A stretch of 55,476 bases of DNA from Candidatus Thioglobus sp. (GTDB lineage Bacteria; Pseudomonadota; Gammaproteobacteria; PS1; Pseudothioglobaceae), in contig JAOMMB010000005.1 of the NCBI GenBank assembly GCA_028352435.1, positions 1 through 55,476 on the forward strand. Reading direction: 5' to 3'. The notes below the pieces were generated by a model that worked only from the letters and a program-made list of their open reading frames with translations, was not told the origin of the DNA and did no database searches. Positions 1 to 55,476 of this stretch are shown here, piece by piece. The translations under genes were made by a program, and so were the position numbers. Every line of letters starts with the position of its first letter. Position 1 is the stretch's first letter.

Positions 1-347
1 GGTATTTCCATGTTTGAAGTGTTTTGAAGCTTTGATAGAAACAATGCATTAAAATCGGATAAAGCGGGCTTTCTGTACTTAATATATTCTTCTAAAATTT
101 TGACAGAACTAATATCTAACAACACCATTCGTTCGTATTTTTCTCTTTCTTTTTTATTATTCGTACGAATATATTTGACTGAATAATAGACAACTACCGC
201 ACCAACTAGAAAAGGGAGTAGCGTAAGCAATATTGGCCATGCTACGTCGACAAACCATACGTATAGAAAATACAAGCCAAAGCCTATACCTCCCAAGATT
301 ATTAATCCGAGTATTCCTTCAGAACTTTCTTTTTTTGACATGAACAT
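1..347 (-). CDS. Unrecognised two-helix membrane protein, 3' end off the window
   Basis: An open frame runs from ATG at 347 (a second in-frame ATG is at 341) to the left edge without a stop, giving about 115 residues. After a short charged N-terminus there are two hydrophobic segments, roughly residues 13-33 and 37-57, with a short turn between them. A charged, probably helical part follows (NKKEREKYER and onward). An AAAGG-like motif lies about ten bases before the first ATG. I do not recognise the family. Membrane-anchored nucleases and sensors often start with such a helical pair, but no catalytic motif is visible in the part present. It lies on the far side of the ybgC breakpoint, so it may belong to inserted or rearranged DNA. 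Confidence 0.6.
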   Translation of the reverse strand, partial: MFMSKKESSEGILGLIILGGIGFGLYFLYVWFVDVAWPILLTLLPFLVGAVVVYYSVKYIRTNNKKEREKYERMVLLDISSVKILEEYIKYRKPALSDFNALFLSKLQNTSNMEI

Positions 348-522
348 GGGGCATAACCTTTTTTATAAAATGTTGAATATTTTACATTAATAGGTAATCA
401 AATCACATATATATGCCACCAGATCTAAGTGGTTTACTTAATATTAAGAAAGGCATGTATTTTTCGCTTTTCTTTGGTGCCAGTTTTACAGAAAATCACA
501 GGTGTAAAGTTAATTAACCTCA

Positions 523-596
523 ACACTTCGGAACATCATAACACGCCCAGACCCCCTTTGGGCTTGGGTCAGCTGGATAGCTGCTTACCGAAGACT
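523..596. other. GC-rich foldable segment, possible structured RNA or element end
   Basis: This part of a 280-base gap without a convincing gene is far richer in GC than its surroundings. Outer arms CTTCGG (526-531) and CCGAAG (588-593) can close a 68-base structure. Inside, 546-554 pairs with 560-568 as a nine-position stem with one mismatch and one wobble around a CCTTT loop, and AGCT (571-574) pairs with AGCT (579-582). Together they could make a three-way junction. I compared it by eye with SRP RNA, 6S, RNase P, tmRNA, tRNA and attC consensus features and it fits none. A 68-codon open frame across it (429-635) has no protein-like character. It could be a small RNA, a terminator complex or the end of a mobile element. 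Confidence 0.35.
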
Positions 597-626
597 GTGG
601 ATAAAATTATTAATAACCTTGTATGT

Positions 627-707
627 CTACTTTAAATAATTGGCGTAATAAACCACACCGCCGCTATCTGTATCTTCGTAATAAACTCTAATATTTAAAA
701 GACTCAA
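627..707 (-). pseudogene. ybgC: Truncated acyl-CoA thioesterase YbgC, N-terminal stump
   Basis: Downstream of ruvB the minus strand reads RVYYEDTDSGGVVYYANYLK and then TAG. This is the diagnostic N-terminal block of the hotdog-fold thioesterase YbgC, including the catalytic Asp of the DTDxxGVVY motif. YbgC normally has about 130-140 residues and continues with a conserved FMERART-type block, which is absent here in every frame. The stump could start at a TTG (705-707) overlapping the ruvB stop. In many proteobacteria ybgC follows ruvABC and precedes tolQRAB, so the position is the ancestral one. The gene was therefore cut after about 26 codons, with the break near 630. Confidence 0.75.
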
Positions 708-1726
708 AACAAATCTTGATGATTAGATGGCTTAGCAAGTCCTAAATGTTCATAGGTTAGATTTGTGGCACTTCGCCCTCTAGGAGTACGCTGAATAAAC
801 CCTTGTTGAATCAAATACGGCTCAACCATGTCTTCTAAGGTACCTCGCTCCTCACCAATAGCTGTGGCCAATGTGTCAAGTCCAACCGGACCTCCAGAGA
901 ATTTATTGGTCATAATAGATAAGTAATCACGGTCGAGCTGCTCAAGTCCTGCTTCATCCACCTTGAGTATACTTAATGCCTCACAAGCGATTTGTTTATG
1001 AATAATGCCATCGGTTTTTACATCAGCAAAATCACGCACTCGACGCAATAATCGATTGGCAATTCGCGGGGTTCCACGAGAGCGCTTGGCAATTTCATGC
1101 GCACCACTTGGTTCGATTTCAATGTTTAAAATTTTTGCTGAACGCTCTACAATCACTTGTAAATCTTTATTATTATAAAACTCTAAGCGCTGAATAATAC
1201 CAAAACGATCACGAAGTGGTGATGTCAGCATACCCGCTCTCGTGGTTGCGCCAATCAAAGTAAACGGCGGTAGGTCCAATTGAACCGAATGAGCAGCTAC
1301 GCCCTCGCCCACCATAATATCTAATTTAAAATCTTCTAAAGCTGGGTATAGAATCTCTTCAACGACAGGATTTAGACGATGAATTTCATCAATGAATAAA
1401 ACGTCATAAGGGTCTAATTTTGTCAAAATAGCAGCTAAATCACCTGAACGCTCTAAAACAGGCCCAGAAGTCTGTTTCATGCCAGCGCCCATTTGGTTAG
1501 CAATCACGTTAGCCAAGGTTGTTTTTCCTAGACCAGGTGGTCCATAAATCAAACAATGGTCAAGTGCGTCTTCGCGTTTTTTGGCAGCTTCAATAAAGAG
1601 TGACATCTGAGATTTAACATCATCTTGGCCAATATACTCAGATAAGCTATCTGGACGCACTGAAGCAATAACAATATCTTCGTTACCTTGATCTTCACCA
1701 CCTACTAAAGAATCTTCTTCAATCAT
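704..1726 (-). CDS. ruvB: Holliday junction branch migration helicase RuvB
   Basis: 340 residues, the normal length. RuvB is the hexameric AAA+ motor that, with RuvA, drives branch migration of Holliday junctions before RuvC cleavage. Walker [10 protein letters not shown] lies at residues 62-70, Walker B with DEIH at 113-116, a sensor-1 region at IGATTRAG, and the C-terminal winged-helix domain ends in TPRGR-type sequence. It follows lolB with a 22-base gap, so the two are probably co-transcribed. Neither ruvA nor ruvC is in the window. The expected downstream gene ybgC is reduced to a stump, so this is the end of a disrupted operon. Confidence 0.98.
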
Positions 1727-1748
1727 ACTAATTTAATAAATTTTTAAG

Positions 1749-2258
1749 TTATTTTAACTGATTAACTTCTTGTAACAATAGTTTGATTTTGATTCGCTTA
1801 TATTGATGTTGCAATATAATCATCTTGGCAACACTTGCGCCTTCATACAGCATGAATTTATTAATCTCAACTTGCCATTCATCATTTATATCTGATCGAT
1901 GTTCAAATATGATACTGGGCAAGGTATTAAGTGGAAAATACCAGCCCAACTCTTGCTCCATCCATTGTTGAAGCTTTAACGGTGTTTGGACATGATCTAC
2001 TAGCAAGCCTTTCACAGTTGAACCAAGATTAACTTCGCCTAATCCTAGCGCACCCACCAACACCATTTCAAATTCTTGATTGATAAATTTAATATCAAAA
2101 CTAATACTTTGATGACTATCATTAGCCAAAATACTCGCTCTACCTTTAGCGAACCATGCATTTGGAATGACGCCTGGCGCGTTGTATTTAGTCTGAGTAT
2201 TAAGCGTTTCACATCCTTGCAGAAACAAAAAAACGCAGCATGTTAAGAGTAGCTTCAT
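1749..2258 (-). CDS. lolB: Outer-membrane lipoprotein receptor LolB
   Basis: 169 residues beginning with a lipoprotein signal peptide; the lipobox LQGC places the lipidated cysteine at residue 16. LolB accepts lipoproteins from the periplasmic carrier LolA and inserts them into the outer membrane. Supporting features are the W-x-x-x-GR block near residue 35, the LVGALGLGEVNL segment and the GWYFPLNTLP block, which match the family pattern. It is shorter than the roughly 205-residue E. coli protein. Position is strong support: lolB divergent from hemA is a classic gammaproteobacterial arrangement. The usual follower ispE is replaced by ruvB. Confidence 0.85.
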   Translation of the reverse strand: MKLLLTCCVFLFLQGCETLNTQTKYNAPGVIPNAWFAKGRASILANDSHQSISFDIKFINQEFEMVLVGALGLGEVNLGSTVKGLLVDHVQTPLKLQQWMEQELGWYFPLNTLPSIIFEHRSDINDEWQVEINKFMLYEGASVAKMIILQHQYKRIKIKLLLQEVNQLK

Positions 2259-2317
2259 AGGGTGGGCATTCTAACATTGGTCTTATAATAGCGAACGCCT
2301 AAAAATTACCACTTAGG

Positions 2318-2323
2318 TATAAT
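2318..2323 (+). promoter_or_regulatory. Probable -10 box of the hemA promoter
   Basis: A perfect TATAAT sits in the 2259-2354 spacer between divergent lolB and hemA. No good -35 is seen at the usual distance. Transcription would begin around 2330, downstream of an in-frame ATG at 2325, which argues that translation starts at the next ATG (2355). A second TATAAT is at 2284-2289. Confidence 0.5.
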
Positions 2324-2354
2324 TATGTGCTTATTGAGTTTGTTATTTAAGTTT

Positions 2355-3605
2355 ATGTCACGCATTGCTATTTTAAGTGTTAATCATGCACAGGCGCCGG
2401 TTTCGGTGCGTGAACGTGTTGCTTTTGCGCCTAATCATTTAAGTAGTGAATTGCAAAAATTAGGTGATACTCCAGGGGTTCAGGCATGTGTTATTTTGTC
2501 TACTTGCAATCGCTCTGAAATTTATGCGGTTATCGATGCTGATAATCCCCAGGAAATACTGAGTCAATATTTAGCTGACACGCACAAAATCTCTAGACAA
2601 GAAATCGATTCTTATTTGGTTTATTTTGAAGATAATACTGCCTTAGAGCATATTTGTAATGTGGCTTGTGGATTAGACTCTTTTGTATTGGGAGAGCCTC
2701 AAATATTGGGCCAACTAAAAGATGCTTATCATATGTCTAAGCATGCGAAAACATTAGATAAAAAACTAGAAAAACTATTCCAACATGCCTTCTCAACAGC
2801 AAAAAAAGTACGCACCGATACACAAATTGGATCTTCACCAGTCTCTATTGCTTATTGCGCTGTCAAACTCAGTGAAAAAATCTTTACTGATTTATCAGAA
2901 CAAACAGTATTATTAATCGGTGCGGGGGAAATGATCGAGTTATGTGCTCAACATTTGAGCCAAAAAGGTGTTAAAAATATCATTGTTGCCAATAGAACAC
3001 TTGAAAATGCCCAAAAAATTGCCTCACTTTACAATGCTCAGTCTATTAGTTTGAAGCAGTTTTCCTCTGTTATCCATCAAGCCGATATCATAATTTCATC
3101 AACAGCTGCTTCTGTGCCTGTGATTGGAAAAGGGCTCATTGAAAGCGCGCTAAAATTACGCAAGCATAAGCCTATGTTCATGCTTGATATTGCCGTTCCA
3201 AGAGATATTGAACCTGAAGTTGGTCAATTAGATGATGTATACCTCTACACCATTGATGATCTTGAACAAGTGGTAAGCGATAACATTGATTCGCGTGAAA
3301 AAGAAAAAGTATTAGCTCAAGAAATTATTATCAAACAAACTCAAGTTTTTAACAAATGGCTGTCTGTTTTACCTAATGAGCAACTGATACAAAGTTATCG
3401 TAGTAACGTTAATAAAATTAAAGAAGATGCATTAACAGATGCTATAAAAAGTCTAAATAATGGCGGTGATAGTGAGCAAGTTATTAAAAAATTGGCAGAC
3501 CAATTAACCAATAAAATACTTCACACCACTTTTAAAAACATTAAGCAAACCCCTCATGAAGGATTATCCCAATGTGAAGGTTGCATACCCAATATTAAAA
3601 AATAA
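2355..3605 (+). CDS. hemA: Glutamyl-tRNA reductase HemA
   Basis: NADPH-dependent reduction of glutamyl-tRNA to glutamate-1-semialdehyde, the first committed step of C5-pathway tetrapyrrole synthesis. The start chosen gives [15 protein letters not shown], matching known N-termini; an upstream ATG at 2325 would add ten hydrophobic residues and lies before the predicted transcription start. The catalytic cysteine is C51 in STCNRSE. The NADPH-binding fold (LLIGAGEM) begins near residue 180, and a C-terminal dimerisation helix follows. Length 416 residues is normal. The TAA stop overlaps the ATG of prfA by one base (TAATG), so the two are translationally coupled, as in E. coli. Confidence 0.97.
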
Positions 3606-4696
3606 TGAATGAATCTATTCTTGCTAAATTAGAACAAATGTCCATGCGCCTTGAAGAGGTTAGTGCTATGTTGAGTGATCCAGATGTGGCTAGCGATATT
3701 AAAAGATTTAGAGAGTTGTCTATTGAGCATTCGCAGCTTACGCCGGTCAATGAACAGTACCAAGAACATCTCGCAACTGTCCAAAATCTTGAAGATGCTA
3801 AGATGATGCTTGAAGAAGATGATGCCGATATCAAGGCAATGGCTAAAGAAGAAATTAGCGATGCCAAAGACAATCTAGAGCGTCTAGATCTTGAGTTAAA
3901 AAAATCCTTATTACCCAAAGATCCAAATGATTCTCGCAATATTATTTTAGAAATTCGAGCAGGTACAGGTGGCGATGAGGCTTCAATTTTTTCAGGGGAT
4001 TTATTTAGAATGTATTCTCGTTACTGTGAAAAGCAAAAATGGCAAATAGAAACTCTAAGTGCTAATATTGGTGATCATGGTGGTTATAAAGAGATTATCG
4101 CCCGTATTAGTGGTGTTGATGTTTATTCTAAGCTTAAATTTGAATCAGGTGCACATCGAGTTCAACGTGTTCCAGAAACTGAAAGCCAAGGTCGTGTCCA
4201 TACTTCTGCCTGTACAGTAGCTGTTATGCCAGAAGTGGAAAATATTGAAGATATCGATATCAATATGAGTGATGTTCGTGTTGACACATTTAGAGCAAGT
4301 GGCGCTGGCGGACAACATGTTAATAAAACTGATTCGGCTGTTCGTGTTACCCATATTCCAACAGGAACGGTGGTTGAGTGTCAAGACGGACGCTCACAAC
4401 ACAAAAACAAAGCTCAAGCAATGTCAGTTCTTGCGTCAAGAATTTTAGATGCCCAGCAACAGGTCCAACAAAAAGAACAAGCAACTGCTCGCAAGGAGCT
4501 AGTTGGAAGTGGTGATCGATCACAAAGAATTCGTACTTACAACTACCCTCAAGGGCGCATCACTGATCATAGAATCAATCTGACTCTGTATAAATTATCT
4601 GAAATTATAGAAGGTGATTTAGAATCGATTATTGAGCCACTGATTGTTGAACAACAAACCAATCAATTAACAGAACTTAATGACGCTCTAGCTTGA
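3605..4696 (+). CDS. prfA: Peptide chain release factor 1
   Basis: RF1 recognises UAA and UAG stop codons and triggers peptidyl-tRNA hydrolysis. 363 residues, the usual RF1 length. The universal GGQ motif is at residues 235-237 within [15 protein letters not shown], and the N-terminal coiled-coil domain and C-terminal [12 protein letters not shown] block are typical of RF1. It is coupled to hemA. The usual next gene prmC, which methylates the GGQ glutamine, is missing here; instead the 3' end overlaps the convergent znuB by nine bases. Confidence 0.97.
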
Positions 4697-5476
4697 TCTC
4701 TTAGGAAATAATTGTGATAAGGTGAATAATACACCTAGTGCAATAACAATCGTTGGGCCTGTCGCTAAATCATAAAAGACAGAAGCACTCAATCCCATTA
4801 ACACAGCCACAATAGAAATGCCAATCGACTGAAACACCATGCTTAATGGCGAGTCAGCAAAAACCTTTGCGACTGCTGGTGGAATAATCAGTAAGGAAGT
4901 AATTAACAAAACGCCCACAATTTGCACAGAAATTGATACAGTTAAGGCGATCATCAACATAAATAATAATTGATAAAAGGTTCGGTTTAAACCTTGAGAA
5001 ACAGCTAACTCTTCATTGAGTGTTAATAATAGTAATTTTTGCCAAAAAACAACCAGTAAGCTAATAACAATAACAAGCACAGCGTAGATCCAAACAATAT
5101 CTTGATTGCTAATTGACAAGACATCACCAAATAATAACGCAAAATAATCTGTATTTTCTCCACCTACAATACCCAAGATCACAATACCAAGGGATAGTGC
5201 AAGATGTGAGAATATTCCTAAAATAGCATCACTCGACAGTAGTTGTTTTTGCTGCAAAATAACAATCAAACCCGCGAATACGACACCGACAATCACCAAT
5301 CCTGCATGCATGCCTAAGCCACTAGCTAAGCCAAGGGAAACACCCAATAAGGCAGAATGTGAGATAGACTCAGAGAAATAACTCATGCGCTTCCAAATAA
5401 CAAAGCAGCCAAGAGATCCAGCAATAATAGAGATGCCAAGCGCCGCTATAAGCGCTCTTAAAATAAAATCTTCCAT
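4688..5476 (-). CDS. znuB: Zinc ABC transporter permease ZnuB
   Basis: 262 residues, a polytopic inner-membrane protein with about seven or eight hydrophobic helices. The N-terminus ([31 protein letters not shown]) carries the signature of ABC-3 permeases for zinc and manganese, where the SHSALLG segment contacts the ATPase. It lies 15 bases downstream of a Fur-family gene, which suggests metal-responsive co-regulation. The ATPase ZnuC and binding protein ZnuA are not in the window. Zinc is more likely than manganese by similarity to ZnuB, but substrate cannot be proven from sequence. Confidence 0.88.
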
Positions 5477-5491
5477 AATTAAATTAGCTTA

Positions 5492-5899
5492 TTATTGGCA
5501 ATCTTGGCACAAGCCATATAAATATAAACAATGATCAGTTAACTGAAAGCCATGTTTGGTGGCAATGTCATGCTGATGCTGCTCAATGACTTCATCATTA
5601 AATTCATCAATTTTTCCACATTTAACACATACCAAATGATCATGATGCTCCGTATTGGATAACTCATAGACACTTTGACCATTATCAAAATTAAGCTTAT
5701 GAATCATACTTGCCTCTTCAAACTGGGTAAGCACTCGATAGATAGTTGCCACGCCGACTTCCTCACCCTGCATGACTAATGCACGATAAATATCTTCAGC
5801 ACTCATATGGTGATTCTCACTTTTTTCTAAAATCTCCAGAATCTTAAGTCTTGGTAATGTAACTTTTAGACCTGCAGTTTTTAAATCTTGGGCGTCCAT
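5492..5899 (-). CDS. fur: Ferric uptake regulator Fur
   Basis: 135-residue metal-dependent repressor. The N-terminal winged helix (LKVTLPRLKILEIL to GVATIYRVLTQFEEA) is nearly canonical for Fur, and the dimerisation domain has the HHDHLVCVKCGK metal site with C91/C94 and a second pair C131/C134. YELSNTEHHDHL and HCLYLYGLC favour Fur over Zur. A Shine-Dalgarno AAGGA lies eight bases before the ATG. It is divergent from bamE, a common gammaproteobacterial arrangement, and is followed 15 bases on by znuB, so a zinc-sensing role cannot be wholly excluded. Confidence 0.93.
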   Translation of the reverse strand: MDAQDLKTAGLKVTLPRLKILEILEKSENHHMSAEDIYRALVMQGEEVGVATIYRVLTQFEEASMIHKLNFDNGQSVYELSNTEHHDHLVCVKCGKIDEFNDEVIEQHQHDIATKHGFQLTDHCLYLYGLCQDCQ

Positions 5900-5962
5900 A
5901 TTCGAATCCTTGAGGTAAAATCAGAAAAATATTTCTTAATCATTTTAATCAATTAATTACAA

Positions 5963-6748
5963 ATGAACAAACTAACTTTAGCTCTACTCTCATTATCATT
6001 ACCATTTTTGCCTGCTTGCACCCCTTCTATGCCGACATTACCGGACATGCCAAACCTTTTGCCGGTCATGTCGCTACCAACCCTGTACAAAGATGACGTT
6101 CAGCAAGGTTCTGTTTTAACCAGATTTAAGATTAACCAGCTTAGAGTTGGTATGTCAAAAGCACAAGTGCAAGACCTGATTGGCTCTCCAAGTATTATCG
6201 ACCCTTTTCATAGTAATCAATGGGATTATATTAACCATACAACACGACATGAGAGGAGCGACATCCATTACCGTCTAGCTCTAAAATTTACCCAGGATAA
6301 ATTAGCTACCATCGACTCTTCAGGCATCGTTAGTCTAGACAAGATGACCGATAAAGAAAAAGCACTTGAAGAGAAGCGTCTTATTGTGGAAAAAGCAAAA
6401 ATAGAGGCTGAAAGACAAGCAAAAATTAAAGCGGAGAAATTAAAGAAAGCTCAAGCAGCTAAACGCATTAAAGATGAGAAGTTAGCTGCTGAGAAATTAG
6501 CTATTGCGAATGCTCAAGAAGCTAAACGAATTGAAGATGAGAAGTTAGCTATAGAGAAAGCAAAAGCTCAAGTAAAGGCTGCAGCAGAGGCAGAGGCATT
6601 AAAGAATAGTATCAAATTAGAGCAAGCTAAACAACAAGAGATTGAAGCTCTAAAGGTCATTAAAACGCAACAGCCAAAGCAAGAAACGCTGATCAAAAAA
6701 GAGCAGCAGTCTATCAAGACGCCTTGGTATAAATTCTGGTTGGATTAA
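5963..6748 (+). CDS. bamE: BamE lipoprotein with long coiled-coil tail
   Basis: BamE is a small lipoprotein of the BAM complex that folds outer-membrane beta-barrels. A lipoprotein signal peptide ends in LPAC (C19). Residues about 40-120 match the family: YKDDVQQGSVLT, LRVGMSKAQVQDLIGSP, DPFHSNQWDYI. Normal BamE stops near 110-120 residues; this protein has 261. The extra 140 residues are Lys/Glu/Ala-rich and strongly coiled-coil, like the TolA stalk, and end in the aromatic cap PWYKFWLD. Part of the tail is built from a tandem 21-residue repeat (DNA 6449-6574). The gene is divergent from fur and six bases upstream of ccmA. The tail might span the periplasm or bind peptidoglycan; that is inference. 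Confidence 0.9.
   Translation: MNKLTLALLSLSLPFLPACTPSMPTLPDMPNLLPVMSLPTLYKDDVQQGSVLTRFKINQLRVGMSKAQVQDLIGSPSIIDPFHSNQWDYINHTTRHERSDIHYRLALKFTQDKLATIDSSGIVSLDKMTDKEKALEEKRLIVEKAKIEAERQAKIKAEKLKKAQAAKRIKDEKLAAEKLAIANAQEAKRIEDEKLAIEKAKAQVKAAAEAEALKNSIKLEQAKQQEIEALKVIKTQQPKQETLIKKEQQSIKTPWYKFWLD
6449..6574. repeat. Tandem 63-bp repeat inside the bamE tail
   Basis: Two head-to-tail copies start at 6449 and 6512. Both begin GCTCAAGMAGCTAAACG and share AAGATGAGAAGTTAGCT; the encoded unit is AQxAKRIxDEKLAxEK. The period of 63 bases is 21 codons, three heptads, so the duplication lengthens the coiled coil without breaking register. Similarity fades towards the end of the second copy. Confidence 0.8.
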
Positions 6749-6754
6749 TTAATC

Positions 6755-7357
6755 GTGTCATCTCTTGTTGTTAATAATCTAGAGTGTCAAAGAGGATACA
6801 GCCAGATTTTTCACAACCTTTCTTTTCAAGTTAACGCCAAAGAAGTTCTGAGAATTACAGGTACAAATGGCAGTGGGAAAACCTCACTCTTAAAAATCTT
6901 AGCAGGTATTAACCTTCAGGAGCAAGGCGATGTCAAGCTAGATGAGCATCCTGTTAAAAGTGACAAATACCAACAAGAAGTTTTTTATTTAGGCCATCAA
7001 GCAGCACTCAGTGCCGAGTTGACTAGTCTTGAAAATCTTGAATTTTTAAACGCTTTAAATTATCCCATTAAACAACCTCTTCTCATTCAAGCATTAGATG
7101 ATGTTGGCCTTAAAGGTTATGCAGATGAGACTTGTGCCAATCTATCTGCTGGCCAGAAACGTCGTGTCATATTGGCCAGCCTGTTTGTTTCTAAAGCTAA
7201 GGTTTGGCTACTGGATGAACCCTTTACTGCGTTAGACCCGAAAGGTGTTGAAATTGTTGAAAATGCAATCTTTCAACATTGTGCAAATGGCGGGCTATGC
7301 TTGTTCACCACCCATCAAGATTCAGCACTACCTAATCAACGCGTTATTTCGCTATGA
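6755..7357 (+). CDS. ccmA: Heme exporter ATP-binding protein CcmA
   Basis: ATPase of the CcmABCD machinery of System I cytochrome c maturation, which releases heme-loaded CcmE. 200 residues from a GTG start. Walker A GTNGSGKTS is at 36-44, the ABC signature LSAGQKRRV near residue 127, and Walker B VWLLDEPFTALD near 150. The compact size and LSAGQKRR signature are typical of CcmA. The last four bases overlap ccmB (ATGA). Only ccmA and ccmB are here; the rest of the maturation genes must lie elsewhere. Confidence 0.93.
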   Translation: MSSLVVNNLECQRGYSQIFHNLSFQVNAKEVLRITGTNGSGKTSLLKILAGINLQEQGDVKLDEHPVKSDKYQQEVFYLGHQAALSAELTSLENLEFLNALNYPIKQPLLIQALDDVGLKGYADETCANLSAGQKRRVILASLFVSKAKVWLLDEPFTALDPKGVEIVENAIFQHCANGGLCLFTTHQDSALPNQRVISL

Positions 7358-8019
7358 ATATCTACCTACAAACTTTAAGTCGAGATTTACACATAGCCAT
7401 TAGAAATCCTTCTAGCGTGTTAAACCCTTTGTTGTTTTTTATTATTTCTGTCTCGCTTTTCCCTTTAGCTATCAGTCCAGAAGCGGCAACCTTATCTCAA
7501 ATTGCTGCTGGCATTATTTGGGTTGCTAGTATGTTGGCTGTACTTTTATCTCTAAACACTTTATTTCATAATGATTTTGAAAATGGCGTCTTAGAACAAA
7601 TGGTCGCATCACATCACTCATTGCCACTACTCATACTTTCAAAAATTACTGCTCATTGGCTATTAACTGGTATTCCAATTATTTTGCTATCGCCATTTTT
7701 GGGTGTGCTTTTATTTTTAGACAATGAGGGTGTCAAGATTCTAATGATCACTCTCTTATTGGCCACGCCAAGTTTAAGCCTCATTGGTAGTATTGGCGCT
7801 TCTTTAATTGTTGGAGTTAAGAATTCAGGCATGTTGTTATCTTTACTGATTTTGCCACTCTACATTCCCATTTTAATATTCGCCTCAAGTGCTGTATCAC
7901 AAGCGCAATTTGGGCTTGATATTAGTGCTCAGCTATATTTCTTGGCTGTATTTTTAGTTCTCAGCTTAATGAGCGCACCTTTTGTGAGTGCCATCGCCTT
8001 AAAAATAAGTTTGGAATAA
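7354..8019 (+). CDS. ccmB: Heme exporter membrane protein CcmB
   Basis: 221 residues with six predicted membrane helices. The LHIAIRNPSSVLNPLLFFI opening and the LLSLNTLFHNDFENGVLEQM loop are characteristic of CcmB, the permease partner of CcmA. It starts at an ATG overlapping the ccmA stop by four bases, showing translational coupling. CcmA2B contacts CcmC and CcmD to free holo-CcmE. Transcription probably ends before the separate metK promoter, although no clear terminator is seen. Confidence 0.92.
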   Translation: MNIYLQTLSRDLHIAIRNPSSVLNPLLFFIISVSLFPLAISPEAATLSQIAAGIIWVASMLAVLLSLNTLFHNDFENGVLEQMVASHHSLPLLILSKITAHWLLTGIPIILLSPFLGVLLFLDNEGVKILMITLLLATPSLSLIGSIGASLIVGVKNSGMLLSLLILPLYIPILIFASSAVSQAQFGLDISAQLYFLAVFLVLSLMSAPFVSAIALKISLE

Positions 8020-8031
8020 ATCTTTTTTATT

Positions 8032-8040
8032 TGTTATAAT
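8032..8040 (+). promoter_or_regulatory. Extended -10 promoter of metK
   Basis: TGTTATAAT, a perfect extended -10 element, lies 11 bases before the riboswitch. Transcription would start near 8047, just before the aptamer. No clear -35 box is seen. Confidence 0.65.
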
Positions 8041-8050
8041 GTTTCCATAC

Positions 8051-8112
8051 ACGCTGATTTGTCCCGATTGCTAGCGTTACTACCTAGAGTAGTTAAATTA
8101 AGCTAAAGCAGG
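8051..8112 (+). promoter_or_regulatory. SAM-II-class SAM riboswitch aptamer
   Basis: ACGCT (8051-8055) pairs with AGCGT (8073-8077) to form P1. The loop starts GATTT, as in the SAM-II consensus, and contains CCCGATTGC. Downstream, TAAATTAAGCTAAA matches the conserved SAM-II 3' strand; GC (8102-8103) can pair with GC (8070-8071) and GG (8111-8112) with CC (8064-8065), making the H-type pseudoknot that encloses SAM. An extra hairpin ACTAC/GTAGT (8079-8093) fills the variable loop. Position directly before metK, the SAM synthase gene, is the expected feedback location. SAM-V shares the core, so the subclass is less certain than the class. Confidence 0.85.
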
Positions 8113-8127
8113 CGTTCTTCTTTATTG

Positions 8128-8153
8128 AAAACCCTTCTTCACAAGGGATTTTT
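8128..8153 (+). terminator. Possible riboswitch-controlled terminator before metK
   Basis: CCCTT (8132-8136) pairs with AAGGG (8143-8147), extended after a one-base bulge by AAAA (8128-8131) with TTTT (8149-8152), followed by a short T run. It lies between the SAM aptamer and the ribosome-binding site AAGGAG (8163-8168). It could be the expression platform, or the AAGGG strand might merely resemble a terminator; the T run is only five bases. Confidence 0.45.
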
Positions 8154-8176
8154 AATGTTCACAAGGAGAGCTAACA

Positions 8177-9310
8177 ATGATATTTACTTCTGAATCTGTT
8201 TCGGCAGGACACCCTGATAAAGTTTGCGATCAAATTTCTGATGCAATTTTAGATGCAGCACTAACTCAAGACAAAGACTCTCGCGTTGCGGTTGAAACAC
8301 TAGTTAAAGACAACCATGTTGTTTTAGCTGGCGAAATCACCACAGGCGCTATCATTAATTACGAAAAAATCGTACGCGACACAATTATTGGTATTGGCTA
8401 CGATAAAGAAGAATATGGCTTTAATGGTCACACTTGTGACCTTACCAATCTCTTAGGCGAACAATCTCAAGATATCGCCATGGGCGTTGATGAATTTCAA
8501 GATCATGAACAAGGCGCTGGTGACCAAGGCTTAATGTTTGGTTATGCTTGCAATGCTACCGATGTACTTATGCCGGCACCAGTTTTATATGCACATCGCC
8601 TAGTTGCTAAACAAGCTGAGCTGATGAAAAATGGCCAACTACCTTGGTTGCGTCCTGATGCAAAATCACAAGTCTCTTGTATTTATAAAGACCATAAAAT
8701 CGTTGGTATTGATGCTGTAGTGCTATCAACTCAGCACGATGCAGATATTTCTCTTGACGATTTACATGAAGCAATTTTGGAAGAAGTGATTAAGCCAGTT
8801 CTTCCTAGTGAATGGCTAAGTGATTCAACCAAATTTCATATCAATCCAACGGGTAATTTTGTCATTGGTGGTCCTGTAGGTGATGCAGGTTTGACGGGTC
8901 GAAAGATTATCGTTGACACTTATGGTGGTATGGCTCGTCACGGTGGCGGTGCATTTTCTGGAAAAGATCCATCAAAAGTTGACCGCTCTGCTGCTTACGC
9001 AACCCGCTATGTTGCTAAAAATATTGTTGCAGCTGGATTGGCGGAACGTTGTGAAGTTCAAGTTTCTTATGCCATCGGTGTTGCTGAGCCCACTTCAATT
9101 AGTGTTGAAACTTTTGGTACAGGTAAGATTTCTAATGACGCTATCGAAGCACTCGTTCGCGAACACTTTGACTTACGTCCTAAAGGTTTAATCGCCATGC
9201 TAGATCTTAAACGACCAATTTATCAACAAACAGCCAGTTATGGTCATTTCGGTCGCACAGAAGATGAAATCACATGGGAAAAAACTGACCGAACTCACTT
9301 GTTGAAATAG
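8177..9310 (+). CDS. metK: S-adenosylmethionine synthetase
   Basis: Makes SAM from methionine and ATP. 377 residues, close to the 384 of E. coli. Visible motifs include [18 protein letters not shown] at the N-terminus (ATP-binding His), the [12 protein letters not shown] hexapeptide loop, and the P-loop-like [20 protein letters not shown] strong Shine-Dalgarno AAGGAG precedes the ATG by eight bases, unusual in this window and a sign of high expression. The leader carries a SAM-II-type riboswitch, so SAM represses its own synthesis. ahcY follows behind its own promoter. Confidence 0.98.
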
Positions 9311-9328
9311 TTTTAAACACACAAGATT

Positions 9329-9337
9329 TGGTATAAT
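9329..9337 (+). promoter_or_regulatory. Extended -10 promoter of ahcY
   Basis: TGGTATAAT is a perfect extended -10 placed about ten bases before the SAH riboswitch. Transcription would begin at about 9344, at the edge of the aptamer. It gives ahcY expression independent of metK read-through. Confidence 0.65.
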
Positions 9338-9345
9338 AACCAAAC

Positions 9346-9415
9346 TGCCGAGGAGCGTTGCGTTGAAACTTGTTTTCAATCAGGCTTGGCGATCTAGATA
9401 ATCAAACGACGCTCA
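9346..9415 (+). promoter_or_regulatory. S-adenosylhomocysteine (SAH) riboswitch
   Basis: The strand reads GCCGAGGAGCGTTGCG, the hallmark 5' block of the SAH riboswitch, and later CAGGCTTGGC and CGACGCTCA. P1 is GCCGAG (9347-9352) with CTTGGC (9385-9390); P2 is TTGAAA (9363-9368) with TTTCAA (9374-9379); the P4 pseudoknot is GAGCG (9353-9357) with CGCTC (9410-9414). All three helices are intact. It sits directly before ahcY, the SAH hydrolase gene. Known members switch expression on when SAH accumulates. A T run follows P4, and the AAGGAG ribosome-binding site is at 9433-9438. Confidence 0.95.
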
Positions 9416-9443
9416 TTTTTTTAAATTTCCTAAAGGAGAGAAA

Positions 9444-10814
9444 ATGAGCAACTCAACAATTAAAAACAACGACTACAAAGTCGCCGATATGGCATTAGCC
9501 GATTACGGGCGCAAAGAAGTGGAAATGGCCGAAGCAGAAATGCCTGCGTTGATGACACTTCGTGACAAATATCGTGACGAACAACCACTTAAAGATGCTC
9601 GAATCTTAGGTTGTATTCACATGACTATTCAAACAGCTGTTCTTATGGAAACCTTGGTTGACCTAGGTGCACAAGTGCGTTGGTCAAGTTGTAATATCTT
9701 TTCAACTCAAGATCACGCAGCAGCAGCAATGGTTGCCGCAGATATCCCAACATTCGCCTGGAAAGGTGAAACTGAGGAAGAATTCCTATGGTGTATTGAG
9801 CAAACTATTTTAGAAAATGGTAAGCCTTGGAATGCCAACATGGTGCTTGATGATGGTGGCGATCTAACTCAGATGTTGCATGAAAAATACCCAGCTATGC
9901 TAAATGACATCCACGGTATTAGTGAAGAAACCACTACGGGTGTTCACCGCTTACTTGAGATGATGGAACTAGGTACCTTAAAAGTACCAGCTATTAATGT
10001 TAACGACTCTGTCACTAAAGCTAAAAATGACAACAAATACGGCTGTCGTCATTCACTTAACGACGCTATTAAGCGTGGTACTGATATGTTAATGTCTGGC
10101 AAAAAAGCATTGGTTATTGGCTATGGCGATGTGGGCAAAGGCTCTGCACAATCGTTACGTCAAGAAGGCATGATTGTTAAAATTTCTGAAATTGACCCAA
10201 TCTGTGCCATGCAAGCTTGTATGGATGGGTTCGAGATTGTTTCACCTTATATCGACGGTATTAACACTGGTAAAGCTGAGAATATCAATAAATTATTATT
10301 ATCAACCACTGATCTTATTGTTACCACGACTGGAAACATGAATGTTTGTGATAGCGCCATGCTAGAAACAATCAAAGAAGGTTCTGTGGTATGTAATATT
10401 GGCCACTTTGATAATGAAATCGACACTCAATTTATGCGTGATAATTGGCGTTGGGATGAAGTAAAGCCTCAGGTTCACCGTGTTTACCGTAGTGATGATA
10501 AAAATGATTACCTAATCTTATTATCTGAAGGCCGTTTGGTCAACTTAGGCAATGCAACAGGACACCCAAGTCGTATTATGGATGGTTCGTTTGCAAATCA
10601 AGTATTGGCACAAATGCACTTATTTGATGCTAAATTTGCAACCAGAGGTGGCGATATCTACGTAGAGGTTCTTCCTAAGAAGCTTGACGAAGAAGTTGCT
10701 GCTGGTATGGTGGGTGGCTTTGGTGGTGTACTAACAACACTAACAGACGCACAAGCAAGCTATATCAAAGTTAATAAGGAAGGCCCATTCAAGCCAGAAT
10801 CTTATAAATACTAG
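9444..10814 (+). CDS. ahcY: Adenosylhomocysteinase
   Basis: NAD-dependent hydrolysis of S-adenosylhomocysteine to adenosine and homocysteine, which removes the product inhibitor of methyltransferases. 456 residues, normal. Substrate-domain motifs include [12 protein letters not shown] and [16 protein letters not shown]; the NAD fold carries [14 protein letters not shown]; the C-terminus ends in the conserved [10 protein letters not shown] strong Shine-Dalgarno AAAGGAGAG precedes the ATG. The SAH riboswitch upstream and intrinsic terminator downstream make it a self-contained unit next to metK. Together they form the SAM/SAH branch of the activated methyl cycle. Confidence 0.98.
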
Positions 10815-10833
10815 ATTCAACCTTTAGTAAAAT

Positions 10834-10863
10834 AAAAAATGCGGCCCTTGGGTCGCATTTTTT
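10834..10863 (+). terminator. Intrinsic terminator after ahcY
   Basis: AAATGCG and CCC pair with GGG and CGCATTT across a TT loop, with one G/T mismatch, followed by a run of T. This is a strong rho-independent terminator closing the metK-ahcY block; the A-rich left flank also allows function from the other strand. Confidence 0.9.
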
Positions 10864-10939
10864 GTGCGATTTTGATTATTTGCCAAATATATACATAAAT
10901 AATAAAAAATACCTTAAAAAGGCCATAAAATAGCGAAAA

Positions 10940-10999
10940 TATCTTAAAAAACACTTATAAATAGCACTTTTTATCTATTTTTAGGTGTTTTTTAAGATA
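10940..10999. repeat. 25-bp AT-rich inverted repeat
   Basis: Left arm 10940-10964 and right arm 10975-10999 are reverse complements at 23 of 25 positions (TATCTTAAAAAACAC is perfect), separated by ten bases. The 175-base spacer 10864-11038 holds no gene and is otherwise AT-rich, with a lesser copy of the CTTAAAAA motif at 10911-10919. The hairpin is longer than a normal terminator and lacks a GC core. It may be a cruciform, a protein-binding palindrome or the remnant of a small inverted-repeat element. Confidence 0.75.
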
Positions 11000-11038
11000 A
11001 ATTAGTAATATTTCCATTTTTTCTTAAATAAATTAATC

Positions 11039-12022
11039 ATGATAGATCCATTATTTACCAGTAACACTCAATTTGAACAAAATTTCTATCAAGGCTTAGA
11101 CGCCATGCTTGAATATAATGAGCCTGGCGTGTTTATTTTAGTATTGGCCAACGCTTTGGCTGATGAAAAACTATGGCGCCAACTCAAGCCAAAGCTATCA
11201 GACAAATTCGAACAACTTAAAGCTACGAAAATAAGAGGATCAGCTGATGACATTGCAGTTTTCGATCAGTTAAAAAAAATAGATTTTTCCGATCTTGATA
11301 TTGTTAAATATAAGCAGATTGGTGGGTTTGAATTACAATATAACCCGCTTCGCGCTTTACGTACTCAGCGAATGTCAAATGCTAAAACCAAAGGTATGAG
11401 TGAAGATTTTAATGAGAGTGAATTTCACTTTAATAAAGATTTCTTACAAAAAGAGTTGTTTTTTAAAGGCCAGCTTTTCTCTAAAGACATTTCACTTTTT
11501 TATAATAAATTTCCTTTTGCAAAATGCCATGGCCTTGTCGTTGTTGAGGCAGATAAAAACCATCCACAACTTCTCACTCCGCAGCTTCATCAATTTGCCT
11601 GGATGATGGCAAATGCTGTCGGGCTAAATATTAAAGGCTTCACCTTGGCTTATAACTCTTATGGTGCCTATGCATCGGTGAATCATTTTCACCTGCAATG
11701 TTTTATTAGAGAAAACCCGCTACCCATTGAAAATGATGAAAAATATCCTTTGATTAACCATTGGTTTAACTCGATGGGTGACGCTTGGGAATTTATTGAA
11801 AGCTTGCATCGTGACGAACAACCTTATCATCTAATTTATCGAGATCAAGCTGTTTTATGTGTGGTTCGCCAGCGTCAGGATGATTATAAACATGAAAACT
11901 GGACATCTGGCTACGCGTGGTATGAAGCATGTGGTGGCGTTAACACAGCTACTTTAAATGACTATGATTACCTAACAGAAAATGAACTTAAAGCAGAATT
12001 ACTTAAACTTAAAATAACCTAG
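11039..12022 (+). CDS. HIT-superfamily nucleotide phosphorylase/transferase-like protein
   Basis: 327 residues. The C-terminal half has the pattern of the HIT-like galactose-1-phosphate uridylyltransferase/GDP-hexose phosphorylase/Ap4A phosphorylase group: NKFPFAKCHGLVVVE, then YNSYGAYASVNHFHLQCF, where H216, H218 and Q220 form the HxHxQ nucleotidyl-transfer motif. The N-terminal 100 residues are not recognised. Such enzymes act on nucleoside-diphosphate sugars or dinucleoside polyphosphates through a histidine-nucleotidyl intermediate; the substrate here cannot be told. It stands alone, after the ahcY terminator and the inverted repeat and 121 bases before glyQ. Confidence 0.65.
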   Translation: MIDPLFTSNTQFEQNFYQGLDAMLEYNEPGVFILVLANALADEKLWRQLKPKLSDKFEQLKATKIRGSADDIAVFDQLKKIDFSDLDIVKYKQIGGFELQYNPLRALRTQRMSNAKTKGMSEDFNESEFHFNKDFLQKELFFKGQLFSKDISLFYNKFPFAKCHGLVVVEADKNHPQLLTPQLHQFAWMMANAVGLNIKGFTLAYNSYGAYASVNHFHLQCFIRENPLPIENDEKYPLINHWFNSMGDAWEFIESLHRDEQPYHLIYRDQAVLCVVRQRQDDYKHENWTSGYAWYEACGGVNTATLNDYDYLTENELKAELLKLKIT

Positions 12023-12143
12023 TTTAGTTTTTTAGTATTTCACAATCCCTATCAAGGTTTATCTATTGATAAAAGCCCAATCTAATAGCGCTTGATGCGG
12101 TAAAATTTTTGTAATTTTTTAGACTAATTTCAACCGACTTATT

Positions 12144-13043
12144 ATGTCAATTTCAGATTTAGATGCAAGCGCATCGTTTCAAAATTTAATCTTAAAACTA
12201 CAAACTTTTTGGGCCTCAAAAGGCTGTACATTATTGCAACCTTTTGATATGGAGATGGGCGCAGGCACCTTCCATCCGGCTACTTTTTTAAGAGCTGTTG
12301 GTCCGGAACCTTGGAAAGCGGCTTATGTGCAACCTTCGCGCCGCCCTACTGATGGACGTTATGGTGAAAATCCAAATCGTCTTCAGCATTATTACCAATT
12401 TCAAGTTATTCTTAAACCGTCTCCTAAAGATATTCAAGATTTGTATTTAGAATCTTTAAGTGAGATTGGTATTGATTTAAGTAAGCATGATGTGCGTTTT
12501 GTTGAAGACAATTGGGAATCTCCAACATTGGGCGCTTGGGGTTTAGGCTGGGAGATTTGGCTGAACGGCATGGAAGTTTCTCAATTTACTTATTTTCAAC
12601 AAGTCGGCGGTCTAGCTTGCAAGCCAGTATCTGGTGAGCTAACTTATGGCTTGGAGCGTCTTGCTATGTATCTTCAGGGTGTTGACAGCGTATTTGATTT
12701 GGTTTGGACTGAGGGTGTTAGTTATGGTGATGTTTTCCATCAGAATGAAGTTGAGCAATCGACTTATAATTTTGAAATTGCTGATACCGATGTATTGTTT
12801 AAGCAATTTGACGAAGCTGAGTCAATGAATGAGCAGCTAATTGAAAAAGCTCTGCCCTACCCAGCTTATGAACAAGTGATGAAAGCCTCTCATTTATTTA
12901 ACTTGCTTGATGCACGTCATGCTATCAGTGTGACAGACCGTGCAAGATTCATTCGCAGGGTGCGTGCTATGAGTCAAAAGGTAGCGCAAACTTACTTTGA
13001 TTCACGAAAAGCTTTAGGCTTTCCAATGGTTCAAGACTCTTAA
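12144..13043 (+). CDS. glyQ: Glycyl-tRNA synthetase alpha subunit
   Basis: Catalytic subunit of the alpha2beta2 bacterial GlyRS. 299 residues, normal. The sequence is highly conserved: [27 protein letters not shown] at the N-terminus, [26 protein letters not shown] (motif 2 region), and [16 protein letters not shown] (motif 3). glyS, coding the beta subunit needed for tRNA recognition, normally follows at once but is absent; a YqaA-family gene comes six bases later. I saw no T-box in the 121-base leader. Confidence 0.97.
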
Positions 13044-13049
13044 ACCTTA

Positions 13050-13622
13050 ATGCAGATTTTTTCTAGAATTTACCAAAAAACTCTGGACTGGGCGCAAAGT
13101 AAGTTTGCTATTTACTGGCTATCAATTATTAGCTTTTTAGAATCTTCAATCCTGCCTTATCCACCGCCTGATGTTTTATTAGCGCCAATGGCACTAAGGC
13201 GTCCTAACAAAGCTTATCAATTTGCTTTGATTACAACCCTATTTTCAGTGTTAGGAGGTCTTGCTGGGTATTTGTTGGGCGATGTGTTGCTTGACTTTTT
13301 ACTAACTGCTGAGCTAATCAAGCCAGATGCTATTACATCGGTTAAAGTATTTTTTGATCAATATGGTATTTGGGTTATTGGTGTGGCAGCTTTTAGCCCC
13401 ATCCCTTATAAATTGGCTACTATTACTGCGGGCAGTATGGCGATGCCACTATTGCCTTTTATTTTGATTTCGTTAATCGCAAGAGGTGCGCGTTATTATT
13501 TAATAGCTGGTTTGGTCAAAACTTACGGCGATCAATGCGATCAATGGTTAAAAAAATACATTGATCGTTTAGGTTATGGTTTAATTGTTATTGTTATTTT
13601 TGGAGCTTTGTATGTTAGGTAA
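13050..13622 (+). CDS. yqaA: YqaA-family (DedA/VTT-like) membrane protein
   Basis: 190 residues, four or five membrane helices. It matches the YqaA branch of the DedA/SNARE-associated superfamily: FLESSILPYPPPDVLLAPMAL, a glycine-rich second helix (GGLAGYLLGDVL), and the reentrant-loop motif FSPIPYKLATITAG. DedA-type proteins are implicated in lipid scrambling and membrane homeostasis; the role of YqaA is not established. It follows glyQ by six bases and its 3' end overlaps the next lipoprotein gene by 11 bases. In many gammaproteobacteria yqaA lies beside nlpD, consistent with the neighbour here. Confidence 0.85.
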   Translation: MQIFSRIYQKTLDWAQSKFAIYWLSIISFLESSILPYPPPDVLLAPMALRRPNKAYQFALITTLFSVLGGLAGYLLGDVLLDFLLTAELIKPDAITSVKVFFDQYGIWVIGVAAFSPIPYKLATITAGSMAMPLLPFILISLIARGARYYLIAGLVKTYGDQCDQWLKKYIDRLGYGLIVIVIFGALYVR

Positions 13623-14178
13623 ATGGTTGAGTGTTGTCTTGCTAGTATCACTCAGTGGATGCTATTCTTCATCGCCTAAACAGGCTATTATTGTTGTTGA
13701 AAAATCTAGTCATTTAGAAAATATTAATCAACAAAACTTACAAGTTGAGCGCTCAACCGAGAAAACTAAAAGAGCAACAGATCAATACGCCTCAAAAGCT
13801 ACAAAAATTAAACCTCGTCAGGCGAATACAAAACAGCTTAATAAATGGCAAATTCCAGTTAATGCCAGTGTGAGCAAAACCTTTTCTAAAAATCATCAAG
13901 GGTTAACTTTTAACACACAAGTAAAGCAAGAGATTCATGCCATTCGTGAGGGTAAAGTTATCTATGTTGGCAATAAAATGAAAAGCCATGGCACTATGAT
14001 TGTTATTCGCCACCCATTAGGGTTTTACAGTACTTACACCCAAAGCCAATCTTTACGGGTTTCTGTTGGCGATAAGATTAAGAAAAACCAAGTTATTGCG
14101 AGCACCAATAGTCATCCGTTTTACTTTGAAATGAAAAAATTCAAACAAACGATTAATCCGCTCAAATACTTAAAATAA
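13612..14178 (+). CDS. nlpD: NlpD-like lipoprotein with degenerate M23/LytM domain
   Basis: 188 residues from the ATG at 13612; an upstream in-frame TTG-type start would destroy the signal peptide. The lipobox LSGC gives lipidated C17. A Ser/Lys/Thr-rich linker leads to a C-terminal LytM domain (about residues 80-185): IHAIREGKVIYVG, GTMIVIRHPLGFYSTYTQ, VSVGDKIKKNQVIA, INPLKYLK. The zinc ligands of active M23 enzymes are lost; LHFEIR is FYFEMK here and the first HxxxD is absent. That is also true of NlpD, which activates amidase AmiC at the septum without cutting peptidoglycan. No LysM domain is present, so it is a shortened form. Confidence 0.75.
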   Translation: MLGKWLSVVLLVSLSGCYSSSPKQAIIVVEKSSHLENINQQNLQVERSTEKTKRATDQYASKATKIKPRQANTKQLNKWQIPVNASVSKTFSKNHQGLTFNTQVKQEIHAIREGKVIYVGNKMKSHGTMIVIRHPLGFYSTYTQSQSLRVSVGDKIKKNQVIASTNSHPFYFEMKKFKQTINPLKYLK

Positions 14179-14195
14179 ACGCTAAAATATTAATT

Positions 14196-15233
14196 ATGAA
14201 TGATTACTTACAAAATATGACACCTAACCAAGTTATTGGTATTTTACTTATTGTTGCGACGGTTGCACATTTGACTCTTGGCTTCGTTTTAAGACAGGTC
14301 AGTAAACACACAAGTAAAACCAAAAATCAGCTTGATGATCATCTGGTTAAGTCTGTTTCCACTCCTCTAAAAACCTTAATTTGGTTTGGCTGGCTCTACT
14401 TTTCTATTGTGGCTTTCGAAGGGCAAATCGAGGCGCTAACTTCGGTCATTGGATATATTAATATCACACCAATATTTATCGTTACCTGGGGCGTTGTTCG
14501 CATGATTTCAGGCATCGAGACTTACCTAGTTGAAGAAGATAATAGTGTTGATAACGACTCAGTGAGATTGTTTTCAAGATTGATCAAAATTTTGATTGTT
14601 ACCGCTATCTTATTAGGCATTGCTCAATTTTTAGGTTTTTCAATTTCAAGCTTACTAACTTTTGGTGGTGTTGGTGGTATTGTAATGGGCTTTGCTGCCA
14701 AGGATATGCTAAGCAATATTTTTGGCGGACTTATGATTCAAATGGATAAGCCTTTTTCTACAGGCGATTGGATTCGCTCTACGCAATTTGAAGGTACCGT
14801 TGAAAAAATTGGCTGGCGCATGACACGTATTCGTACTTTTAGCCTAAATCCAGTCTATATTCCTAACTCAATTTTTGCCTCAATCCCTATTGAAACCCCT
14901 TCGCGCATGACTAATCGTCGAATCAATGAAGTGGTTGGTATTCGTTATGATGATATCAAGCAAATGCCGCTGATTGTTGCAGAAGTTGAAAATATGCTTA
15001 AAGCACATAAAGGTATTAATCAAACTCAGTCTCTGCGTGTGTTTTTTAATTATTTCAACGCTTCATCTATTGATTTTAATATCTACGCCTTTACCAACAC
15101 AACCAGTAAAGATGAATATCAAAAAATTAAGCAAGAAATCTTACTCACTATAGCAAATATTATTGAATCTCACAATGCTGAGATTGCCTTCCCAACACAA
15201 ACATTGCATATCCAGAATAGCTCTACACCTTAG
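14196..15233 (+). CDS. MscS-family small-conductance mechanosensitive channel
   Basis: 345 residues with four hydrophobic helices followed by a cytoplasmic beta domain. The pore helix and its exit are clear: SLLTFGGVGGIVMGFAAKDMLSNIFGG, followed by DKPFSTGDWI, the signature of MscS. These channels open under membrane tension and release osmolytes in hypo-osmotic shock. The extra N-terminal helices resemble the YbdG/YnaI type more than E. coli MscS itself. It is 17 bases after nlpD and 15 before miaB. Confidence 0.92.
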   Translation: MNDYLQNMTPNQVIGILLIVATVAHLTLGFVLRQVSKHTSKTKNQLDDHLVKSVSTPLKTLIWFGWLYFSIVAFEGQIEALTSVIGYINITPIFIVTWGVVRMISGIETYLVEEDNSVDNDSVRLFSRLIKILIVTAILLGIAQFLGFSISSLLTFGGVGGIVMGFAAKDMLSNIFGGLMIQMDKPFSTGDWIRSTQFEGTVEKIGWRMTRIRTFSLNPVYIPNSIFASIPIETPSRMTNRRINEVVGIRYDDIKQMPLIVAEVENMLKAHKGINQTQSLRVFFNYFNASSIDFNIYAFTNTTSKDEYQKIKQEILLTIANIIESHNAEIAFPTQTLHIQNSSTP

Positions 15234-15248
15234 TAGTAAAATTTTATT

Positions 15249-16601
15249 ATGAATAAATTACACATTCGCACCTTTGGATGCCAAATGAACGAGTATGACT
15301 CTGACCAAATGGTTAACGTACTGAAACACTCACACAATTTAGAATTAACCGATAAAGCAGAAGATGCAGATGTATTGCTACTTAACACTTGCTCTATCCG
15401 TGAAAAAGCTCAAGAAAAATTGTTTCATCAATTAGGTCGCTGGAGAAAACTCAAAGTTAGCAATCCTAATTTAGTGATTGGCGTGGGTGGCTGTGTTGCC
15501 TCACAAGAAGGAGAATTAATCCTTAAACGTGCACCTTATGTTGATATTATCTTTGGCCCCCAGACTTTGCACCGCCTGCCAACCATGCTTAATGAGGTAT
15601 TGGGTGACAAAAAAACCAGTATCGACATCTCTTTTCCAGAAATCGAAAAATTTGACCACCTACCCGAGCCTAAGTCAGATGGTGTTAGTGCATTTGTTTC
15701 TATCATGGAAGGTTGTAGTAAGTACTGCACCTTTTGCGTAGTTCCTTATACGCGCGGAGAAGAGGTTTCTCGCCCCTTTAATGATGTTCTTAAGGAAGTG
15801 GGGATACTAGCCAAACAAGGTGTTCGTGAGGTTAATCTATTAGGTCAAAATGTTAATGCTTACCAAGGATTACTGGATGATGGTCAAAGTGCTGACTTGG
15901 CCTTATTGATCAATATTGTCGCGCAAATAGAGGGGATTGATCGTATTCGTTACACCACTTCTCATCCAGTTGAATTTTCAGATTCTTTGATTGAGGTGTA
16001 TTCTGAAGTGCCTGAGCTGGTTTCACATCTGCACTTACCTATTCAAAGTGGTTCTGACAAAATTTTAGGACTCATGAAGCGTGGCCATATGGCTATTGAA
16101 TACAAATCGAAAATTAGGAAATTACGTAAAATTCGACCTGATATTTCTATCTCTAGCGATTTTATTATTGGCTTTCCGGGTGAAAATGATCAAGACTTTG
16201 AAGACACCATGACACTCATCAACGATATTGGTTTTGACAAATCTTTTAGCTTTATCTATTCCGCTAGACCTGGAACACCTGCAGGTAGCTTTGTTGACGA
16301 TGTTGATATGTCAATTAAAAAAGAGCGCCTAGCACGTGTGCAAAAAACTATCGATGAATCAACAGAGGTTATTTCAAAATCTATGGTTGGTAGTGTACAA
16401 AAAGTATTGATTGAGAACGTATCCAAAAAGAGCACTCAAATTCCTGGCGAAACCAGCAGTTTGTTTGGTCGCACAGAAAATATGCGCAATACGCATTTTC
16501 AAGGTGATGAGTCACTTATTGGTCAAATTGTGAATGTCAAAATTACCTCAGCACGTGGTAACTCATTAGTGGGTGAGCTACACCTTCAAAATAACGCTTA
16601 A
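15249..16601 (+). CDS. miaB: tRNA-2-methylthio-N6-dimethylallyladenosine synthase MiaB
   Basis: Radical-SAM methylthiotransferase that adds a methylthio group to i6A37 in tRNA. 450 residues. The N-terminal UPF0004 domain has the cluster cysteines C11, C48 and C82; the radical-SAM motif is C156-x3-C160-x2-C163; a C-terminal TRAM domain follows ([21 protein letters not shown]). It acts after MiaA, whose gene is at 38159 in this window. It heads the miaB-phoH pair also seen in E. coli (miaB-ybeZ-ybeY). Confidence 0.97.
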
Positions 16602-16610
16602 ACAAAATCT

Positions 16611-17528
16611 ATGCACATCTCTCTAGAAATTGATAATTCTGAACAACTGTCCGATATTTGTGGCTCATTTGATCGAAATTTACAAACGATTGCAAAAAGT
16701 CTTGATGTTGAAATTAACAACAAAGGTGGAGAGTTTGTCATTCGTGGCGATAATAAGCACTTAGCTGCTCGAATTTTACAAGATTTGAGCATGCTCAGTA
16801 AAACTCAATCTATTGGTGTGCATGATGTAGAAATGAGCATTAAAGCCTACACTGATGACGACATATCTAGTGAGTCGGTTAACATTAAAACCAAGCGTAA
16901 ATTTATTCATATACGTTCAAAAAATCAACAACATTACGTCAAAGCCATTAAGGAGAAAGATTGTACTTTTGGTATTGGACCTGCTGGCACAGGAAAAACT
17001 TATCTAGCGGTTGCACGCGCCGTTGAAGCACTTGAATGTTCAGATGTAAGACGTATTATACTAGTTCGTCCTGCCGTTGAAGCGGGTGAAAAACTTGGCT
17101 TTCTGCCTGGAGATTTAACCGAAAAAATTGATCCTTACTTGCGTCCAATTTATGACGCTTTGTATGAAATGATGGGCTTTGACAAGGTCAACAAGCTGTT
17201 GGATAAAAATACTATTGAAGTGGCACCCTTAGCTTTTATGCGCGGACGCACACTCAATGAAGCCTTCATTATTTTAGATGAAGCTCAAAACACCACAACC
17301 GAACAAATGAAGATGTTTTTAACACGTATGGGTTTTGGCTCCAAAATGGTGATTACAGGCGACGTTACTCAAATTGATCTTGCTCGACCTAATCAATCAG
17401 GCTTACTTCATGCTATGAAAGTTTTAGAAAGCGAGCCTAAAATTTCTTTTTGTCATTTTCACTCAAGAGATGTGGTTAGACACAAATTAGTACAGCGTAT
17501 TGTTCAGGCTTACGAAATCTTTGAATAA
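16611..17528 (+). CDS. ybeZ: PhoH-like ATPase YbeZ
   Basis: 305 residues, nine bases after miaB. Walker A GPAGTGKTYLAV lies near residue 125, the conserved RPAVEAGEKLGFLPGDL block follows, and Walker B is FIILDEAQNTT. PhoH-family proteins are thought to act in RNA metabolism together with the endoribonuclease YbeY. Here ybeY is not next in line; mnmA overlaps the end of the gene instead, so the standard miaB-ybeZ-ybeY-ybeX-lnt operon is truncated. Confidence 0.94.
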   Translation: MHISLEIDNSEQLSDICGSFDRNLQTIAKSLDVEINNKGGEFVIRGDNKHLAARILQDLSMLSKTQSIGVHDVEMSIKAYTDDDISSESVNIKTKRKFIHIRSKNQQHYVKAIKEKDCTFGIGPAGTGKTYLAVARAVEALECSDVRRIILVRPAVEAGEKLGFLPGDLTEKIDPYLRPIYDALYEMMGFDKVNKLLDKNTIEVAPLAFMRGRTLNEAFIILDEAQNTTTEQMKMFLTRMGFGSKMVITGDVTQIDLARPNQSGLLHAMKVLESEPKISFCHFHSRDVVRHKLVQRIVQAYEIFE

Positions 17529-18606
17529 GCTTGAAAAAATTATTGTTGGCCTATCAGGTGGTGTTGACTCATCTGTTGCAACGCTAATGCTATTAGAGCA
17601 AGGCTATAAAGTAGAAGCTTTGTTTATGAAAAACTGGGATGAAGATGACAAGGATGGTCATTGCACTGCTGAGCAAGATCTATCAGATGCACAAAAAGTA
17701 GCTGACAAACTGGGGGTTAAACTTCATAGTATTAATTTTTCAGCTGATTATTGGGATGATGTCTTTGAGCATTTTTTACAAGAGCACAAGAAAGGTCGAA
17801 CACCTAATCCTGATGTTTTATGTAATCAAAAAATAAAATTTAAAGTTTTTCTTGAGTATGCTCTATCACTAGGTGCTGATAAGATAGCAACTGGACACTA
17901 CGCTAGAATTACTCATGATAATAACAGCTACCAGTTAAAAACAGGCCTAGATGATAATAAAGATCAGAGCTACTTCTTGCATCTTTTAAATCAAGAGCAA
18001 TTAAGTAAAAGCTTATTTCCACTGGGCGAGATTAGCAAAACCAAAGTGCGTGAGTTAGCCAGAAAACACGACTTAATCACTGCTGATAAAAAAGACTCAA
18101 CAGGTATTTGCTTCATCGGAGAGCGTAATTTTTCTGAATTTTTACAGACTTATCTACCCAAACAACAAGGCAACATTGTTGATGAGCAGGGAAAATTTAT
18201 CAAACATCATCAAGGTTTGGCTTTTTATACCATTGGCCAAAGAAAAGGTTTGAAAATTGGGGGTGGCTTTAGCGATTCTCCCGCGCCTTGGTTTGTAGCC
18301 GATAAACGCATTGATTCTAATGAAATTTTGGTAGTCCAAGGTGATCATAAGCTTTTGTATCACAATACCCTTACTACTTCGAATTTACATTGGATTGATA
18401 CTCAACCAGAGATACCTTTTAGTTGTGTGGCAAAAATTCGATACCGCCAAGACTCACAAGAATGTAGCGTTGTGAAGTATAGTGATTCACTTAAAGTTAT
18501 TTTTAAAAATCCACAAAGAGCGATCACGCCAGGACAATCTATTGTGTTTTATCAAGAAGATACCTGTTTAGGTGGTGGCATTATTGAGCAAAGAAGCAAT
18601 GAATAA
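17521..18606 (+). CDS. mnmA: tRNA-specific 2-thiouridylase MnmA
   Basis: Thiolates U34 at the wobble position of tRNAs for Lys, Glu and Gln. The TTG at 17521 gives LNKLEKIIVGLSGGVDSSVA, matching the usual N-terminus; another TTG at 17500 would add seven residues. The PP-loop SGGVDS is at 12-17. The catalytic cysteines are in PNPDVLCNQKIKF and STGICFIGERNF. 361 residues is normal. It overlaps phoH by eight bases and hflD by eight bases, so translation of the three is coupled. Confidence 0.95.
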   Translation: MNKLEKIIVGLSGGVDSSVATLMLLEQGYKVEALFMKNWDEDDKDGHCTAEQDLSDAQKVADKLGVKLHSINFSADYWDDVFEHFLQEHKKGRTPNPDVLCNQKIKFKVFLEYALSLGADKIATGHYARITHDNNSYQLKTGLDDNKDQSYFLHLLNQEQLSKSLFPLGEISKTKVRELARKHDLITADKKDSTGICFIGERNFSEFLQTYLPKQQGNIVDEQGKFIKHHQGLAFYTIGQRKGLKIGGGFSDSPAPWFVADKRIDSNEILVVQGDHKLLYHNTLTTSNLHWIDTQPEIPFSCVAKIRYRQDSQECSVVKYSDSLKVIFKNPQRAITPGQSIVFYQEDTCLGGGIIEQRSNE

Positions 18607-19237
18607 ATTAGAAAACCAAACCTTAGCCTTAGCGGGAATCTTACAAAGTGCTGCACTCGTTGATCAACTTGCCTCAAAGGGTGTTTGCCATAGTGAATGC
18701 TCTGGCGCAAGCCTAGGCAGTATTGTTAATACAAGCTCAAACGTGGTTGATATCTTCGACTCTAAAGCTGAGCTATTTGTTGGCATGTCAACTTTAAAAG
18801 CTGTACTTAGTAAAAAGACTAAGTCTATGCAAACCATTACCTTCTACGCTTTATCACTCATCAACCTTGAAAAGAAATTAATGAAAAATCCAGCTTTATT
18901 AGATACAATTACAGCTGAGATTAACACCTTTAATAAACAAACATTCTTTGAAATTACTCATACTAACTCCATTGCGCGTTTAGGTGAACTATACAAATCA
19001 ACCTTAGGCGGGCTAAATCCAAGAATTATGGTTAAAGGTGAGCAGCTGTATTTATCTAATGATCGCACCGCTAATCATATTAGAGCATTGCTATTATCTG
19101 GCATACGAGCAGCATCTCTATGGAAATCCCAAGGTGGAAAGACCTGGCATTTACTCATTAATAAGCGCAAAATATTAAAGACAATAGAGGCAATAGAAAA
19201 ATCTGCTAGCCCATCAGATAATCTGGCACAGTCTTAG
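18599..19237 (+). CDS. hflD: HflD homologue (lysogenisation regulator family)
   Basis: 212 residues from the ATG at 18599. The pattern TLALAGILQSAALVDQLASKG, then a central LINLEKKL helix, and LLLSGIRAASLWKSQGGKTWHLLINKR at the C-terminus match HflD. E. coli HflD is a peripheral inner-membrane protein that promotes degradation of phage lambda CII; its housekeeping role is unclear. mnmA-hflD is the normal gammaproteobacterial pairing. purB, the usual next gene, is replaced by rpsT. Confidence 0.9.
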   Translation: MNKLENQTLALAGILQSAALVDQLASKGVCHSECSGASLGSIVNTSSNVVDIFDSKAELFVGMSTLKAVLSKKTKSMQTITFYALSLINLEKKLMKNPALLDTITAEINTFNKQTFFEITHTNSIARLGELYKSTLGGLNPRIMVKGEQLYLSNDRTANHIRALLLSGIRAASLWKSQGGKTWHLLINKRKILKTIEAIEKSASPSDNLAQS

Positions 19238-19258
19238 TAATTTAATTTTCAATTTCAC

Positions 19259-19287
19259 TAGACTTTTGCTCACTAAGACTTTATAAT
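19259..19287 (+). promoter_or_regulatory. Promoter of rpsT
   Basis: TAGACT (19259-19264), a 17-base spacer and TATAAT (19282-19287) lie in the 84-base gap between hflD and rpsT. Transcription would start near 19294, leaving a leader of about 28 bases. Confidence 0.65.
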
Positions 19288-19321
19288 TACGCCTTTAAAT
19301 ATTTAACTCTTATATAACACG

Positions 19322-19582
19322 ATGGCTAATTCAGCAGGTTCAAAAAAACGCGCAAGACAAGCAACTAAACGCAACAAGCACAATTCTCAAATCCGCGCTA
19401 AAGTTCGTACTTTCATCAAGAAAGTATCTTACGCATTAGATGCTGGTAATAAAGAAGAAGCACAGGGTGGTTATGTTGCTATGCAAAAAATGATTGATCA
19501 ATCAGTTAGCAAAGGCCTTATGCATAAGAACCAAGCAGCTAGAAAGAAAGCTCGTATTAATGTACAAATCAAAGCTCTGTAA
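19322..19582 (+). CDS. rpsT: 30S ribosomal protein S20
   Basis: 86 residues, very basic, ANSAGSKKRARQATKRNKHNSQIRAKVRT at the start: unmistakable S20, a three-helix bundle binding 16S rRNA helices 9 and 44. It has its own promoter and is followed by a strong terminator. Its 3' end from about 19536 is repeated in decayed form 6 kb downstream at 25527, marking the borders of an inserted island. Confidence 0.98.
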   Translation: MANSAGSKKRARQATKRNKHNSQIRAKVRTFIKKVSYALDAGNKEEAQGGYVAMQKMIDQSVSKGLMHKNQAARKKARINVQIKAL

Positions 19583-19662
19583 ATAATAATTTAACATTGC
19601 TATAATGAAGCCCTCAATTGAGGGCTTTTTTAATGCGTAAACAAAAATGATTAATGATAACG
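19536..19662 (+). repeat. Left flank repeat: rpsT tail, terminator, first codons
   Basis: The segment covers the last codons of rpsT, TAA, a GCTATAAT motif, a terminator hairpin, AATGC, and ATGATTAATGATAACG encoding MINDN. A second copy is at 25527-25649. Hand alignment from 19570 gives about 74 matches in 93 columns with one gap; similarity is weaker but recognisable upstream to CAGC. The intact rpsT end is in this copy. Confidence 0.85.
19607..19632 (+). terminator. Intrinsic terminator after rpsT
   Basis: AAGCCCTC (19608-19615) pairs with GAGGGCTT (19620-19627) and six T residues follow the stem's GGGC. A TATAAT motif lies just before it (19601-19606) and is kept in the second repeat copy, so a promoter whose transcript begins with this hairpin is also possible. 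Confidence 0.85.
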
Positions 19663-19886
19663 CTAGATCGATCAATCGACTCAATCCAGAAAAACTATTA
19701 CTGACCAAATGGACTGCATTAAATCCAGAAAATAAAGAACTACACTTTATTGTCACTAAGTTATTACGTAATGATAATGAAAAAATTATTGGCTGTAAGC
19801 TTGAAGCGGTGATCAATAAAAATAGTTATGAAATCGACTGGCGAGATCTCAAAGACTCATCAACCTGGATAACTGGCTGGAATTAA
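19647..19886 (+). CDS. Small TIGR02450-family protein
   Basis: 79 residues. The core NRLNPEKLLLTKWTALNPENKELHFIVTK and the tryptophans near the C-terminus (WRDLKDSSTWITGW) match the small tryptophan-rich TIGR02450 family, of unknown function and often found near photolyase and LitR-type genes. The first residues MINDN are identical to the start of the smr product at 25634, within the duplicated flank, so the initiation region appears to have been borrowed from smr. It is the leftmost island gene and convergent with the DUF6279 gene. Confidence 0.75.
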   Translation: MINDNARSINRLNPEKLLLTKWTALNPENKELHFIVTKLLRNDNEKIIGCKLEAVINKNSYEIDWRDLKDSSTWITGWN

Positions 19887-19906
19887 CCATCAACTAAGCT
19901 TTCCGG

Positions 19907-20794
19907 TTATCGATTTTCTTTCAACTCCGTAAAAATCTGAATATAGTCATCTGCCTTGTTGGTGAAATGCTGTTTTTGATCCGGTGTAGAAATATGTATT
20001 AACTTTACAGTCAACAAGCCTATTGCCTGTATATTTTTATTACGTATATCGGCTAATATATTAATTCGCTCGACATTAAACTGATTAAAAAAGATATTTA
20101 GTTGATCTGATTTAACTTCGATAGTATCTTCAGCTTTTAAAATCTCTTGGATATTTTCCTGCCAATACTTTCTAAGCTTTAATCTGAGATGTGCACTGCT
20201 ATAAATCATAGTTGCAGTTTTTTGTATCTCATTTTTTTGCTGCTTAGTTAAATCCCCTAACCAGCTTTCAAAATTATCCAGTAATCTCTCTTTAAATTCT
20301 TCAGCAATCTCATCTTTATCTAGATCAACATTTTCCTTATAAAATTTATCATTCTTTTTATTAATACTTACAAACAATTCTTCAAGCTGGCTATTATTTA
20401 GTAATGGTAATAAAACTACCATTTCTTCATTTAATTTTTCAGCTAGTAACTGCCATAATGACTCTATAGTGACAATAGTATGAGAAACTTGCTCTTCGGT
20501 TAAGTCAAGACCAAAGTCGCGCTTAAGACCTCTTAACAGGTCAGCATATTGAATGAGCTGAGTATTACGATGCCAATTTATGAGACTCATGGTTTGTTGC
20601 TCTACACGCTTTTCTAAAATACCATCCAACGACACCATACCCTCAACATAAGTCGGAATTATGTATTCAAGATTATTGTAGGTAAACTTAAAGGTGCAGG
20701 CGCTACTAAATACTATGAGAGAAGCTATAAAAATAAATTTTGAATAATATTTAATCAAAACTAACTTCTCTTTATTTGCATTCAATTCGTGCAA
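19907..20794 (-). CDS. DUF6279-type lipoprotein
   Basis: 295 residues. A hydrophobic segment at about 17-32 ends in SSACTFKFTYNNLEYIIP; the lipid-attachment cysteine would be about residue 33, preceded by an unusually long N-terminus, so the true start may be an internal codon. The block TYNNLEYIIPTYVEGMVSLDG and LINWHRNTQLIQYADLLRGL match DUF6279 lipoproteins, predicted helical periplasmic proteins of unknown function. The 5' end overlaps folE by 23 bases, so it is the last gene of the merR-gpx-folE operon. Confidence 0.7.
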   Translation of the reverse strand: MHELNANKEKLVLIKYYSKFIFIASLIVFSSACTFKFTYNNLEYIIPTYVEGMVSLDGILEKRVEQQTMSLINWHRNTQLIQYADLLRGLKRDFGLDLTEEQVSHTIVTIESLWQLLAEKLNEEMVVLLPLLNNSQLEELFVSINKKNDKFYKENVDLDKDEIAEEFKERLLDNFESWLGDLTKQQKNEIQKTATMIYSSAHLRLKLRKYWQENIQEILKAEDTIEVKSDQLNIFFNQFNVERINILADIRNKNIQAIGLLTVKLIHISTPDQKQHFTNKADDYIQIFTELKENR

Positions 20795-21452
20795 GTGACA
20801 TAAATTCAGTACGGGTTATTGGATCCTTTTTAAATGATCCACCTAGTTTGCTTGTTATGGTGCTAGAGCCAATATCTTCAACACCACGTGACTTGACACA
20901 AAAATGTTGTGCATCTATTAAAACTGCAATATGCTCTGTTTGTAATATATAAGACAATGTGTGCCAAATTTGCTCTGTCAGACGTTCTTGTATTTGTGGT
21001 CTTTTACAAAAGTATTCAACTATACGATTCATTTTTGATAATCCTAATACCTTTTTATGTGGAATATAACCAACAGTAGCAAGCCCATCAATTACAACAA
21101 AGTGATGCTCACAATTAGATTGTGCATTAATACCACGCTCTACAATCATTTCATCGTATTGCATCTTGTTCAATACCGCTGTGCATTTTGGAAATGCTTC
21201 GTAGTCCAAACCCCAAAATATTTCATTGACATACATCTTTGCAACTCTTTTAGGTGTGTCGATTAAACTATCATCTGTTAAATCCAAACCTAATGTTTTC
21301 ATTATGTTGGTGAAATCAGCTTCAATGCTATCAATTTTTTCAGTTCTTGAAAGGTTCATTTCTTCAATAGGTGTTTCTACTCCCTGCTTGACTAAATGCT
21401 TATGTATTTCTAAACCAAGAAATGGGTCTGTTTTTGTCTTGTTATATGACAT
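20772..21452 (-). CDS. folE: GTP cyclohydrolase I
   Basis: Converts GTP to 7,8-dihydroneopterin triphosphate, the entry to folate and pterin synthesis. 226 residues, as in E. coli. Zinc and catalytic residues are visible in NCEHHFVVIDG and in HFCVKSRGVEDIGS. GYIPHKKVLGLSKMNRIV is the conserved substrate block. In light-response clusters folE is thought to supply the folate antenna of photolyases or pterins; the operon here (merR-gpx-folE-DUF6279) fits such a cluster. It may therefore be an accessory copy; another folE or folE2 elsewhere would test that. Confidence 0.96.
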   Translation of the reverse strand: MSYNKTKTDPFLGLEIHKHLVKQGVETPIEEMNLSRTEKIDSIEADFTNIMKTLGLDLTDDSLIDTPKRVAKMYVNEIFWGLDYEAFPKCTAVLNKMQYDEMIVERGINAQSNCEHHFVVIDGLATVGYIPHKKVLGLSKMNRIVEYFCKRPQIQERLTEQIWHTLSYILQTEHIAVLIDAQHFCVKSRGVEDIGSSTITSKLGGSFKKDPITRTEFMSLARIECK

Positions 21453-21472
21453 ATTTAGTTTGAAGTAAAGGG

Positions 21473-22024
21473 TTAAAGCTTTACTTTCTTTAGCTCCTTC
21501 TTAATTACACTAATAACTTGTTCATCCATTGGATCAATTGAACTTCTGTAACTCTTAACAAATTCACCGTCACCGCCTATTAAGTACTTATGAAAATTCC
21601 ATTGTGGATAAACTCCTGAAACCTTGGCCAGTTTTTTATACAATGGATCAGCATTTTGCTTGGTTACTCGCGTCTTACTAAACATTGGGAAATCAACGCC
21701 ATAAGTCATCTCACAAAAAGCCTTGATTTGTTTTTCAGTACCAGGCTCCTGGTTTCCAAAATCATTTGAAGGAAAGCCTAATACCACTAACCCACTTTCC
21801 TTGTATTGTTTATATAGCTTCTCAAGGGAATCGTATTGCTCTGTATAAGCACATCTACTGGCTGTATTCACTACAAGCAGAACCTTTCCTTGATACTCTT
21901 CACATAGATTTACCTGTTCACTTTTATTTAAAGTTTTGACATTAAAATCAAGTAACTCCGAACATACTTTTGCATTCACTTGTAAATTGAATAACAATAC
22001 TGCTACTAATAAAATAATTTTCAT
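21473..22024 (-). CDS. Secreted glutathione peroxidase-family protein
   Basis: 183 residues with an N-terminal signal peptide (MKIILLVAVLLFNLQVNA). The thioredoxin fold of the Gpx family is clear: LLVVNTASRCAYTEQYDSLEKLYKQY with peroxidatic C58 (not selenocysteine), then FPSNDFGNQEPG and WNFHKYLI, which hold the catalytic Gln and Trp. It should reduce hydroperoxides in the periplasm, probably using thioredoxin-like donors. It lies 32 bases after the MerR regulator and 20 before folE, pointing to photo-oxidative protection. Confidence 0.92.
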   Translation of the reverse strand: MKIILLVAVLLFNLQVNAKVCSELLDFNVKTLNKSEQVNLCEEYQGKVLLVVNTASRCAYTEQYDSLEKLYKQYKESGLVVLGFPSNDFGNQEPGTEKQIKAFCEMTYGVDFPMFSKTRVTKQNADPLYKKLAKVSGVYPQWNFHKYLIGGDGEFVKSYRSSIDPMDEQVISVIKKELKKVKL

Positions 22025-22056
22025 TTATGCCTCATAATTAATTAATATCACCCGCA

Positions 22057-22920
22057 TTAAAGCGGCACTTGATCGAAAGAAGTAATTTTTTTAACGCCAG
22101 ATGGTAAGTTACGCATACGTTTTATACCCTCGCCTCCAGACCATAAATCTACATTTTTTGGAATAGATTCGCGTAATTCAACTAAATGACTATGAATATT
22201 TTTATACTGATAGGCGCCACTGAATGTTATTCCTAATATATCAACATTTAGACGATCAACTGCCAAAATAATTTGATCCATTGGCACTTCACCACCAAGG
22301 TTGATGACGTTAACACCTCGATCTGCGAGCAAAGCGGAGAACATTAATAAGCTAAGCGTATGCTCTTCACCAGGCAAGGTTGCAAGTAAAACACAAGGTT
22401 TAGTTGAAACTTTTTGCATTAAAGAAATCTTATTATTAATAAAACGTGTTAGCACCTCAGATAGCATTCTTTCTTCAAAAATTTGTAATTGCCCTTTTGC
22501 CCAGCGCTCACCAACCGTCTGTAATAGCGGTGTTACAGTCTGTGTAATGAATGTCTGCATATCTTGTTGCTGATAAATTTTAGATAGAGCTTCTTCCAAT
22601 TCAGTGGCATCGCTAGTTTGCAAGATATTTAACAAATTCTCTATTAAGCCACTGATTGATGAATTTGAATAAAGACTAGCCTCCAATAAACCAAGGTCAG
22701 AATCATTCAATGCTACAACTTTTCCAGGTCGAAAACCTTGATCAAGCAAGCGCCGAATGCATTGAAGACGGATTAACTGATCTTCAGGATAAGTACGCTC
22801 TCCCTTATTGTTACGAAGTGGTTCCGGAAAGCCGTAGCGACGCTCCCAGATACGTAACGTATCACGGGCTATTCCACTATCACGCTCAACGGTACCAATA
22901 GATAAACACTTAAAACTCAT
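22057..22920 (-). CDS. MerR-family regulator with cobalamin-binding domain (LitR/CarH-like)
   Basis: 287 residues. An N-terminal MerR winged helix (SIGTVERDSGIARDTLRIWERRYGF, about 5-70) is followed by a helical bundle and a B12-binding Rossmann domain. CarH/LitR photoreceptors hold adenosylcobalamin with W-x9-EH and E-x-H-x-x-G. Here W140 and E150 are kept but the His is R151, and the second motif is E185-x-H187-x-x-S190: the lower-ligand His is present and the Gly replaced by Ser. A cofactor role is likely, but its light chemistry may differ. It heads a four-gene operon and is divergent from the CIA30 operon across 142 bases containing two dyads. Confidence 0.9.
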   Translation of the reverse strand: MSFKCLSIGTVERDSGIARDTLRIWERRYGFPEPLRNNKGERTYPEDQLIRLQCIRRLLDQGFRPGKVVALNDSDLGLLEASLYSNSSISGLIENLLNILQTSDATELEEALSKIYQQQDMQTFITQTVTPLLQTVGERWAKGQLQIFEERMLSEVLTRFINNKISLMQKVSTKPCVLLATLPGEEHTLSLLMFSALLADRGVNVINLGGEVPMDQIILAVDRLNVDILGITFSGAYQYKNIHSHLVELRESIPKNVDLWSGGEGIKRMRNLPSGVKKITSFDQVPL

Positions 22921-22966
22921 AAATTGACTGTGTCTTATATTAACAATAAATCAAATTATAATACTA

Positions 22967-22981
22967 TTTGTCCTAGACAAA
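22967..22981. promoter_or_regulatory. Perfect dyad TTTGTC-CTA-GACAAA, candidate MerR-regulator operator
   Basis: Six-base perfect arms with a three-base centre lie midway between divergent merR and CIA30. The right arm overlaps the -35 (TAGACA) of the rightward promoter. On the other strand it falls in the spacer upstream of a TATAAT at 22957-22962 region. One bound dimer could therefore control both operons. Confidence 0.6.
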
Positions 22982-23014
22982 AATAAAAATATCCATATAA
23001 TAAGTACATGGATA
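22974..23014 (+). promoter_or_regulatory. Rightward island promoter with second dyad
   Basis: TAGACA (22974-22979), a 16-base spacer and TATAAT (22996-23001) form a good promoter for the CIA30-SDR-DUF3429-flavin reductase operon. A second dyad, TATCCAT (22990-22996) and ATGGATA (23008-23014), brackets the -10 box, a position suited to repression. Confidence 0.6.
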
Positions 23015-23062
23015 ACTAAATTTAAATAGACAACACTAACTTACAAAATAAAACTACTATTT

Positions 23063-23692
23063 ATGATATTACAAATATTCGCCCGGAGTCTTCAACTACC
23101 TAAATTGATTAAGAACCTTCTATTGAGTACTATAATTTTCGCTAGTGGTATAAACAATAATGCAGTCGCTAAAAATATGAACCTTACCGTTATAGATAAC
23201 CGAAACAATAATAATCTAACTTCTAACCTTGGTACAAAATGGCAATTGGTAACGGATACTATCATGGGTGGACTTTCTCAAGGGCAACTATCTTTAGATG
23301 AGTACAAAGGTAAAAATTGCTTACGTATGCGTGGTAATGTAACAACAGATAATAATGGGGGCTTTGTTCAGATAGTACTACCCTTATCTAAAAATAATAC
23401 TTTTAACGCTTCAGACTATTCTGGTGTTGAATTAGAAGTTGCAGGCAATGATGAAATTTACAATATACACTTTAGAACGAATGAGTTATGGTTTCCATGG
23501 CAATCATATCGCTATAGTTTTAAAGCAGAAAGTGCCTGGAAAAAATATCGCATTCCTTTTAAAGAATTAGACAAATATAAAACTTTTAATGAGTTTGCTC
23601 AGGACAAAATTAAGCGTATTGGTCTGGTGGCAATAGGACGTGAATTTCAAGCAGACTTATGTTTAGCAGATATTAGGTTTTACAATGACTAA
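23063..23692 (+). CDS. Secreted CIA30-domain protein
   Basis: 209 residues with a hydrophobic N-terminal segment (about 17-36), then a CIA30/galactose-binding-like beta domain: WQLVTDTIMGGLSQG, LRMRGNVTTDNNGGFVQI, YSGVELEVAGNDEIYNIHFRT, WKKYRIPF and KRIGLVAIGR. The family is named for a mitochondrial complex I assembly factor; bacterial members in light-response clusters have no assigned reaction. First gene of the rightward island operon, overlapping the SDR gene by eight bases. Confidence 0.8.
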   Translation: MILQIFARSLQLPKLIKNLLLSTIIFASGINNNAVAKNMNLTVIDNRNNNNLTSNLGTKWQLVTDTIMGGLSQGQLSLDEYKGKNCLRMRGNVTTDNNGGFVQIVLPLSKNNTFNASDYSGVELEVAGNDEIYNIHFRTNELWFPWQSYRYSFKAESAWKKYRIPFKELDKYKTFNEFAQDKIKRIGLVAIGREFQADLCLADIRFYND

Positions 23693-24434
23693 GTCTGTAG
23701 CAATTGTTATTGGTGCTGGAAGTGGTCTCGGTAGTGCAATGATTGGTCAGTGGCAAAAAGATAGCGCTATTGGGCAAGTTTTTGCCATTAGTAGAGGGCA
23801 AATATCTAGCCAAGAGCGAATCCTGTCATCATCTGTTCATAATATACAATGTGATTATAGCGAAGCGTCAATTATCAAAGCCTGTGAAATGATTAAGCTA
23901 CTAATAAAGCAAAACCAGTTAGGAACGATAAGTCGTATTTGTATTTGCAATGGTGTTTTACATAACAACTCTATTTGGCCAGAAAAACGTATAGAGGAGC
24001 TAAATACTAGTAACCTTTTGGAGGTTTTCAGCATTAATAGCGTAATCCCCATACTCTGGTTAAAATCACTAATTGACTTAGTTAAATCAAAAGATAATTG
24101 TATTATTACGGTATTTAATGCAAGGATTGGAAGTATCGGAGATAACCACTCTGGTGGATGGTATAGCTATCGCGCGTCAAAAGCAGCATTAAACATGCTA
24201 TTGAAAACTGCTGCCATCGAATATGCCAGACGAGCTAAAAATGTAAAACTTATATCCTTTCACCCTGGAACCACCGATACAGAATTAACCAAACCCTTTC
24301 AAGGATCAGTAAAAAAAGAAAATCTATTTACACCTGAATTTGTTGCAGAACACCTTTCAAAAATTATGAATCAACAAGATATAGATGGTGAATTATCATT
24401 TATTGACTGGGAGAATAAAGCCATTGTTTGGTAA
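23685..24434 (+). CDS. Short-chain dehydrogenase/reductase (C-factor-like)
   Basis: 249 residues. The nucleotide-binding motif GAGSGLG is at about 10-16, an NNx-like CNG at about 87, and the catalytic pair Y162 and K166 lies in YSYRASKAAL. PGTTDTELTKPFQ and VAEHLSKIM at the C-terminus resemble CsgA/C-factor SDRs. NAD(P)-dependent; the substrate is unknown. SDRs of this group recur beside photolyase and LitR-type regulators. The start overlaps CIA30 and the end overlaps the DUF3429 gene, so the operon is tightly coupled. Confidence 0.88.
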   Translation: MTKSVAIVIGAGSGLGSAMIGQWQKDSAIGQVFAISRGQISSQERILSSSVHNIQCDYSEASIIKACEMIKLLIKQNQLGTISRICICNGVLHNNSIWPEKRIEELNTSNLLEVFSINSVIPILWLKSLIDLVKSKDNCIITVFNARIGSIGDNHSGGWYSYRASKAALNMLLKTAAIEYARRAKNVKLISFHPGTTDTELTKPFQGSVKKENLFTPEFVAEHLSKIMNQQDIDGELSFIDWENKAIVW

Positions 24435-24861
24435 GGAACAAATAGCAAAATTGCTTGGTTATTCTGGACTGATTCCATTTATTGTATTTACGATTGGTAG
24501 TTGGATACAAATACCAATGGTATCTGATAGTCCCTATATTCTAATTACTTATTCAGCCGTAATATTATCTTTTATGGGTGCCATCCATTGGGGTATAGCT
24601 ATGTCAAACCCTAAAGAAGACAATTTCCGATATTTTATTATCAGTGTCATGCCTGCACTAATTGCATGGGCATCCCTTTTAGTGCCTGAAAGTTATGCAA
24701 TCATTCTATTGGTAATCGGTTTTATCGCACTCATCATGTATGATTGGGCTGTAGAAAAGTCATTAAGACTTCCTTCTTGGTATTTACCCATGAGAAAAAA
24801 GTTAACGACTGTCGTCATCCTATGCTTATGTATGACTCAACTATCATTCGTAATTCATTAA
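24424..24861 (+). CDS. DUF3429 membrane protein
   Basis: About 145 residues from a TTG at 24424 (LFGKEQIAKLLGYSGLIPF), chosen because longer starts run deep into the SDR gene. Four or five membrane helices; the LLGYSGLIPFI start, FMGAIHWGIAM and ISVMPALIAWASLL blocks match DUF3429, a family of inner-membrane proteins of unknown function common in photolyase/LitR clusters. It overlaps the SDR gene by 11 bases. Confidence 0.78.
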   Translation: MFGKEQIAKLLGYSGLIPFIVFTIGSWIQIPMVSDSPYILITYSAVILSFMGAIHWGIAMSNPKEDNFRYFIISVMPALIAWASLLVPESYAIILLVIGFIALIMYDWAVEKSLRLPSWYLPMRKKLTTVVILCLCMTQLSFVIH

Positions 24862-24873
24862 ATTGGACTATTT

Positions 24874-25518
24874 ATGCAGCTAAAAACAAAACAGATTGAA
24901 GCCTTAGATGATCGATATCGAGCATTATTTATAAATGCATTGAGTGGCTTCAAAAGTGCCAATATGATTGCTAGCTGTGATCAAAAGAAAAATACTAACA
25001 TTGCCATCTTTACTTCTGTTTTTCATATCGGCTCAAATCCGCCATTGTTAGGCATGATATCTCGACCACACTCAGTTTCCAGAGATACTTTGGAAAATAT
25101 ACTAGAAACTCAACATTACACAATCAACCATGCTAATGAATCAATCTGCGAAAAGGCACATCAAACATCTGCTCGATATGATAAAAAAACATCAGAATTT
25201 AAAGCAACAGGTTTAAGCGAAGAATGGCATGATAACTTCCCTGCACCTTTTGTAAAGGAAAGCCGAATTCAATTAGGCATGGAGCTAAGAGAGCATCATC
25301 AACTAGCGTCTAATAACACCATTATAATTATTGGTGAGATAACTTATATCAATATCAAAGATGACATTGTTCATCAGGATGGATATGTCGATATAGAAAA
25401 ATCTGGTAGTATTGCTGTGAGTAGCATTGATAGCTATCATCGTACTGATCTCATTACCCAGCTCAGCTATGCTAAACCAGAAAAGCTATCTGAACAGATT
25501 AATCATCGTAAGAAATAA
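24874..25518 (+). CDS. Flavin reductase-like FMN-binding protein
   Basis: 214 residues. The split-barrel flavin reductase domain is suggested by NALSGFKSANMIASCDQKKNTNIAIFTSVFHIGSNPPLLGMISRP, followed by the typical SRDTLENIL and HYTINH blocks. Members bind FMN and may reduce flavin or act on unknown substrates; in light-response islands the role is undetermined. It starts 12 bases after the DUF3429 gene and is the last gene of the rightward operon, ending eight bases before the right flank repeat. Confidence 0.75.
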   Translation: MQLKTKQIEALDDRYRALFINALSGFKSANMIASCDQKKNTNIAIFTSVFHIGSNPPLLGMISRPHSVSRDTLENILETQHYTINHANESICEKAHQTSARYDKKTSEFKATGLSEEWHDNFPAPFVKESRIQLGMELREHHQLASNNTIIIIGEITYINIKDDIVHQDGYVDIEKSGSIAVSSIDSYHRTDLITQLSYAKPEKLSEQINHRKK

Positions 25519-25526
25519 CTGGCCAT

Positions 25527-25649
25527 CAGCAAATAAAGCGTATCTTAGTCTGTCAACCAAAGCTTTGTAAACAGCCAGTTAACATCGCTATAATTAAACT
25601 CTCATTTGAGGGTTTTTTAATGCATAGAAAAATATGATCAACGACAACG
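25527..25649 (+). repeat. Right flank repeat: decayed rpsT tail and smr start
   Basis: Second copy of the 19536-19662 segment. It still reads AAAGCTTTGTAA (K-A-L-stop as in S20), GTTAACATCGCTATAAT, the hairpin ACTCTC/GAGGGT with six T (one G-T pair), AATGC, and the start codon region of smr. Upstream the rpsT codons are frameshifted and no longer code. This is the border of the island and the authentic upstream region of smr; TTGTAA (25563-25568) with TATAAT (25589-25594 region) may serve as its promoter. Confidence 0.85.
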
Positions 25650-26116
25650 ACAAACAAATGTTTAGAGACAGTGTTGATGCTAATGCGCCTATCGATAAAG
25701 ACGGCGTAAACCCAAAAAACAATCAAGTCAAAAAAGCTGCATTCACGGCCTATAGCTATATCACTGAAGCCCGCTTGGATGGGTCACAAACTGTAGCCTA
25801 TGCCAAAAATGGCTTATCGACAAAAATTATTAAAAAAATGAAGCGCGGCGATATTGACCATGCGCCTTCATTAGATCTTCATGGGCTAACAACTGTTGAA
25901 GCATGTGAATCTATGAGTGAGTTCATGTATCGCCATCAGCATGAAAATTTTATTCATATTATTCATGGCAAGGGCTATCACTCTGGAAATGGCATGAGTA
26001 TCCTTAAAACCCAAGTTGTGAGCTTTTTAAATCAACACCCTCAAGTGCTGGCATTTAACTCTTGTCCTGATAAAGATGGTGGCGCTGGTGCAATCTTCGC
26101 CTTACTTAAGCAATAA
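25634..26116 (+). CDS. Smr-domain endonuclease-like protein
   Basis: 160 residues. The N-terminus MINDNDKQMFRDSVDANAPI is typical of YdaL/SmrA-like proteins, and the C-terminal Smr domain has its three signatures: LDLHGLT, HGKGYHSGNGMSILK and GGAGAIFALL. Smr domains resemble the C-terminus of MutS2 and cut nucleic acids; bacterial stand-alone members are linked to ribosome-collision rescue or DNA repair. The gene originally followed the rpsT terminator. xseA begins three bases after its stop. Confidence 0.9.
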   Translation: MINDNDKQMFRDSVDANAPIDKDGVNPKNNQVKKAAFTAYSYITEARLDGSQTVAYAKNGLSTKIIKKMKRGDIDHAPSLDLHGLTTVEACESMSEFMYRHQHENFIHIIHGKGYHSGNGMSILKTQVVSFLNQHPQVLAFNSCPDKDGGAGAIFALLKQ

Positions 26117-26119
26117 ATT

Positions 26120-27520
26120 ATGTTTAATTTAGATGAAATCTACAGTGTCTCCAGCTTTTTATCACTGTGTAATAAAACGGTTGAAGATAATATCCCTACT
26201 TGCTGGCTGCAAGGAGAGATTTCTAACTTGGTACGCCCTGCTTCTGGCCATTGGTATTTCTCATTAAAAGATAACAAGGCTCAAGTTCGCTGCGCCCTAT
26301 TTCGCCTCAATCAGCGCAATATTAAATTTACGCCTGAAAATGGCATGGAAGTTTTAGTGCGCGCTGCACCAACTCTTTATGAGGCACGAGGAGATTTTCA
26401 GCTTATTGTTCAACAGATTGAGCCAGTGGGTGCTGGTAATCTTAGTCTAGCCTTTGAGCAATTAAAAAACAAGCTTGCTGAAGAAGGCTTATTTGATCAG
26501 TCACATAAAAAAAATCTACCTACTCAAATCAATACTATTGGTGTTATTTCTTCATCAACTGGTGCAGTTATTCAAGATATTATTAGAGTATTAAATAAGC
26601 GCTATCCATTTGCTCATGTTTTATTATTTGACAGTATAGTACAAGGTCAAGGCTCATTTGAAAAAATTGGTCAAGCTATTATTGCAGCAGATAATTCTCA
26701 ACGCTGTGATGTGTTAATTGTTGCTCGAGGTGGTGGATCGCTAGAAGATCTTTGGGCCTTTAATGAGGAATCATTAGCGCGTATTATTTACAACACTAAA
26801 ACACCGATTATTAGCGCAATTGGCCATGAAACGGATACCACTATTGCTGATTTTGTAGCAGATGTTCGAGCTCCAACACCTAGTGCTGCAGCTATGTTGG
26901 CAACACCTGATAAGTTGGAAATACTTTCTTGTGTGGCAAAATTATCGACACAATTACACCACCAAGTTCTTCAAAATATACAACGTAAACAAGCTTACCT
27001 TGATCAGCTTAAGCTTAGAGTAGTTTCACCTGATAGACAATTAAACTATTTATCGCAACAACTTGATTATTTGTCACATCGACTGAGTGGATCCATAGCC
27101 AGTGTTATTGATACTCAAGAGTATAAATTAACAACATTACTTTCTAACTTGAAACAACATTCACCTAGCGTAAGAATTAAGCATTCTATTGCTATTAGCC
27201 AGTTGTCTGCTAATCAACTACATCGACAAATAAACCAGGTTGTTTATGAGAGTAAACAAACCTTAGCCCAATTAAACAGTCGACTGAAAAACGCGACATC
27301 ACAAATTATTAAGCAGCAACAAAATCAACTGGCTAGTCATGCCAATGCACTAGGGCATCTATCACCACTCAGCACTCTGTCAAGAGGTTATAGTATTACC
27401 GTGGGCAGTAAAAACCAAGTATTAACGTCAATTACTCATACCCAATCAGGGCAAACTATTAAAACACGTCTAAGTGATGGCGTCATTCATTCCAAGGTGG
27501 AAAAAATTGAAAAAAACTAA
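26120..27520 (+). CDS. xseA: Exodeoxyribonuclease VII large subunit
   Basis: 466 residues. The N-terminal OB fold (CWLQGEISNLVRPASGHWYFSLKD) is followed by the nuclease core with GVISSSTGAVIQDI, LIVARGGGSLEDLWAFNEE and SAIGHETDTTIADFVADVRAPTPSAAA, then a long coiled coil and the C-terminal SRGYSI segment. ExoVII degrades single-stranded DNA from both ends together with many copies of XseB, whose gene is not in the window. Ends inside the start of an M23 peptidase gene. Confidence 0.97.
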   Translation: MFNLDEIYSVSSFLSLCNKTVEDNIPTCWLQGEISNLVRPASGHWYFSLKDNKAQVRCALFRLNQRNIKFTPENGMEVLVRAAPTLYEARGDFQLIVQQIEPVGAGNLSLAFEQLKNKLAEEGLFDQSHKKNLPTQINTIGVISSSTGAVIQDIIRVLNKRYPFAHVLLFDSIVQGQGSFEKIGQAIIAADNSQRCDVLIVARGGGSLEDLWAFNEESLARIIYNTKTPIISAIGHETDTTIADFVADVRAPTPSAAAMLATPDKLEILSCVAKLSTQLHHQVLQNIQRKQAYLDQLKLRVVSPDRQLNYLSQQLDYLSHRLSGSIASVIDTQEYKLTTLLSNLKQHSPSVRIKHSIAISQLSANQLHRQINQVVYESKQTLAQLNSRLKNATSQIIKQQQNQLASHANALGHLSPLSTLSRGYSITVGSKNQVLTSITHTQSGQTIKTRLSDGVIHSKVEKIEKN

Positions 27521-28331
27521 ACTCTTATTATTCTTACTTTTACCCTTGAGCGTTTTGGCGAATATTAATGTCAAACATACACCCATACCAGGCGGCATAG
27601 CAGTAATTGATTTCTATACTAATCATTCCAACCCAAAAGCTTTTTATAATCAAATTCCAGTCTATACTCAGCGAGTAAATAATATGCATTGGCAAGCATT
27701 AGTTGGTATTCCTTTATTGGCTAAAATAGGCGAAAAAAAGATCACTATTAAAGATTTTTCGACACGTCATATTGCATTTAAAGTAACTGAACATAATTAC
27801 AAGAAGCAGTATATTACCCTGAAAGGAAAAAACAAAAAATACGTTAATCCAAATCTATTACACATGGATAGAATCAACCAAGAGCGTCCGATTCTTTCCA
27901 AAGCACGTAAAGTTTTTTCCAACACCATTATGAACAAAGAAACTTTCATTCGACCTGTATCAGGGGTTACCACAAGCCCCTTTGGATTTAAACGTTTTTA
28001 TAATGGGCAAGCTAGGCGACCTCATACAGGACTAGATTATGCAGGAGACATTGGTACTAAAATTAAAGCTTCTGGGGGCGGCAAGGTGATTGTTAGTGAT
28101 GAGTTTTTCTTTAACGGCAATGCTGTCTTTATTGATCATGGTCAGGGCCTGATTAGCGTTTATATTCATATGAATAAACGCCTAGTAGTACCTGGTCAAA
28201 TTGTAAAACAAGGGGATATCATCGGTACTATAGGTCAAACAGGTAGAGCTACAGGCCCTCATCTACATTTTGGAGTCTACCTTAACCAAACTGTTGTCAA
28301 TCCTAACTTATTAATTAATCATGAAATCTAA
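27507..28331 (+). CDS. Secreted M23 (LytM) peptidase with intact zinc site
   Basis: About 274 residues from TTG 27507, which gives a clean signal peptide KKTKLLLFLLLPLSVLA; longer starts lie within xseA. The C-terminal M23 domain (about 160-270) has the active motifs: RPHTGLDYAG (H and D ligands) and HLHFG, so unlike the NlpD-like protein at 13612 it should cut peptidoglycan peptide cross-bridges. The N-terminal domain resembles the periplasmic M23 peptidases found next to xseA in other gammaproteobacteria. Its stop overlaps the RDD gene. Confidence 0.88.
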   Translation: MKKTKLLLFLLLPLSVLANINVKHTPIPGGIAVIDFYTNHSNPKAFYNQIPVYTQRVNNMHWQALVGIPLLAKIGEKKITIKDFSTRHIAFKVTEHNYKKQYITLKGKNKKYVNPNLLHMDRINQERPILSKARKVFSNTIMNKETFIRPVSGVTTSPFGFKRFYNGQARRPHTGLDYAGDIGTKIKASGGGKVIVSDEFFFNGNAVFIDHGQGLISVYIHMNKRLVVPGQIVKQGDIIGTIGQTGRATGPHLHFGVYLNQTVVNPNLLINHEI

Positions 28332-28731
28332 CGTCTCATTTTTGCGCCGACTTGGTGCTATGTTTTACGACACTTGCCTAACCTTTTCTTTAGTCTTTTT
28401 TGTTGGGATGGTTGCCAATGCATTATTTGGTGATATGGGAGGTGCTTTTTTCTATCTAATCACTCTACCCAGTGTTTATTTATACTTTACTATGTCATGG
28501 GTTAAAGGGCGCCAAACCGTCGGAATGAAAGCTTGGAAATTTCAAGTTATACAAAACAATCAATCTTCTCATAAAAGGAAAACTATCACCCATCAACAAG
28601 CATTTATTCGCTTTATGTTAGGATTTATATCTTTTTTAACGCTTGGTGCTGGGTTTATTTATCAAGTATTTAACCGAAATAACCTAGCTTGGCATGACCA
28701 AATTTCTCATACTTTGTTGGTGAAAAATTGA
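28321..28731 (+). CDS. RDD-family membrane protein
   Basis: 136 residues. The RRLGAMFYDTCLTFS opening has the paired Arg and the Asp that name the RDD family (RRLGA then YD), followed by hydrophobic helices and the VKGRQTVGMKAWKFQVI loop and AWHDQISHT end. Function unknown; some relatives act in ion exchange. The ATG overlaps the end of the M23 gene by 11 bases. Confidence 0.85.
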   Translation: MKSNVSFLRRLGAMFYDTCLTFSLVFFVGMVANALFGDMGGAFFYLITLPSVYLYFTMSWVKGRQTVGMKAWKFQVIQNNQSSHKRKTITHQQAFIRFMLGFISFLTLGAGFIYQVFNRNNLAWHDQISHTLLVKN

Positions 28732-28759
28732 CTTACATCAATAAAGTAAAAAAAATTTG

Positions 28760-28768
28760 TGATATAAT
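28760..28768 (+). promoter_or_regulatory. Extended -10 promoter of the small membrane gene
   Basis: TGATATAAT is a perfect extended -10 element; no -35 is evident. Transcription would start near 28775, 23 bases before the ATG at 28798. Confidence 0.6.
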
Positions 28769-28797
28769 ATTTTTAATTGATTCATCAAGGTAAAAGA

Positions 28798-29037
28798 ATG
28801 AGTTCTTCAGTAGATAATAGCAGTTTAAGAGGAAATATTTTAATGATTAGCGCTTTGGCGATCTCTTTATTAGCACCTTTGGCTTTGATCATACTTTCAT
28901 ACACCAAAATTATTTCTGGGACTGCTGAATATGTTGCAGCTTTTGGAGTAGTTGCCTCTACCGTCTATATTATTGGTGGCTCAGTCTGGATGTTTTTACA
29001 AGATGCTCAAGATGGTAAAAATCTTGCAGATGGTTAA
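28798..29037 (+). CDS. Small two-helix membrane protein, unknown
   Basis: 79 residues from the ATG at 28798, preceded by AAGG nine bases upstream; a longer start at 28777 would coincide with the predicted transcription start. Two hydrophobic helices, about 14-40 and 46-66, and a short acidic tail (LQDAQDGKNLADG). I do not recognise the family. It has its own promoter and a perfect terminator 32 bases after its stop, so it looks like a separately expressed small protein rather than a member of the ftsB operon. Confidence 0.7.
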   Translation: MSSSVDNSSLRGNILMISALAISLLAPLALIILSYTKIISGTAEYVAAFGVVASTVYIIGGSVWMFLQDAQDGKNLADG

Positions 29038-29052
29038 TTCATTAAATAAATT

Positions 29053-29388
29053 GTGAATATTGATCCTTTAAAAAAGCCAAATAGACTATTTGGCTTTTTT
29101 TATCGCTACTGGATTAGTATTATTTTGCTTATCGTTTTAGCAACCCTGGTACGTCAAAACTTTGTCATTAATACATTCCCTTTTGATATAAACGAAAAGC
29201 AGGCAATTCTTAAAGAAAATCTAGCGGTTAATCAGCAGCTAGAACAAGATAACTTAAAGCTTCAGCTAGAATTAAATGCAAAATCAGATGAAAAATTAGA
29301 AATTTTAGAATCCATGGCTAGACATAAATTTGGCCTCATTAAGCCTGGAGAAAAATACTACCAAATCAGTATTTCTGATCCAGATTAA
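29053..29388 (+). CDS. ftsB: Cell division protein FtsB
   Basis: 111 residues from a GTG. A membrane helix (about 20-37) leads to a periplasmic coiled coil (about 52-90) ending in ESMARHKFGLIKPGEKYYQI, the DivIC/FtsB signature. FtsB forms a trimer with FtsL and FtsQ that activates septal synthesis; ftsQ lies downstream in the same run. ftsB-ispD-ispF is the usual gammaproteobacterial order. Codons 6-16 contain a perfect terminator hairpin, so read-through from upstream would be blocked unless translation melts it. No Shine-Dalgarno is seen. Confidence 0.88.
   Translation: MNIDPLKKPNRLFGFFYRYWISIILLIVLATLVRQNFVINTFPFDINEKQAILKENLAVNQQLEQDNLKLQLELNAKSDEKLEILESMARHKFGLIKPGEKYYQISISDPD
29070..29101 (+). 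terminator. Perfect intrinsic terminator within the 5' end of ftsB
   Basis: A 14-bp stem without mismatch, 29070-29083 with 29087-29100, has a GAC loop and ends in seven T. It follows the small membrane gene by 32 bases and encodes codons 6-16 of ftsB. It fits the terminator of the upstream gene, yet lies 17 bases inside the ftsB reading frame. Confidence 0.85.
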
Positions 29389-29442
29389 AACTAGCATCGC
29401 TTGGGTATAATAAAAAAATAATCCACTCTAATTTTATGCTTT

Positions 29443-30141
29443 ATGCCAACTGATCATTGTTATCTTGTTGTACCTGCCAGTGGAGTTGGAACAAGAATGC
29501 AGTCGAACATCTCTAAGCAATATTTGCAACTAGACAATGGTTTGAGTGTTCTTGACCAAACTCTATCAACCTTATTAAATATTAAAAAAATTAAAGGCTG
29601 TGTGGTAGCAATTTCTGAGCAAGACAGTTTGTTTAGCTCTTCTCAGTTTTATAATCATCCTAAGCTTTTAACCACTACTATTGGTGGCAAAGAACGCTAT
29701 CATTCAGTGATTAATGCTCTCAATGCTTTAAAGCCTTTCATTAAAGACAATGATTGGGTTTTAGTACATGACGCTGCTCGCCCCTGTATAGAGGTTAAAG
29801 ATGTTGAAAATCTTATCCAACAACTTGAGAATCAAAAAGTTGGTGGATTGTTAGCAACTAAAGTGGTTGACACTATTAAAAAATCTAGTCATCAAATGAT
29901 TGAGTCTACTATTGATAGAAGTAATCTTTGGCAAGCTCAAACACCACAGATGTATCGATTTGGTATATTACTACACGCATTAAATACTGCTTATAATGAT
30001 GGTATTAATGTTACAGACGAAGCAAGTGCCATCGAACATTTGGGTTTAGATTCTTTATTGGTTGAATCTTCAAAAACCAATATTAAGATCACCAATCCAG
30101 ATGATATGGCTTTAGCTAATTTTTATTTAAATAAATCATAG
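29443..30141 (+). CDS. ispD: 2-C-methyl-D-erythritol 4-phosphate cytidylyltransferase
   Basis: MEP-pathway enzyme that joins CTP to MEP. 232 residues. The glycine-rich N-terminus VPASGVGTRMQSNISKQYLQL, with catalytic Arg and Lys, and VLVHDAARPCI and WQAQTPQMY motifs are all present. It is 54 bases after ftsB, with a TATAAT at 29407-29412 that could add transcription, and six bases before ispF. Confidence 0.96.
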   Translation: MPTDHCYLVVPASGVGTRMQSNISKQYLQLDNGLSVLDQTLSTLLNIKKIKGCVVAISEQDSLFSSSQFYNHPKLLTTTIGGKERYHSVINALNALKPFIKDNDWVLVHDAARPCIEVKDVENLIQQLENQKVGGLLATKVVDTIKKSSHQMIESTIDRSNLWQAQTPQMYRFGILLHALNTAYNDGINVTDEASAIEHLGLDSLLVESSKTNIKITNPDDMALANFYLNKS

Positions 30142-30146
30142 ATCTC

Positions 30147-30620
30147 ATGAAAATTAAAACTGGCTTAGGTCAAGATTCACATGCCTTTGAGGACAATCAT
30201 AAGGCTTTATTATTAGCAGGGGTTAATTTCAAGCATGCACAAGGCTTGCGAGCTAATAGCGATGGTGATGTATTATTTCATGCCTTAACCAATGCTGTTT
30301 CTTCTATTACTGGTATCAATATATTAGGTGAAATAGCAGACAATCTTTGCAAGCAAGGAATTACTGATAGTGGTGAATATTTGAAATTAGCCCTTCAAGA
30401 CTTACAAGATTGGCAAGTACAACATATTGCTGTTTCTATAGAATGCTTGACGCCAAAAATCTCACCCTTTATTACTGATATGAAAACAAATATAGCCAAG
30501 TTGTTTAACATATCACCTAATGATGTTGGTATTACTGCAACTACTGGCGAAGGATTAACTGCGTTTGGTAGAGGTGAAGGTATTCAGGTACTTTGCATCA
30601 TTAGCGCCCTTAAACTATGA
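30147..30620 (+). CDS. ispF: 2-C-methyl-D-erythritol 2,4-cyclodiphosphate synthase
   Basis: MEP-pathway cyclase, a homotrimer with a zinc at each interface. 157 residues. GLGQDSHAF holds the DxH zinc ligands; SDGDVLFHALTNAV holds the third; TTGEGLTAFGRGEG closes the CDP site. The stop overlaps the murC ATG by four bases (ATGA), so the MEP genes are translationally joined to peptidoglycan genes. Confidence 0.96.
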   Translation: MKIKTGLGQDSHAFEDNHKALLLAGVNFKHAQGLRANSDGDVLFHALTNAVSSITGINILGEIADNLCKQGITDSGEYLKLALQDLQDWQVQHIAVSIECLTPKISPFITDMKTNIAKLFNISPNDVGITATTGEGLTAFGRGEGIQVLCIISALKL

Positions 30621-32038
30621 AAGATTTAAGACAGGTCTCCAAATCTAGAATCAGTAAAATTCATTTTATTGGTATTGGTGGCTCTGGTATGAGTGGTATT
30701 GCTGAAGTGTTGCATAACCTAGGTTATCAAATTTCTGGCTCAGACATTCATCAAAATAGTATCACTGACAGACTATCAAAGATGGGCTGTAAGATTCACT
30801 TCAAGCATGATGCTCATAATATTGATAATGTGCAAGCAGTGGTTGTATCCAGTGCTATTAGCTCTAGTAATCCTGAGCTAGTAAGCGCACAAAAGTTACA
30901 TATTCCAGTTGTTCCTAGAGCCGAAATGCTGGCTGAAATTATGCGCTTTCGTTTTGGTATTGCCGTTGCTGGCACACATGGAAAGACAACCACAACGAGT
31001 ATTATTTCTCACATTCTTAATCATGCTGAGCTTGACCCTACTTACATTATTGGTGGTATTTTAAATTCGACTGGCGTGAACGCTAAATTAGGCGAGAGTG
31101 ATTATTTAATTGCTGAAGCGGATGAGTCGGATGCATCTTTTTTGCATTTGCAGCCTATGCTTAGCGTAATCACTAATGTTGACCAAGATCACATGGCGAC
31201 CTATGACAACAATTACCAACAATTAAAAGATACTTTTGTTAGTTTCACCTCAAACCTACCCTTTTACGGTGCTTGTATTCTTTGTAGTGATGACCAAGGT
31301 GTGCGTGATATTACTAACGACATCCATCGCCCTATGATTAGCTATGGCTTTAATTCAGATGCTGATATACGTGCTATTAATGTCAAACAGGTTGGTATGC
31401 AAATGCACTTTGACGTTGTTCACACTCGGGACAATTCAAAATACAACAATCCTTACCCAATTCAGCTTAACCTTATTGGCAAGCATAACATTCTTAATAC
31501 CTTGGCTGCTATTGGTGTTTGCTGTGAACTCAATATTGACATCAATATTATCCAGTCTGCGCTTAACCATTTCTCTGGCGTCGCTAGAAGATTAGATCAC
31601 CATGGTCAGCTATCAATCCAAGGTCATTCAATTGATTTTTTTGATGATTATGGACATCACCCTGTTGAAATTAATGCCATTTTTGACTCACTTAAGAACA
31701 CCTACCCTGATAGACGTCTTGTGGTAATTTTTCAGCCACATCGTTACTCTAGAACCAGAGACTTGTTTGATGATTTTGCTCGTATTTTAAGTCTTGCAGA
31801 TGGCTTGATCTTGTTAGATATTTACCCTGCAAGCGAAGATCCAATTGCTCAAATTAGTAGTTCAACACTAGCTGAATCTATCAGAAAGCGCTCAACATTA
31901 AACCCAGTTGTAATCAAGAATGCAAAAGAAGTTTTAAAAGTGTTGCCTCATATTATTAATGAAAATGACGTTTTACTGACTCTAGGTGCGGGTGATATTC
32001 ACACAATGCCTGGTTTACTAAAATCAACTTACGGCTAA
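30617..32038 (+). CDS. murC: UDP-N-acetylmuramate--L-alanine ligase
   Basis: Adds L-alanine to UDP-MurNAc, the first peptide step of cell wall synthesis. 473 residues. IGIGGSGMSGIAEVL is the UDP-binding start, AGTHGKTTTTS the ATP P-loop, and HHPVEINA and FQPHRYSRTRD the conserved C-terminal blocks. In standard dcw clusters murC follows murG; here it follows ispF directly. Confidence 0.97.
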   Translation: MKDLRQVSKSRISKIHFIGIGGSGMSGIAEVLHNLGYQISGSDIHQNSITDRLSKMGCKIHFKHDAHNIDNVQAVVVSSAISSSNPELVSAQKLHIPVVPRAEMLAEIMRFRFGIAVAGTHGKTTTTSIISHILNHAELDPTYIIGGILNSTGVNAKLGESDYLIAEADESDASFLHLQPMLSVITNVDQDHMATYDNNYQQLKDTFVSFTSNLPFYGACILCSDDQGVRDITNDIHRPMISYGFNSDADIRAINVKQVGMQMHFDVVHTRDNSKYNNPYPIQLNLIGKHNILNTLAAIGVCCELNIDINIIQSALNHFSGVARRLDHHGQLSIQGHSIDFFDDYGHHPVEINAIFDSLKNTYPDRRLVVIFQPHRYSRTRDLFDDFARILSLADGLILLDIYPASEDPIAQISSSTLAESIRKRSTLNPVVIKNAKEVLKVLPHIINENDVLLTLGAGDIHTMPGLLKSTYG

Positions 32039-32047
32039 AGTGCTAGA

Positions 32048-32881
32048 ATGATAAAACATAGCGAACCCATGACCTCACATTGCTCTTTACGAGCTGGCGG
32101 ATTGGCGCAGGATTTTTTTGTCCCAAATAACATTCAAGCACTTGTTGATTTTCTAAAATCTAATACTAAGCCTATATTATTTATAGGGCTGGGTAGTAAT
32201 ATTCTAATTCGCGATCAAGGGTTCCAAGGTGTTATCATTAAACTAACCCAACTTAAATCTTTGTCAATTAACCAATCTTGCATCACCTCAGAAGCTGGTG
32301 CAACACTGGCAAAATTATCTAGATTTACATTAGAAAAAAACTTTTTTGGAGCGGAGTTTCTAAGTGCTATTCCTGGCACTATTGGCGGTGCTTTAGCTAT
32401 GAATGCGGGTGCTTTTGGTTCCGAAATATGGCAGTTTGTTAAGCGTGTTCGTACAGTTAACAAATCAGGTGAGCTGTTTTGGCGCCAGCCTTGTGATTTT
32501 GATATTCTCTATCGACAAATTACACCTTTACATCCTCATGAATATTTTATTTCAGTAGAGTTAGAGTTCAATTCAGTCTCTTCTAATCTCAGCATTCAGA
32601 AGCTTCTCAAGAAAAGAAATGATTCTCAACCTATTGGCTTGCCTAGCTGTGGCAGTGTCTTTAAAAACCCTAGAGATAATTATGCTGCTGAACTGATTGA
32701 AAAATCTAATCTAAAGGGTTTTTGTATTGGTGGCGCTTGTGTGTCTGAAAAGCATGCTAATTTTATTATTAATCACAATAAAGCTAGTGCTGCTGATATT
32801 GAGAATTTAGTGATTCATATTCAACAAACCGTAAGATCAAACTTTAAAATTGATTTAGAAACAGAGTTAAAAATTATATGA
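32048..32881 (+). CDS. murB: UDP-N-acetylenolpyruvoylglucosamine reductase
   Basis: FAD/NADPH enzyme that makes UDP-MurNAc. 277 residues, the short type II form without the extra loop of E. coli MurB. The N-terminal SLRAGG, the LGLGSNILI-like block (LFIGLGSNILIRDQG), the IPGTIGGALAMNAGAFG segment, and the catalytic serine region PSCGSVFKNP are visible. Nine bases after murC, four-base overlap with ddl. Confidence 0.96.
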   Translation: MIKHSEPMTSHCSLRAGGLAQDFFVPNNIQALVDFLKSNTKPILFIGLGSNILIRDQGFQGVIIKLTQLKSLSINQSCITSEAGATLAKLSRFTLEKNFFGAEFLSAIPGTIGGALAMNAGAFGSEIWQFVKRVRTVNKSGELFWRQPCDFDILYRQITPLHPHEYFISVELEFNSVSSNLSIQKLLKKRNDSQPIGLPSCGSVFKNPRDNYAAELIEKSNLKGFCIGGACVSEKHANFIINHNKASAADIENLVIHIQQTVRSNFKIDLETELKII

Positions 32882-33765
32882 TTGCTGTATTAATGGGGGG
32901 TAATTCTGCTGAGAGAGAAATATCTTTAAATAGTGGTGAAGCTGTTTATCAGGCACTTAAATCTCAACAAATTGATTGTTTTAAATTTGACTGGAAGGAT
33001 GACAATTTAGATAATTTATGGTCTCAAGAATTTAATTTGGCTTTTGTTGTTCTACATGGTCGTGGTGGTGAAGATGGCGCTATTCAGAAGTTACTAGAAG
33101 CTCGAAATATTTCTTATACTGGATCCAATGCAGATGCAAGCGCCAAAGGCATGGATAAACATTTAAGTAAGGAAATTTGGAAAGCCTCTAATCTACCATT
33201 AGCGCCGTCTATAGTTGCCATCTATAACATGACATTACCTATAATTAACTTCCCGCTACCCTGGGCTATAAAGCCTGTGTCAGAAGGCTCTAGCATAGGT
33301 ATCAGTAAAGTAACTAATCCTGATCAATTAGATGAAGCTTTAGCGCTCGCTTGGCGCTATGATGACCGAGTTTTAATTGAGCAATGGATAGAGGGCGAAG
33401 AATACACAGTTACTATATTAGGCAAGGATGCTCTACCTGTAATTAAAATTGTTGCAGATCAGGATTTTTACAACTATGATTCTAAATACCTGTCAAGCAC
33501 CACCCAATACCTTTGCCCCTGTAGTTTAACAGAAAATCAAGAGAATCAGCTTAAAGAGATAGCGCTAAAGGCTTTTCAAGCTATAGGTGCTAATGGCTGG
33601 GGGAGGATTGATTTTATTTTAGACAAAGATAATTCACCCTTCTTACTTGAAATTAACACTGTTCCAGGAATGACGTCTCATTCTCTAGTGCCAATGGCTG
33701 CAAAAGCAGCAGGAATTACTTTTGAGCAATTAGTTCAGCGGATTACTCATGAAGCTGAAAAGTAA
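32878..33765 (+). CDS. ddl: D-alanine--D-alanine ligase
   Basis: ATP-grasp enzyme that makes D-Ala-D-Ala for peptidoglycan. 295 residues, the DdlB type. VLMGGNSAEREISLNSG is the N-terminal signature, HGRGGEDG the substrate loop, PVSEGSSIGISKV the P-loop-like segment, and EINTVPGMTSHSLVP the metal-binding C-terminal motif. Overlaps murB by four bases and ftsQ by 17. Confidence 0.97.
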   Translation: MIAVLMGGNSAEREISLNSGEAVYQALKSQQIDCFKFDWKDDNLDNLWSQEFNLAFVVLHGRGGEDGAIQKLLEARNISYTGSNADASAKGMDKHLSKEIWKASNLPLAPSIVAIYNMTLPIINFPLPWAIKPVSEGSSIGISKVTNPDQLDEALALAWRYDDRVLIEQWIEGEEYTVTILGKDALPVIKIVADQDFYNYDSKYLSSTTQYLCPCSLTENQENQLKEIALKAFQAIGANGWGRIDFILDKDNSPFLLEINTVPGMTSHSLVPMAAKAAGITFEQLVQRITHEAEK

Positions 33766-34528
33766 AAATCAACATAGACGATCTCTATTTGAATATTTAA
33801 AGCTGTCGCTTTGGCCACTAATCTTTACATTGGTTATTTTAATTATTGTTTGGGGAAATTATCACTACAATTCAGGTGAATTACTTAAGATAAATGTTAG
33901 CTGGGAAATAGATCGTGACTATCTGGTCAATAAAGAAACACTTGAAAAACAAATAAAGTCGTTAACTAATAAGCCCTATCAGTTAGATTTACACGGAATT
34001 AAAGATGAATTAGAGCGCCATCCATGGGTGCAAGAAGCTCAGGTAAAGCGGTTGTTTTGGGATGCTATCCAGATTAGTATAATTACTCATCCAATTGCTG
34101 CTCATTGGGAAAATGTAGCTTGTAATAAATCCCTTGAAAAAGAGAATTGCCAAGGCTATATAACAACCCAAGGTAGTCTTATCAAGCCAGAAAATTTATA
34201 CTATCAGCAAAATGATCATGCATCAGAAAATCTAGTGGTCTTAAAGTCTGGCCATCAGCCAGAAAGCTATGACTCACTTTTAAAGGATTACCGAGCTTAC
34301 CAACTAATCTTATCTGACTTAAAAATTCTTGCTTTAACAAGAAGCAATATTGATCAACTAACCTTAGAACCTAATATCACTGTTGTACTTGGCTACAATA
34401 AACAACAGCAGCGCCTAAAAGATTTTATGAAAATTTATCATAAATTAAGGCAAAAAATTCCGCTCAAAAAACTAAATAAAGCAACTTATGATATGCGCTA
34501 TCCTAAAGGGTTTACGTTGAAGTATTAG
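33749..34528 (+). CDS. ftsQ: Cell division protein FtsQ
   Basis: 259 residues. One membrane helix (about 17-35), then a POTRA-like domain (LLKINVSWEIDRDYLVNKETLEKQI, ELERHPWVQEAQVKRLFWDAIQISI) and the FtsQ beta domain ending in DMRYPKGFTLKY. FtsQ recruits FtsB and FtsL to the divisome; ftsB begins this same gene run. The standard followers ftsA and ftsZ are missing; a convergent membrane gene overlaps the last 17 bases. Confidence 0.92.
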   Translation: MKLKSKNQHRRSLFEYLKLSLWPLIFTLVILIIVWGNYHYNSGELLKINVSWEIDRDYLVNKETLEKQIKSLTNKPYQLDLHGIKDELERHPWVQEAQVKRLFWDAIQISIITHPIAAHWENVACNKSLEKENCQGYITTQGSLIKPENLYYQQNDHASENLVVLKSGHQPESYDSLLKDYRAYQLILSDLKILALTRSNIDQLTLEPNITVVLGYNKQQQRLKDFMKIYHKLRQKIPLKKLNKATYDMRYPKGFTLKY

Positions 34529-35204
34529 CCTCTTGAATTAATTGGTAGCACAAAGCTAAATTAACCAAACTCCAGTAAAAAAGAATAGCTTTAACCACCC
34601 ATCCAAAAGCCTCTGGAAAACCTATTGCACTGAATAATGATGTAAAGATCATGCCAATTAAAGCAGGAATGATAGCTTGTAATAAAAATAGATTAGCCTG
34701 AGAGGTGAAATTTAATTTCCATTTGTAATTTGAAGGTTGATTGATCGCAATATTAACAAAATTCAATGTCATTGGCATAATTAAAAAGTAAATAATTAAC
34801 TGTAAAAAACCAATACCAGTCAGCATAACAGGGACTGTAGTTACAAATCCCACAAATAGTGTCAAACCGATAAATCTAAAAATTTGACTTATATTAAAGA
34901 TTGGTGACATGGCTGATACATTTTGCGTACCCAAAACAACCAATCGATACATATTGACTGACAACATAATATAGCCATACAAAAACAATAATAAATATAT
35001 GGGTGTATTGTCTGGCAACACAACATCAGCCAAATCTCCACCTTGAAACACAACTTCCATGAGTTCAAACATTTGAGGTAATATGAGCAGCAATGGCAAT
35101 GAAATAGCCACTGGTAAAATAGATATTTCAACAACCTTTTTCCAATGTGTCAGTGCAAAGGCAAAACTGGCTAAGATGATTTTATTAATAGGTAATATAT
35201 TCAT
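34512..35204 (-). CDS. Polytopic membrane protein, unknown
   Basis: 230 residues with about six membrane helices and no charged catalytic motif. The pattern (paired helices, an acidic loop FQGGDLADVVLPDNTP after helix 1, and a short polar tail) resembles uncharacterised DUF-type membrane proteins, but I cannot name the family. It lies five bases upstream-end-to-end with mltD on the same strand, so it is probably transcribed from the mltD side, and its 3' end overlaps ftsQ on the opposite strand. Confidence 0.65.
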   Translation of the reverse strand: MNILPINKIILASFAFALTHWKKVVEISILPVAISLPLLLILPQMFELMEVVFQGGDLADVVLPDNTPIYLLLFLYGYIMLSVNMYRLVVLGTQNVSAMSPIFNISQIFRFIGLTLFVGFVTTVPVMLTGIGFLQLIIYFLIMPMTLNFVNIAINQPSNYKWKLNFTSQANLFLLQAIIPALIGMIFTSLFSAIGFPEAFGWVVKAILFYWSLVNLALCYQLIQEANTST

Positions 35205-35209
35205 AAGTT

Positions 35210-36784
35210 TTATTTCATTTTTGAATTAACAACATTGACCATAATGGTAAGTTTTTGCCTTGGCTGTAGCGGCCTGTCATCAAGCTTATTCCACTGTTTT
35301 ATTTGAAGAACACTGACGCCAAATTTAGCAGCAATAGTTGATAAATTGTCACCACTTCTTACTTTATAAACCACTTTTCTATCAATATCAATACCCAGTG
35401 TTGTCACTGATGATAAATCTTTATAAGCATCTAAAGTAGGCTGCCAAAGTACTAATTTTTTACCTAATTTTAATGGCTCTGAACGCTTAATATGATTCCA
35501 TTTAATGATTTTTTTAATACTTACTTGATACTTCTTAGAAATTAACCATAAGCTGTCGCCCGCTTGAATAGAGTGAACAACTTTACGCCCTGATTTCTTT
35601 GAATTTAAACGATTTTTTTCTAACTGATCTTCTGACGATGAGTAAGCTTTAGTATTCTTTTGAGCAACAGGAACAATCAAATAATCACCCATTTTAATGA
35701 AATGGTTTTCTAATTGGTTAACGCTGCTAATTTGTTTCATGGTCGTTGCGTACTTCTGTGCAATCACACTTATACTATCACCTTGCTTAACTTGATGTCG
35801 TATCCATTTTAATCTTGCTATATTTGGATTCTTAAGCATTGATTGCTTAAACAGTTTCATATTTTGAATAGGTAACAACAAGTTGTAAGAGCCCTCACTT
35901 GGAGTGGCCCATCGCTTTAAACCTGGATTAAGTGAATATAAAGTGTCAAGCTCTACTTCTGACCAATCAGCAATTAAAGCCAAATCAAACTGAGTATTCA
36001 GTTCAATAGATTCTATGGCTGGCTTGTTATCAACAGGGGTGATAATTTGCCCATATTTCTCTGGATTTTTAATAAGCTCAGTTACAGCTAATAATCTTGG
36101 CACATAGCCTTTAGTCTCATTTGGTAATTTCAAATGCCAAAAGTCAGTAGGCTTGCCTAGTTTTTTATTATTACGAATGGCTCTTTGCACTCGCCCTGGG
36201 CCCGAGTTATAGGCCGCTATAGCTAACAACCAATCACCCTTGAAAAGCTTGTTTAAATTTTTCAAGTACTTTACAGCTGCCTTGGTAGATGCCAATACAT
36301 CACGGCGAGAATCATACCACCAGTTATCTTTTAAGCCATAAAGCCTACCTGTTGATGGAATAAACTGCCACAACCCTGATGCAGTTCCGTGAGAGTATGA
36401 AAAAGGATAATAAGCAGATTCAACAATAGGCAATAAAGCAATCTCGAGTGGCAGTCCTGCTTTTTCAACCTCTTGAACTACTAGATATAAGTAAGGGTTG
36501 GCACGCTTAGTAATGCGCGTTAAATAGTCAGGGTGTTTTTTAAACCAATCTATATGCCAATATAGTTGTTTTTGACTAGATGCTTTTAATGTCGTTTTAT
36601 TAGTAATATGACGCCAAAGATCTTTCTCAATAATAGGCTTAATAGAGACCGTTTCTTTTGGATCAGGCTTTATCAGCTGATTGGCACTGTCATTTACTGG
36701 CGGGTTACAAGCACCCAAAAGCAAAAAACTAGAGAATAAAAGTAGCTTGCTAATTCTTAAGATTGACTGCCACCAGAGCATTTT
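35210..36784 (-). CDS. mltD: Membrane-bound lytic transglycosylase MltD
   Basis: About 524 residues from the ATG at 36784, which begins a lipoprotein signal peptide ending LLLGAC; a GTG at 36817 would add 11 charged residues. The Slt domain (about 90-230) has ESAYYPFSYSHGTASGLWQFIPSTG with the catalytic Glu and AIAAYNSGPGRV. Three LysM repeats follow (RHQVKQGDSISVI, VHSIQAGDSLWLI, VYKVRSGDNLSTI). It cuts glycan strands to 1,6-anhydro-muropeptides. The 5' end overlaps bolA by 28 bases. Confidence 0.95.
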   Translation of the reverse strand, partial: KMLWWQSILRISKLLLFSSFLLLGACNPPVNDSANQLIKPDPKETVSIKPIIEKDLWRHITNKTTLKASSQKQLYWHIDWFKKHPDYLTRITKRANPYLYLVVQEVEKAGLPLEIALLPIVESAYYPFSYSHGTASGLWQFIPSTGRLYGLKDNWWYDSRRDVLASTKAAVKYLKNLNKLFKGDWLLAIAAYNSGPGRVQRAIRNNKKLGKPTDFWHLKLPNETKGYVPRLLAVTELIKNPEKYGQIITPVDNKPAIESIELNTQFDLALIADWSEVELDTLYSLNPGLKRWATPSEGSYNLLLPIQNMKLFKQSMLKNPNIARLKWIRHQVKQGDSISVIAQKYATTMKQISSVNQLENHFIKMGDYLIVPVAQKNTKAYSSSEDQLEKNRLNSKKSGRKVVHSIQAGDSLWLISKKYQVSIKKIIKWNHIKRSEPLKLGKKLVLWQPTLDAYKDLSSVTTLGIDIDRKVVYKVRSGDNLSTIAAKFGVSVLQIKQWNKLDDRPLQPRQKLTIMVNVVNSKMK

Positions 36785-37065
36785 GGAGAATCTGGAGCGC
36801 CATTTTTTAATTGCCACTCATGAGAGGTATAGGTATGCATGGCAAGTGCATGAATATGACTTAATTCTTCTTTAAAGAGATTATTAATAAAGCGATGTCT
36901 AGTAATTAAAGCTAAATCATTAAAATAGTCACTCACCACAATCAACTTAAAATGAGACTCTGTCGCAGGACCAGAGTGGTTACTAGATTCATTAATTACC
37001 TCTAAATAGCTCGGAGATAAGGCAAGTTGAAGTTGTTCAGTTAAATGTTGCTGCATGTCGCTCAT
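36757..37065 (-). CDS. bolA: BolA-family protein
   Basis: 102 residues. The BolA/IbaG fold is seen in LEVINESSNHSGPATESHFKLIVVSDYFNDLALITRHRFINNLFKEEL followed by IHALAMHTYTSHEW. H in NHSG and the invariant C-terminal His region are iron-sulfur/glutaredoxin interaction sites in known members. BolA proteins work with monothiol glutaredoxins in iron trafficking and affect cell shape. It overlaps the ferredoxin-reductase gene by four bases and mltD by 28. Confidence 0.92.
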   Translation of the reverse strand: MSDMQQHLTEQLQLALSPSYLEVINESSNHSGPATESHFKLIVVSDYFNDLALITRHRFINNLFKEELSHIHALAMHTYTSHEWQLKNGAPDSPKCSGGSQS

Positions 37066-38075
37066 AAGTCAGTTGTTTGATGGGAAAAATCATAACTATC
37101 ATTAAAGAAATTCTTTTCAAGCATGCCTTTTTTAATAAAAGTATTAGCAGCAGATGTGACCATCACTGGCGGTCCACAAGCGTATACCTCAAAATTGACT
37201 AATGTTTCAAAATCTTCTAAAACTGCTTCATGAACATAACCTACTCTACCTTGCCAATTCTTATCAGGAATTGATAGCACTGGCACAAAATTAATATGAT
37301 CATGCTGTTCAGCCCATTCATAAGGTAGTGACATGTACAAATCTTGTTCACTTCTAACACCCCAATAAATATCAATTTTTCTCTGACTATTGGATTCAAT
37401 CTGATGTTCAATCATAGCTTTAACAGGGCCAAATCCAGTACCACCTGCAAGCATGATCATAGGCTTTTCACCATCTTCTCTTAAATAAAAACTACCTTTA
37501 GGGCCTTGGATTTTTAACAAAGACTTTTCTTGCAGTTTATTAAATATAAAATTGGTAAATTTTCCACCAGAGATAAGGCGCACGTGAAGCTCGATAATAC
37601 CTGTATTATGCGGCGCATTAGCAATAGAAAAAGCGCGAGGATCAAAATCAGGGTGAATCAAGTCTATATATTGACCCGCTATGTATTGCATAGCTTCATT
37701 GCCTGGAATTTTCAAAACAATTTTTGCTACATCAGAACTCAAGTGTTCAATTTTATCAACCTTACAAGGTAATGTTTTAACTTCAATATCAGCCACACTC
37801 TCAAGTTCAGTAGCCACAATTGATATATCCGTTTTAGCGTAACACTTACATGGGAGAATCATGTTGTCACTAACTTCTGCAGGCGTTAATCCAGGTGGAA
37901 TTCCTTTTAGATAACCAACTTCACCTTCCATAAGTGTCGCTTTACACTTGCCACAAAAGCCATTTCGACAGCCATAAGGAAATCCAAGCCCATTGCTAAT
38001 GGCGCCATCCAGAATAGTTTCGTCTTCTGCAACTTTAAACTGATTGCCACTCACTTGATTTTCTACTGTAAACAT
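37062..38075 (-). CDS. 2Fe-2S ferredoxin:NAD(P)H reductase (CDP-glucoseen-reductase-like)
   Basis: 337 residues with two modules. A plant-type [2Fe-2S] ferredoxin domain has C36, C41, C44 and C76 in PYGCRNGFCGKCKATL and MILPCKC. An FNR domain follows: RAFSIANAP (FAD), MIMLAGGTGFGPVKAM (NAD(P) ribose) and YACGPPVMVTSA. The arrangement matches the AscD/CDP-6-deoxyglucoseen reductase-like and phenol hydroxylase reductase-like group. In many proteobacteria such a gene lies near ubi or bolA genes, but the electron acceptor is unknown. It is the first gene of the run to bolA and mltD. Confidence 0.88.
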   Translation of the reverse strand: MFTVENQVSGNQFKVAEDETILDGAISNGLGFPYGCRNGFCGKCKATLMEGEVGYLKGIPPGLTPAEVSDNMILPCKCYAKTDISIVATELESVADIEVKTLPCKVDKIEHLSSDVAKIVLKIPGNEAMQYIAGQYIDLIHPDFDPRAFSIANAPHNTGIIELHVRLISGGKFTNFIFNKLQEKSLLKIQGPKGSFYLREDGEKPMIMLAGGTGFGPVKAMIEHQIESNSQRKIDIYWGVRSEQDLYMSLPYEWAEQHDHINFVPVLSIPDKNWQGRVGYVHEAVLEDFETLVNFEVYACGPPVMVTSAANTFIKKGMLEKNFFNDSYDFSHQTTDL

Positions 38076-38104
38076 GACTTTATTCTATCAATATTTTTTG
38101 AATG

Positions 38105-38133
38105 TTGACATTATAATCTAGGTTAGTTATATA
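38105..38133 (+). promoter_or_regulatory. Promoter of miaA
   Basis: A perfect TTGACA (38105-38110), a 17-base spacer and TATATA (38128-38133) form the best sigma-70-type promoter in the window. Transcription would start about 20 bases before the miaA GTG. A TATAAT is also present inside the spacer. Confidence 0.8.
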
Positions 38134-38158
38134 AAAACTTACTAATACAAGGATATTT

Positions 38159-39076
38159 GTGCTAAATCCACCTGCTGATACTGTGCTTTTTTTAATGGGT
38201 CCTACTGCTTCAGGCAAGACGGATTTAGCTATTAAAATTAGCAAAAAAATTAACTCTCGACTGATCAGTGTTGATTCTGCATTAATCTATCAAGGCATGG
38301 ATATTGGTACTGCTAAGCCTGATACTGAAACACTTAAAGCTCACCCTCATTATCTTATTGATATTTGCAAACCCAGTGATACCTATTCAGCTCAGGACTT
38401 TGTTAACGATGCCACTCATCAAATTGAGTTAGCTTTTAGTCAAAATAAGCTACCTATTCTGGTTGGTGGAACTTCGTTTTATTTCAATGCTTTAGAACAT
38501 GGCTTGTCTGATCTTCCAGAGTCAACCCCAGAATCCAGAGAAAAATACAACCAACTCGTTAAAGAAAAAGGCCTGGATGCGTTATACCAATCATTACAAA
38601 AAATTGACCCTATTGCTGCACAAAGAATTCACGCTAATGATTCACAACGCATTACTCGTGCACTTGAGGTATTTAATATTAGCGGTAAAACCCTTAGCGA
38701 ACTTCAGGGCAAAAAACAAGGTGGGCTTAATTGCATCATTAAAAAAATTATCTTAATGCCAGATCGCAGCGAGCTTCATCAGCGCATTGAAACTCGATTT
38801 CATTTAATGATGGAGCAAGGGTTTATGGATGAAGTTAAGGTCTTAAGAACCAATACAGCACTTCATCAAGACCTGCCTTCAATTCGCTGTGTTGGTTATC
38901 GACAGGCATGGCAATTTTTAAACAATGAGATAGATGAGGCTGAGATGATTGAAAGATCTATTATTGCCACAAGACAGCTTTGCAAGCGACAAAGCACTTG
39001 GCTTAGAAGCCAAACTCAAGGGTTGAAACTGAAAACAGCAGATACTGAAAAAGCAGTAAACTTTATCCAAGAATAG
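38159..39076 (+). CDS. miaA: tRNA dimethylallyltransferase MiaA
   Basis: Transfers the dimethylallyl group to A37 of tRNAs reading U-initial codons, making the substrate of MiaB (15249). 305 residues from a GTG. P-loop GPTASGKT is at 14-21; the ISVDSALIYQGMDIGTAKP, HHLIDIC-like (HYLIDICKPSDTYSAQDF) and GGTSFYFNALEHGLSDLP blocks are conserved. hfq, its usual neighbour, is not here; the end overlaps convergent murD by 14 bases. Confidence 0.96.
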   Translation: MLNPPADTVLFLMGPTASGKTDLAIKISKKINSRLISVDSALIYQGMDIGTAKPDTETLKAHPHYLIDICKPSDTYSAQDFVNDATHQIELAFSQNKLPILVGGTSFYFNALEHGLSDLPESTPESREKYNQLVKEKGLDALYQSLQKIDPIAAQRIHANDSQRITRALEVFNISGKTLSELQGKKQGGLNCIIKKIILMPDRSELHQRIETRFHLMMEQGFMDEVKVLRTNTALHQDLPSIRCVGYRQAWQFLNNEIDEAEMIERSIIATRQLCKRQSTWLRSQTQGLKLKTADTEKAVNFIQE

Positions 39077-40361
39077 CGCGTTTAAATTCAAGGCCTCGGT
39101 GTTCAAAATTATCAAACATGTCAAAACTTGCGCAGGCTGGAGATAAAAGCACCACGCCATTATTGATCATGCCTTTAGCCATAGAAACCGCCTCGTTCAT
39201 ATTTTTAGCATGAATAGTTTTAGCAATATGAATGCCGTGCTCAAAATCTGTAGCACTTTGTCCAATTAACACCACACCGAAAACATCTTGGTCAATCAGC
39301 TTAAAAAGCTCAGTGTAATCTTCATCTTTAGCCATACCTCCAGCAATTAAAACAATGTTTTCATGTTTATTAATCAATGCTTTTAGTGCTGTTACGCTTG
39401 CTAAGGCATTGGTTGCCTTGGAATCATTATAAAATACAATACCTTTTTTATCTGACACCCATTCCAATCTATGTTCAAGCCCTTTAAAGGTTTTAATACA
39501 ATCAATCATGATGCTCATGTCTATACCGATTTGATCACCTAAGGCCAATACTGCTAGAATGTTCGCCACATTATGCTCGCCAATAAGTTGCATTTCGTCA
39601 ACATCCAACAGTACTTCATCGCCTTTTAAGAAGTAGCAGCTACCATGGCAAGTTACAGTACCAAAGTCTTGATCTTTTTTTGGCATATTTATTCCGAAAT
39701 GGATAGCAGAAGTTTTTTGAGGGATTAGTGGCTCATCAAGATTAATAACCAAATGTTGGCAATATTGATACAAACTTAACTTTGAAGCTGCATAATGCTC
39801 GAAACTATCATATCGATCTAGATGGTCCGGGGTGATATTAAGCACGACACCAGCATATAAATTTAGTTTTTTACTATAATCTAACTGGTAACTTGATAGC
39901 TCTAATATATAAAGCTCAACCTCGTCCTGTAAACAATCTAGTGCTGGTATGCCGATATTACCACCAACAGCTACCTTTTTACCACTGGCTTTGGCCATAT
40001 CTCCTAATAATTGAGTTACAGTAGATTTACCATTGGAGCCAGTAATACCAATAACAGGTGCCTGGGCATATCTAGAGAATAACTCTATATCACTGACAAT
40101 ATTAATGCCTTTTTCAAGTGCCCAGATTACAATTGTTTCTTGCTGAGCAACACCTGGGGAGATAAAAATTTCATCAACCTCTTCTAATAAAGATTCATCC
40201 CAGTCACCTAAAAAAGGCTCTATTAATGGGAACTCTGATAAAAATTCAGATAATAATTTGGGAGTTTGTCGGGAGTCAGCCACTTTAAATGCAATTTTAT
40301 GTTGCAATAAAAAGCGAGCAATGGAAAAACCGGTAACCCCTAAGCCTAAAACTAGTTTCAT
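39063..40361 (-). CDS. murD: UDP-N-acetylmuramoyl-L-alanine--D-glutamate ligase
   Basis: Adds D-glutamate in peptidoglycan precursor synthesis. 432 residues. VLGLGVTGFSIARFLL opens the UDP-binding domain; GITGSNGKSTVTQLLGDM is the ATP loop; the MurD-type LLSPACASFDMFDNFEHRG ends the protein. It stands alone between miaA and a Bax-inhibitor-like gene, away from murC-murB-ddl, which shows the dcw cluster has been broken up. Confidence 0.97.
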   Translation of the reverse strand: MKLVLGLGVTGFSIARFLLQHKIAFKVADSRQTPKLLSEFLSEFPLIEPFLGDWDESLLEEVDEIFISPGVAQQETIVIWALEKGINIVSDIELFSRYAQAPVIGITGSNGKSTVTQLLGDMAKASGKKVAVGGNIGIPALDCLQDEVELYILELSSYQLDYSKKLNLYAGVVLNITPDHLDRYDSFEHYAASKLSLYQYCQHLVINLDEPLIPQKTSAIHFGINMPKKDQDFGTVTCHGSCYFLKGDEVLLDVDEMQLIGEHNVANILAVLALGDQIGIDMSIMIDCIKTFKGLEHRLEWVSDKKGIVFYNDSKATNALASVTALKALINKHENIVLIAGGMAKDEDYTELFKLIDQDVFGVVLIGQSATDFEHGIHIAKTIHAKNMNEAVSMAKGMINNGVVLLSPACASFDMFDNFEHRGLEFKRAILG

Positions 40362-40425
40362 GCTATTGTTTTATTTTCAGTATAAAATAAGATTATTTTA
40401 CACACTTAATCTTAGAGGATAAATC

Positions 40426-41091
40426 ATGAATACATTTACAACGACAACTATCAGCAACATACAAGTTAAAAATAAAGTTTTATCAGACACAATGAGGCTA
40501 CTTTCTTATACGCTTGTCTTTGGTGGACTAGCCTCTTGGTTTTCAGTGGCTTCAGGCGCTGGATTTGGATCAGCCATAGTTAGCTCTATTGCTGCAATTG
40601 CTGTAATCTGGTTTGTACTACCTAAAACTCAAAATAGCAGTAAAGGTATTTTAACTGCCTTTGCTGTAGCAGGGCTATTAGGCTATTCAATTGGACCAAT
40701 GCTCACGCATTACCTAGCAATGCCAAATGGTGCAGATTTAGTTATTCAAGCCTTAACTGGTACAGGTGTTGCTTTTTTCGCCATTAGTTTTTATGCTCAA
40801 AACACAAAGAAAGACTTTAGCTTCTTAAATGGCATGATCTTTTTTGCCATGATTGGTATTATCATTTTGTCTGTATTAAACTTCTTCTTTCTTGAATCTT
40901 CAGCTTTCAGTCTTCTCATCTCATTTGCAGTTGTTATGATTATGGGTGCTTTTATGTTGAGTCAAATGTCTGCTATTATTAATGGCGGTGAAACCAATTA
41001 CATCTCTGCAACCGTTGGTCTTTACTTAGCACTTCACAACATGTTTACGAGCTTGTTACATCTTTTAGGTGCTTTTTCTAACGATGATTAA
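40426..41091 (+). CDS. Bax inhibitor-1/YccA-family membrane protein
   Basis: 221 residues, seven membrane helices. The YTLVFGGLASWFSV, NGADLVIQALTGTGVAFFAISFYAQNTKKDFSFLNG and TVGLYLALHNMFTSLLHLLGAF segments match the BI-1/YccA family, with the C-terminal aspartates of the pH-sensing site. YccA restrains the FtsH protease in E. coli; related proteins leak calcium. A Shine-Dalgarno GAGGA precedes the ATG. 23 bases before rppH. Confidence 0.92.
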   Translation: MNTFTTTTISNIQVKNKVLSDTMRLLSYTLVFGGLASWFSVASGAGFGSAIVSSIAAIAVIWFVLPKTQNSSKGILTAFAVAGLLGYSIGPMLTHYLAMPNGADLVIQALTGTGVAFFAISFYAQNTKKDFSFLNGMIFFAMIGIIILSVLNFFFLESSAFSLLISFAVVMIMGAFMLSQMSAIINGGETNYISATVGLYLALHNMFTSLLHLLGAFSNDD

Positions 41092-41114
41092 AACTTAATT
41101 ATTACAATTTAATC

Positions 41115-41660
41115 GTGATTGACAAAGAGGGGTATCGTGCCAATGTTGGTATTGTTATCACCAATGACAAAGACCAGGTTTTATTAGCCAAACGCTATAA
41201 GCAAGATTCTTGGCAGCTCCCACAAGGTGGTATCGATCAAGGTGAGACTGATATTGAAGCTCTTTTTCGTGAACTAAACGAGGAAGTAGGGTTAGAATCT
41301 CATCATGTAAGTCTGATTGCTAAAACACCAAAGTGGCTGCGTTATGATTTACCTGATTATCACATTAGACGCTCTCAAAAACCTATCTGTGTTGGTCAAA
41401 AGCAAGTGTGGTTTTTGCTACGCTTAACCTCAAGTGAAGATAATATCAAACTAGATACGCATTCAGATATTGAATTTGATGAATGGGCCTGGGTTGATTA
41501 TTGGTATCCTATTGAAAAAGTAATTGACTTCAAAAAACCAATTTACGAAGATATGCTAAAAGCACTAGCCCCCGTACTTTTTGACAATCAACATACTGTT
41601 CCCACACATTATTCACGTCCACTTAAGTGTTCTGCCATCATTTTAGATAAAACCAATTAA
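41115..41660 (+). CDS. rppH: RNA pyrophosphohydrolase RppH
   Basis: Removes pyrophosphate from 5' triphosphorylated mRNA to start RNase E decay. 181 residues from a GTG. The N-terminus MIDKEGYRANVGIVI and WQLPQGGIDQGE match RppH/NudH, and the Nudix box runs from GGID with REL-x-EE and VGL at the correct spacing. LTSSEDNIKLD and FDEWAWVDYW complete the RppH pattern. It shares a run with the upstream BI-1 gene. Confidence 0.95.
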   Translation: MIDKEGYRANVGIVITNDKDQVLLAKRYKQDSWQLPQGGIDQGETDIEALFRELNEEVGLESHHVSLIAKTPKWLRYDLPDYHIRRSQKPICVGQKQVWFLLRLTSSEDNIKLDTHSDIEFDEWAWVDYWYPIEKVIDFKKPIYEDMLKALAPVLFDNQHTVPTHYSRPLKCSAIILDKTN

Positions 41661-41698
41661 AATCCCTGCTCTAATAACTTTATACATCAATATCCAAT

Positions 41699-41707
41699 TG
41701 GTATAAT
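41699..41707 (+). promoter_or_regulatory. Extended -10 promoter of hom
   Basis: TGGTATAAT, identical to the ahcY promoter element. Transcription would start near 41714; AAAAAGGA (41731-41738 region) is the ribosome-binding site for the GTG at 41747. Confidence 0.6.
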
Positions 41708-41746
41708 TCACCTCTTATTAATCATTTTGAAAAAGGATTTAGTAGC

Positions 41747-43024
41747 GTGAATATTGGAATATTAGGGTTAGGTACCGTCGGTGGTGGTGTTGTAAATGTT
41801 TTAAGCAAGAATGAAAGTGAGATTTTTGCTCGTACTGGTGAAAAAATCAATGTCACCCACGGCGCAGTTAAAAGTATTTCTGAGCCTAGAATTTGTTCAG
41901 ATGGTGATATTAATATTACTGAAGACGCCTTTGAAGTTGTTAATAATCCAGAAATAGATGTTATTTTAGAGCTAATCGGCGGCACAACTATTGCCAAAGA
42001 ATTAGTCATACAGGCTATCAACAACAACAAGCATGTTATTACAGCTAATAAAGCTTTAATTGCTACTCATGGTAACGAGTTACTAACACTGGCCAAGCAG
42101 AAAAATGTACATTTACTGTTTGAAGCGGCCGTTGCTGGCGGTATTCCAATTCTAAAATCTTTAGAACAAGGCCTAAGTGCCAACAAAATTGAACTAGTCG
42201 CTGGTATTATTAATGGCACAGGAAACTTTATCCTGACTGAAATGCGCGACAAAGGCAGAGATTTTGCTGATGTTTTAAAAGAAGCTCAAGACTTAGGCTA
42301 CGCAGAAGCAGATCCAACTTTTGATGTAGAAGGTATTGATGCTGCTCACAAACTTGCCATCCTTGCCTCTATTGCATTTGGCTGTGAATTGCAGATGGAT
42401 AAAGTCTCTACTGAGGGTATTAGCCAAATTAGTGGTGAAGATGTTATGTTCGCAACTGAGCTTAACTACTCAATTAAACACTTAGGTATTGCTAAAAAAG
42501 TTGATGGGGAGTTGCAAATGCGCGTCCATCCAACGCTAATACCAAAAACACAGCTTCTAGCTAATGTTGACGGTGTAATGAATGCTGTATTGGTTAGAGG
42601 TAATGCCGTTGGACCAACACTTTACTATGGTGCAGGTGCAGGTGATGAGGCAACTGCAAGTGCTGTTATTGCAGACTTAGTTGATATCATTAAAAACACT
42701 GTTAGTCATGATGTATTAGGTTGGAAATCACTTGTTGAAATTCCTAACTGTGATACTAATGATATTGAAAGTGTCTTTTATCTGCGTTTATTGGCAACTG
42801 ATAAGCCTGGCACGCTAGCGGATATTACCACCACACTTGCTAAGCATAATATTAGTGTTGAGTCGGTTATACAAAAGCAAATTGATGCACAAAATAACGC
42901 ACACATTGCAATTATTACAAATAATGTTAAAACTGCTAATTTAAAAGCAGCAATAACAGAAATCCAGAGCCATAAATTCATCCAAGAGGATGTTAAAATT
43001 ATTCATGTAGAAAACCTTGATTAA
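41747..43024 (+). CDS. hom: Homoserine dehydrogenase
   Basis: NAD(P)H reduction of aspartate semialdehyde to homoserine for threonine and methionine synthesis. 425 residues from a GTG. GLGTVGGGVV is the nucleotide-binding start; ITANKALIATHG and GIINGTGNFILTEM are catalytic-domain signatures; a C-terminal ACT domain (LATDKPGTLADITTTLAKHNISVESV) probably senses threonine. Stand-alone (no aspartokinase fusion). thrC follows after 12 bases. Confidence 0.97.
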   Translation: MNIGILGLGTVGGGVVNVLSKNESEIFARTGEKINVTHGAVKSISEPRICSDGDINITEDAFEVVNNPEIDVILELIGGTTIAKELVIQAINNNKHVITANKALIATHGNELLTLAKQKNVHLLFEAAVAGGIPILKSLEQGLSANKIELVAGIINGTGNFILTEMRDKGRDFADVLKEAQDLGYAEADPTFDVEGIDAAHKLAILASIAFGCELQMDKVSTEGISQISGEDVMFATELNYSIKHLGIAKKVDGELQMRVHPTLIPKTQLLANVDGVMNAVLVRGNAVGPTLYYGAGAGDEATASAVIADLVDIIKNTVSHDVLGWKSLVEIPNCDTNDIESVFYLRLLATDKPGTLADITTTLAKHNISVESVIQKQIDAQNNAHIAIITNNVKTANLKAAITEIQSHKFIQEDVKIIHVENLD

Positions 43025-43036
43025 GGAGATAAGATA

Positions 43037-44101
43037 ATGAGATACACAGGTCTAATTGAAAATTACCGCGACAGACTTCCTGTCAGTGAAACCACTAAAC
43101 TTATCAGTCTTGGTGAAGGTAACACACCTTTAATCCGCTTAGAAAACATTCCAGCTATACTTGGTAAAGATGTTGATATATATATCAAATATGAAGGTTT
43201 AAATCCAACTGGATCTTTTAAAGATCGCGGCATGACTATGGCAGTTACCAAAGCAGTTGAAGCTGGCTCCAAGGCTATTATTTGCGCCTCAACAGGTAAC
43301 ACCTCTGCTGCTGCTGCTGCCTATGCTGCTCGTGCTGGTATTAAAGCATTTGTGCTTATTCCTGAAGGAAAAATTGCCCTAGGAAAACTAGCTCAAGCAA
43401 TGATCCATGGTGCTGTTATTATTCAAATAAAAGGTAACTTTGATGATGGTATGCGCTTAGTTAAGGAAGTTGCTGATCATGCGCCCGTAGCGATTGTAAA
43501 TTCAATTAATCCTTACCGTCTACAAGGTCAGAAAACGGCTGCATTTGAAATTATTGAAGAGCTAGGTGATGCCCCAGACTATCACTGTCTACCAGTGGGC
43601 AATGCAGGTAATATTTCAGCTCATTGGATGGGTTATAAAGAATACTTTAAAGATGGAAAAGCAGCCAAAACGCCTATCATGGTCGGCTATCAAGCAGCAG
43701 GTTCTGCACCTTTTGTTAAAGGTGCAATGATTGACAACCCGGAAACCATTGCAACAGCAATTCGCATTGGACACCCACAAAGCTGGGATTTGGCACATAC
43801 TGTAAAGGAGGAGTCTAAAGGTTGGTTTAAAGCAATCAGTGATAAACGAATTTTAGCTACCCAGAAACTATTAACTGAAAAAGAAGGTATTTTTTGCGAA
43901 CCTGCTTCAGCAGCTTCTCTAGCTGGTTTAATACATGATATTCAACATGGGCACATTCCTGATAAATCAAAAATTGTCTGTACTTTAACAGGACATGGTT
44001 TAAAAGACCCAGATGTGGCCATCTCTCAATGTAATGATGCAATGATTAACATTAACCCAGTAATGAGCGAAGTTCGCGATGCAATTTTAAATAATATGTA
44101 A
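43037..44101 (+). CDS. thrC: Threonine synthase
   Basis: PLP enzyme that makes threonine from phosphohomoserine. 354 residues, the short bacterial class. The PLP lysine is in NPTGSFKDRGMT; CASTGNTSAAAAAYAARAG holds the phosphate-binding loop, and VGNAGNISAHWMGYKEY is conserved. A strong AAGGAG lies before the ATG, overlapping the hom stop region. hom-thrC without thrB nearby means homoserine kinase lies elsewhere. Confidence 0.97.
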   Translation: MRYTGLIENYRDRLPVSETTKLISLGEGNTPLIRLENIPAILGKDVDIYIKYEGLNPTGSFKDRGMTMAVTKAVEAGSKAIICASTGNTSAAAAAYAARAGIKAFVLIPEGKIALGKLAQAMIHGAVIIQIKGNFDDGMRLVKEVADHAPVAIVNSINPYRLQGQKTAAFEIIEELGDAPDYHCLPVGNAGNISAHWMGYKEYFKDGKAAKTPIMVGYQAAGSAPFVKGAMIDNPETIATAIRIGHPQSWDLAHTVKEESKGWFKAISDKRILATQKLLTEKEGIFCEPASAASLAGLIHDIQHGHIPDKSKIVCTLTGHGLKDPDVAISQCNDAMININPVMSEVRDAILNNM

Positions 44102-44139
44102 ATCTGCAGATTTTATATAGGTCTTAAAAAGGAGGAATA

Positions 44140-45030
44140 ATGCAATATCAAACCATCGATCAAACTATTGGCAACACTCCTTTGGTTAAAATGCAGCGCC
44201 TCAATCCTAACTCATCCAATACTATTTTATTAAAGCTTGAGGGTAATAATCCAGCAGGATCAGTTAAGGATCGTGCTGCTTTTAACATGATTACTCAAGC
44301 GCAATCTCGTGGTGAGATTAAACCGGGTGATACTCTCATTGAGGCAACTAGTGGCAACACGGGCATTGCACTAGCGATGGTTGCTGCAATTAAGGGCTAT
44401 AAAATGATTCTAATCATGCCTGAGAATCTTTCGCAAGAGCGTCGAGACGCCATGACAGCTTACGGCGCAGAGCTGCTGATTGTCACTCAAGAAGCGGGCA
44501 TGGAGGGTGCAAGAGATTTGGCTAATAAGCTAGAGCAAGATGGTAAAGGATTGCAACTTAATCAGTTTGCTAATAATGACAATCCTGGCGCTCACATCAG
44601 CTCAACTGCCAACGAAATCTGGAAAGATACCCAAGGCGAGGTAACTCATTTTGTTTCTGCTATGGGCACAACTGGAACCATCATGGGAGTTTCCACTGTT
44701 CTTAAAAAGAAAAAGAAAGACATTCAAATTATCGGTGTTCAACCTGAAGATGGCTCAAGAATTGCTGGTATACGTCGCTGGCCTAAAGCCTATTTGCCTA
44801 AATTTTTTGACGCCTCTAGGGTTGATACCATTATGGATGTTTCTCAATCTGATGCTGAGAAAACTGCACGCAACCTAGCAACCCAAGAAGGTATCTTTGC
44901 CGGTATGTCTAGTGGTGGCGCAGTAACAATCGCAATTGAGCTCTCTAAAAAGATTAATAATGCCACTATTGTTGTCATTGTGTGTGATCGTGGCGATAGA
45001 TACCTATCAACCGGAATTTTCAACGCTTAA
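44140..45030 (+). CDS. cysM: Cysteine synthase B
   Basis: PLP enzyme that makes cysteine from O-acetylserine and sulfide or thiosulfate. 296 residues. PLP lysine in NNPAGSVKDRAAFN, the TSGNTGIALAM loop, and GTTGTIMGVS. RIAGIRRWPKAYLPKFF and the C-terminal MSSGGAV point to CysM rather than CysK. Thiosulfate use would suit a sulfur oxidiser (inference). Strong Shine-Dalgarno AAAGGAGG; last gene of hom-thrC-cysM, seven bases from the ClC gene. Confidence 0.95.
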   Translation: MQYQTIDQTIGNTPLVKMQRLNPNSSNTILLKLEGNNPAGSVKDRAAFNMITQAQSRGEIKPGDTLIEATSGNTGIALAMVAAIKGYKMILIMPENLSQERRDAMTAYGAELLIVTQEAGMEGARDLANKLEQDGKGLQLNQFANNDNPGAHISSTANEIWKDTQGEVTHFVSAMGTTGTIMGVSTVLKKKKKDIQIIGVQPEDGSRIAGIRRWPKAYLPKFFDASRVDTIMDVSQSDAEKTARNLATQEGIFAGMSSGGAVTIAIELSKKINNATIVVIVCDRGDRYLSTGIFNA

Positions 45031-45036
45031 TAATTT

Positions 45037-46308
45037 ATGCGTAGGTATATCTCGCATCAGCTTCCCAATCAGATAAAAACTTATTTATCCTTGATATTGG
45101 CTAGCATAATCACTGTCATTGCCATTGATTTTTTCATACTATCAAGTGATTATGCTCAGCACACATTCAAACACTTAATAGCAAAAAACCCTTCATTAAG
45201 TTTAATAATCACCCCGGTTACCTTTGTTTTAATTGTCTATATAGCCAAATATTTCTGCCATTATATTCAAGGCAGTGGCATTCCACAGCTCATAGCAGCC
45301 AATGACTCTCGAAACAAAAGCATTCGCGAAAAACTACTTTCGTTTAGGGTGGCCGTAGGCAAGATTGTTTTTATTTTTGTCGGTATGTTGGGTGGTGCAC
45401 CCATTGGCATTGAAGGGCCTAGTATACATATTGGTGGTTCCATTTTTTACGGCTTTAATCGTTTTTTAAAATTAAAACGCAAGCTATTAATACACTCTCT
45501 TATTACTATTGGCGGCAGCGCTGGATTAATTGTCGCTTTTAATGCACCTATTGCTGGTTTATTATTTGCCTATGAAGAGATCGGCAGAAACCTCAAAAAA
45601 CAAGCACTAATTTTAATCGCCATAACAAGCGCTTTGGTTTATATGTTGGCTGTACTTTATCGAGGCAACACTCCCCATTTGGGCGATCTTTCTGCTTACT
45701 CTCTTAACCTTGAACTGGTTTGGCAACTTATACCACTAGCTATCTTAGCGGGTATTGTCGGTGGATTATTCTCTAAGGCAGTTATTTATTTAATAACTAA
45801 ATTTATCAGTCATACCAAGGCTCGTGTAATTGCTATTGCATTATTTTTAGGACTGATTATTGGTCTTTTTAATTATTTATCAGAAGGAAAAATTGCCGGC
45901 TCTGGACATAATGAAGTTTTACTCATGCTAGCAGGAGAACAATTAGGGGTTGAGTTTGTATTGATGAAATACTTTGCCACACTCACCTCCCTAGCATCAA
46001 CAATTCCAGGTGGATTGTTCATGCCAAGCATTTCTATTGGTGCTGGTATTGGTGCTGAAATAGCGCCTTACTATTTAAAAATTGATGCCCAAGTTATTAT
46101 CATAATGTCAATGATTGCTTATTTAAGCGCTGTTATCAGGGCACCACTGACCGCAGCCTTTGTCATTTTAGAGATGAGTACTGCTATTCACTTACTCATT
46201 CCAGCATTATTAGTTGCTTTTATTGCCAATTGGATGAGTAAATTAATATTCACCCAGCCTATTTATGAGGCCTTGGCAGAAAACTATCTAAAAATAACTA
46301 AAAATTAA
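45037..46308 (+). CDS. ClC-family chloride channel/antiporter
   Basis: 423 residues, about ten or more helices, no CBS domains. The selectivity motifs GSGIPQ, GxxxGxEGP (GGAPIGIEGPSIHIGG) and GGLFMPSISIGAGIG are present. The gating glutamate of the EGP motif is kept, which is typical of proton-coupled exchangers such as ClcA and of many channels. The 3' end overlaps convergent hemJ by four bases. Confidence 0.93.
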   Translation: MRRYISHQLPNQIKTYLSLILASIITVIAIDFFILSSDYAQHTFKHLIAKNPSLSLIITPVTFVLIVYIAKYFCHYIQGSGIPQLIAANDSRNKSIREKLLSFRVAVGKIVFIFVGMLGGAPIGIEGPSIHIGGSIFYGFNRFLKLKRKLLIHSLITIGGSAGLIVAFNAPIAGLLFAYEEIGRNLKKQALILIAITSALVYMLAVLYRGNTPHLGDLSAYSLNLELVWQLIPLAILAGIVGGLFSKAVIYLITKFISHTKARVIAIALFLGLIIGLFNYLSEGKIAGSGHNEVLLMLAGEQLGVEFVLMKYFATLTSLASTIPGGLFMPSISIGAGIGAEIAPYYLKIDAQVIIIMSMIAYLSAVIRAPLTAAFVILEMSTAIHLLIPALLVAFIANWMSKLIFTQPIYEALAENYLKITKN

Positions 46309-46727
46309 AAAGGTTTAACAACTACCAAAATTACAATTGCAATCAAAATTAAGACAGGAAGTTCATTAAACCAACGATAAAAAACATCAGAACGTGTATT
46401 TTTATCGTGCTTAAATATTTGCAGCAAATGGCCGCAATAGAAATGATAGACAACCAAAGGCACCACTAAAGCTAGTTTGGCATGTAACCAATATTGAGTT
46501 TTATAGATCTCCCAAGCATCAACTACCATCCATAAACCAAGTGCAATAGCCAAAATCATACTTGGCATCATAATTCCGCGATAAAGTTTGCGTTCCATAA
46601 CTTTAAAGCGTTCAATGCTAATCTTATCTTTACTCATCGCATGATATACAAATAATCGAGGCAAGTAAAACAAGGCTGCAAACCAAGTAATAATACTAAT
46701 AATATGAAAAGCTTTAATCCACAACAT
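46305..46727 (-). CDS. hemJ: Protoporphyrinogen IX oxidase HemJ
   Basis: 140 residues, four membrane helices. WIKAFHIISIITWFAALFYLPRLFVYH has the conserved His and the LPRLFVYH block, and QYWLHAKLALV carries the Lys of the heme site; both mark HemJ (formerly UPF0093), which oxidises protoporphyrinogen IX in heme synthesis. An AAGGAT ribosome-binding site precedes the ATG. Together with hemA it covers two steps of the heme pathway in this window. Confidence 0.92.
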   Translation of the reverse strand: MLWIKAFHIISIITWFAALFYLPRLFVYHAMSKDKISIERFKVMERKLYRGIMMPSMILAIALGLWMVVDAWEIYKTQYWLHAKLALVVPLVVYHFYCGHLLQIFKHDKNTRSDVFYRWFNELPVLILIAIVILVVVKPF

Positions 46728-46820
46728 GTCTTATCCTTTTTTTATATAAATACCTTTTTTTGATGAAGGCAAACAACTAACATTAACTATCAACCATTAT
46801 AGTAAAATAAAATTTACTTT

Positions 46821-49800
46821 TTGTTAACTTTACCCCAATTGAAGCAATACCGAGAAATACCCTATAACTACACATCATTCTCTGACAAGGAAGTTGTGTG
46901 TCGATTTTTAGGTGAAGATGCTTGGATACTATTAGAATCTCTTCGTAATAATCGCAACACAGGTCGAAGTGCTAGAATGTTGTTTGAAGTACTGGGCGAT
47001 ATGTGGGTGGTTGATAGAAACCCGTATCTTCAAGAAGATCTTATCAAAAATCAGCGTCGCTGGAAATCTTTAATTGAGGCTCTTAATTCACGCCTAGACC
47101 TTATCAGAAAACGCGCAAATGACAACGTAAAAGTTTTAGAACTGCTTCATAGTGCTGATTTAGCCGTTGCCAAATTTGAGCTATGTCTAAGTGACTTTAA
47201 GCAACACAAAAAGCGTATTAAACAAGCGTTACTTAAGGTAACACATAATAACAATATTCGCTTTGATGCCTTATCTCGCTCTTCTCATGCCACTGATGCT
47301 ACGGATTGGCGCGTGGAGTATCCACAAGTTGTTATTACGCCAGATACTGAGCTAGAAATTGCTAGTATTGTCAAAGCGTGTATTGAGCTAGGGCTGACAA
47401 TTATTCCACGTGGTGGTGGAACGGGCTACACAGGCGGCGCAATTCCTCTGCATGCAAAAACCGCTGTTATTAACACCGAAAAGCTGAGTTTTATTGGTGA
47501 CATTAAGAATGCCAACAATTTACAAAGTGTCAATGTAGGTGCTGGTGTTATTACTAAACGTGTCAGTGAGCTAGCCACGAAAAATAATCTTGTTTTTGCA
47601 GTAGATCCTACATCACAAGATGCCTGCACGATTGGTGGCAATGTGGCAATGAATGCTGGCGGAAAAAAAGCTCTTAGATGGGGTACAACCATTGACAATC
47701 TAGTCTCTTGGAAAATGGTAATGCCCGATGGAACTTGGTTACGAGTAGAGCGCCTTAATCACAATAAAGATAAAATTCAACTTCTTAAGTCTGTCAGTTT
47801 TAAAATTAATACACTGGAAGACGACTCTAAAACCGTTATTAGCTCTAGAGTTCTGAGTATTGATACCAAAAAACTACGTAAAAGTGGCCTTGGTAAAGAT
47901 GTTACTAACAAATTTTTAGATGGTCTTCCTGGTATTCAAAAAGAAGGCTGTGATGGCTTTATCACCTCAGCAGAATTTGTTCTACATCAACCTTTAGAAA
48001 ACATTAACACCCTATGTTTAGAATTTTTTGGTCATGATTTAAAAGCTGCTGTATCTAGTATTGTTAAGATTAAAGATCTCATTGATAGTACTGCACCAGT
48101 TGATCTTGTAGGTATGGAGCACCTTGATGCGCGCTATATTAAAGCCGTCAAATACACCACCAAAGCTAGTAAATCTGGTCTACCAAGAATGGTTTTATTG
48201 ATTGATATTTCTAGCCAAGAACAATCATCACTTGATAAAATTGGTGAAGAAATCAAGAATATTACCACTCGACAAGATGGTGAGTGTTTTATTGCAAAAG
48301 CCATTAGCACGCGACAAACCTTCTGGAAAGATCGCGCCAATACTGCTGCCATTGCAGCTCATACCAATGCTTTTAAAATTAACGAAGATGTGGTTATACC
48401 ACTAGATAAACTGGCTGATTATAGTGATGGCATTGAGCATATTAACATTCGTCTATCCATTGAAAACAAACTAGATACTCTTATTGAAGTTCGTGAATAT
48501 CTAGACAATATTAAGCCAGAGACTGATCTGATCAAAGAAAAAACTGTAGCGGCGGTTGAGTTGTTAAGCCTTGTTAGCGAGCAGTGGCAAGACATCCTTG
48601 CTAAGCTTGAAGATTCAAGCGTGTTTAGACAAGTTCAAATGACTGAACGTGTTATTTCATATATGGATGAATTCGCTCACCCATTAAATGATTTTCTTAC
48701 GGGCGACGTCTTTACTTCAATACGAAACGATATTCAAGCTATCCATGCCTCAAATCGCAATGTGCGCCTTTTTATAGCAACTCATATGCATGCAGGTGAT
48801 GGCAATGTGCACACCAATATTCCTGTGCATTCTCATAACACACAGATGCTCAAAAAAGCAGAGTCTGTGGTCGATGAGATTATGATTTTAGCCACTAGTC
48901 TTGGTGGTGTCATCTCTGGTGAGCACGGTATTGGTTTGACTAAATATCAGTATTTATCTGATGAGTTTAAACAAGACTTTGAACAGTACAAAAAACAAAT
49001 TGATCCAAACAACCATTTCAATAAAGGCAAGCTAATGCCGGGTAGTGGGCTAAATAATGCCTTCACCCCTTCTCTACATTTGGTTGAGCAAGAGGCGTTA
49101 ATTCTTGAAAGTAGTGAAATTGGTGAGATTAACGACATGGTTAAATCTTGCCTACGCTGTGGAAAGTGTAAAGATGTTTGTACCACGCATGTGCCAGAAG
49201 CCAATCTTTTATACTCCCCGCGTGACAAGATTATTGGTACCAACCTTATTTCAGAAGCATTCTTATATGAGGAACAAACTCGCCGAGGCATTTCACTTAA
49301 TCATTTTGTAGAGTTAAATGATATTGCCGATCATTGCACCATTTGCCATAAATGTGCCAAACCTTGCCCAGTTGACATTGATTTTGGTGATGTTTCTATT
49401 AAGATGAAATCTATCTTAATTAAACAAGGTCATCGCCAAACAAATTTAGCGTCAAAAATTTCAATAGCTTATCTTAATATGACCCAGCCTTGGAAGATTA
49501 GACTGGTGAAGAAGCTATTAATTGATTATAGCTACAAGGCACAAAACATAGCTTCACGTCTTGCCAAGCCATTCTTAAATAAAAAGCCTGATAAAACTGT
49601 TGGCAGGCCAAGTATGGTAATTGAACTCACCACTTTATTGGATAAGCCTTTACCAACTGATACAGGGCTCAAGCCAATGCGAGAGCTACTCAATATTAAT
49701 GACACCACAAGTATTCCTATTTTGTCGCATCCAACCAAGTCTAACTCAGACTCACCGAGTGTGTTTTATTTCCCAGGCTGTGGCTCTGAGCGTCTTTATT

Positions 49801-50522
49801 CGCAAATTGGTTTAGCAACGGTTGCCCTTCTTTATCATCAAGGCGTTAAAGTGGTTCTACCACCTAGTTATTTGTGTTGTGGCTATCCGCAAAAAGCTGC
49901 TGGCTTAGATGATAAAAGTAATGCTATTTCAACAGACAATCGCGTTTTATTCCACCGCATGGCAAACACCTTAAATTACTTAGATATCAAGCATGTACTC
50001 ACTTCATGTGGCACATGCATTGATCAGCTTATGACTTATGAACTTGGTGATATTTTTAAAGACTCTAGTTTGACGGATATTCACGAATATCTATTAGAGC
50101 AAGATGTCACACTTGATGCTACAGGCGAACAATACCTTTACCATGCGCCTTGTCATGATCCGATTAAATCAGAAAATTCTAGTAATCTCATCTCTAAAAT
50201 TGTCAATAGTGAGGTCATTAGTAATGACCGCTGTTGTGGTGAGGCAGGAACATTTGCAGTTGCTCGCCCTGATATTGCTAAGCAAGCCAAATATAGAAAA
50301 GAGTTAGAAATTAAAAAGGACATTGCTACGATTGAAAAAAGTGGCAAGCCTATTAAAATGCTCACCACTTGCCCAGCATGTCGCCAAGGCTTATCACGCT
50401 ATCAAGAATCAACCAATATTCAACCTGTTTATCCAATCGAGCTTATCGCCGAGCAACAACTAGGTGAGAATTGGCAGGAAGAGTTTATACAATCGGTTAA
50501 TATCGAAAAAGTACTACTTTAA
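46821..50522 (+). CDS. DUF3683/FAD-linked oxidase/Fe-S oxidoreductase fusion
   Basis: 1233 residues from a TTG (another TTG at 46839). Four parts are seen: an N-terminal DUF3683 domain (REIPYNYTSFSD to PYLQEDLIKNQRRWKSLI); a PCMH FAD-binding domain (about 165-420, with PRGGGTGYTGGAIP); an FAD-linked oxidase C-terminal domain (HMHAGDGNVHTNIPVHS, SGEHGIGLTK); and a GlpC-like part with two 4Fe-4S motifs, C-x2-C-x2-C-x3-C near 776 and 839, and two CCG motifs (CCGYPQKAAG near 1019 and CCGEAGTFA near 1138). It probably oxidises a D-2-hydroxy acid (lactate, glycolate or 2-hydroxyglutarate) and passes electrons to the quinone pool or a cytochrome. It stands alone. Confidence 0.92.
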   Translation: MLTLPQLKQYREIPYNYTSFSDKEVVCRFLGEDAWILLESLRNNRNTGRSARMLFEVLGDMWVVDRNPYLQEDLIKNQRRWKSLIEALNSRLDLIRKRANDNVKVLELLHSADLAVAKFELCLSDFKQHKKRIKQALLKVTHNNNIRFDALSRSSHATDATDWRVEYPQVVITPDTELEIASIVKACIELGLTIIPRGGGTGYTGGAIPLHAKTAVINTEKLSFIGDIKNANNLQSVNVGAGVITKRVSELATKNNLVFAVDPTSQDACTIGGNVAMNAGGKKALRWGTTIDNLVSWKMVMPDGTWLRVERLNHNKDKIQLLKSVSFKINTLEDDSKTVISSRVLSIDTKKLRKSGLGKDVTNKFLDGLPGIQKEGCDGFITSAEFVLHQPLENINTLCLEFFGHDLKAAVSSIVKIKDLIDSTAPVDLVGMEHLDARYIKAVKYTTKASKSGLPRMVLLIDISSQEQSSLDKIGEEIKNITTRQDGECFIAKAISTRQTFWKDRANTAAIAAHTNAFKINEDVVIPLDKLADYSDGIEHINIRLSIENKLDTLIEVREYLDNIKPETDLIKEKTVAAVELLSLVSEQWQDILAKLEDSSVFRQVQMTERVISYMDEFAHPLNDFLTGDVFTSIRNDIQAIHASNRNVRLFIATHMHAGDGNVHTNIPVHSHNTQMLKKAESVVDEIMILATSLGGVISGEHGIGLTKYQYLSDEFKQDFEQYKKQIDPNNHFNKGKLMPGSGLNNAFTPSLHLVEQEALILESSEIGEINDMVKSCLRCGKCKDVCTTHVPEANLLYSPRDKIIGTNLISEAFLYEEQTRRGISLNHFVELNDIADHCTICHKCAKPCPVDIDFGDVSIKMKSILIKQGHRQTNLASKISIAYLNMTQPWKIRLVKKLLIDYSYKAQNIASRLAKPFLNKKPDKTVGRPSMVIELTTLLDKPLPTDTGLKPMRELLNINDTTSIPILSHPTKSNSDSPSVFYFPGCGSERLYSQIGLATVALLYHQGVKVVLPPSYLCCGYPQKAAGLDDKSNAISTDNRVLFHRMANTLNYLDIKHVLTSCGTCIDQLMTYELGDIFKDSSLTDIHEYLLEQDVTLDATGEQYLYHAPCHDPIKSENSSNLISKIVNSEVISNDRCCGEAGTFAVARPDIAKQAKYRKELEIKKDIATIEKSGKPIKMLTTCPACRQGLSRYQESTNIQPVYPIELIAEQQLGENWQEEFIQSVNIEKVLL

Positions 50523-50530
50523 ATAGTCTT

Positions 50531-50863
50531 TTAAGCTTGAACGTATACCCAAGCTTGCTGGCCCGATTTAAGCCTCCCTATCACTCGCTGATACTCATCA
50601 ACTTCGTACTTATCTGATTGAGCTAATTCTTCAGTAGTAATTTCGAATACCATGCCTAATATTTCATCTGCAAGATCGCAAGTATCAACTGCTATCGGAT
50701 GGTGTGTTTCACCACTAAGATCAACCACATGCTGATCTTTAATCTCAACCATTGCTAGCTTATAGCCCAATAACTCATCCGCATGACCTTCCAACTCACG
50801 CCCAAAAGTTTCAAATTGGACTTTTATACTTTGTAATGTTCCATATGAAAATAAAAACTCCAT
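50531..50863 (-). CDS. Gamma-glutamylcyclotransferase (AIG2)-like protein
   Basis: About 110 residues from the ATG at 50863 (MEFLFSYGTLQ), where the YGTL motif marks the fold; a start 13 residues upstream would place an unrelated extension before it. FGRELEGHADELLGYKLAMVEI and LADEILGMVFEITTEELAQSDKYEVDEYQRV follow the AIG2/GGCT pattern, with the catalytic Glu in the DEYQRV region. Related enzymes cleave gamma-glutamyl amino acids; the real substrate is unknown. It is convergent with the large oxidoreductase. Confidence 0.82.
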   Translation of the reverse strand: MEFLFSYGTLQSIKVQFETFGRELEGHADELLGYKLAMVEIKDQHVVDLSGETHHPIAVDTCDLADEILGMVFEITTEELAQSDKYEVDEYQRVIGRLKSGQQAWVYVQA

Positions 50864-50902
50864 TTTTGACAGCCTTAAAATTCTAGTTAAAAAATCATAC
50901 AA

Positions 50903-50928
50903 AAAAAGCCCTACGAATAGGGCTTTTT
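50903..50928. terminator. Bidirectional terminator after dsrE-like gene
   Basis: AAAAAGCCCTA (50903-50913) pairs perfectly with TAGGGCTTTTT (50918-50928) across a CGAA loop. A and T runs on both sides allow termination in either direction, mainly of the DsrE-family gene transcribed leftwards. Confidence 0.88.
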
Positions 50929-50949
50929 AATTTTAACGAAATGAACCAA

Positions 50950-51435
50950 TTATGGTCTTAAATAAGTAAACCCTTTTTGTTGTAAATGTGATAATTCCGC
51001 AACACCACTTGGAACAATATCAGAACTCTCGGCATCATACAAGTGATCACTTACATTGACTTTCTTACCCTTAACAGTGTTAGCGCAAACCTTAAAAGTG
51101 ACCCCTTGATCCTTTAAACTAGCAATTTTTGCTTGCATTGCATCTGTTGCATTTCCGGTAGGAAACTTGGTATTTTTTGCTTCTTCAGGTAACAATAATA
51201 AAGACAGTCCCATACCATGCATTACAACTCTGATATCCATATTTTTTGCACCTACTGCGTTAATATGATTCTGAATATTTCTTAATGCACCACCCTGCCT
51301 TTTAGCGTTATCATAATTAACATGATAGGCAACTTTTTGGGTTCCATAATCTGCCTGAGCACTAACACTAAAACCAAACACCATACCTACCAAAGCAAAA
51401 GCAGTGGTACAACCCTTTATAATTTTCTTTATCAT
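50950..51435 (-). CDS. Periplasmic DsrE/F-like protein
   Basis: 161 residues with a clear signal peptide (about 1-27, SAQA). The DsrE fold is suggested by KVAYHVNYDNAKRQGGALRNIQNHINA, IRVVMHGMGLSLLL and the single cysteine in GVTFKVCANTVKG, followed by GVAELSHLQQKGFTYLRP. DsrE/DsrF proteins bind or relay sulfur; secreted single-cysteine versions are common in sulfur oxidisers. It has a strong AAGAGGAGAG ribosome-binding site, a repeat-containing promoter and its own terminator, so it is monocistronic and probably well expressed. Confidence 0.85.
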   Translation of the reverse strand: MIKKIIKGCTTAFALVGMVFGFSVSAQADYGTQKVAYHVNYDNAKRQGGALRNIQNHINAVGAKNMDIRVVMHGMGLSLLLLPEEAKNTKFPTGNATDAMQAKIASLKDQGVTFKVCANTVKGKKVNVSDHLYDAESSDIVPSGVAELSHLQQKGFTYLRP

Positions 51436-51462
51436 AACTCAACTCTCCTCTTAGTTAAAATA

Positions 51463-51484
51463 TAACCAGCCGAAACTAACCAGC
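51463..51484. promoter_or_regulatory. Direct repeat TAACCAGC in the dsrE-like promoter
   Basis: TAACCAGC occurs at 51463-51470 and 51477-51484, a 14-base period, just upstream of the leftward DsrE gene and next to a TATATT-like box. Tandem half-sites suit an activator binding on nearly the same face of the helix. Confidence 0.45.
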
Positions 51485-51510
51485 TACTTCTGACAATATA
51501 TCATAAATAA

Positions 51511-51538
51511 ATATTTAATATTTAATATTTAATATTTA
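51511..51538. repeat. Four tandem copies of ATATTTA
   Basis: A perfect heptamer array covers the last codons and stop of the M16 gene (51529) and the following 18 bases. A seven-base period shifts reading frame with copy number, so slippage here would alter the C-terminus of the M16 protein. Confidence 0.85.
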
Positions 51539-52818
51539 CGTCCAACACTTAAAATAATGAGTTTATCCATATCAATAAGTCTTTCATAGGCATTTTTAAT
51601 GTCTTTTGAGCTAATATTCTTGATTTTATTGGTAAAACTATTCAAATAATCCAGTGGTAGCTCATAAAAACCAATAATAGAGAGGTAAGTGAGAATATTT
51701 GCATTGCTGGCCGTCTCTAAAGCGAAGCCACCAATGATATTATCCTTGCCATCTTGTAAATTTTGAGGGTCAATCTCATTATTTCTGAAATTTTTGAGCG
51801 TTTCTAATACGACTTTTTTGGCTTGATCTGCTTGCGAATTTTTGGTTTGTAAATTGATTAAGAAAAAACCATTAGATTGCATTTTTGTAAAGTAGCTAGA
51901 AGTCGAATAAGCCAAACCTCTTTGCTCGCGAATTTCTTGGCTTAAAAGCGAATTAAGACCGCTACCGCCCAAAATATGATTACCCAAATATAGTGGATAA
52001 TAATCAGCATGTGTACGGTTAATGCCAACTTGCCCGATTAACAAATGGGTTTGAGTTGATGGAAATTCAATATGCTCTTGTATTGTTTTTGATAAGGGCA
52101 AAACTAGCTCATTGCGTGGTGCTTTTTGTCCACTATTTAACCCATGTGAAATTTGACGAGCTATTTGCATGGCTTTCGTTTTAGAGATGTCGCCTACCAA
52201 GGCGATGGTCAAATTTTTAGCAACATAATAGCGCTGATAATGCTGGATTAAATCAGCAAGATTGATTTTTTCAAGAGATTCTTTGCTGCCAATTTTTTTA
52301 TGTGCATAAGGGTGCTGGCCAAATACTAATTCATTAAATCTTGTATTAGCAATACTACCTGGACTTTGCTTGGCAGCTTCAATAGCGCGAAGAGTTTGCT
52401 TTTTCTCACGACTTAAATAGTGTTGCTGATAGTCAACTTTAGAAACTACTTCAGTGAACAAATTTAATGAGGATTGCAAGATGTCACGACGCGTTAAACT
52501 GCGCATAGAAATAATCGACATATCTTTAAGCGAAGCCGACGAAAACTCAGTACCCAGTGATTCAAATTTATTGATAATTTGCTCTTCTGTATGATACTTA
52601 CTTGCGGTGCCAATTAGGCTACTGGTGAGTGATGCTAATCCGTGCTTATCGCCATCTCTAGAACTTGCAGCGTCAAAGTTAAGCGCCACATCCAACATTG
52701 GCAAGCCTTTGGTTTGGGTAAATAACACTTTAGCACCTTCAGGTGTTGTCCATTGGTCAATATCTACCTTAGCATTAGCTTGGGTGATTAACAACAAAAA
52801 TAAGATTAATAGTTTCAC
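51529..52818 (-). CDS. M16 peptidase homologue, non-catalytic partner
   Basis: 429 residues with a signal peptide (LILFLLLITQANA). The M16 fold is clear from LDVALNFDAASSRDGDKHGLASLTSSLIGTAS and the C-terminal IREQRGLAYSTSSYF block, but the HxxEH zinc motif is replaced by HGLASL-type sequence, so it cannot hold zinc. The R/Y pair in the C-terminal domain is present, as in the partner subunits of heterodimeric M16B enzymes. Its ATG overlaps the stop of the active subunit gene by four bases. Confidence 0.92.
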   Translation of the reverse strand: MKLLILFLLLITQANAKVDIDQWTTPEGAKVLFTQTKGLPMLDVALNFDAASSRDGDKHGLASLTSSLIGTASKYHTEEQIINKFESLGTEFSSASLKDMSIISMRSLTRRDILQSSLNLFTEVVSKVDYQQHYLSREKKQTLRAIEAAKQSPGSIANTRFNELVFGQHPYAHKKIGSKESLEKINLADLIQHYQRYYVAKNLTIALVGDISKTKAMQIARQISHGLNSGQKAPRNELVLPLSKTIQEHIEFPSTQTHLLIGQVGINRTHADYYPLYLGNHILGGSGLNSLLSQEIREQRGLAYSTSSYFTKMQSNGFFLINLQTKNSQADQAKKVVLETLKNFRNNEIDPQNLQDGKDNIIGGFALETASNANILTYLSIIGFYELPLDYLNSFTNKIKNISSKDIKNAYERLIDMDKLIILSVGRKY

Positions 52819-54164
52819 TTGATTGCCTTGGTTATAAGTTCAACAGAATTTACTTGTGAGAAATCAAGATACTTTTTAGCGACATTTGAGATGTCTTTAG
52901 CCTTAATTTCGTTCATATTAGCAACATACGTAAACATTTTATCAATACCCAAACCTACAGTTTCTAGCATGCCTAAATAGTAAGCTTGGGTGTGTATAAG
53001 ATCTTGTTCAAAAACAAAACCCGCTTCAAGCTGGGCTTTGGTACGCACAAGTTCATCTTGAATGAGTTCTGGCTTATCAATCAATTCTTTAACTTGATCT
53101 TTAATAGCGTCAATCAACGTTTGATTATCAACCCCGTCGGCTGGCACAAAGCTAATAATAAAGAGTGTTTCATGTTTATCATAAAGACGATAACTAACAC
53201 TTATTGCTGAGGCAATTTGCTGATTGCGAATAAGTTTTTTCGACAATCCATTATCTAAAACATAAGACAACATTTCTAATTGATAAGCTTGATTTTCATC
53301 AGTTGTGGTTTTCAAGCTTGGCACATGAAAGCCCAAAGTATAAAACGGTAGTTTAGCTTTAAGCTCAAGTTTTTTGGACTGGCCAGTTTTGGCTATTGAC
53401 GCATAGCGTTTAATTTTTTCAATATTAGAATTTGATGAATACTGCCCAAAATAACGTTTAGCATGATTGATCACTTCTTGAGGATCAACATCACCCACAA
53501 CCACTAATGTAGCGTTATTAGGCGCATAGTAAGTTTCATACCAATGACGTAAATCACTTAGACGATAGGTTTCAATATCTGATTTAAAACCGATAACAGG
53601 CGCATGATAAGCACCCTTTTGATCAAATGAGATTAAACGTAAATTCTCATAAACCTTAGCGTTAGGGTTGTCTTCTACACGCAGTCTGCGCTCCTCGATA
53701 ACCACTTGTCTTTCTTTTTCTAACTCAATGCCTGAGAAGGTCAAATTGCGCATGCGGTCGGCTTCCATCTTAATAGCTAACTCTAATTTAGAGTTATGCA
53801 TTTTTTGATAGTAGGCCGTATAGTCTTTTGAAGTAAATGCATTGTCATTACCACCATTACGAGCGATAATTTTTGAAAACTCACCGACTTTATAGTCATG
53901 TGTGCCTTTAAACATCATGTGTTCCAACATATGTGAAATACCCGTATTCGGTTGTTTTTCATCGCTAGCGCCGACCTTATACCAAAGCTGGGAAATAAAC
54001 ACAGGTGCCCGACGGTCTGTTTTAACAATGATTTTTAAACCATTATCTAGGGTTGCTTGGGTTACCTTTTCATAAGCTCCAAGCATAACATTAGCTTCAA
54101 TAGTATTCGAAAATGCGCTTGTGGACAAAAAAAAGGCTAGTAAAATTAGATTCTTCATATTCAT
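52815..54164 (-). CDS. M16 zinc peptidase, active subunit
   Basis: About 449 residues from the ATG at 54164 (a second at 54158); longer starts run into ftsY on the other strand. Signal peptide NLILLAFFLSTSAFS. The inverted zinc motif H78-x-x-E81-H82 (HMLEHMMFKG) is intact, and a second Glu follows about 77 residues on. Periplasmic, likely degrades small peptides as a heterodimer with the next gene product. M16 pairs divergent from ftsY are common in gammaproteobacteria. Confidence 0.93.
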   Translation of the reverse strand: MNMKNLILLAFFLSTSAFSNTIEANVMLGAYEKVTQATLDNGLKIIVKTDRRAPVFISQLWYKVGASDEKQPNTGISHMLEHMMFKGTHDYKVGEFSKIIARNGGNDNAFTSKDYTAYYQKMHNSKLELAIKMEADRMRNLTFSGIELEKERQVVIEERRLRVEDNPNAKVYENLRLISFDQKGAYHAPVIGFKSDIETYRLSDLRHWYETYYAPNNATLVVVGDVDPQEVINHAKRYFGQYSSNSNIEKIKRYASIAKTGQSKKLELKAKLPFYTLGFHVPSLKTTTDENQAYQLEMLSYVLDNGLSKKLIRNQQIASAISVSYRLYDKHETLFIISFVPADGVDNQTLIDAIKDQVKELIDKPELIQDELVRTKAQLEAGFVFEQDLIHTQAYYLGMLETVGLGIDKMFTYVANMNEIKAKDISNVAKKYLDFSQVNSVELITKAIK

Positions 54165-54183
54165 ACAATTATAGTGAAAAGTT

Positions 54184-55128
54184 TTGTTTAATTTTTTAAA
54201 AAAAGATAAATCTGACCAAGTAGAAAAAGGTTCTACATTAAAACAACGTCTGGCCAAATCAAGGCAAAAACTAGGCTCTGGCTTATCCAGTCTTTTATTG
54301 GGCAAGAAAGTCATCGACGAGGATTTACTGGATGAACTAGAAATGCTTTTGATCACTGCAGATATTGGCATTAATACGACGGATAAAGTTTTAGAGTCGG
54401 TGCGTCAAAATGCCTCTCGAAAAGTTTTAAAGGATTCTGATAGCTTATATGCATTCTTAAAAGAAGCACTAACAAAGCTACTAATAGAAGACAACCAGCT
54501 CAATACAGATACCAATGAAACTTTTGTCATTTTGGTGGTAGGTATAAATGGTGCGGGTAAAACTACTACCATTGGCAAACTGGCTAAATCTTTTCAAAAT
54601 CAAGGCAAATCTGTCATGCTTGCGGCTGGTGACACTTTCCGCGCTGCTGCGGTTGAACAACTTAAAGTTTGGGGTGAGCGTAATGAAATACCTGTGGTCG
54701 CTCAAACAACTGGATCTGATGCTGCTTCTGTTATTTATGATGCTTATGAATCCGCCAAGGCTAAAAAAATTGATATTCTTATTGCTGATACCGCAGGAAG
54801 ATTACATACTCAAGGTAATCTAATGCAAGAGCTTGAAAAAATAAAGCGTGTACTAAAAAAACACAATGAAAATGCCCCGCATGAAACTATGCTGGTTATT
54901 GATGGTGGCTCGGGGCAAAATGCCATTAATCAGGCTAAAGAGTTTAACAAGACAGTTGGACTAAGCGGCATTAGTATCACCAAGCTTGATGGCACTGCTA
55001 AAGGTGGTGTGGTATTTGCTATTTCTGATGAGCTTAAATTGCCCGTACGCTATATTGGTGTTGGTGAAGGGATTAATGATTTAAAGCCTTTTAACGCTAA
55101 AAAGTTTGTCGACGCATTGTTTGAGTAG
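54184..55128 (+). CDS. ftsY: Signal recognition particle receptor FtsY
   Basis: 314 residues from a TTG (MFNFLKKDKSDQ). The NG GTPase has P-loop GINGAGKTTTIGKL, DTFRAAAVEQL, DTAGRL and TKLDGTAKGG. The long acidic A domain of E. coli FtsY is missing; a short lipid-binding-type helix at the N-terminus is likely enough for membrane contact. DGGSGQNAINQAKEF departs from the usual DASTGQNA. Only 19 bases separate its start from the divergent M16 gene, so both promoters must overlap coding sequence. Confidence 0.95.
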   Translation: MFNFLKKDKSDQVEKGSTLKQRLAKSRQKLGSGLSSLLLGKKVIDEDLLDELEMLLITADIGINTTDKVLESVRQNASRKVLKDSDSLYAFLKEALTKLLIEDNQLNTDTNETFVILVVGINGAGKTTTIGKLAKSFQNQGKSVMLAAGDTFRAAAVEQLKVWGERNEIPVVAQTTGSDAASVIYDAYESAKAKKIDILIADTAGRLHTQGNLMQELEKIKRVLKKHNENAPHETMLVIDGGSGQNAINQAKEFNKTVGLSGISITKLDGTAKGGVVFAISDELKLPVRYIGVGEGINDLKPFNAKKFVDALFE

Positions 55129-55151
55129 TACTCATATCTAAGGTTGATTTT

Positions 55152-55183
55152 CATTTGAAATTAATAACTTCAAATGGTATGAT
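55152..55183 (+). promoter_or_regulatory. Extended -10 with upstream dyad before the thioredoxin gene
   Basis: TGGTATGAT (55175-55183) is an extended -10 element about 50 bases before the ATG. CATTTGAA (55152-55159) and TTCAAATG (55169-55176) form a perfect eight-base dyad that covers the -35 zone and touches the -10, a typical operator position. No T run follows, so it is not a good terminator for ftsY. Confidence 0.5.
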
Positions 55184-55233
55184 TATTCACCATAGCTCCA
55201 ATCAAATCATACATATTTTTTCAAGGTCACTTA

Positions 55234-55476
55234 ATGTTTAAAAAATTAATATTAATCTTAGGTTTGCTCGTATCATTTCAGTCAATGTCGGATGGCGATT
55301 TATTTGACGAGCATTTTAATGATTATTCTGAAAATTTAAGTGATGCTCAAGATGCCAACAAAAAAGGTGTGTTTGTTTTTTTCTTTATGGATGACTGTCC
55401 TTTTTGCCAAAAAATGGAGCGTCAAGTATTAAATCAGCCTGACGTTATTAAATATTTTAAAACGCATTTTTTAAAT
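55234..55476 (+). CDS. Periplasmic thioredoxin-like protein, 3' end off the window
   Basis: The first 81 codons are present. A signal peptide (MFKKLILILGLLVSFQSMS) is followed by KKGVFVFFFMDDCPFCQKMERQVLNQPDVIKYFKTHF, a thioredoxin fold with the redox pair C55-x-x-C58. The CPFC motif, the QVLNQPDVI segment and export fit SoxW/DsbE-like or thioredoxin_2 proteins. An AAGG lies about ten bases before the ATG. In sulfur oxidisers such proteins reduce SoxYZ or cytochrome c maturation partners; which applies cannot be told from this fragment. Confidence 0.85.
   Translation, partial: MFKKLILILGLLVSFQSMSDGDLFDEHFNDYSENLSDAQDANKKGVFVFFFMDDCPFCQKMERQVLNQPDVIKYFKTHFLN

Follow-up and report, generated by a model that had tools for sequence, protein, structure and literature searches.

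The window analysed here is a stretch of 55,476 nucleotides from a MAG of Candidatus Thioglobus sp. (G000, 67% complete). In this stretch the host genes rpsT and smr are separated by an island of nine genes, and the island is enclosed by two direct copies of a short sequence that spans the junction between the two host genes (Table 1). The nine gene identifications of an earlier reading made from the sequence only were all upheld, and so was the absence of an integrase that it reported: the open reading frames of the island correspond to nine metabolic, regulatory or unknown genes.

Table 1. Features of the rpsT-smr locus in the window
Feature	Position	Strand	Basis
rpsT (ribosomal protein S20), left host gene	19322..19582	+	ORF; locus shared by every relative fetched
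Repeat copy 1: rpsT stop, -10 box TGCTATAAT (19598-19606), terminator hairpin (19608-19627), smr start and first five codons	19568..19662	+	
TIGR02450/DUF2389 Trp-rich protein, N-terminus MINDN smr-derived	19647..19886	+	
DUF6279 protein (exact start codon uncertain)	19907..20794	-	ORF and domain match
folE, GTP cyclohydrolase I	20772..21452	-	
gpx, glutathione peroxidase	21473..22024	-	
litR: MerR HTH and two-part B12-binding region; Wx9EH altered to Wx9ER	22057..22920	-	
Candidate operator TTTGTC-N3-GACAAA between the divergent operons; sole exact copy in the genome assembly	22967..22981	.	
CIA30-domain protein	23063..23692	+	
Short-chain dehydrogenase/reductase (SDR)	23685..24434	+	
DUF3429 membrane protein	24424..24861	+	
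Flavin-reductase-like protein	24874..25518	+	
Repeat copy 2: rpsT stop relic, -10 box, weakened terminator hairpin (25596-25615), smr start	25555..25649	+	
smr, right host gene; first ~40 codons within the tract exchanged with the G001 lineage	25634..26116	+	

The order of the genes and their overlaps suggest that two operons diverge from the region 22921-23062, one formed by litR, gpx, folE and the DUF6279 gene that reads leftward, and the other by the genes encoding the CIA30, SDR, DUF3429 and flavin-reductase-like proteins that reads rightward. The TIGR02450 gene is fused in frame to the smr start, given that its product begins with MINDNARSINRLNPEKLL, in which MINDN is as in smr; several TIGR02450 proteins of another genus of the family start directly at M-N-x-I-N/S-x-KKLL/I, so the first residues of the island protein are those that the smr part of the junction contributes, and the gene is presumably driven by the captured smr promoter. 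Another genus of the family has isolated TIGR02450 genes in 12 of its genomes (L091-L102); five loci (L110-L114) were inspected, and none of the remaining island genes was detected in the neighbourhood. Base composition had been proposed as a way to recognise a foreign origin, and this check gave no such sign: the GC content of the island (34.4%) is at the low end but inside the range of window segments of equal length (34.3-39.1%), and its GC3 resembles that of the flanks; composition is therefore uninformative.

The distance between rpsT and smr was compared across the family in the 52 genomes that place the two on a single contig. Fifty of these show a gap of 33-324 bp, and a big insert is present in G009 (6049 bp) and G000 (6054 bp) alone. 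Except for G009 and G001, the fifteen relatives that were fetched have a plain rpsT-smr junction. G009 (97% complete) carries the complete island with both repeats and an identical gene order, and in G001 a decaying island is split over two contigs, one with repeat copy 1 and the other with copy 2; since the same structure is found in G009 and G001, a rearrangement specific to one assembly was ruled out. The nearest relative and sister of G000, G008, has no island and a single copy of the repeat, on a contig that continues through the junction. Its DNA is ~97% identical to the window up to both edges of the island, and the alignment consists of two blocks (window 13062-19662 with G008 positions 1-6604, and window 25555-50851 with G008 from position 6509) that overlap by ~95 bp in the G008 coordinates, as expected for one site that was duplicated around an insert. 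The relatives thus show that the island lies within a 93 bp duplication between rpsT and smr, as the sequence-only reading had proposed, the unoccupied relatives being single-copy and island-free. Regarding individual genes, the flavin reductase gene was found in only G000, G009 and G001 among 83 genomes of the family, the CIA30 gene in only the same three within the genus, and the island-type LitR, in a search of the family, in only G000 and G009.

The two repeat copies (~93-95 bp) are 79% identical (E 1e-16), and the core alignment scores 54, whereas the best of 2000 shuffles reached 19; this bears out the flank duplication of about 80% identity that had been noticed in the window, and no third copy exists in the whole genome. 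In each copy the rpsT stop is followed by a conserved TGCTATAAT box, then by a terminator hairpin, and finally by the codons for MINDN with which smr begins; in copy 2 of G000 the -10 box has the variant sequence CGCTATAAT. The same reading placed the left edge of the second copy at 25527, with a decayed rpsT tail, and this part did not stand: the likeness of 25519-25556 to the rpsT tail is close to chance (p ~0.19 in G000, 0.64 in G009 and 0.22 in G001), so that the duplicated part of rpsT is about the last three codons and the stop. The hairpin of copy 2 is weaker (-7.6 kcal/mol in G000 and -4.6 in G009, against -13.0; G001 is similarly weak, -4.4), and it has been kept in G000 and G009 through paired changes (GCCCTC/GAGGGC to ACTCTC/GAGGGT and ACTCTT/AAGGGT); given this retention it may still act as terminator of the right-hand operon. 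In G001, the smr start codon that is ATG in the other genomes is ACG (L066, G001:C76), and an in-frame upstream ATG inside the repeat (ATGCATAATTAT) may substitute as the start.

The history of the island was followed by means of the divergence at fourfold sites and tree topology tests. Between G000 and G009, divergence is alike in the flank (25.8%) and in the island (25.0%), which indicates common vertical descent; the island is vertically inherited in these two genomes. Between G000 and G001, the divergence of the island (32.9%) is far below that of the flanks (57.8%), and the flank tree places G001 as sister to the unoccupied G002 (support 100). From about the end of rpsT, the identity of G001 to G000 exceeds that to G002, and it returns to background near codon 40 of smr; the left breakpoint is imprecise because rpsT is highly conserved. 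In the approximately unbiased (AU) test, the 272 nt of flank inside this tract (rpsT end, repeat 1 and smr codons 1-40) reject the grouping of G001 with G002 (p=0.003), as do the smr codons 1-40 alone (p=0.007), and 3.8 kb outside the tract reject the opposite topology (p=0.0002). The conflict is confined to the island and its immediate flanks, at a locus shared by carriers and non-carriers with conserved flanks, from which it follows that the island and both repeats travelled together in a homologous-recombination tract that extends approximately from the rpsT end to smr codon 40. These data show that the island moved between the G000/G009 clade and the G001 lineage by homologous recombination in the rpsT and smr flanks, and give support to the horizontal movement that had been suggested for it. 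A purely vertical history, in which the island would be ancestral in the genus and lost many times without any transfer, agrees with the descent seen in G000 and G009 and with the fact that losses do happen (the empty junction of G008, the decay in G001); nevertheless, the low G000-G001 divergence of the island and the restriction of the AU conflict to the tract make it extremely improbable.

The copy 2 sequences of G000, G009 and G001 cluster together (support 97), hence one founding duplication suffices. The island of G001 lacks an internal segment that extends from about residue 150 of gpx as far as the first codons of litR (L109:4190-4540, G001:C82); litR and most of gpx are deleted, and the start region of litR and one half of the operator described below are decayed.

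The idea of a cassette that moves by itself found no support, since the island spread through rpsT and smr homology and no copy of it was found at another genomic site in the family. Carriage by phages or plasmids was also discarded: no island was found on viral contigs, and among the matches listed the plasmids carry only distant relatives of LitR (<=38% identity). Outside the family, the best LitR (57% identity) belongs to an uncultured gammaproteobacterium (L078), at a locus where gpx is the sole shared gene; accordingly, no donor of the whole gene set was found outside the family.

Along the window, identity to G008 drops to 80% at 43501-44000, to 80-91% at 45001-46500 and to 75% or unaligned sequence at 50501-51550, versus a background of 95-98%; these segments are possible further exchange tracts. 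At 12001-13000, G000 and G009 are 97-99.8% identical, with ~91% around, which could reflect a recent exchange or a very conserved gene.

Taking these results together, we consider it probable that an additive island, set in the 93 bp rpsT-smr duplication and carrying stress genes under the control of LitR, has been exchanged by homologous recombination and inherited vertically in between. According to this model, a founding insertion between rpsT and smr would have created the duplication, and the TIGR02450 gene would have taken over the smr upstream region and first five codons; afterwards the island would have passed from lineage to lineage by homologous recombination in rpsT and smr, with vertical inheritance between these events. 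G008 would carry the unoccupied allele, and G001 would be losing the island. The order of events would then be the founding insertion, the exchange of alleles via housekeeping flanks, and a decay in which regulator and operator are lost together, and the locus provides a case, at the level of single bases, of a regulated set of stress genes that small genomes gain and lose with no mobility genes involved.

Several mechanisms were weighed for the founding insertion. DDE transposons produce target duplications of about 2-14 bp and have terminal inverted repeats; a target-site duplication of this kind was ruled out given that 93 bp is too long, and no pair of inverted repeats was found at the two ends of the island. 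The direct repeats straddle the 3' end of the host gene rpsT, spanning its stop, a position that brings to mind attachment-site integration: a since-lost integrase would have acted at the 3' end of rpsT, the repeats would be attL and attR, and later movement would have occurred by homologous recombination only. The location at the end of a short host gene and the restoration of stop and terminator on the left side are as this mechanism predicts, but neither an integrase nor a remnant of one is present in the island, the repeat continues past the terminator into smr codon 5, and no other element lies between rpsT and smr in the 52 family genomes, so we regard it as unlikely. This lack of any other large insert in the 52 genomes also led us to reject the idea of the rpsT-smr junction as a hotspot. 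A Campbell insertion of a circle bearing the gene set together with the rpsT-smr junction of a relative (or, in a variant, insertion after the junction had undergone a short duplication) yields exactly one junction copy per side, and copy 2, which has 79% identity with copy 1 and 74-84% with the empty junction of most relatives, could stem from a different lineage; however, no plasmid or circular source was found and copy 2 clusters with no particular relative, and this route is possible, at somewhat less than even chance. It is highly unlikely that the rpsT terminator/promoter junction acts as a genuine docking site for cassettes inserted by an unrecognised recombination route; if it did, each insertion would duplicate a terminator, a promoter and a start codon that are ready for use, and the captured gene would be expressed at once with rpsT and smr undisturbed.

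The empty junction of G008 admits two origins, exchange with an unoccupied allele, or removal of the island through recombination between its two repeats. For the latter, it should be considered that the identity of the flanks to G000 stays at ~97% as far as the junction, uninterrupted by any divergent tract, and that the left part of the junction resembles copy 1 and the smr side copy 2; on the other hand, the hairpin loop and the left part have the appearance of the ancestral, unoccupied junction, and the crossover would be confined to a match of 5 bp (ATGAT). Removal through the repeats is thus a serious candidate, only slightly short of an even chance.

Turning to the regulator, LitR includes the domains PF13411, PF02607 and PF02310, that is, a MerR-type HTH and a two-part B12-binding region, and its best structural relatives are CarH of Thermus (E about 1e-20). 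It probably works as a LitR/CarH-type repressor, judging from this resemblance. The motif Wx9EH is described as present without exception in those CarH homologues that were studied, and its absence in CarA accompanies an action independent of B12 (PMC8156234). In the island LitR, the W and E of this CarH-defining motif are kept and the His is replaced by Arg (G000) or Lys (G009); the His is retained in the homologues of loci L078-L087. The equivalents of Trp131, Glu141 and His177 of CarH are retained, and His132, the light-state ligand in Thermus CarH (PMC10442372), is an Ala. In the ExHx2G motif, G000 has EEHTLS, with the Gly lost, and G009 EEHTLG, with the Gly kept. Photosensing through AdoCbl by this LitR appears doubtful because the His of Wx9EH is missing. 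That LitR is a true AdoCbl light sensor, and the island a strict light-response regulon, would agree with the CarH structural relatives, the three retained residues and the gene types in common with known light regulons; the broken Wx9EH motif, the Ala at position 132 and the Gly missing from ExHx2G in G000 make this reading rather unlikely.

Between litR and the CIA30 gene lies the inverted repeat TTTGTCCTAGACAAA, just upstream of a TATAAT box that reads into litR and that could be its promoter. One exact TTTGTC-N3-GACAAA is present in each of G000 and G009, both at the island; as G000 is only 67% complete, further sites could sit in the missing third of that genome, and G009, at 97%, also has one. 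Exact sites were observed upstream of litR in L078, L079, L080, L081, L082, L083 and L085, and forms with a single mismatch in L084; the motif is absent in L086 and L087. In 140 kb of homologue loci there are 9 exact sites, versus 0 in shuffles. In G001, which has no litR, one half-site is lost. It is strongly suggested by these comparisons that LitR would bind TTTGTC-N3-GACAAA over its own promoter and control the island alone, and strong comparative evidence thus points to this motif as an autoregulatory operator. The motif core was not found in the relevant papers of the literature searched. TTTGTC-N3-GACAAA is a candidate operator for a largely gpx-linked group of LitR regulators with B12 domains in Gamma- and Betaproteobacteria, and being a simple candidate operator it makes their regulons directly searchable.

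With respect to function, what is known of the protein families suggests that the peroxidase, the entry enzyme of pterin/folate synthesis, the flavin reductase and the SDR would answer photo-oxidative or lipid-peroxide stress, and that LitR would be a repressor until a stress signal relieves the repression; we infer that defence against such stress is the likeliest role. Judged by the gene content, a defence against light would be plausible, although the photoreceptor motif of CarH is altered in this regulator.

Compared with known systems, LitR shares with class I LitR/CarH the MerR HTH and the four-helix and Rossmann B12-binding domains, and differs from it in the Wx9ER or Wx9EK motif and in the Ala that replaces the light-state ligand His132. 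The operator of CarH consists of 11 bp direct repeats (PMC8156234), whereas the candidate here is an inverted repeat. In the class II LitR regulons of Pseudomonas (PplR, PmlR), folE is light-induced and a short-chain dehydrogenase gene is in the cluster (PMC9758184); folE, a short-chain dehydrogenase and a MerR-type repressor are likewise together in the island. In contrast, class II LitR proteins have the four-helix domain only, with no Rossmann B12 domain, and bind TGTACA-N12-TGTACA, and the LitR of the island, having the Rossmann domain and another candidate operator, falls outside this class; photolyase, cryptochrome and ufaM, present in class II regulons (PMC9758184), are missing from the island. 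Flexible genomic islands of aquatic prokaryotes are swapped via homologous recombination (Lopez-Perez et al. 2014, PMC4033161), and the island resembles them in being a cluster that lacks its own mobility genes and is exchanged between related lineages via conserved genes on either side. It differs in that a single small stress-gene island is either present or absent, instead of one cell-surface cluster replacing another, and in that the 93 bp duplication supplies a promoter and a start codon.

The relatives of LitR often adjoin gpx, and in Betaproteobacteria (L081-L084, L086) the litR homologues face a glutathione peroxidase gene. The neighbourhood of L084 includes folE2, a CMAS-type methyltransferase, DUF1365, amine oxidase and DUF3833, and the set also contains chalcone_3 and MFS_2. 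In the genus of the window, a second and distant LitR-like regulator, likewise of the MerR/B12 type, adjoins a photolyase gene (L041, L119-L122: G008:C29, G002:C1, G009:C4, G001:C123). It differs from the island in that the regulator is only 22-24% identical and present in carriers and non-carriers; the island-type operator is absent at this locus, so a shared operator was discarded. In G008, the neighbour of this LitR-photolyase pair resembles by eye the DUF523-DUF1722 protein RudS.
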